Shown one piece after another: positions 1 through 25,157 of a DNA stretch of 25,157 nucleotides (the first letter of the stretch is position 1; the number at the start of each line of letters is the position of its first letter). Origin of the DNA: a virus. The notes below the pieces were generated by a model, which was not told where the DNA came from, ran no database searches, and saw only the letters and a program-made list of their open reading frames with translations. The position numbers were made by a program, and so were the translations under genes. Where the stretch lies: the IMG/VR virus record IMGVR_UViG_3300010354_000587, positions 1 to 25,157 of that record; one strand, given 5' to 3'.

Positions 1-35
1 CCAGTAAAACCACGGACAGATCTAACAGCATTCAT
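1..35 (-). CDS. Partial small gene, 5' end only
   Basis: Only the first 11 codons are in the window (MNAVRSVRGFT), reading leftward off the edge. The ATG at 33-35 is preceded by AAGGTGG at a normal distance and by a two-box promoter at 97-123. A GAGC-GAAA-GCTC hairpin with a GNRA loop lies just upstream of the ribosome binding site. Too little is present to assign a function. Confidence 0.6.
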   Translation of the reverse strand, partial: MNAVRSVRGFT

Positions 36-96
36 AAGAACCACCTTTCTGAGCTTTCGCTCTACCAGTTAAAAAAAACAACAGCTTACATATTTA

Positions 97-123
97 TATT
101 CGTATAGACACACTTTTTATTTA
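97..123 (-). promoter_or_regulatory. Two-box phage promoter P1
   Basis: TAAATA-N15-CGAATA on the minus strand, followed by TATAAATATG. It lies between the stop of the 115-codon gene and the partial gene at the window edge. Confidence 0.75.
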
Positions 124-124
124 A

Positions 125-472
125 TTAATTATCTCCATAATTATCGCCCCATGTTACATAACCATCATCCTTAAGCATCTTGAATACTTCAGCGTAATGA
201 TAGTTGTGCCAATTAAAGCCCATATCTCCACAAGCTTCGATATATTCTTGATAAAATTCAGTCATGTCTATATGATCATAAACTGAATCGTAGATAGTAC
301 CCTTCAGAGACTCATTATCTTCATCAATTTTACGAAGTTTCTCTAAGCCATACTTTCTTTCAAGTCTCTGCCCAAAGTGGACAGCAAGGGCTTCTAAATC
401 GCCTTCTTGGCATGGTTCATAAGGCGTTGTCCTAACTTCTGGTAGACTACCTAGCTTATCTGGACTTTTCAT
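125..472 (-). CDS. Hypothetical acidic phage protein, 115 aa
   Basis: Unrecognised. A longer reading begins at 496, but AAGGAG sits inside that extension five bases before the ATG at 472, so 472 is the better start. The protein then begins MKSPDKLGSL and is 115 residues long. It is rich in Asp, Glu, Tyr and Trp, with no signal peptide or membrane segment. Its first 17 bases overlap the end of the 88-codon gene upstream, so the two are probably translationally coupled and co-transcribed from P2. The C-terminal part (residues about 85-115, FNWHNYHYAEVFKMLKDDGY) looks like a small folded helix-turn unit, but no family is identified. Confidence 0.8.
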   Translation of the reverse strand: MKSPDKLGSLPEVRTTPYEPCQEGDLEALAVHFGQRLERKYGLEKLRKIDEDNESLKGTIYDSVYDHIDMTEFYQEYIEACGDMGFNWHNYHYAEVFKMLKDDGYVTWGDNYGDN

Positions 473-722
473 TTTTCTCTCCTTGAATTGGTTCACCGTT
501 CACAATATTGGCCAAACCCATTATTTCTGGCCTATCTTTCACATTATCATACCTGTTTTCAAATTCTTCATCTAAATCCCTAAGTTGTTCATAAGGTACA
601 TAACCATCACCCCTTAGAACCCTACAAACAAATTCGTAATCACCGTTTTTAACTCCGCTCAGAATATCAATGATATCCTCTGCCATCAAGATGCTAACCT
701 TTTCTTCTCTACTAAACTTCAT
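456..722 (-). CDS. Hypothetical protein, 88 aa
   Basis: Unrecognised small soluble protein. The ATG at 722 has AAGGAG eight bases upstream, directly after promoter P2. The N-terminal half (MKFSREEKVSILMAEDIIDI) is predicted helical and the C-terminal tail is charged. The phrase VLRGDGYVPYEQL resembles MLKDDGYVTW in the next gene down, which hints that the two neighbours may be distantly related, but this is only a short similarity. First gene of a two-gene operon. Confidence 0.8.
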   Translation of the reverse strand: MKFSREEKVSILMAEDIIDILSGVKNGDYEFVCRVLRGDGYVPYEQLRDLDEEFENRYDNVKDRPEIMGLANIVNGEPIQGEKNEKSR

Positions 723-745
723 ATGTCACTCTCCTTGTATATACT

Positions 746-772
746 TATTCGTTTCACACACCAAAAGATTTA
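746..772 (-). promoter_or_regulatory. Two-box phage promoter P2
   Basis: Upstream box TAAATC (the only copy departing from TAAATA), N15, then CGAATA and AGTATATA, then AAGGAG of the 88-codon gene. Confidence 0.7.
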
Positions 773-773
773 C

Positions 774-1034
774 TTAATTTGTAAAAATAAATAAGGCATT
801 ATCACCCATCCAACTACCGATCATATCCCCTTCCCATTTGAGTTCTTTTGCGAAAACCCTAGCTGCATTAGCAAAATTTTCTTGGTACTCTAGCTCGTAA
901 TCCCAAGGGATTATCTTCGATGGATTTCTTACAGTACCATTGCCTAATCTGGCTTTAAGGCGTTTGCCTTTAGTATCTGTAATAGGTAGAACCTTCACAA
1001 AAATAGTCGCACCGCCCACAAATTTTATTCTCAT
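774..1034 (-). CDS. Hypothetical protein, 86 aa
   Basis: Unrecognised. An ATG at 1076 would make a 100-residue product, but its first 14 codons are read out of the promoter P3 sequence. The ATG at 1034 has AAGGAG eight bases upstream and is the start given here. The protein starts MRIKFVGGATIFVKVLPI, a probable beta strand pair, followed by a basic loop (KGKRLKARLGNG) and an amphipathic segment. Small and soluble, with no cysteine. Single-gene unit between P3 and P2. Confidence 0.8.
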   Translation of the reverse strand: MRIKFVGGATIFVKVLPITDTKGKRLKARLGNGTVRNPSKIIPWDYELEYQENFANAARVFAKELKWEGDMIGSWMGDNALFIFTN

Positions 1035-1057
1035 GTCACAAACTCCTTGTATATATC

Positions 1058-1084
1058 TATTCGTTCCACACACCATTTTATTTA
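1058..1084 (-). promoter_or_regulatory. Two-box phage promoter P3
   Basis: TAAATA-N15-CGAATA. The TAA of the upstream box is also the stop codon of the 45-codon gene at 1082-1219, showing how tightly promoters are fitted to gene ends. Confidence 0.75.
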
Positions 1085-1219
1085 CTTAAATCCAAACTTT
1101 TCTTTTAACTTTTTATAGAGTAAGTCATACTCTTCTTGCCCCATATCACTTTTCATAAACTTCTTGTCTAATCTATCTACTTCTCTCTCAAATTGTATTT
1201 CCTTATCTTGTTCGCTCAT
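1082..1219 (-). CDS. Hypothetical charged mini-protein, 45 aa
   Basis: A small gene with ATG at 1219, AAAGGG upstream and TAA at 1082-1084. It begins MSEQDKEIQFEREVDRLDKK and ends KKLKEKFGFK. It is almost entirely charged and probably one or two helices. Driven by P4, whose promoter is the end of module A. Unrecognised. Support is the ribosome binding site, the close fit between P4 and P3, and protein-like composition. Confidence 0.72.
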   Translation of the reverse strand: MSEQDKEIQFEREVDRLDKKFMKSDMGQEEYDLLYKKLKEKFGFK

Positions 1220-1259
1220 CTTATTCCCTTTCTTAGTATTTGTTTTCCTTACATAGTTA

Positions 1260-1286
1260 TATTCGTTTGAACACGATTTTTATTTA
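1260..1286 (-). promoter_or_regulatory. Two-box phage promoter P4
   Basis: CTAAATAAAAA, spacer, CGAATATAACTATG. It drives the 45-codon gene. An AT-rich block with AAAAATATTTTTATA lies immediately upstream, also seen before P8 and P12. Confidence 0.75.
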
Positions 1287-1441
1287 GTAAAATATAAAAA
1301 TATTTTTAGTATTACCAAGTATTACAAAAAAGCTATGTGCGTTCCGCATCCCCGATCCCTTACCCGATTTCAGCAAGGCGGGTTGTTTTATATCGGCCCT
1401 CCCGATTATTCAAGTTTTATTTTTCACCTCCTATGTATATA
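1287..1441 (-). ncRNA. Gene-less folded RNA unit of module A
   Basis: The segment downstream of P5 and upstream of P4 has no convincing open frame. On the minus strand it starts with AGGAGGTGA (1425-1432 plus flank) but no ATG follows. Then comes the hairpin ATCGG-GAGGG-CCGAT (1392-1406), then the core AACCCGCC...GGGGATGCGGAACG (1340-1384), which recurs in module C, and then a TTTTTT run near 1325-1330. The same order of motifs near the equivalent promoters in B and C suggests a small RNA rather than a leader. Alternatives: a 5' leader for the next gene, or a very short peptide (TTG start, 16 codons). Confidence 0.5.
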
Positions 1442-1468
1442 TATTCGTTTGAGAGCATAAATTATTTA
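1442..1468 (-). promoter_or_regulatory. Two-box phage promoter P5 (ATT subtype)
   Basis: TAAATAATT, N15 overall, CGAATATATATACATAGGAGG. One of four copies with ATT rather than AAA after the upstream box; all four sit directly after the GGATA hairpin. Confidence 0.75.
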
Positions 1469-1498
1469 GTAAAATTTTAAATTTTTTTTGAATAAGAT

Positions 1499-1520
1499 AA
1501 TTGGATAAAGATATCCAATT
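1499..1520 (-). terminator. GGATA/TATCC hairpin of module A
   Basis: Nine-base-pair stem (AATTGGATA/TATCCAATT) with a four-base loop. On the minus strand it is followed by ATCTTATT, which resembles an intrinsic terminator for transcripts arriving from the right. Conserved in modules B, C and D. On the plus strand it could equally start a folded RNA. Confidence 0.45.
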
Positions 1521-1530
1521 TAATTTTGAT

Positions 1531-1613
1531 GGTATGGGAAAGACGCTTGCTGTACAGGCATATCATCAGGAAACTCGCATGGTCTAGATAAGACCAAGCG
1601 ATTTTGTTTTTTT
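1531..1613. ncRNA. Folded body of module A
   Basis: CGCTTG (1544-1549) pairs with CAAGCG (1595-1600) and encloses a GGTCT-AGATA-AGACC hairpin (1581-1595). On the plus strand a T-run follows directly (1602-1613), as in an intrinsic terminator. Module B shares CGCTTGCT, AGGCATA, TCAGGAA and the closing CCAAGC, with compensated changes in the hairpin. The coding strand of the RNA is unresolved. No known RNA family is recognised. Confidence 0.45.
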
Positions 1614-1619
1614 AAAAAG

Positions 1620-1656
1620 ATTTTACTTGACAGATTTTTAGTCCGTCAAGTATAAT
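1620..1656. promoter_or_regulatory. Palindromic sigma70-type promoter pair
   Basis: On the plus strand TTGACA (1627-1632), an 18-base spacer and TATAAT (1651-1656). On the minus strand the same palindrome gives TTGACG, 18 bases and TAAAAT (1625-1620). The inverted repeat ACTTGAC/GTCAAGT (1625-1631, 1645-1651) makes the boxes symmetric. Followed on the minus strand by TCTTTTT, the hairpin could instead be a terminator for the 63-codon gene. Confidence 0.5.
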
Positions 1657-1766
1657 GTTTAGCAGGAGAAGATTAGCCTATCTAAAAACCTATTCTATCT
1701 CCGAACAAGCTAAAAACTATCTCCATCTGCAAGATTTCTGTACTTGAGCAGAGAAAATTAAATAAA
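1657..1766. other. Gene-less stretch after palindromic promoter
   Basis: No open frame with a credible start. On the plus strand it would be the 5' part of a transcript from TATAAT at 1651. It can fold (GGAGA...TCTCC; CTGCAAG...CTTGAGCAG). It may be an antisense or small RNA, or just the 3' untranslated end of the leftward gene at 1767-1958. Confidence 0.3.
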
Positions 1767-1958
1767 CTATACATTGTCAGCTTCCTCCAAAGTAAAATAC
1801 TCTTGTTCATTTTTAAGACTCACATTAAGTCTTTGGAATTTAAACCATACATTTTTAATATCTTCTTCTGTTGCCTTAGTATGCGTTTTATGTACCGATA
1901 AGACTACCAAGGCAGTAGAAATAATATCTAATTCATTTTTATTCAATTCTATATTCAT
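1767..1958 (-). CDS. Hypothetical protein, 63 aa
   Basis: Unrecognised. The ATG at 1958 has AGAGG nine bases upstream, and the start lies two bases after the stop of the 51-codon gene, so the two form an operon from P6. It begins MNIELNKNELDIISTALVVL and is predicted to be two or three helices with an acidic end (YFTLEEADNV). The pattern 'ELDIISTALVVLSVHKTHTKATEEDIKNVWFKFQRL' resembles small phage helical proteins of unknown role. Confidence 0.75.
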   Translation of the reverse strand: MNIELNKNELDIISTALVVLSVHKTHTKATEEDIKNVWFKFQRLNVSLKNEQEYFTLEEADNV

Positions 1959-1960
1959 GA

Positions 1961-2116
1961 TTAAACCTCTAATTCTTTTTTCAAAGATAGTTTTTGTCCT
2001 TGTCTACCACCCTTGGGAGACTTCTTTTTGGTTTTGAAAACAACCATACCCCTTGGTGTTTCACCCCTACGCTCAAAAGGCATATTTACCAGCGTGAATC
2101 TAATTGTCCTACTCAT
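1961..2116 (-). CDS. Hypothetical basic protein, 51 aa
   Basis: ATG at 2116 with AAGGAG eight bases upstream; TAA at 1961-1963. The product starts MSRTIRFTLVNMPFERRGET and is strongly basic in its second half (FKTKKKSPKGGRQGQKLSLKK), which would suit nucleic-acid binding, though that is inference. First gene after P6 and directly upstream of the 63-codon gene. No family is recognised. Confidence 0.75.
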   Translation of the reverse strand: MSRTIRFTLVNMPFERRGETPRGMVVFKTKKKSPKGGRQGQKLSLKKELEV

Positions 2117-2156
2117 CTTACTACTCCTTGTTAAAGAAATTAACCTTACATATACA

Positions 2157-2183
2157 TATTCGTTTCAAGTTAGATTTTATTTA
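2157..2183 (-). promoter_or_regulatory. Two-box phage promoter P6
   Basis: CCTAAATAAAA, spacer, CGAATATGTATATG. Drives the 51- and 63-codon genes. Confidence 0.75.
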
Positions 2184-2209
2184 GGAAAAATCTAGAAAAA
2201 CCTATTTTA

Positions 2210-2554
2210 TTAATCACGATCATATCTACTTGGTTTATACATAGCATTGCCATTCTCATGAATGAAATCATCAATGCTTAACGCCTCTTCATTGTCTACT
2301 TCTCTCTGCTCCAACATCTGGTGCAGGGCTTGACAACCGTCTAAGATTCTGCAATGCAGATACTCAGGATACTTACCATCTACCGTTTGTATCCAACCAT
2401 GATCAAATTCTTCCTCAAAGCTATTGACTACAAAGGTATTTGACCTTGGGTTATAGTCAACGCCTATTAGATAGGCATGGCCATTGTTTAAGACTTCTGG
2501 CATGTGTTTCATAAACTCGGCATATTCGTTACATTCTAAAATCAAATCGCTCAT
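2210..2554 (-). CDS. Hypothetical protein, 114 aa
   Basis: Unrecognised soluble acidic protein. The ATG at 2554 has GAAGGGAA upstream. It starts MSDLILECNEYAEFMKHMPE, with a likely alpha/beta fold in the first 80 residues (NGHAYLIGVDYNPRSNTFVV, then HGWIQTVDGKYPEYLHCRI), a central helix with two Cys, and a disordered acidic tail. It follows the 46-codon acidic gene with 24 bases between, so both are probably read from P7. No catalytic motif is seen. Confidence 0.8.
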   Translation of the reverse strand: MSDLILECNEYAEFMKHMPEVLNNGHAYLIGVDYNPRSNTFVVNSFEEEFDHGWIQTVDGKYPEYLHCRILDGCQALHQMLEQREVDNEEALSIDDFIHENGNAMYKPSRYDRD

Positions 2555-2578
2555 ATCTAATTCCCTTCAAGTTATAGG

Positions 2579-2719
2579 TTACTCATCCTCTCCACACATA
2601 TCATCTGGCCAATCATAGTCTTGCTCAGTATCGTCTTCGATGTATTCTCTCTCATCGTAGTTGCCATCAAGACCATCCTCAAAAGATTCAAATTCCCACT
2701 CATCGTTAGTCCAGTCCAT
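2579..2719 (-). CDS. Very acidic mini-protein, 46 aa
   Basis: ATG at 2719 with AAGGAG seven bases upstream; TAA at 2579-2581. The sequence (MDWTNDEWEFESFEDGLDGN...) is about 40 percent Asp and Glu with three Trp. Such small acidic phage proteins sometimes act as DNA mimics or host-protein inhibitors, but nothing here proves that. Its leader (AAGGAGATGGAAAATGGA) is nearly identical to that of the gene at 2774-2992, suggesting a copied promoter-leader segment. Confidence 0.7.
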   Translation of the reverse strand: MDWTNDEWEFESFEDGLDGNYDEREYIEDDTEQDYDWPDDMCGEDE

Positions 2720-2749
2720 TTTCCATCTCCTTGGTTATTGTTACTTACT

Positions 2750-2776
2750 TATTCGTACAACTATGATTTTTATTTA
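2750..2776 (-). promoter_or_regulatory. Two-box phage promoter P7
   Basis: CTAAATAAAAA, spacer, CGAATAAGTAAG. The TAA of the box is the stop codon of the 72-codon gene. Drives the 46- and 114-codon genes. Confidence 0.75.
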
Positions 2777-2992
2777 GCTAACTTTTCGAGCAAATAAACT
2801 TTTCTCATCTCCGTTATTCGCCCAATCAGTTAAAACCCCTAAAGCCCCAATCGAATCTAAGGCACTTCGAAGATGACCAAAATAAATCTTAGCATCCTCA
2901 GTTCTTTGCCAATCCTCTGCTAGATAAGTATCAGCAAGATTAGCTTGCTTAACCAATGCCATCAAAGTATTTACTGTTGTTTCATAATCCAT
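2774..2992 (-). CDS. Hypothetical protein, 72 aa
   Basis: Unrecognised. ATG at 2992 with AAAGGAG and a seven-base gap. It begins MDYETTVNTLMALVKQANLA and appears fully helical (DTYLAEDWQRTEDAKIYFGH, then LRSALDSIGALGVLTDWA). It is the first gene after module B, read from P8. Its leader duplicates that of the 46-codon gene. Confidence 0.78.
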   Translation of the reverse strand: MDYETTVNTLMALVKQANLADTYLAEDWQRTEDAKIYFGHLRSALDSIGALGVLTDWANNGDEKSLFARKVS

Positions 2993-3040
2993 TTTTCCAT
3001 CTCCTTTGTTTTAGTTATCGTTACTGCTTCCGTACTATTC

Positions 3041-3067
3041 TATTCGTATAAGTAGGCTTTTTATTTA
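3041..3067 (-). promoter_or_regulatory. Two-box phage promoter P8
   Basis: TTAAATAAAAA, spacer, CGAATAGAATAG. Preceded by the AT-rich block AAAATATTTTTATATTCTA shared with modules A and C. Drives the 72-codon gene. Confidence 0.75.
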
Positions 3068-3232
3068 ATAGAATATAAAAATATTTTAGTAAAATTTTAT
3101 TATACCAAATTAAATCAGTCCAGGCTCCCCCCATCCCACCTGAGTATTCCCCCAGATGGCAAGCTTATTTTTTATCGGCCCTTCCCGATTTTTCCAGATT
3201 TTTTAAGTATCCACCTCCTTTCTATATAGTTA
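3068..3232 (-). ncRNA. Gene-less folded RNA unit of module B
   Basis: Starts after P9 with AAAGGAGGTG (3212-3219 plus flank), again without a usable start codon. The hairpin ATCGG-GAAGGG-CCGAT follows (3174-3189); relative to module A the loop has one added base while the stem is intact, which would shift any reading frame. The downstream part (CCATCTG...CAGGTGG, CAGG...CCTG) folds but differs in sequence from A and C. No protein-coding frame is convincing. Confidence 0.48.
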
Positions 3233-3259
3233 TATTCGTTTGAGGTAGCAAATTATTTA
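3233..3259 (-). promoter_or_regulatory. Two-box phage promoter P9 (ATT subtype)
   Basis: CTAAATAATT, spacer, CGAATATAACTATATAG, then AAAGGAGG. Sits directly after the GGATA hairpin of module B. Confidence 0.75.
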
Positions 3260-3291
3260 GCAAAAAAAATAAATTTTTTTAAAAAAGATAA

Positions 3292-3309
3292 TTGGATAAA
3301 GATATCCTA
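3292..3309 (-). terminator. GGATA/TATCC hairpin of module B
   Basis: TTGGATA/TATCCTA with loop AAGA (plus strand). On the minus strand it is followed by ATTATCTTTTTT, consistent with a terminator for transcripts from P10. Confidence 0.45.
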
Positions 3310-3326
3310 TTTTCGAAGCTTGTTAT

Positions 3327-3403
3327 ATTAGGTAATACCGCTTGCTAGTCAGGCATACTCTCAGGAACCTCGGTGGTGTCCATAGGACACACCAAGCTTT
3401 TTT
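3327..3403. ncRNA. Folded body of module B
   Basis: Contains ATTAGGTAATACCG (shared with module D), CGCTTGCT, CAGGCATA, TCAGGAA (shared with A) and the hairpin GTGTCC-ATA-GGACAC (3377-3391). GCTTG and CAAGC close the fold, and a T-run follows on the plus strand. Hairpin bases differ from A but still pair. Confidence 0.45.
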
Positions 3404-3509
3404 AAAACTACTTTTTTCGATTTTAGGTATCTCACCTAGGTTTGCCCCTAAAAGTAGTAAACATTACCATTCATTTTAATCTAGATCATACTTCCCCCTT
3501 ATATACTTA
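3404..3509 (-). other. Gene-less stretch downstream of P10
   Basis: Contains the long imperfect inverted repeat CTACTTTT/AAAAGTAG (about 3407-3462) with inner pairings AGGT/ACCT and TTTTAGG/CCTAAAA, so the RNA should fold. The only translated element suggested is ATG-ATC-TAG at 3481-3489 after AAGGGGG. No normal gene is seen. Confidence 0.4.
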
Positions 3510-3536
3510 TATTCGTTCGACCTATATATTTATTTA
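3510..3536 (-). promoter_or_regulatory. Two-box phage promoter P10
   Basis: CTAAATAAATA, spacer, CGAATATAAGTATATAAGGGGG. The unit it starts has no normal gene, only a folded segment and the body of module B. Confidence 0.72.
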
Positions 3537-3537
3537 G

Positions 3538-3723
3538 TTATTTTTGATCAATTGCTAACCATATTTCATTTTTATGATAAGTATTAAGGCATTGCCTAAG
3601 TGTATCTATATTTGGCATATCGGCAAGATTATCAATCACATTACTATTTCTTACCGAAAAGAAATAATACAACAATACTTTTTCCCCATTAATCTCAATA
3701 GTTTTTCCCCTTGCAAATCTCAT
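3538..3723 (-). CDS. Hypothetical protein, 61 aa
   Basis: Unrecognised. ATG at 3723 with AAGGGG upstream, 14 bases after the stop of the Gp88-like gene, so it is the second gene of the P11 operon. The product (MRFARGKTIEINGEKVLLYY...) looks like a small beta sheet followed by a helix (NIDTLRQCLNTYHKNEIWLA). The operon position suggests, without proof, a partner role to the Gp88-like protein. Confidence 0.75.
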   Translation of the reverse strand: MRFARGKTIEINGEKVLLYYFFSVRNSNVIDNLADMPNIDTLRQCLNTYHKNEIWLAIDQK

Positions 3724-3737
3724 GATTTTTCCCCTTA

Positions 3738-4427
3738 TTAATGATATATGTAAGCTACATTGTTAACATTTTTATCCCAACATTTACGGCATTCATTGCA
3801 ATTAACCTTGCTTGCACCATTAAAAGCTTCCAAGCTTGCTGGACAAATATTTTCGTGCCTATCATCAGCATTTACTGGTGTTGATACTACTGTTGAAGTA
3901 GGTAATCCTAGTGCTTTACTTGGCAATTGATCAACCTTGAACATACTTGGACGAACACAAAGATTATCGGCAAATTCTCCATATATAGCTTGAAATTCCA
4001 TAATCATGCCCAATTCTTTGGTTGGAAGCCAAAATTTAACTTCTGGCAATGATTTTGCAATTTCATTTATTGCGACTAAGTGTTCAAGAGATTGAATATC
4101 TCCGCTAGTATGCCAGCGAAAATATCCTTTGCCTACCTTATCACGCAAAGATTTATACTTTGCTCTTAGTTGTACTGTAAAATTTTCTTGCCATACTTTT
4201 AAATCTTCCAATTGTGAAAACCTTGCAGTATTCGCATTTTTTACATTGCCAAAGATATACCTACCATTCAAGGCATAGCAACCATGGCAAACAGTACCTT
4301 CAATCTTTGCAAGCTTAGATCCAGTCTTACAATTCCACGCTGGAGTATCCCAACTAAGCCATGGCATTTTTTCCGTTTGAGAAAATTTAATTTCAATATT
4401 TTCTACAGTATTCAATTCAATTCTCAT
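3738..4427 (-). CDS. Gp88-family phage protein, cysteine-rich
   Basis: At 229 residues this is the largest leftward gene. It has the hallmarks of the phage Gp88 domain: NCKTGSKLA near residue 32, a CHGCYALNGRY motif at 47-57, an FRWHTSGDIQSLEH block at 103-116, and FWLPTKE at 132-138. Cysteines at 33, 47, 50, 157, 195, 210, 213 and 216, with a CNECRKC cluster at the C-terminus, suggest metal or iron-sulfur binding; this is inference from spacing. The family is widespread in phages and its biochemical role is not established to my knowledge. ATG at 4427 has AAGGAAT upstream and P11 follows. The C-terminal cysteines are compact here, so truncation is unlikely. Confidence 0.82.
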   Translation of the reverse strand: MRIELNTVENIEIKFSQTEKMPWLSWDTPAWNCKTGSKLAKIEGTVCHGCYALNGRYIFGNVKNANTARFSQLEDLKVWQENFTVQLRAKYKSLRDKVGKGYFRWHTSGDIQSLEHLVAINEIAKSLPEVKFWLPTKELGMIMEFQAIYGEFADNLCVRPSMFKVDQLPSKALGLPTSTVVSTPVNADDRHENICPASLEAFNGASKVNCNECRKCWDKNVNNVAYIYH

Positions 4428-4463
4428 CTTATTATTCCTTATACAAAGTTATCTATATAGTTA

Positions 4464-4490
4464 TATTCGTTTGACTATCAATTTTATTTA
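4464..4490 (-). promoter_or_regulatory. Two-box phage promoter P11
   Basis: CTAAATAAAAT, spacer, CGAATATAACTATATAG. Drives the Gp88-like and 61-codon genes; its TAA ends the 35-codon gene. Confidence 0.75.
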
Positions 4491-4595
4491 GATATTCCAT
4501 TGCTCAATTTGTTTGGCAATTGTTGGGATTAAAATATCCCAATTAGGTTCAAAATCATTATCATCGATTACAATCTCAAAATTTTCATCATCCAT
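4488..4595 (-). CDS. Acidic mini-protein, 35 aa
   Basis: ATG at 4595 with AGGGAG upstream, and a stop that coincides with the first box of P11. The product starts MDDENFEIVIDDNDFEPNWD and is acidic, with two Trp. A perfect seven-base inverted repeat TTGGGAT/ATCCCAA (4523-4542) lies inside the coding sequence. First gene after module C, from P12. Unrecognised; support is the start signal and the fit between P12 and P11. Confidence 0.65.
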   Translation of the reverse strand: MDDENFEIVIDDNDFEPNWDILIPTIAKQIEQWNI

Positions 4596-4643
4596 TTTTT
4601 ACTCTCCCTTTTTACTAGTGTTAAGTTATCCCTTACATACTTA

Positions 4644-4670
4644 TATTCGTTTGACTAAGCTTTTTATTTA
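4644..4670 (-). promoter_or_regulatory. Two-box phage promoter P12
   Basis: TTAAATAAAAA, spacer, CGAATATAAGTATG, then AAGGG. Drives the 35-codon gene; preceded by the module-end AT-rich block. Confidence 0.75.
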
Positions 4671-4808
4671 ATAGAATATAAAATTATTTTAAAAATATTT
4701 TTGTTATACTAAGTTATATCCATAAAGATATAGCCGTTCCGCATCCCCTATTCCATACGCTATTGCATGGCGGGTTTTAGCATTACCCTCAAGCTTCTTA
4801 TATAGTTA
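4671..4808 (-). ncRNA. Gene-less folded RNA unit of module C
   Basis: Downstream of P13. It carries the core AACCCGCC...GGGGATGCGGAACG (4735-4776), shared with module A at 1340-1384. In both, CCGC and GCGG can pair around a variable middle. A hairpin TATATC/GATATA (about 4716-4733) follows and then the AT-rich block before P12. The strong GGAGGTG site of A and B is absent. Only tiny frames occur (for example ATG-CTA, seven codons). Confidence 0.48.
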
Positions 4809-4835
4809 TATTCGTTTTAGAGGGTGAATTATTTA
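4809..4835 (-). promoter_or_regulatory. Two-box phage promoter P13 (ATT subtype)
   Basis: CTAAATAATT, spacer, CGAATATAACTATATAAG. Directly follows the GGATA hairpin of module C; the unit it starts has no gene. Confidence 0.75.
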
Positions 4836-4866
4836 GTAAAAAAATAAATTTTTTTTAAAAAGATAA

Positions 4867-4884
4867 TTGGATAAAGATATCCGA
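4867..4884 (-). terminator. GGATA/TATCC hairpin of module C
   Basis: TTGGATA/TATCCGA with loop AAGA; one G-T pair replaces A-T relative to A and D. On the minus strand ATTATCTTTTT follows. Confidence 0.45.
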
Positions 4885-4887
4885 TTT

Positions 4888-4967
4888 TGGCGGGGTTATA
4901 ATGGGTAATACAAAGTAATACCCCGCAAGCCCACCAGTCTAGGTAAGACAGGCAGGTCTTTTTTTTT
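4888..4967. ncRNA. Folded body of module C
   Basis: GCGGGGT (4890-4896) pairs with ACCCCGC (4920-4926) around a repeated GGTAATAC/GTAATACC. It is followed by a GTCT-AGGTA-AGAC hairpin and a nine-T run on the plus strand (4959-4967). Sequence differs from bodies A and B, but the hairpin position and T-run are kept. Confidence 0.42.
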
Positions 4968-4970
4968 GTT

Positions 4971-5026
4971 GGCCTATCGGCCCGGCCCGCTCTTTTGAGC
5001 GAGCCATTGAGGGGCTTTCGCCCCCT
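4971..5026 (-). ncRNA. Double-hairpin element of module C
   Basis: On the minus strand: GGGGC-GAAA-GCCCC hairpin, CAATGGCT, CGCTC-AAAA-GAGCG hairpin, then GGGCCGATAGGCC, which can itself fold (GGCC-GATA-GGCC). Module D (6514-6572) has the same order with different stem bases. The GNRA loop favours the minus strand as the RNA strand. It starts directly at the stop codon of the 27-codon gene. Confidence 0.5.
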
Positions 5027-5109
5027 TACCTATCGTATACCCAATCAACTAGGGTATACATTAGTGAAACATAAGCCGATAAAAAGAACAATAGAATTAA
5101 ATCCATCAT
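5026..5109 (-). CDS. Single-span membrane mini-protein, 27 aa
   Basis: The ATG at 5109 overlaps the TGA of the 65-codon gene (ATGA), and GGAGGG lies about nine bases upstream. The second ATG at 5106 is an alternative start. The product MMDLILLFFLSAYVSLMYTL plus VDWVYDR is one hydrophobic helix with a charged end, as in many phage membrane mini-proteins. No partner gene such as an endolysin is nearby, so a holin role is not claimed. An eight-base inverted repeat GTATACCC/GGGTATAC lies inside it (5035-5059). Confidence 0.62.
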   Translation of the reverse strand: MMDLILLFFLSAYVSLMYTLVDWVYDR

Positions 5110-5303
5110 GATCTTGCCCTCCTTGATTGTAATTCTTTCCGATATACCGATATTTGATCGGCATACTTTCCATATGTATCTATTCCATTAGCTATGCATT
5201 CTTGGCAATCGGCAATACTTGCCACCAATCCCGCAATACTCATATTCCTCGCTCTTTTTTCTTCTACTGACCAATTGCACACAAAAGGATTATAATTGTT
5301 CAT
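5106..5303 (-). CDS. Hypothetical protein, 65 aa
   Basis: Unrecognised. ATG at 5303 with GGAG eight bases upstream, driven by P14. It starts MNNYNPFVCNWSVEEKRARN; the middle (MSIAGLVASIADCQECIANG) is a helix with a CxxC pair, and the end is basic (YRKELQSRRARS). Coupled by a four-base overlap to the 27-codon membrane protein. Confidence 0.75.
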   Translation of the reverse strand: MNNYNPFVCNWSVEEKRARNMSIAGLVASIADCQECIANGIDTYGKYADQISVYRKELQSRRARS

Positions 5304-5341
5304 TTCTACATCTCCATGTAAGTTATTGTTATCTATATATA

Positions 5342-5368
5342 TATTCGTTTGACAACTGTTTTTATTTA
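5342..5368 (-). promoter_or_regulatory. Two-box phage promoter P14
   Basis: CTAAATAAAAA, spacer, CGAATATATATATAG. Drives the 65- and 27-codon genes and then the elements of module C. Confidence 0.75.
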
Positions 5369-5390
5369 GTAAAAAACAGAAAAAACTTTT

Positions 5391-5576
5391 TTATTCTTTG
5401 ATTACTCCATACATTCTTGAATTATCATCATCGTCATCATCATCATCATCGTCATCTGGATCAATTGTAATGGTCATTCTAGTTTTATCAATATGATCAA
5501 ACCATTCCTTATTTAACATAAATTCATCGTATGACAATGGCACTCTCGCCCACGGATTTACTACTATAGCTATCAT
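5391..5576 (-). CDS. Hypothetical protein with 11-Asp run, 61 aa
   Basis: ATG at 5576 with AAGGAAAG upstream. Residues about 41-51 are eleven consecutive Asp, coded by a GAT/GAC triplet tract, so the run may change length by slippage without breaking frame. N-terminal part MIAIVVNPWARVPLSYDEFM looks folded; the tract divides it from a short tail (NSRMYGVIKE). The Asp run could bind divalent metal or a basic surface; this is inference. Single-gene unit from P15. Confidence 0.75.
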   Translation of the reverse strand: MIAIVVNPWARVPLSYDEFMLNKEWFDHIDKTRMTITIDPDDDDDDDDDDDNSRMYGVIKE

Positions 5577-5613
5577 AACTTTCCTTGTGTTAGTGTTACA
5601 TTACCTATATATC

Positions 5614-5640
5614 TATTCGTTTTAAAGTAGTTTTTATTTA
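5614..5640 (-). promoter_or_regulatory. Two-box phage promoter P15
   Basis: CCTAAATAAAAA, spacer, CGAATAGATATATAGG. Drives the 61-codon Asp-rich gene. Confidence 0.75.
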
Positions 5641-5669
5641 GGAAAAAACTATAAAAACCTTTTTAATTT

Positions 5670-5927
5670 TTAGTCGTGTATAATCCCTTCTGCTATAAAC
5701 TTAAGACTATACGCCGATACCTTTTTCTCTTCATGATGGTTACCTTCTTGATAACTTACCAAGATATACCAACCATTCTTAGACTTTGACAAACTTTCTA
5801 TTGTTCCAAACCTAAAACCATCGACCTTTGAATCTGGTCTAAGATATCTATTAATTGATATCTTCTTGCCAATATTAGAACCAAACAATTCCGCTCTTGC
5901 AGGAAACCCATCTTGAATCTTAATCAT
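5670..5927 (-). CDS. Hypothetical SH3-like beta protein, 85 aa
   Basis: ATG at 5927 with AAAGGG upstream; single-gene unit from P16. The sequence (FGSNIGKKISINRY, FRFGTIESLSKSKNGWYILV, SYQEGNHHEEKKVSAYSLKF) alternates short strands and turns, as in small SH3-like barrels. No family is identified. Lack of cysteine and of a signal peptide suggests a cytoplasmic role. Confidence 0.75.
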   Translation of the reverse strand: MIKIQDGFPARAELFGSNIGKKISINRYLRPDSKVDGFRFGTIESLSKSKNGWYILVSYQEGNHHEEKKVSAYSLKFIAEGIIHD

Positions 5928-5993
5928 ATCAAATCCCTTTTCAAAAAATTGGTAGTACTTAATTAGGCGACTACCTTAACCTATCTGTATATA

Positions 5994-6020
5994 TATTCGT
6001 TTGAAGGTAGTTTTTATTTA
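5994..6020 (-). promoter_or_regulatory. Two-box phage promoter P16
   Basis: CCTAAATAAAAA, spacer, CGAATATATATACAG. Drives the 85-codon gene. Its upstream flank GTTTTTTCCTAAATAAAAAC matches P15 closely. Confidence 0.75.
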
Positions 6021-6046
6021 GGAAAAAACTAAAAAAACCTTTTTAT

Positions 6047-6271
6047 TTAATCATCCAACAATACCCATTCTGAATTACATTCTACTTCCTCTTCCAATTT
6101 CTTCCTATCTTCCCACCGTTGAATTGTTTGGATCAAAAATACCGCTTCCACTTCACTATCTACTTGAGCCACGAAAAAACTCTCAGTAATCTCAGGAATT
6201 TCCCCATGATATACAATTTCTTGCTCAACTACCGAAAATTTACCATTACTGTTTTTAGAATATGCTAACAT
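6047..6271 (-). CDS. Hypothetical acidic protein, 74 aa
   Basis: Unrecognised. ATG at 6271 with AGAGGGG upstream. MLAYSKNSNGKFSVVEQEIV then an alpha/beta pattern and an acidic end (EEEVECNSEWVLLDD). It is the first gene after partial module D, and its leader from P17 is longer (about 60 bases) than those of other units. Confidence 0.75.
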   Translation of the reverse strand: MLAYSKNSNGKFSVVEQEIVYHGEIPEITESFFVAQVDSEVEAVFLIQTIQRWEDRKKLEEEVECNSEWVLLDD

Positions 6272-6329
6272 CTTTTTAACCCCTCTTGTTTGTTGTTAGG
6301 TATAGCTTATTGCTTCCCTTATACTTATA

Positions 6330-6356
6330 TATTCGTTTTAACGGTCTAATTATTTA
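6330..6356 (-). promoter_or_regulatory. Two-box phage promoter P17 (ATT subtype)
   Basis: CTAAATAATT, spacer, CGAATATATAAGTATAAGGG. Unlike P5, P9 and P13 it leads straight to a gene (74 codons). Confidence 0.75.
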
Positions 6357-6385
6357 GATAAAAAAATAAATTTTTTTAAAAAGAT

Positions 6386-6407
6386 AATTGGATAAACATA
6401 TCCAATT
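6386..6407 (-). terminator. GGATA/TATCC hairpin of module D
   Basis: AATTGGATA/TATCCAATT with loop AACA on the plus strand. On the minus strand ATCTTTTT follows. It would end transcripts from the sigma-like gene before P17. Confidence 0.45.
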
Positions 6408-6420
6408 TTTATTTGGTTAG

Positions 6421-6507
6421 ATTAGGTAATACCGACTATTGGGCCTAGGGGTATATACATACCTTCCCTAAGCCCGTTGGTCTTGATAAGACAAACAAGT
6501 ATTTTTT
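6421..6507. ncRNA. Folded body of module D
   Basis: ATTAGGTAATACCG as in module B, then a long stem GGGC-TAGGG/CCCTA-GCCC (6441-6475) with inner GGTAT/ATACC, then GTCTT-GAT-AAGAC (6480-6492) and a T-rich run on the plus strand. Confidence 0.42.
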
Positions 6508-6513
6508 ATTTTT

Positions 6514-6572
6514 GGCCTATCGGCCCGGCTTACCATCTTTCGATGGCAAGCCATTGTAGGGCCTACGGCCCG
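6514..6572 (-). ncRNA. Double-hairpin element of module D
   Basis: On the minus strand: GGGCC-GTA-GGCCC starting about two bases after the sigma-like stop codon, then ACAATGGC, then a CCATC-GAAA-GATGG hairpin extended by GCTT/AAGC, then GCCGGGCCGATAGGCC. Same architecture as 4971-5026 with changed but paired stem bases. Confidence 0.5.
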
Positions 6573-6573
6573 C

Positions 6574-7047
6574 CTATTCAGCGAGGGATTCTTGGATCTC
6601 AGACCATATCTGAGATATACGGCCGTTAGATAAACCAAGCTGTTGGGCTATTTCTTGGTTTTCGTACCGATGACTTTTTAGTACTATGATATCATGCTCG
6701 ACTTGATTTATATACCCAAGGTCGAAAAGTTCCTTGGCATTACTTGCCACTTGTTCAACCAAATCCTCGGACTTATCGATCATATCGATATCTTCGTTAG
6801 CATTAATGCTAACATTATTCTTTCTAACATTGTCATAATCTAACCTATCTTTAACCTTATTGTTAAAGATCTTCCAACAAAAATTATCAAATTTAACCCC
6901 TCTTGATGGGTCGAAGGTTACTGATGCATCTCCAATAGCGTCTTGAACCAAATCTTCAACATTACGATATTTGGTACGATTCTTAGAAATCATCTTTTTA
7001 GCCAAGAGGTTAACATCCACACCAAAAACCAAGCTTGCATTATTCAT
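6574..7047 (-). CDS. Phage sigma-like factor (leftward)
   Basis: A 157-residue protein with the layout of a compact sigma factor. Residues about 28-72 (NVEDLVQDAIGDASVTFDPS, then VKFDNFCWKIFNNKVKDRL) match the region 2 pattern for core binding and the -10 element. Residues about 116-152 (EHDIIVLKSHRYENQEIAQQ, then LGLSNGRISQIWSEI) are a region 4 type helix-turn-helix. Regions 1 and 3 are missing. It is read from a consensus host sigma70 promoter rather than the two-box motif, which suits an early regulator. AAAGGGATTTT precedes the ATG at 7047. It could instead be a DNA-binding regulator that only resembles a sigma factor. Confidence 0.75.
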   Translation of the reverse strand: MNNASLVFGVDVNLLAKKMISKNRTKYRNVEDLVQDAIGDASVTFDPSRGVKFDNFCWKIFNNKVKDRLDYDNVRKNNVSINANEDIDMIDKSEDLVEQVASNAKELFDLGYINQVEHDIIVLKSHRYENQEIAQQLGLSNGRISQIWSEIQESLAE

Positions 7048-7070
7048 ATCAAAATCCCTTTATTCTACTT

Positions 7071-7116
7071 AAGTTATTAGGATTTTTAGAAGTTAAAAAT
7101 CGATTACCAATAACTT
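7071..7116 (-). promoter_or_regulatory. Nested hairpin in the sigma-like gene leader
   Basis: In the 5' leader AAGTTATT pairs with AATAACTT (7071-7078, 7109-7116), and inside it GATTTTTA pairs with TAAAAATC (7081-7088, 7094-7101). Both stems are eight perfect pairs. Could control stability or translation; it ends about 24 bases before the ATG. Confidence 0.5.
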
Positions 7117-7124
7117 ATATAATC

Positions 7125-7153
7125 ATATTATCGTCTTTTATTTTTATTGTCAA
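7125..7153 (-). promoter_or_regulatory. Consensus sigma70 promoter of sigma-like gene
   Basis: TTGACA (7153-7148), exactly 17 bases, TAATAT (7130-7125) on the minus strand. Start of transcription expected near 7118, about 70 bases before the ATG at 7047. Confidence 0.8.
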
Positions 7154-7599
7154 TACTATTTTTAAAAAAAACATGAAATATTTTTAAAATAATTTTTATA
7201 CTAAGTTATACCTATTTTTAAAAATAATGTTTACTATGTTTATAAACATTAAAATTCTTAAAAATGAGAAAATCGATTTTAAGCGATATTTTTGTTTTTT
7301 TGGGTATTACTCCAACCAATAAGATAATCGAAAATAAAGCTATTTTTAGAGCTTTAAATGCCATGCCATTATGACATATTGAGACTTGCGGAGTAGTAAA
7401 TATAACTAGGTTATACCTGTCAAAATGGCATTTTCAATTTTTTTTTAAAAATTTTTAGAAAAAAAAGAGCATGACAAAATGACATATTGCGTATGACAAA
7501 AAGGCAGGGGTTTTTTCAAATCGACTGCCAATCTGGCAGACTGCCAAAATGGCGGCCGGGGTTCCCACTCAACAAGCCCAACTTTCCCCAATGTACTAC
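7154..7599. other. Divergent control region without genes
   Basis: A 446-base stretch with no supported gene. Its left half is very AT-rich, with an inverted repeat AATGTTTA/TAAACATT (7226-7250) and ATAACTTAGTATAA near 7200 on the minus strand, which also occurs in module C. Its right half holds the phased dyad array and ends GC-rich. It could be a replication origin, an operator region, or both. Confidence 0.6.
7364..7554. repeat. Phased TGNCA-N3-TGNCA dyad array
   Basis: Six 13-base sites: 7364-7376, 7418-7430, 7472-7484, 7494-7506, 7526-7538 and 7542-7554. The best palindrome is TGCCA-ATC-TGGCA at 7526. Four sites start exactly 54 bases apart (7364, 7418, 7472, 7526). ATGACATATTG recurs at 7371 and 7479. 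This looks like a binding array for a dimeric protein, in an operator or origin iteron arrangement. Confidence 0.7.
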
Positions 7600-7770
7600 C
7601 TATTCCTTCCTAGTACGGCCTTTATTCTTCTTGATGCGTTGAATAGTTTCAATGGGGTATTCGACACGAAAGAGCCTCAGTAGGGCATCTCTAATTTCTT
7701 TGTCGCTAATGATATTGTGATTGTCATATATGAATTGAATGATATAATCTGGCAAAGGAGTATTTCTCAT
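7600..7770 (-). CDS. Possible small HTH protein, 56 aa
   Basis: Open frame from ATG 7770 (or 7794, 64 residues) to 7600. The sequence YIIQFIYDNHNIISDKEIRD followed by RVEYPIETIQRIKKNKGRTR reads like a resolvase- or transposase-type helix-turn-helix with a basic tail, so it could bind the nearby dyads. Against it: no clear ribosome binding site before either start, and a sigma70-type promoter plus the start of the rightward 53-codon gene lie across its 5' end. Real only if transcribed leftward from inside the rightward genes. Confidence 0.4.
   Translation of the reverse strand: MRNTPLPDYIIQFIYDNHNIISDKEIRDALLRLFRVEYPIETIQRIKKNKGRTRKE
7721..7748 (+). promoter_or_regulatory. Possible sigma70 promoter of rightward arm
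   Basis: TTGTCA (7721-7726), 16 bases, TATAAT (7743-7748). The expected transcription start near 7755 falls in or just before AAAGGAG (7754-7760), so the leader would be very short. That weakens the call. Confidence 0.45.
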
Positions 7771-7930
7771 GACTAAAAACAATCCGATTGACATTGAATC
7801 TCAGATCAAGGTGGTGGCAGCCGAGGGCGTATTACCAGAGCTAGACCTGTTGGCCCCTAGTCCTCCATTGGACCAAGCTTTGGCAAGTATAGAAGATAAT
7901 ATTGTTGAAGACAAAAAGAAAGATGAATAA
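7769..7930 (+). CDS. Hypothetical acidic protein, 53 aa
   Basis: ATG at 7769 with AAAGGAG eight bases upstream; TAA at 7928-7930. It starts MTKNNPIDIESQIKVVAAEG and has a Pro-rich middle (APSPPLD) and a charged tail (EDNIVEDKKKDE). Unrecognised. Its stop overlaps the start of the second sigma-like gene (ATGAATAA), so it opens the rightward operon. It might be an accessory to that factor; this is position-based inference. Confidence 0.7.
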   Translation: MTKNNPIDIESQIKVVAAEGVLPELDLLAPSPPLDQALASIEDNIVEDKKKDE

Positions 7931-8516
7931 ATATCCACATGGATTAAAAGAGCGAGATGTGATGTTGGCACTCGATAGAGCGATCAACCTTCTTGCCCCA
8001 ACCTTTGCGTTTGGCTATTATGATGTTGATGATATTAGACAAGAGGCATATATATTTGGCCTTGAGGCTTTGTCACGATATGACCCATCTCGCCCACTAG
8101 AAAACTTTTTATATACACACATAAAGAATAGACTTATTAATTTTAAGAGAGACAAATATCATAGAACAGATCCACCGTGTAAAATTTGCCACAATGTTGG
8201 AAAGTGTACAAACGGTGATTTTTGTGATAAGTATAAGGCATGGAGAAAGAGAAATAATTCAAAGCAAAATTTAATGCGACCTTTGGATATCCATACAGTT
8301 TCAGATGACAATGAAAAAAACATACATGAGAAACAATGCGTTGTAGACGATGCCAGCATATCTGAATGTTCAAATTTAATTGACCTACATTTACCAGTTG
8401 AACTTAGGTCTATATATTTAAGAATGAAGTCTGGCGAGTCTGTGCCAAAAATAAAAAAGAAAAAAGTCGAGCAAGCAATCAAGGAGATATTAGATGGCAG
8501 GAAAAAGGCTGAATAA
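7923..8516 (+). CDS. Phage sigma-like factor with Cys cluster (rightward)
   Basis: The start is taken at ATG 7923; an upstream TTG at 7902 is possible but has no better signal. The 197-residue protein has a clear sigma region 2: VDDIRQEAYIFGLEALSRYD at about 35-54 and LENFLYTHIKNRLINFKRDK at about 59-78. A Cys cluster follows (C86, C89, C95, C101; CKICHNVGKC), likely a zinc knuckle. The C-terminus (LRSIYLRMKSGESVPKIKKK) may be a degenerate region 4. Phage late sigma factors such as T4 gp55 also keep mainly region 2, so a late-transcription role is plausible. It overlaps both neighbours and lies directly upstream of the packaging genes. Confidence 0.75.
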   Translation: MNKYPHGLKERDVMLALDRAINLLAPTFAFGYYDVDDIRQEAYIFGLEALSRYDPSRPLENFLYTHIKNRLINFKRDKYHRTDPPCKICHNVGKCTNGDFCDKYKAWRKRNNSKQNLMRPLDIHTVSDDNEKNIHEKQCVVDDASISECSNLIDLHLPVELRSIYLRMKSGESVPKIKKKKVEQAIKEILDGRKKAE

Positions 8517-9273
8517 CTCTGATCGTGATTATATAACTAAGCACCATGAAACTCAATCTCTAGAGGACATGAGTTCTTTCCTGCTCAAGCCTATTGTACT
8601 TATAAAAGAGTTTGTAGATACTATTACAAATGAAACTCATAAAAGTTTAAAGAGCAGTAAAGCTTGGAGGCAACTCAAGCAGGAGATGGATGAGGACGAG
8701 TTGGAATATTTTGAAGAGCAGTATGTAAAGTATATGGCTCAATTCAGAGAAGATGTTTTGGTTACTGAAGAGACACAGATTTTTCTTGTGATTAAATTTG
8801 AAATCATGATGCACAGGAATGCAAAGTCAAAGCGTAATGCAGGAAAGGAAATAGCCAGACTAATAAGAATGCAAGAAGAGTATCTATCTAGATTTGCTTC
8901 GCCCGAAGATATGGGAGATGCAGACCGTACTTATATACTTAATATAGAGACACAAATACAAGCAGCTAAAGCTTCTGAACAGGCAAGATCAACAGAGTTT
9001 ATTAAACTCGAAGAGAAACATCAAGCTTTGCTTAAAGATTTAAAAGCCACTAGAGATCAGAGAGTAACTAGAATTGAGTCATCTAAAGAGACATACCTAG
9101 CTATTATTAAAAGACTACAAAATGAAGATGAGAGGGAACTCGTTGGGGGTACTATGGAAACCATGCGGATGGCTACAGCTAGAGAAGAAAAAAAATTAAC
9201 TAGTCCACATACATTTGAAGATGGCAGTCAGGACATGCCAGTTTTAATTCCAAAGGAAAAAGAAAATGATTAA
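8494..9273 (+). CDS. Possible small terminase subunit, 259 aa
   Basis: ATG at 8494 with AAGGAG seven bases upstream, inside the end of the sigma-like gene. Residues about 6-45 (NNSDRDYITKHHETQSLEDM, then LLKPIVLIKEFVDT) suggest an N-terminal helix-turn-helix. Residues about 110-230 are long charged helices typical of a coiled coil (LIRMQEEYLSRF, IKLEEKHQALLKDLKATRDQ). DNA-binding head plus helical oligomerisation region upstream of the large terminase is the usual pattern of a small terminase. Sequence identity to a named family is not evident, so this rests on layout and position. Confidence 0.5.
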   Translation: MAGKRLNNSDRDYITKHHETQSLEDMSSFLLKPIVLIKEFVDTITNETHKSLKSSKAWRQLKQEMDEDELEYFEEQYVKYMAQFREDVLVTEETQIFLVIKFEIMMHRNAKSKRNAGKEIARLIRMQEEYLSRFASPEDMGDADRTYILNIETQIQAAKASEQARSTEFIKLEEKHQALLKDLKATRDQRVTRIESSKETYLAIIKRLQNEDERELVGGTMETMRMATAREEKKLTSPHTFEDGSQDMPVLIPKEKEND

Positions 9274-10315
9274 GAGAGCATTAGTATTTGGTGCTACTGG
9301 ACAGGATGGCTCCTATCTCTGCGAAAGTCTTTTGAAGAAAGGCTATGAGGTACTAGCCGTAGGAAGAAGATCTTCAGTAGATAATACTGAGAGATTGCGA
9401 AGCTGCTTGGGCCACAAGAGGTTTAATTTTCTCAAGGGCGATATATGCGACCAATCTTTTGTATTTAACACAATAGATAAAAATCATCCAGCAGAAATAT
9501 ACAATCTAGCAGCACAGAGTCATGTGGGAGATTCTTTTACTCAACCCCACTATACTGTAGATGTGGACCTTAAGGGAACGCTCAATGTCTTGGAAGGGAT
9601 TTTGAATTTTTCAAAATCTTCAAGGCTTTATCAAGCGTCAACAAGCGAAATGTACGGATCGTGCTTTTCTTATTATAGTCATATAGATGAAAGCAGAATT
9701 GAATCTAAAACTGCTATTAGCAGAGAAGATTTTATTGACTTAAAATGTTTTCAAGACGAAGAAACTTTAATGATTCCAAACTCTCCTTATGGAGTAGCAA
9801 AATTAGCATCTCACAATTTGGTAAAAATCTATAGACAGTCTTATGGCTTGTTTGCATGTTCGGGAATACTTTTTAATCATGAATCTCCAAGGAGGGGGGA
9901 ACTGTTTGTAACTAGGAAAATAACTTCTTGGATAGGTAAACACATCAATAAATTATCTAAAGAAAAATTACAGCTTGGTAATATAGATTCTCTGCGTGAT
10001 TGGGGTCATGCAAAAGATTATGTTGAAGCAATGATATTGATGTTGTCTTTAGATGATCCAGATGATTTTGTTATATCTACTGGAGAAACTTATTCTGTTG
10101 AAGATTTTCTTGATAAGTCTTTTAAAATTGCTGGACTTGGAAATTGGAATAAACATGTTGTATTGAACAGATCTCTAAAAAGACCATTTGAGGTTGACGC
10201 TCTCCGTGGAGTATCATCAAAAGCAAAGCAGCTACTTAAATGGAAGCCTCACTATAATTTTGATCTTCTTGTAAAAGAGATGGTCGAAAGCGATATCAAT
10301 GGATATAAAGTATAA
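9266..10315 (+). CDS. gmd: GDP-mannose 4,6-dehydratase
   Basis: A 349-residue short-chain dehydrogenase of the GMD family; converts GDP-mannose to GDP-4-keto-6-deoxymannose, the precursor of GDP-fucose and related sugars. NADP-binding GATGQDGSYL at 9-18, RRS at 34-36, AAQSHVG at 82-88, catalytic STSE at 125-128 and YGVAK at 175-179, FNHESPRRGE around 203-212 and RDWGHAKDY near 244. All catalytic residues are present. Between MYG (residue 131) and SPYG there are about 41 residues against about 16 in bacterial enzymes, an insertion of roughly 25. The ATG overlaps the stop of the gene upstream (ATGATTAA). A phage gene of host origin, here inside the packaging operon. Confidence 0.93.
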   Translation: MIKRALVFGATGQDGSYLCESLLKKGYEVLAVGRRSSVDNTERLRSCLGHKRFNFLKGDICDQSFVFNTIDKNHPAEIYNLAAQSHVGDSFTQPHYTVDVDLKGTLNVLEGILNFSKSSRLYQASTSEMYGSCFSYYSHIDESRIESKTAISREDFIDLKCFQDEETLMIPNSPYGVAKLASHNLVKIYRQSYGLFACSGILFNHESPRRGELFVTRKITSWIGKHINKLSKEKLQLGNIDSLRDWGHAKDYVEAMILMLSLDDPDDFVISTGETYSVEDFLDKSFKIAGLGNWNKHVVLNRSLKRPFEVDALRGVSSKAKQLLKWKPHYNFDLLVKEMVESDINGYKV

Positions 10316-10784
10316 GGTCATAAGAGACACAAGAGAACAAAATGGCTGGACATTTATGCCTAGTAAAGCATGTGAGGGAACAATACCAGATGCTTTAAAA
10401 ACAGGTGACTATTCAATAGAAGGATATGAGCATTTACTTACTATTGAAAGAAAAGGTTCAGTAGCAGAATTGGCAAATAATTTGGTAGAGGATAGATTTG
10501 AAAGAGAATTAGAAAGAATGGAGTCTTTCAAGTATTCATTTATGATACTAGAATTTTCTATGGATGATTTAATTAAATACCCTAAAGGATCTGGAATACC
10601 ATCATACAAAATTAAAAGTGTTAAATTAAATCCATTCTTTTTATTAAAAAGATTAATGGAAATAGAGATTAAATATAAAGTTAAAATTATCTTTGCAGAA
10701 AATCATGGGCAAACAGTAGCATCTTCCATATTTAAAAGAGTAATTGAAAATGAAAGACCAAGAGAAGTTAAAGCAGATAATTGA
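10299..10784 (+). CDS. ERCC4-type nuclease
   Basis: A 161-residue protein with ERCC4 nuclease motifs: VIRDTREQNGW (about 7-17), TGDYSIEGYEHLLTIERKGS (about 35-54; GDY and ERK are the metal-binding and catalytic core) and a following helical region (EDRFERELERMESFKYSFMI). The family includes XPF, Mus81 and small archaeal and phage nucleases that cut branched DNA. No helix-hairpin-helix domain is attached. The gene overlaps gmd by 17 bases and the terminase by 35, so it probably serves replication intermediates or packaging, resolving branches before DNA enters the capsid. That last step is inference. The start at 10299 has only a weak upstream signal (GAAAG). Confidence 0.85.
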   Translation: MDIKYKVIRDTREQNGWTFMPSKACEGTIPDALKTGDYSIEGYEHLLTIERKGSVAELANNLVEDRFERELERMESFKYSFMILEFSMDDLIKYPKGSGIPSYKIKSVKLNPFFLLKRLMEIEIKYKVKIIFAENHGQTVASSIFKRVIENERPREVKADN

Positions 10785-12891
10785 TAAAGCTTGGATGCTT
10801 TCAGAAGAAGAAATGTTGGCTGTTAATCCATCTACGGACATAAGAGATATTCAACGAATAGTTGATATACCATTAAATACAATACACCCATTAAAAAATA
10901 TATCTAAACAAGACTTGGAAAGAATGGACATATATCTTTTAAAGATAATGAGAAATCCAGACTACTTTCCATTTACATGTAAGCTGTTGTTTGGCATAGA
11001 TATATTTCCTTTTCAGCATATCATTTTGAAAGAACTTTGGAAAAGACCATTTCCGATGATTATTGCTGGTCGTGGAGCAGGAAAGAGTTATATCCTTGCT
11101 CTATATTCCATGTTGAGACTTTTGTTTACACAGGGATGCAAGATTGCAATCATAGGTAAAGTATTTAGGCAGAGTAAAGTTATATTTGAATATATGGAAG
11201 GTTTGTGGGCAAATGGAGTTATTTATAGAGATATATGTGGTGTTGGCAAAGGTAGAAATAATAGAGATCAAGGACCAAGACGAGATATAGACAGATGTGA
11301 AATGATTGTTGGAGATAGTGTTGCAATGGCATTGCCGTTAGGAACAGGAGAAAAGATTAGAGGTCAAAGAGCAAACTATACAATATGCGATGAGTTTGCA
11401 TCAATCAGAGAAGATATATATCAGAATGTTGTTCGTGGTTTTTCTAGTGTGTCATCAAACCCAAGCGAAAAAGTTCATCGTGAAGCAAAAATAAGATTGA
11501 TGAAAAGACTTGGGCTTTGGACTGAGGCAGATGAAGCACAAGAAAGTAAAATACTAAGAAGCAATCAAAATATAGTTGCTGGTACTGCTTACTATTCATT
11601 CAATCATTTTTATAAAACATGGTTTAACTATAAAAGAATAATTGATAGTAATGGAGATAGAAAAGCCCTTGAGGAAATATTCCAAGGACCAGTACCAGAA
11701 GGATTTGACTGGAGAGATTATTCAGTCATAAGATTGCCAGTAGAAATATTGCCTAGTGGATTTATGGATGCAAAGCAGATTACTTCTGCAAAAATCAATA
11801 GCACAAAAGCTAATTATCTAATTGAATATGGTGCTACATTTGCCACAGATTCTGATGGATTTTTTAAGCGTAGTCTTATTGAATCTTGCGTTGTTGGAAA
11901 ACCGGAAATGCCAGTTGTATTACAAAGCGGTGAAGTTGTTTTCCATGCCTCATTGCTTGGGGATGCTGCTGTTCAACATGTAATGGCGATTGATCCAGCT
12001 TCAGAAAGAGATAATTTTGCAGTTATAGTTTTAGCACTTCATCCAGACCATAGAAGAATAGTTTATTGTTGGACAACCAATAGATCTGCTTTTAAAGAAA
12101 AAATGAAAAATGGAATTGTTAATGAAAAAGATTTTTATGGATATTGTTGTAGAAAAATAAGAAATTTATCAAAATGTTTTCCGAATATGGTTCGTATAGC
12201 ATTAGATAGTCAGGGTGGTGGAGTGGCTATTGAGGAAGGATTGCAAGATACAAACAGACTTCAAGAATCTGAAAAAGCAATCTATAGAGTTATAGATCCA
12301 GACAAACGAAAAGATAGCGATGATAAAAGCGGAGATCATATTTTATCTATGATTAATTTTGCTGATCCAAACTGGGTAGTAGAAGCAAATCATGGCTTAA
12401 GAAAAGATATGGAAGACAGAACACTTCTTTTTCCATATTTTGATCCTATATCATTATCTTTGGCACAAGAAGAAGATATGGCAACAGGAAGAGTTAAAGA
12501 AAATACAAACTTGTACGACACTCTAGAAGATTGCGTCATGGATATTGAAGAATTAAAAGACGAACTTGCAAGTATTGTTCATATACATACACCATCTGGA
12601 AGAGATAGATGGGATACACCTGAGAGTAGAGATCCAGACGGAAAGAAGTCAAGAACTAGAAAAGATAGATATTCTGCACTACTTATGGCAAATATGGTTG
12701 CCAGAACATTTCAAAGGATTGAAGTTCAAGATGAGTATATTCAAACTGGTGGTTTTGCAAGAGAAGTTGCGTCATCAAAAAATACCAATCAAGACATGTA
12801 TATTGGTCCAGAATGGTTTAAAAAAGCTACAAAGCACAACCTTGGTTATGGTACAGTTGTTCCTACAAGGTGTAATAACAATATAGAGTAA
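10750..12891 (+). CDS. terL: Terminase large subunit
   Basis: The packaging ATPase and nuclease, 713 residues from ATG 10750; a TTG two codons earlier is also possible. Walker A IIAGRGAGKSYIL (GRGAGKS near 107-113), Walker B NYTICDEFAS (D214, E215), and C-terminal RNase H-like nuclease acids in HVMAIDPASERDNFAVIV (about 415) and MVRIALDSQGGGVAIEEG (about 485). The N-terminal region before Walker A (FPFTCKLLFGIDIFPFQHII) is the usual adenine-binding segment. Length exceeds most terminases (450-600), mainly through a long region between the motor and nuclease domains and a C-terminal tail. Overlaps the ERCC4 nuclease gene. Confidence 0.95.
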   Translation: MKDQEKLKQIIDKAWMLSEEEMLAVNPSTDIRDIQRIVDIPLNTIHPLKNISKQDLERMDIYLLKIMRNPDYFPFTCKLLFGIDIFPFQHIILKELWKRPFPMIIAGRGAGKSYILALYSMLRLLFTQGCKIAIIGKVFRQSKVIFEYMEGLWANGVIYRDICGVGKGRNNRDQGPRRDIDRCEMIVGDSVAMALPLGTGEKIRGQRANYTICDEFASIREDIYQNVVRGFSSVSSNPSEKVHREAKIRLMKRLGLWTEADEAQESKILRSNQNIVAGTAYYSFNHFYKTWFNYKRIIDSNGDRKALEEIFQGPVPEGFDWRDYSVIRLPVEILPSGFMDAKQITSAKINSTKANYLIEYGATFATDSDGFFKRSLIESCVVGKPEMPVVLQSGEVVFHASLLGDAAVQHVMAIDPASERDNFAVIVLALHPDHRRIVYCWTTNRSAFKEKMKNGIVNEKDFYGYCCRKIRNLSKCFPNMVRIALDSQGGGVAIEEGLQDTNRLQESEKAIYRVIDPDKRKDSDDKSGDHILSMINFADPNWVVEANHGLRKDMEDRTLLFPYFDPISLSLAQEEDMATGRVKENTNLYDTLEDCVMDIEELKDELASIVHIHTPSGRDRWDTPESRDPDGKKSRTRKDRYSALLMANMVARTFQRIEVQDEYIQTGGFAREVASSKNTNQDMYIGPEWFKKATKHNLGYGTVVPTRCNNNIE

Positions 12892-12921
12892 TCCGATTGT
12901 AATCCGATTAGGAAAAAAACA

Positions 12922-15060
12922 ATGTCAAATGATAATCCAATGTTTGTTACTTGGGATGAAAATGATCCATCTTCTAAGGAAAAAGCTTTTGCTAAAGCTA
13001 ACCATGCAGACTCATTAACTAGATCAATTGCTGGAAATTCATTTCAAAATATTTCAACTAATAATGTGTCTGTAAGAGAGTCTTTTGACAAACGAGATTA
13101 TGATTTTTTTAGACCTGGCGAACAGATACCAATTTTTGATAAAGATATCATATTAGCATGTATGCAAGCCTATGAGCGTATAGGCATTGTTCGTAATGTA
13201 ATAGATATGATGGCTGAGTTTGCATGTCAAGGAATTGATCTTGTTCATCCAAATGAAAAAATACAAGAATTTTATAAAGAATGGTTTAAAAAAGTAAATG
13301 GTGTTGAAAGAACTGAGCGTATACTTAATATGCTATATCGTTCTGGTAATGTAATTATAAAAAGATCTACTGCTAAGCTTAAAAATTCAGATGTTCAAAA
13401 TCTTCAGAAAGGTTTAGCAGCAGATGTTCCTGTTGAAAAACCAGCACCGTCACCAAAGAATGAAATACCTTGGTCATATACAATTTATAATCCATATACT
13501 ATCGAAGTTTATGGAGAAGAATTAGCACCATTTATTGGTCCAAACGCATTTAGGTATGGTGTTAAAATACCAGAAATAATAAATAGAAAATTAAAAAATC
13601 CAAAAGAAGAAATTGAAAAAGAAATGGTTTCTGGAATTCCAACATCAACATTTAATCCCAGTATTTCTGGGGGCAAATCTGTTCCTTTGCCACAAGATAA
13701 AACTGTGGCGATTTATTATAAAAGAGATGATTGGCAAGTTTGGGCAAAGCCAATGATTTATTGTATTCTTGAAGATTTGTTAATGCTTAAAAAAATGAAA
13801 CTTGCAGATCTTGCAGCACTTGATGGTGCTGTCAGTCATATCAGATTGTGGAGATTAGGTTCTTTAGAGCATAGAATATTACCAACAGAGAGTGCTATAT
13901 CTAGACTAGCAGATATGTTGTTGAATAATGTTGGTGGTGGTTCTATTGATTTAATTTGGGGTCCAGAACTAGACTTCAAGGAAACATCTACTGATGTAGT
14001 AAAATTTTTGGGCGAAGAAAAATATAAACCAATTTTAAATGCAATCTTCGCAGGACTAGGCATACCACCATCCTTAACAGGGTTGCCAACAGGTCAAGGA
14101 TTTTCAAATAATTACATTAGTCTTAGAACTCTGATTGAAAGACTGGACTATGGAAGACAATTGTTAACTAGATTTTGGGAAACAGAAATTAAAATAGTTC
14201 AAAAGGCAATGGGATTTAAGTTTCCTGCTCAAGTTGTATTTGATCATCAAACATTGCAGGATGAAGCAGCAGAAAAACGATTGCTTATTGATCTAATGGA
14301 TAGAGACTTAATTAGTGAAGAAGCTATTCAAGAAAGATTTAATTTTGTACCAGAAATAGAAAATGTAAGAAGAAAACGAGAAGCAAAAAGAAGAGATAGT
14401 GATCAAATGCCTAAAAAAGCTGGACCTTGGCATAATCCACAAAGACTTGATGACCTCAAAAAAATGTGGGTTCAAATGGGCATTCTTACACCAAAAGATT
14501 TTGGAGTGGAAGCTTCTCAAGAAACAGCACCTCCAAAAAACCCACAAGTTAACCCAGACCAATCTCAGGATAAACCTGTTGGTATTGAAGGGCAAGGAAG
14601 ACCAGTTGGAGTTAAAGACGAAGAAAAAAGAAAAAAGAAAGAAGTAAAGCCAAGGACTTCTGCCGAGTTAGTAGAAATAATGTCTTGGGCAGAAGCATCA
14701 CAGAAAGCAATTTCAGACTTAGTAAATCCAGCTTTTCTAGATTCATCAAAGAAAAAGTCGATTAGAGAACTTTCTTCAGATGAGTTTAATAATTTGGAAA
14801 AAACAAAGTTTCATATTTTGTGTAATTTAAATTATTTAGAAAAAGTAGATAAAAAAACAATTGCAAGAATTATTAATACAGACATGAAAGTTCATGATGA
14901 TATAAACATGGTTTTATCTATAGCAACAAAGAACTATATTTCTAAAGAAGGAATTCAACCTAATACAGAGACTAGAAGGAAAATTGAAGCATCTTCTGTT
15001 GCCATTTATTTTATAGGTAAACAAGATGAAACCAGTAATCCTAATAACTCTGTATCGTAG
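12922..15060 (+). CDS. Portal protein
   Basis: 712 residues, directly after the terminase. AGGAAAAA precedes the ATG. The N-terminal part (YDFFRPGEQIPIFDKDIILA near 60-80, then MQAYERIGIVRNVIDMMAEF) is the entry segment found in portal proteins, followed by NMLYRSGNVIIKRS and the wing and stem regions (PILNAIFAGLGIPPSLTGLP, SNNYISLRTLIERLDYGRQL). The last about 200 residues are charged and low in complexity (EKRKKKEVKPR) before a final helical part. Portals form the dodecameric vertex through which DNA is pumped. Between 12892 and 12922 ATCCGATT is repeated twice. Confidence 0.85.
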   Translation: MSNDNPMFVTWDENDPSSKEKAFAKANHADSLTRSIAGNSFQNISTNNVSVRESFDKRDYDFFRPGEQIPIFDKDIILACMQAYERIGIVRNVIDMMAEFACQGIDLVHPNEKIQEFYKEWFKKVNGVERTERILNMLYRSGNVIIKRSTAKLKNSDVQNLQKGLAADVPVEKPAPSPKNEIPWSYTIYNPYTIEVYGEELAPFIGPNAFRYGVKIPEIINRKLKNPKEEIEKEMVSGIPTSTFNPSISGGKSVPLPQDKTVAIYYKRDDWQVWAKPMIYCILEDLLMLKKMKLADLAALDGAVSHIRLWRLGSLEHRILPTESAISRLADMLLNNVGGGSIDLIWGPELDFKETSTDVVKFLGEEKYKPILNAIFAGLGIPPSLTGLPTGQGFSNNYISLRTLIERLDYGRQLLTRFWETEIKIVQKAMGFKFPAQVVFDHQTLQDEAAEKRLLIDLMDRDLISEEAIQERFNFVPEIENVRRKREAKRRDSDQMPKKAGPWHNPQRLDDLKKMWVQMGILTPKDFGVEASQETAPPKNPQVNPDQSQDKPVGIEGQGRPVGVKDEEKRKKKEVKPRTSAELVEIMSWAEASQKAISDLVNPAFLDSSKKKSIRELSSDEFNNLEKTKFHILCNLNYLEKVDKKTIARIINTDMKVHDDINMVLSIATKNYISKEGIQPNTETRRKIEASSVAIYFIGKQDETSNPNNSVS

Positions 15061-15760
15061 ATATCATGAATTTTGTAGCACTATTGAAAACATAGAAAGA
15101 AATAGAAAGTTTTTTAAAGTAAATCCAGACATATATGTTGTTTGGTCATCGCCAGAAAATGGAAAATTTTGGCTTTTTGAAGACCTTATAAAAAAAAATA
15201 TTATTCAAAAATTAATAACAAGAAAATCTTTTCCAAATGAAAATGGAAAGTTACCAACATCTTTTTTTGAAGCTCACAATATAAGACTTGGATTAGAAAC
15301 TGTATTTAGAGATCATCCAGATTCTTACTGCATAGTTCAAGCAGCAGATGTAAAGATTACAGAATATGGATTTGACACAATAGAAAACGAAATGCTTCGT
15401 GGTGCAAGTGCAGTCACATTTATTTGGAACAATAGTTATACATCTAATGCTTGGGCTACTAATTGTTTTGCAGTTTCTTCTGCAAGAAAATTTTGGCCAC
15501 CATTTGTTGAATACGATACGATTGATGTTTTAGAAAGATATTGGTATAAAGAATTTGCTAAAAATAATAAAAAAGATTATGTTACAGTACTTGGAAATCA
15601 ATCTAATTATATATTTATACACGAACATAAAACAGAAAAACTTCCAGCTTTTTTAGATAAATTTATTGGAAATAAAGATGACATACAATTATTTATAAAG
15701 GGAAGAAAGTCTTTAATTAAAAGAATAATAGATTTTTGGGTGTATTTATTATGGAGATAG
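15026..15760 (+). CDS. Glycosyltransferase-like protein, 244 aa
   Basis: Overlaps the end of the portal gene by 35 bases; AGG lies upstream of the ATG. The N-terminus (MKPVILITLYRRYHEFCSTI) and the nucleotide-sugar-like block SYCIVQAADVKITEYGFDTI (about 100-120) resemble a GT-A type glycosyltransferase; a classic DxD is not seen, with AADVKI at its expected place. The middle (NNSYTSNAWATNCFAVSSAR) fits an acceptor-binding region. Co-occurrence with gmd suggests it uses a GDP-sugar. Candidate only: no family can be named with certainty. Confidence 0.5.
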   Translation: MKPVILITLYRRYHEFCSTIENIERNRKFFKVNPDIYVVWSSPENGKFWLFEDLIKKNIIQKLITRKSFPNENGKLPTSFFEAHNIRLGLETVFRDHPDSYCIVQAADVKITEYGFDTIENEMLRGASAVTFIWNNSYTSNAWATNCFAVSSARKFWPPFVEYDTIDVLERYWYKEFAKNNKKDYVTVLGNQSNYIFIHEHKTEKLPAFLDKFIGNKDDIQLFIKGRKSLIKRIIDFWVYLLWR

Positions 15761-15761
15761 T

Positions 15762-16016
15762 ATGGCAAAAATCAAAATAATATATGACATCAAAACATCT
15801 AATGTTGAAGTATATATAGGAAGAAAAAAGGTGGATGATGTTTATGGTGCTTTTTTGCATCAAGATATAGAAAACTCATATAGATTTACTTTGCAGTTAT
15901 TCAGCGATCAAGATGGAATTTTAAAATTTAAGAACTCTAAGGTTGAAAAAGAACCTCAAAATTTTTTATTTTTGAAAAAAATATGTAATTATTTTGGATT
16001 AGGAGAAAGCAAATGA
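15762..16016 (+). CDS. Hypothetical protein, 84 aa
   Basis: Unrecognised. The ATG follows GGAGATAGT at the end of the previous gene, and its stop overlaps the next ATG (ATGA). Beta-rich first half (MAKIKIIYDIKTSNVEVYIG, then RKKVDDVYGAFLHQDI) and a hydrophobic C-terminal helix (NFLFLKKICNYFGLG). It sits between portal-linked genes and the protease, so a minor head role is possible. Confidence 0.75.
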   Translation: MAKIKIIYDIKTSNVEVYIGRKKVDDVYGAFLHQDIENSYRFTLQLFSDQDGILKFKNSKVEKEPQNFLFLKKICNYFGLGESK

Positions 16017-17518
16017 AAGAATTTCCTATATACAAATCAGAAGTTCAAGATGGACTTAAAGAAAAAATTATTTCAAGTATGTCTATTTCGTCAACATGCG
16101 AATTAGAAATTTGTGATCCTTTTACTTTAAGTAAAGCTTTTAAAGCAGTTGCAGAAAATAAAAATCAAATGGATCTTCACTATTTAAAGTCAATCCTTGT
16201 AACAACAGGATGGAATAAAAATGATGATGTGTTTGATAAAGCAGAAGTTTGGACTGCAAGAAATACTCCTTCTGATAAACCATTTAATTTAGAACATGAT
16301 CAAAAGCAAATAATTGGCCATATTACTGGATCTAAAGTAATTGACGATGAAGGCAATGATATCGCAGAAGGAATGAGTGTTGATGAATTGCCTAAAAAAT
16401 TTCATATTTTAACATCTGCCGTTCTATATAAATTTTGGGAAGATCCAAAAAAACAAGAAGAAATGAACAATATAATTGCAGAAATAGCAAACAATAAATG
16501 GTTTGTTTCTATGGAAGCATTATTTAATAATTTTGATTATGCTATGGACGATGGTGTTTCTGCCAAAGTTGTTGCAAGAAATGAAAAGACTGCTTTTTTA
16601 ACTAAACATCTTAGGGCTTATGGTGGCACAGGGGTGTTTAATGATGTTAAAATAGGTAGAGTTTTAAAGAACATAGTGTTCTCTGGAAAGGGGTTGGTTA
16701 AAAAACCAGCTAATCCAGAAAGCATTATTTTTGATGAAACAGAAGCTTTTGTTAAGAGTTCGGTGTACAACTTAGATGAGACTATAAAGTCAAAGGAGAC
16801 AATTATGAGTATTGCAGAACAAACAGAGAAAAAAGTTGCAGAAGTTTCTGTAGAAGCTACTGAACAAACTATTTCTAAAGATGATGAAAAGGGTCAAATG
16901 GGCGAAGCTGGTTTGCCCCCCAAAGAATTTTTGTCTCAGAAGCCAGAAGAAGAAAAAGAAGAAACTCCAGAAATGGAAAAGAAAGAAGACAAAATGGAAC
17001 AAGAAGAAGCTTATATGATGGAAAAGAAAAAGATGGCTGAAGAAAATGCAGCGATCAAAAAACAATTAGACATGGTTGTCAATGAACTTAATAACATGAA
17101 AAAAGAAAAACAATCAAATGATAGAACTAATCATGTTATGGAAAAATTAGGTATGAAAAAAGAAGAAGCACTTCCAGTAGTCAATGCTTTAAGTGCTCTT
17201 GATGACGAATCTTTTGCTAGTGCAGTCAATATTCAATCTGATTATTACAACAAAAAAATGTCTGAATATAAATCTGGAAAAACTGTGAATGAAGAAGTTC
17301 CTTCAAAAGATCCAGAAGAAGACAAAAAGAAAAATCCAAGCGAGAATGTAGAAGTTAGTGAAGATCCATCGGATGTGAAAGCATCTATATCTGTCTTGGA
17401 AACTGCTGAAGTTAAATCAGATGCTGCTCTTGCGACTTCAGAAAGTTCGAATGGTGTAAAGCAAGTAGCATCGCAAATTGCGTCTTATTTTGGTTTAGAA
17501 ACATCGGCAACAGAGTAA
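16013..17518 (+). CDS. Prohead protease with fused scaffold
   Basis: 501 residues. The first about 230 form a capsid-maturation serine protease of the herpesvirus-assemblin type: FNLEHDQKQIIGHITG (H95) and NKWFVSMEALF (S166) give the His-Ser pair. The rest is Glu- and Lys-rich and helical (MEKKEDKMEQEEAYMMEKKK), typical of internal scaffolding protein, ending in a Ser/Ala-rich tail. The protease cleaves scaffold and capsid proteins after assembly. An internal start at 16805 would yield the scaffold alone. The AAGGAG of the next gene lies just past its stop. Confidence 0.82.
   Translation: MKEFPIYKSEVQDGLKEKIISSMSISSTCELEICDPFTLSKAFKAVAENKNQMDLHYLKSILVTTGWNKNDDVFDKAEVWTARNTPSDKPFNLEHDQKQIIGHITGSKVIDDEGNDIAEGMSVDELPKKFHILTSAVLYKFWEDPKKQEEMNNIIAEIANNKWFVSMEALFNNFDYAMDDGVSAKVVARNEKTAFLTKHLRAYGGTGVFNDVKIGRVLKNIVFSGKGLVKKPANPESIIFDETEAFVKSSVYNLDETIKSKETIMSIAEQTEKKVAEVSVEATEQTISKDDEKGQMGEAGLPPKEFLSQKPEEEKEETPEMEKKEDKMEQEEAYMMEKKKMAEENAAIKKQLDMVVNELNNMKKEKQSNDRTNHVMEKLGMKKEEALPVVNALSALDDESFASAVNIQSDYYNKKMSEYKSGKTVNEEVPSKDPEEDKKKNPSENVEVSEDPSDVKASISVLETAEVKSDAALATSESSNGVKQVASQIASYFGLETSATE
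16792..16798 (+). promoter_or_regulatory. Internal ribosome binding site for nested scaffold
   Basis: AAAGGAG six bases before an in-frame ATG (16805), inside the protease-scaffold gene, as strong as that of any separate gene in this operon. Confidence 0.65.
16805..17518 (+). CDS. Nested scaffold protein, 237 aa
   Basis: In-frame internal product beginning MSIAEQTEKKVAEVSVEATE at codon 265 of the protease gene, just after the protease domain. Contains the coiled-coil acidic part and C-terminal tail. Nested protease/scaffold pairs sharing one reading frame are known from lambda (C/Nu3) and other phages. Expected excess over the full protein matches the need for many scaffold copies per prohead. 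Evidence is the strong ribosome binding site and its place at the domain boundary. Confidence 0.62.
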   Translation: MSIAEQTEKKVAEVSVEATEQTISKDDEKGQMGEAGLPPKEFLSQKPEEEKEETPEMEKKEDKMEQEEAYMMEKKKMAEENAAIKKQLDMVVNELNNMKKEKQSNDRTNHVMEKLGMKKEEALPVVNALSALDDESFASAVNIQSDYYNKKMSEYKSGKTVNEEVPSKDPEEDKKKNPSENVEVSEDPSDVKASISVLETAEVKSDAALATSESSNGVKQVASQIASYFGLETSATE

Positions 17519-17533
17519 TAAAAGGAGAGAATA

Positions 17534-18001
17534 ATGGCTCTTAAATCTGACCGTAATGTGCTTGAAACTGACATTTCTTTGGTTTGCAACGATGTTGTAA
17601 GCAAAGGTCTTGTTCTTGTTTATGGCACAGCAGCTTCTGGTGTTGGCAATGAAACTCCTGGTGTTGCGACTTTGGTTACCAATCCTTCTGGCTACAAAGT
17701 AGCTGGTTTGACTTTGGCAAGCTTTGTTAGCATTGACCAGACTCGTCAGCATCGAAATTTCCATAAAGATGAACAAGTCATTGGTGAAAAAGCTCCGCTG
17801 CTTCGCAAAGGTTATGTTGTAACTGACGCAGTAGCAGGAACTCCAGCACCTGGTGCTCCAGCATATCTTGTTGGAACTGGAGTTTTGTCAACAGTAGTTT
17901 CCGCTACTGGTGGCGAAGTTGCTACTCCATTGGTTGGAGTTTTTGCAACCGCTAAAGATGAAAGTGGTTTCGCAAAAGTTTACATTAACCTTCCTGCATA
18001 A
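17534..18001 (+). CDS. Probable capsid decoration protein, 155 aa
   Basis: ATG preceded by AAAAGGAGAGAATA. Beta- and Gly/Val/Ala-rich with no long helix (GLVLVYGTAASGVGNETPGV, APAYLVGTGVLSTVVSATGG). Position between scaffold and major capsid gene is that of head decoration proteins. Codon use is close to that of the capsid gene, with more GTT, GCT and CGT than neighbours, suggesting high expression. Another virion role cannot be excluded. Confidence 0.6.
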   Translation: MALKSDRNVLETDISLVCNDVVSKGLVLVYGTAASGVGNETPGVATLVTNPSGYKVAGLTLASFVSIDQTRQHRNFHKDEQVIGEKAPLLRKGYVVTDAVAGTPAPGAPAYLVGTGVLSTVVSATGGEVATPLVGVFATAKDESGFAKVYINLPA

Positions 18002-18024
18002 CTTAAAAAAGGAGAGATAGTTCC

Positions 18025-19017
18025 ATGAAGACCCCAACTCCAGAAATGGTAGACCTTTTGCAGAAGTCAGGCAGCAACAATTATGAAGTTGCTTGTGCTG
18101 CACAGGTCGAATTGGCAAAAGCATTAACTCTTCCTCTTCGTCAGGGAGTGCTTAATGGTGATATCGTAAGCAACATTTATGAATCCGTAAATTTTGCTCC
18201 TGGTACCTCAGTAGAATTTCCTTTGGATTTTCTTGCTCCTGGTACTGAAAAAGATTTCGTTGCTTATACGATTCCTGCACAGGGTAAAATTCCTGAGAGA
18301 AGCGTAGAAGGCGACTATGTAATGGTTCCTACTTATGAAGTTGGTGCATCCATCGACTTCTCCTTGCGTTATGCTAGGGATGCAAGGTGGGATATCATTG
18401 GTAGGGCAATGCAAGTTCTTGAAGCATCTTTTGTTCGTAAAATGAATACTGATGGTTGGAGAACTATTCTTGCTGCGGGTGTTGGTCGTGGCTTGCTCAT
18501 TTATGATGATGCTGCTTCCGCTGGCTACTTTAGCAAGAGACTTGTTGCTCTTATGAAGACTTCTATGAGGCGAAATTCTGGTGGTAACAGCACCTCGATT
18601 AATCGTGGTAAACTTACCGACCTTTATATTAGTCCAGAAAGTCTTGAAGACATTCGTGGATGGCAGATTGGTGAAGTTGACGACTTTACTCGAAGGGAAA
18701 TTTTTGTTCAAGAACAAATGCCTCTTCCAAGAGTATTTGGTGTTAACCTTCACGATCTTGATGAGCTTGGTGTTGGCCAAGAATTCAACAAGTATTTTGA
18801 TATCACCCTTGGTGCTGATTTCAGCAACTCTAAGGTTGAACTTGTTGTTGGTCTTGATCTTGAAAAGAACGACAGCTTTGTTCATCCTGTTCGTCAAGAA
18901 ATCGAAGTTTACGAAGACCCTACTTTCCATCGTCAACGCAGGATGGGTATGTATGGTTTTGGTGAACATGGTTGGGCTGTTCTTGATAACCGCAGGGTTC
19001 TTCTTGGACAACTTTAA
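18025..19017 (+). CDS. Major capsid protein, HK97-like
   Basis: 330 residues, last gene of the head module, with AAAGGAGAGATAG before ATG. Contains an N-terminal helix (TPEMVDLLQKSGSNNYEVAC), an E-loop-like segment (EGDYVMVPTYEVGASIDFSL), a spine-helix-like stretch (RAMQVLEASFVRKMNTDGWR) and a C-terminal strand-rich end (RRMGMYGFGEHGWAVLDNRR). Length is typical of HK97-fold capsid proteins that lack a large propeptide. Codon use is optimised and a strong terminator follows, as expected for the most abundant virion protein. Confidence 0.85.
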   Translation: MKTPTPEMVDLLQKSGSNNYEVACAAQVELAKALTLPLRQGVLNGDIVSNIYESVNFAPGTSVEFPLDFLAPGTEKDFVAYTIPAQGKIPERSVEGDYVMVPTYEVGASIDFSLRYARDARWDIIGRAMQVLEASFVRKMNTDGWRTILAAGVGRGLLIYDDAASAGYFSKRLVALMKTSMRRNSGGNSTSINRGKLTDLYISPESLEDIRGWQIGEVDDFTRREIFVQEQMPLPRVFGVNLHDLDELGVGQEFNKYFDITLGADFSNSKVELVVGLDLEKNDSFVHPVRQEIEVYEDPTFHRQRRMGMYGFGEHGWAVLDNRRVLLGQL

Positions 19018-19041
19018 TCTAAAGTTATCAAAAAACAAAAG

Positions 19042-19070
19042 CAGTCCTCTTTACGAGGACTGTTTTTTTT
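19042..19070 (+). terminator. Intrinsic terminator after major capsid gene
   Basis: Stem CAGTCCTC/GAGGACTG (19042-19049, 19055-19062), five-base loop, then eight T (19063-19070). The clearest terminator in the window. Confidence 0.92.
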
Positions 19071-19115
19071 ATTATAATTCATATAGTATTTAAATTACCT
19101 TTTGAGGATTTTGAT

Positions 19116-19367
19116 ATGGCAAAGGAACCAACAATATTTGAAAAAGCAGCTAATTTTGCTGTGGCAGTTACAAAGCATGTTGCTGCTGGAATGCCTACTC
19201 TGACTGAAGATAAGGTTAAAATAAGATTGGATATTTGTGATACATGTCCAGAAGTTAATAAGTCAACACCTAATTGGACATGTACAAAATGTGGTTGTAA
19301 TTTAAAAATTAAAGCATCTTGGGCAAGCCAAGATTGTCCTATTAAAAAGTGGCCTACAATTACTTAG
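19116..19367 (+). CDS. Small Cys-rich (zinc-ribbon-like) protein, 83 aa
   Basis: ATG with GAGG upstream. Cysteines at 41, 44, 56, 59, 61 and 74 in the pattern CDTC...CTKCGC...C, a likely zinc site; the phrase LDICDTCPEVNKSTPNWTCT and the end CPIKKWP resemble small proteins common in phages and bacteria whose role is unknown. The N-terminal 30 residues form a helix (FEKAANFAVAVTKHVAAGMP). Located between the capsid terminator and the fibre gene. Confidence 0.75.
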   Translation: MAKEPTIFEKAANFAVAVTKHVAAGMPTLTEDKVKIRLDICDTCPEVNKSTPNWTCTKCGCNLKIKASWASQDCPIKKWPTIT

Positions 19368-19402
19368 CATATGGTGTATTTAACTTTGGGAGAAAATAAA
19401 AT

Positions 19403-22400
19403 ATGCACTTCCAAAGAAACATAACAAGAATACAAGATCAAGATGACTTTTCTGGAATACCAAATTCTGGAGAAGTTATTGCTTTTGATGGACAAAATTT
19501 TGTTCCGTCAGGTATTACTGGTTATCAAGGAAACCAAGGACACCAAGGTGAACAAGGTTATATAGGTGTTCAAGGACATCAAGGACAAGAAGGAGAACAA
19601 GGAAATCAAGGACTTCAAGGTAGTCAAGGCAACCAAGGAAATCAAGGATTTCAAGGCAACCAAGGATTACAAGGTAATCAAGGTAATCAGGGAAATAAAG
19701 GAGAACAAGGTTTTCAAGGAAATCAAGGTCAACAGGGATTGCAAGGCAGTCAGGGATTTCAAGGAACTGCTGGAATAAATGGGTCTCAAGGAAATCAAGG
19801 ATTTCAAGGAATAGCTGGAATAAATGGAGCACAAGGAAGTCAAGGTTTTCAAGGAAATGATGGTCATTATTCAGAGTTCATAGGAACTTTTGATAATGAG
19901 ACACATCTTTTAACAACTCATCCAAATGGTCCACCACAAATATATCAATGGGCATTTGCACCAGATGATGCAAATCCATTAATTTTATGGGTTTATAGAT
20001 ATGATCCAAATTCTGTAAATTATTGGGCAAAAGAAGATATTTCTTTAACTTCTGGCCCTCAAGGTAACCAAGGGTCACAAGGTGATCAAGGATCACAAGG
20101 CAATCAAGGCGAACAGGGATTCCAAGGTAATCAAGGCGACCAAGGTAACCAAGGGTTTCAAGGTGAACAAGGTTCACAGGGGTTCCAAGGTGATCAAGGA
20201 AACCAAGGTGATCAAGGGAATCAAGGTGATCAAGGATTCCAAGGTGATCAAGGTAACCAAGGTGACCAAGGGAATCAAGGTGACCAAGGAAACCAAGGTA
20301 ACCAAGGTGATCAAGGTAACCAAGGTGACCAAGGGAATCAAGGTGACCAAGGAAACCAAGGTAACCAAGGTGATCAAGGGAATCAAGGTGATCAAGGATT
20401 CCAAGGTGACCAAGGTGATCAAGGTGATCAAGGGAATCAAGGGGAACAAGGTTCTCAGGGTGATCAAGGATTCCAAGGTGATCAAGGTAACCAAGGTGAC
20501 CAAGGCAACCAAGGGGAACAAGGTTTTCAAGGCGAACAAGGTTCGCAGGGTGATCAAGGATTCCAAGGTGACCAAGGCAACCAAGGCAACCAAGGATTTC
20601 AAGGTGACCAAGGTAACCAAGGTAACCAAGGGTTTCAAGGCAATCAAGGATCACAGGGTTATCAAGGCAATCAAGGATCAGATGCATTATGGAATTTTAG
20701 AGGTGCTTATAGTGGCGGTGCATCATATGCTGTAGGTGATATAGCAACTTATTTAGGGCAAACTTGGTATCGCATTCATTCTAATGGTGGCAATGTTGGG
20801 GATACCCCATCAGAAGGAACTTTTTGGACATTGATTGCCGAAAAAGGGCAACAAGGTTTTCAAGGTTATCAAGGATCACAAGGTAATCAAGGAAATCAAG
20901 GTAATCAAGGATTTCAAGGAAACCAAGGTTTTCAAGGAAATCAAGGTGATGCTGGATCTGGAGTAACAATTCAAGGATCTGAATCTTGGGAAAATATATT
21001 CAATAATGAAACTTTTAGTGCTGTTCTTGGAGATATGTGGATATTAACATCTACCGCACAAGGAACAGCATCACAATCATGCCCTAATCCTTCTAATGGT
21101 TCTGCTGCTGCTGGAGATGGTGTTGTATATACTGGGAATTCTCCAACTTACTGGCAAAATGTTGGTCCTATTCGTGGACCACAAGGAAATGTTGGTTCTC
21201 AAGGTAATCAAGGTATTCAAGGAAACCAAGGTTTTCAAGGATTTCAAGGAAATCAGGGATCACAAGGTAATCAAGGGATTCAAGGAAATCAAGGTTTTCA
21301 AGGTTATCAAGGAGATCAAGGTTTTCAAGGTAACCAAGGGCTTCAAGGTAATCAAGGTTATCAAGGAAATCAAGGCAATACTGGAATTAGTAGTGGTTTA
21401 GTTTTATTTTTAGATACTGCTGGTGGTGCATATCCACAGACAGGAGAGTTGCTGACTTCTCCAGACACAGGTACTCAAACCACAATTACAACTGGTAGAT
21501 TAAATGTTGCCAATAATTATCTAGTAGGAACATTTACTACTCCAGCCAATTCTCTAACATCTACAGTCATAGTTGGTGGCATATGGTTGTTAAAACAGAT
21601 TGCTAGTTGCACAACAACTAGTCAATTACCAACCATGCATTATGGTATTTATAGTGTTGATGCAGATGGTGTAAGCAATGAAATTTTGATTGCTGCTGGA
21701 AACTCAACAACTGCTACCTTTATTCCGGTTTCTCAATCCAGCATCGACATACAAGTTAGTGTTCCAGATACAATATTGATTGATTTAACAAAAAGAATAA
21801 GAATAAAAATTTATGTAAACATAAAACAAAATAATTCTACTGTTACTTTAGAATACAGAGACCAAACTCAGTCAGTTCTTATTACAACGCTTGTTGCTAA
21901 TCCAGCAACTGGGCCACAAGGATATCAAGGCAACCAAGGACTCCAAGGCAATCAAGGATTACAAGGTAACCAAGGATTCCAAGGTGACCAAGGAAACCAA
22001 GGTAACCAAGGAAACCAAGGAAACCAAGGGAATCAAGGTGATCAAGGATTCCAAGGTGAACAAGGCAACCAAGGCAACCAAGGTGAACAAGGCAACCAAG
22101 GGTTCCAAGGTTATCAAGGTGACCAAGGGAACCAAGGTGACCAAGGGAACCAAGGTGATCAAGGGAACCAAGGTGATCAAGGCAACCAAGGTGACCAAGG
22201 GAACCAAGGGTTACAAGGCGATCAAGGTGACCAAGGCTACCAAGGGTTCCAAGGTTATCAAGGTGACCAAGGCAACCAAGGTGACCAAGGTGACCAAGGG
22301 AACCAAGGGTTCCAAGGCGATCAAGGATTACAAGGCGATCAAGGTGATCAAGGCTACCAAGGGTTCCAAGGCGATCAAGGTGATCAAGGCAACCAAGGGT

Positions 22401-25009
22401 TTCAAGGTTATCAAGGTGACCAAGGAAACCAAGGTAATCAAGGTGACCAAGGAAACCAAGGGTTCCAAGGTTATCAAGGTGACCAAGGTAACCAAGGATT
22501 CCAAGGGGATCAAGGCGAACAAGGCAACCAAGGGTTTCAAGGTGATCAAGGATCACAAGGTGACCAAGGGAACCAAGGTGATCAAGGATATCAAGGAGAG
22601 CAAGGCAATCAGGGATCAACTGGTAGTTTTGGCGGTGTAACAGTTGAATATAAAATAGATACAAATAATTATTCAATTAACGACCCAGGCGACAATTATA
22701 TAAGATTTAACAATGCTTCTCTTGCACTAGCCACACATGTTATAATTGATGATAATCCAAATAATGCAAACATAGATCTTTCTCTATTTTTAGCTACAAT
22801 CGCTGCTTCAACAAGCACTATGAAAGGTCATTTCAAATTATCTAAGAAAAATGATTCTACAGTATTTGCACTTTATACTATAAGCAATTCCTCAGAAGAA
22901 GAACCTAGCTTTTTTGATGTTACAGTTTCTTACTTATCTGGGAGCGGAACATTTTCTAATGATGATGAAGTATTGCTCACTTTTGCAAGAACTGGTGATA
23001 AAGGCGATACTGGTAACCAAGGTTTACAAGGCAATCAAGGATTACAAGGTAACCAAGGATTTCAAGGAACTCAAGGTGCTGGTTTTCAAGGTTATCAAGG
23101 ATTTCAAGGTTATCAAGGTAATCTTGGCGTACAAGGTTATCAAGGTAATCAAGGCTTACAAGGTATAACTGGTGCTACTGGTGCTGGTGGTGCTTTAGGT
23201 TATTGGGGATCTTTTTGGTCAACGCAAGATCAAACAGCTTCGCTTGCTAATACAGAATATTTAATTACTTATAATAATACTGATTCAGATAGTAATGGTA
23301 TTAGTATTGTATCAAATAGTAGGATAACATTTGCATATGAGGGAGTTTATAGTATTACTTTTTCTGTGCAATTTGTTAATACTGATACACAGATACATGA
23401 TGCCAATGTATGGCTAAAGAAAAATGACTCGAATGTGAGCGATACCGATAGTAAATTTAGCATTACAAGTTCGCATGGCGGTATTGATGGTCACATGATT
23501 GGTACTGTTAATTATGTATTAAAATTAGCAGCGAATGATTATCTCCAATTAGCATGGTCAACTAACGACACAGGAATATCACTACAATATATTGCTGCTA
23601 CTTCTCCTGCTCCAGCTATTCCTAGCATAATACTTACAGCAACTCAAGTTCTTTATACACAAGTTGGTCCACAAGGTTACCAAGGTTTTCAAGGAGTTAT
23701 TGGTTCACAAGGATATCAGGGTCATCAAGGCAATCAAGGTTTTCAAGGAACTGCTGGAACAAATGGAACCAATGGAGCACAAGGTAATCAAGGATTTCAA
23801 GGGTCTATTGGATCTCAAGGAGATCAAGGATCTACTGGATCTCAAGGATATCAAGGATTTCAAGGATCTACTGGATCACAGGGAGATCAAGGATTTCAAG
23901 GAGATATTGGTTCACAGGGAAATCAAGGATCTCAGGGGGATCAAGGATCTGTTGGATCTCAGGGGAATCAAGGATCTATTGGATCTCAGGGGGATCAAGG
24001 ATTTCAAGGTGACCAAGGAAACCAAGGTAATCAAGGATTTCAAGGAGATCAAGGATCTGTTGGATCTCAGGGTGATCAAGGATTTCAAGGGTCTATTGGA
24101 TCTCAAGGAGATCAAGGTTTTCAAGGATCTACTGGATCACAGGGAGATCAAGGATCTATTGGATCTCAGGGAAATCAAGGATTTCAAGGTGACCAAGGAT
24201 TTCAAGGTGATCAAGGATTAACTGGACCAGTAGCTGGATCTGCAAATCAAGTAGTTTATAAAGACGGAAGTAATGCTGCTGCTGGTTCTTCATCATTTAC
24301 ATTTGATGGAACAACAGTAACTGTACCAATTCTTTCAGTTACTAGAACCGCTGGAACTGGAACACAAAGCCCTTCTGTAACTATTACTGCTCCTGCTCAT
24401 ACAGCTTTAACAGCTTCTACAGAGTCCAATGACTTAAATATAAATTTGGCAAGAACGGCACAATTTGCAACTGGTGCATTAACTACTCAAAGAGCAGTTA
24501 GAATACAAGCTCCAACTTATAGTTTTGTTGGTGCTAGTACATTAACTACAGCAGCTACTGTTCAGATTGATTCTGCACCTGTTGCTGGAACTAATGCCAC
24601 ATTAACAAACGCAATAACATTCAGAGCTTTAACTGGTGTTGCTACTGCGGTTGGTATAGTTATACAAGGTGCTTCATCTCAATCTGGTGATTTATTTCAA
24701 ATACAAAATAATTCAGCCACAGTATTGTTTTCATTTAATAGTAATGGTTCTTTAGTTCTTAGTCCTTACGGAACTTCTACTGGAAATACCAACGAGCTTC
24801 GCTTTTTAGAGCTTGCTGCCAACGGCACAAATTATGTTGGATTTAAAGGTGCAGATAGCATAGCTGCTAATGTAATATGGACTTTACCATCAACAGATGG
24901 CAATAATACTGGTACAATATTAACTAATGGTAGTGGAACACTATCTTGGTCTACAGCACCATCAGCAGGAAGCAATATATTTTTAGCTAACAACTTTGGA
25001 GGTTTATAA
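19403..25009 (+). CDS. Giant collagen-like tail fibre, 1868 aa
   Basis: GGGAG precedes the ATG. A short N-terminal segment is followed by seven Gly-X-Gln repeat segments (about 19520-19860, 20056-20679, 20848-20955, 21176-21380, 21912-22618, 22996-23185, 23667-24235) separated by six non-repeat domains, and a C-terminal domain. X is mostly Asn, Asp, Phe, Glu or Ser; Pro is nearly absent. Domain 2 (about 20680-20847; YSGGASYAVGDIATYLGQTW) resembles a carbohydrate-binding CBM5/12-type module. Domain 6 (about 23186-23666; ITFAYEGVYSITFSVQFVNT) looks like a C1q/TNF jelly roll. Triple-helix rods with globular binding domains suit a host-recognition fibre trimer. Confidence 0.88.
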   Translation: MHFQRNITRIQDQDDFSGIPNSGEVIAFDGQNFVPSGITGYQGNQGHQGEQGYIGVQGHQGQEGEQGNQGLQGSQGNQGNQGFQGNQGLQGNQGNQGNKGEQGFQGNQGQQGLQGSQGFQGTAGINGSQGNQGFQGIAGINGAQGSQGFQGNDGHYSEFIGTFDNETHLLTTHPNGPPQIYQWAFAPDDANPLILWVYRYDPNSVNYWAKEDISLTSGPQGNQGSQGDQGSQGNQGEQGFQGNQGDQGNQGFQGEQGSQGFQGDQGNQGDQGNQGDQGFQGDQGNQGDQGNQGDQGNQGNQGDQGNQGDQGNQGDQGNQGNQGDQGNQGDQGFQGDQGDQGDQGNQGEQGSQGDQGFQGDQGNQGDQGNQGEQGFQGEQGSQGDQGFQGDQGNQGNQGFQGDQGNQGNQGFQGNQGSQGYQGNQGSDALWNFRGAYSGGASYAVGDIATYLGQTWYRIHSNGGNVGDTPSEGTFWTLIAEKGQQGFQGYQGSQGNQGNQGNQGFQGNQGFQGNQGDAGSGVTIQGSESWENIFNNETFSAVLGDMWILTSTAQGTASQSCPNPSNGSAAAGDGVVYTGNSPTYWQNVGPIRGPQGNVGSQGNQGIQGNQGFQGFQGNQGSQGNQGIQGNQGFQGYQGDQGFQGNQGLQGNQGYQGNQGNTGISSGLVLFLDTAGGAYPQTGELLTSPDTGTQTTITTGRLNVANNYLVGTFTTPANSLTSTVIVGGIWLLKQIASCTTTSQLPTMHYGIYSVDADGVSNEILIAAGNSTTATFIPVSQSSIDIQVSVPDTILIDLTKRIRIKIYVNIKQNNSTVTLEYRDQTQSVLITTLVANPATGPQGYQGNQGLQGNQGLQGNQGFQGDQGNQGNQGNQGNQGNQGDQGFQGEQGNQGNQGEQGNQGFQGYQGDQGNQGDQGNQGDQGNQGDQGNQGDQGNQGLQGDQGDQGYQGFQGYQGDQGNQGDQGDQGNQGFQGDQGLQGDQGDQGYQGFQGDQGDQGNQGFQGYQGDQGNQGNQGDQGNQGFQGYQGDQGNQGFQGDQGEQGNQGFQGDQGSQGDQGNQGDQGYQGEQGNQGSTGSFGGVTVEYKIDTNNYSINDPGDNYIRFNNASLALATHVIIDDNPNNANIDLSLFLATIAASTSTMKGHFKLSKKNDSTVFALYTISNSSEEEPSFFDVTVSYLSGSGTFSNDDEVLLTFARTGDKGDTGNQGLQGNQGLQGNQGFQGTQGAGFQGYQGFQGYQGNLGVQGYQGNQGLQGITGATGAGGALGYWGSFWSTQDQTASLANTEYLITYNNTDSDSNGISIVSNSRITFAYEGVYSITFSVQFVNTDTQIHDANVWLKKNDSNVSDTDSKFSITSSHGGIDGHMIGTVNYVLKLAANDYLQLAWSTNDTGISLQYIAATSPAPAIPSIILTATQVLYTQVGPQGYQGFQGVIGSQGYQGHQGNQGFQGTAGTNGTNGAQGNQGFQGSIGSQGDQGSTGSQGYQGFQGSTGSQGDQGFQGDIGSQGNQGSQGDQGSVGSQGNQGSIGSQGDQGFQGDQGNQGNQGFQGDQGSVGSQGDQGFQGSIGSQGDQGFQGSTGSQGDQGSIGSQGNQGFQGDQGFQGDQGLTGPVAGSANQVVYKDGSNAAAGSSSFTFDGTTVTVPILSVTRTAGTGTQSPSVTITAPAHTALTASTESNDLNINLARTAQFATGALTTQRAVRIQAPTYSFVGASTLTTAATVQIDSAPVAGTNATLTNAITFRALTGVATAVGIVIQGASSQSGDLFQIQNNSATVLFSFNSNGSLVLSPYGTSTGNTNELRFLELAANGTNYVGFKGADSIAANVIWTLPSTDGNNTGTILTNGSGTLSWSTAPSAGSNIFLANNFGGL
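19520..24235 (+). repeat. Nine-base Gly-X-Gln coding repeats
   Basis: DNA repeats with unit GGN-NNN-CAA, Gln almost always CAA. Segments at 20056-20679 and 21912-22618 have nearly uniform GGTGACCAAGG-type units, while others are more varied. They are prone to in-frame length change by recombination. Confidence 0.9.
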
Positions 25010-25011
25010 AA

Positions 25012-25157
25012 ATGCCAGTTACAGCAACACCAATATTTGTACAATCACCTTTGATTGGTTATTTGGATATGAGTGCTCAAACAGCGTGTACAACTAGAGG
25101 TAAGACTGCTACTGCCAGTCTTGCAGGAGCTAATATTGTACAATTGCTAAATACTAC
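25012..25157 (+). CDS. Partial virion-associated gene, 5' end
   Basis: Starts two bases after the fibre stop with GGAGG inside the fibre end; open to the window edge (48 codons). MPVTATPIFVQSPLIGYLDM and then SAQTACTTRGKTATASLAGA. Gene order suggests a tail or fibre-linked structural protein; no family can be named from this fragment. Confidence 0.65.
   Translation, partial: MPVTATPIFVQSPLIGYLDMSAQTACTTRGKTATASLAGANIVQLLNT

Follow-up and report, generated by a model that had tools for sequence, protein, structure and literature searches.

PeSL cassettes of T4-type phages were reportedly described by Arbiol et al. in 2010 and Comeau et al. in 2014. One published account presents them as repeated units of promoter plus stem-loop lying between small phage genes (PMC4503421). 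Regulons under phage-encoded sigma factors of the SPO1 and phiEco32/7-11 type are treated in another (PMC8948821), and the HK022 put RNA is a promoter-proximal element that suppresses termination through the zinc-binding domain of the RNAP beta′ subunit (PMC9378689). The initial annotation of the locus studied here likened its repeats to PeSL cassettes; the analogy holds and membership does not, since the phage is not T4 type by its terminase and its promoters follow a phage sigma factor.

The phage and its relatives

The window, meaning the whole 25,157-base stretch analyzed, is an IMG/VR virus record that represents an incomplete phage genome, with terminase, portal, and head genes in its right part; small leftward genes form a block at positions 1 to 7047. 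The phage lineage is a freshwater one. No close match to the window DNA was found among 50,697 phage records, and searches of the phage collection with the DNA, the sigma protein, and the portal protein (no match) returned nothing; the terminase matches only Bacillus, Staphylococcus, Microcystis, and similar phages, at 25 to 29%. Relatives were found via the terminase and a GP88-type gene, after a search with the sigma protein had failed to yield any. One related record of 141.8 kb is probably near a whole genome, because the same promoter sequence stands at both of its ends.

Composite modules and their promoters

Four modules, A to D, occupy positions 1260 to 6572. The element order previously given for A, B, and C is borne out: a body (here Y), a GGATA dyad, an ATT promoter, a gene-less unit (X), an AT-rich block, and an AAA promoter. 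Module D, as also stated earlier, has only the first half of this order, without the gene-less unit, and adjoins the sigma-like gene (6574-7047). Module promoters below were located by motif count, and X RNAs are given with their scores under covariance model R1.

1260-1620: module A
1260-1287, minus strand: second promoter of module A
1309-1325: putative operator W1, a GTATTACCAAGTATTAC direct repeat 22 bp upstream of the second promoter of module A
1329-1419, minus strand: X RNA of module A (80.7 bits)
1442-1469, minus strand: first promoter of module A
1496-1516: GGATA/TATCC dyad of module A (putative operator W2)
1512-1614, plus strand: Y element of module A with terminator
3041-3405: module B
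3041-3068, minus strand: second promoter of module B
3106-3201, minus strand: X RNA of module B (91.2 bits)
3233-3260, minus strand: first promoter of module B
3287-3307: GGATA/TATCC dyad of module B (putative operator W2)
3308-3403, plus strand: Y element of module B with terminator
4644-4967: module C
4644-4671, minus strand: second promoter of module C, AAAA type
4724-4808, minus strand: X RNA of module C (59.9 bits)
4809-4836, minus strand: first promoter of module C
4862-4882: GGATA/TATCC dyad of module C (putative operator W2)
4867-4967, plus strand: Y element of module C with terminator, T9; includes GTAATACAAAGTAATAC
6330-6507: module D
6330-6357, minus strand: promoter of module D, CTAAATAATT type
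6383-6403: GGATA/TATCC dyad of module D (putative operator W2)
6410-6507, plus strand: Y element of module D, a hairpin plus T-run forming a plus-strand terminator

The promoters share the pattern YTAAATAA-N14-CGAATA, which has 15 exact copies between positions 97 and 6357, all on the minus strand (leftward), where 100 shuffles gave an expectation of 0.00. The ATT and AAA elements of the initial annotation stand as promoters and fall as two separate classes, since the difference lies in the first spacer bases of a single family. The motif is clustered and nearly all on one strand in related records (e.g., 25:1, 18:0, 24:0, and 14:0 in larger ones, in which a reversed control pattern gave zero), with TGAATAA replacing TAAATAA in one clade; more distant relatives have TAAATA-N15-CGAATA, with a G preceding CGAATA. 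Sigma-28 sites have the shape TAAA...CGA, which the promoter shape here recalls. Further members of the family, including simple promoters with a stem-loop, are as follows.

97-124, minus strand: further promoter
2157-2192, minus strand: simple promoter with a stem-loop round the -35 box, TAGATTTT/AAAATCTA
2750-2777, minus strand: further promoter, its -35 box being the stop codon of gene 2774-2992
3510-3537, minus strand: further promoter, immediately past the stop codon of gene 3538-3723
4464-4491, minus strand: further promoter, upstream of the GP88-type gene 3738-4427
5342-5377, minus strand: simple promoter with stem-loop, CTGTTTTT/AAAAACAG
5614-5649 and 5994-6029, minus strand: simple promoters with stem-loop, TAGTTTTT/AAAAACTA

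In the simple promoters the stem-loop surrounds the -35 box at a fixed offset, with both arms changing together, and stems of at least 8 occur in 18 of 149 promoters compared with about 6.4 by swapping. The -35 box is often also the stop codon of the preceding gene.

A structured RNA downstream of the first promoter

X sits between both promoters in modules A, B, and C. The folding earlier ascribed to this gene-less unit does not stand out in single copies (z of -0.3 to -1.7) and emerges on comparison, which reveals a covarying stem. A search of relatives with covariance model R1 recovered X in most group contigs covering the region, with several copies per genome, so that the composite promoter-plus-RNA cassettes originally proposed are now supported by additional copies, which lie in gene-free gaps of relatives and carry compensatory changes. 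Covariation of the P2 stem was 0.558, against 0.246 for shuffled data (0/500), and exceeded that of every slid version; three of its pairs show double changes. Two contigs whose cassettes are nearly identical, L027 and L032, differ by a compensatory A-U to G-C double change in P2. A P1 hairpin, and a pairing of its loop with ACCC or CUU before P2 (a candidate pseudoknot), may also form; these were paired by hand. Copies of X diverge in sequence and keep P2.

Because P2 cells hold 21 G-U against 3 A-C combinations, X appears to run in the promoter direction. Its placement is regular: of the 32 X places examined, 31 begin in the interval that runs from 10 bases before the end of a promoter to 36 bases past it, and the remaining one has a promoter with one changed -10 base. 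An inverted X copy in the 141.8-kb record directly follows the one promoter detected on its strand. Coding potential was considered and rejected, as the copies share no common reading frame and their indels do not come in threes. Rfam gave nothing above the gathering threshold for X or Y (no match in the window and one subthreshold match elsewhere), and searches for X patterns outside this phage group returned only four chance-like matches, in unrelated records (bacterial genomes). As judged from comparative sequence analysis, X is a new structured RNA family, found only in this phage group, and we infer that it is transcribed.

Our best guess is that X is a cis-acting, promoter-proximal RNA. 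There is a real, if minority, chance that it is instead a trans-acting small RNA with its own promoter and several copies, directed at host or phage messengers or at a host protein, with the second promoter serving the gene alone. The 84- to 96-nt model, the position of the second promoter 24 to 53 nt past the end of X, and the presence in each genome of several copies that vary in sequence around a constant P2 would all suit such an RNA, as would a promoter of its own. A trans-acting RNA is harder to reconcile with the absence of any terminator separating X from the gene that follows (X itself is without a clear one) and with the invariable location of X at the predicted transcript 5′ end, which is what a cis element would be expected to show.

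Opposing terminators and putative operators

Folding of the Y bodies on the plus strand, relative to shuffles, upholds the earlier description overall (z of -4.4, -1.7, -3.0, and -4.0 for A to D), with B weak. In 18 of 24 distinct copies, the last hairpin of Y (GTCTTnnnAAGAC or relatives) is followed by 6 to 9 T residues on the strand opposing the promoters; no copy has such a run on the promoter strand. Because these T-runs oppose the promoters, Y probably serves as a rightward terminator or has one at its end; the same asymmetry led us to reject Y as a leftward RNA. T-runs in the bodies, together with promoter direction and the G-U asymmetry of the gene-less units, place the two probably on opposite strands, which corrects the initial annotation. 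Termination of the bodies in this opposite direction had been missed. RNAalifold returned no consensus fold for Y as aligned, and a hammerhead ribozyme proposed by eye in body A was discarded, its core not being kept in B or in contig L019.

The GGATA dyad is nearly identical across copies, as first reported: GATAATTGGATAAA[GC]ATATCC occurs exactly four times, at 1496, 3287, 4862, and 6383, with 0.00 expected. A search of IMG/VR with the exact dyad found nothing; this pattern is too strict, because relatives carry variants. The dyad position is occupied in relatives by a GTwwwAC-N3-GTwwwAC direct repeat. Of 53 distinct GTwwwAC repeats, 19 precede a promoter by 20 to 22 bp, 11 by 30 to 31 bp (together 30/53), and 7 by 69 to 71 bp, a phasing that fits a protein contacting polymerase. 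The former reading of the dyad as an RNA hairpin is thus not sustained, since a helically phased direct repeat taking its place points to a protein-binding site; the dyad is more likely an alternative putative operator, and it may also work as a weak leftward terminator. The putative operator block is exchangeable, because L027 and L032 share the same body and X and differ in this block.

Possible recombination at conserved positions

Signs of recombination at these units, the process by which PeSL cassettes shuffle genes, stand beside a largely conserved gene order. In contig L026 the D side is joined to the gene usually found behind module C, with the changeover, at the 5640-5940 junction, inside the promoter block and the intervening genes absent; this chimera is known from a single contig of a metagenome, which may have been misassembled. 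The operator swap between L027 and L032 is a further sign, and in both of these contigs the gene behind D has a 21-residue tail that is 50 to 71% identical to that of the other clade's gene behind C and adjoins a promoter whose -35 box closes the reading frame. Movement of the whole gene "i" between slots was ruled out, only the 21-residue tail being common to the two. Free mobility is not upheld, as A to D hold their orthologous places across the relatives compared.

We consider it unlikely that these are genuine mobile elements of the PeSL type, with gene shuffling as the main role and regulation as a secondary one. Such elements would explain the chimeric junction within a promoter, the swapped operator blocks, the common gene tail, the -35 stem-loops with changing arms, and the frequent use of the -35 box as the stop codon of the preceding gene, yet the order of modules and most genes is kept in the relatives compared, and X and the operators have features that recombination does not need.

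A phage sigma factor as the probable reader

Two features next to module D concern the reader of the promoters.

6574-7047, minus strand: gene for a sigma-70-family sigma factor with regions 2 and 4 (NCBIfam TIGR02937)
7125-7153, minus strand: candidate sigma-70-like promoter upstream of the sigma gene, TTGACA-N17-TAATAT (consensus scan, 10/12)

The 157-residue product of 6574-7047 belongs to the sigma-70 superfamily by TIGR02937 (43.8 bits against a cutoff of 42.9; E = 2e-11), with weak Pfam matches to region 2 and region 4. It falls outside the FliA_WhiG subfamily, whose model scores 26.6 bits against a cutoff of 189.6 and aligns with region 4 only; the best PDB matches of its profile are FliA (2.8e-4) and WhiG (3.5e-4), and a fold search with the sigma model gave weak matches only, mostly to sigma factors. 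Sigma-70-like consensus sites such as the one upstream of the gene are no more numerous in the region than expected by chance.

Promoter type can be compared with the sigma protein across relatives. In contigs in which a sigma gene was found, TGAATAA promoters accompany the recognition helix GSAHG/GSAFG and TAAATAA promoters accompany ISQ, VSQ, or ISK. To explain promoter type, the terminase tree requires two changes (one change in 4% of bootstrap trees) and the sigma tree one (98% of bootstrap trees). Because the -35 variant follows the sigma tree and not the terminase tree, the 6574-7047 protein probably reads this promoter family, a correlation based on few independent changes. The window is a telling case, as it combines a terminase of the TGAATAA clade (90% identical to most of that clade) with a sigma factor and promoters of the other type, the sigma protein being 28 to 37% identical to the TGAATAA clade versus 44 to 45% to the TAAATAA clade. 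This tie between promoter and sigma factor was missed by the initial annotation.

A host sigma-28-type factor, or the product of a second sigma-like gene at 7902-8516, could in principle read the promoters, leaving the 6574-7047 sigma to serve something else. The likeness of the promoters to flagellar sigma-28 sites and the very presence of a second gene speak for such a reader, which we nevertheless regard as quite improbable: the promoter variant follows the tree of the 6574-7047 gene, and the 7902-8516 protein matches region 2 only, whereas the promoters have a strict -35 box.

A model for the cassettes

That the modules are AT-rich chance repeats with ordinary terminators and no further function is scarcely credible: the region is AT-rich and lone X folds are not significant, but promoters and dyads have zero expectation, X covaries, and the same places are conserved in many contigs. 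We regard it as probable that the modules serve a phage sigma regulon as composite transcription cassettes, comprising terminator Y, an operator, a promoter, X, and a second operator and promoter. The 6574-7047 sigma would direct host RNA polymerase to some 15 to 25 leftward promoters before small genes. Y, rightmost in the compound module as its anatomy shows, would stop rightward transcription at the far end. Next would come an exchangeable operator, helically phased with the promoter, for a DNA-binding regulator, then the sigma-dependent promoter itself, and then X, a structured element of about 85 to 130 nt predicted to lie at the transcript 5′ end; a second operator and second promoter for the next gene would follow. 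X might act in cis on its own polymerase or transcript, conceivably as a put-like antiterminator or a 5′ stabilizer. Repeated promoter blocks would serve as recombination points, letting slots trade gene ends and control sites without loss of the overall order.

A bolder version, which we hold only tentatively and think rather unlikely as a whole, would make X the founding member of a new cis-acting RNA class that marks phage-sigma transcripts, with W1 and W2 as a plug-in code for which regulon genes are on and with sigma factor, promoters, RNA, and operators evolving as one module. If the cassette model holds, one viral sigma factor could switch on many small genes that recombination can reshuffle, a promoter-centered route for exchanging small early genes outside T4-like phages. 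The locus also offers a new RNA family linked to promoters of a phage and a natural example of joint change, since a sigma factor and over 20 promoters seem to have shifted recognition together.

Comparison with known systems

Like HK022 put, X is some 70 to 100 nt long, lies just downstream of a phage promoter with no dedicated protein evident, and would comprise two stem-loops (P2 by covariation, P1 by hand only). It differs in showing no sequence relation to put, in having more copies, and in its candidate pseudoknot; antitermination by X is suggested by analogy. The sigma protein resembles FliA and WhiG in its region 4 recognition helix and in the promoter shape TAAA...CGA, and departs from them in being a phage protein of 157 residues that has just regions 2 and 4 and scores far under the FliA_WhiG cutoff. 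With phage sigma regulons the locus shares a phage sigma-70-family protein, its own promoter consensus, and its own gene class; it differs from SPO1 and phiEco32/7-11 in combining sigma-28-shaped promoters with X and operators, and no relative appeared in the phage collection at the level searched. Like PeSL cassettes, the modules unite a promoter with a stem-loop in the space between genes and bear signs of recombination. PeSL cassettes belong to T4-type myoviruses and use a host sigma-70 early promoter, whereas here the terminase matches only non-T4 phages, the portal has no match, and the TAAATAA/TGAATAA-N-CGAATA promoter tracks a phage sigma factor; the present modules add a further structured RNA, phased putative operators, an opposing terminator, and conserved positions.

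Module B holds a second conserved fold at 3405-3470, ACTACTTTT...AAAAGTAGT with GGTATCTCACC inside, whose arms vary together across three contigs of related phages (L019, L023 and L027). Module A carries a perfect sigma-70 promoter, TTGACA-N18-TATAAT, at 1627-1656 on the plus strand, and this promoter is kept in four such contigs (L010, L011, L019 and L026). It is followed by a conserved rightward stretch (1663-1790) with two ATCTCC motifs, which could pair with Shine-Dalgarno sites. In the leftward promoter family, the -35 box, TAAATAA or the TGAATAA of one clade of relatives, often supplies the stop codon of the upstream gene, as seen in the window at 2774-2776 and 4489-4491 and also in relatives.

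The gap at 7080-7600 is AT-rich, with TGACATATTG and TTGGCA/TGCCAA repeats, and is possibly a replication origin; the related contig L081 also has spaced TTGGCA repeats like these. Where the rightward genes begin, 7902-8516 (plus strand) encodes a second sigma-like protein that matches region 2 only and could be a late factor without -35 contact. Farther along, collagen-like GxQG repeats make up a protein of 1868 residues (19403-25009, plus strand), probably a tail or fibre protein.

Among the leftward genes, the leader of gene 5670-5927 (5925-5982, minus strand) gives a below-threshold match (30.5 bits versus a gathering threshold of 41.2) to the DUF2815 RNA, RF03084.
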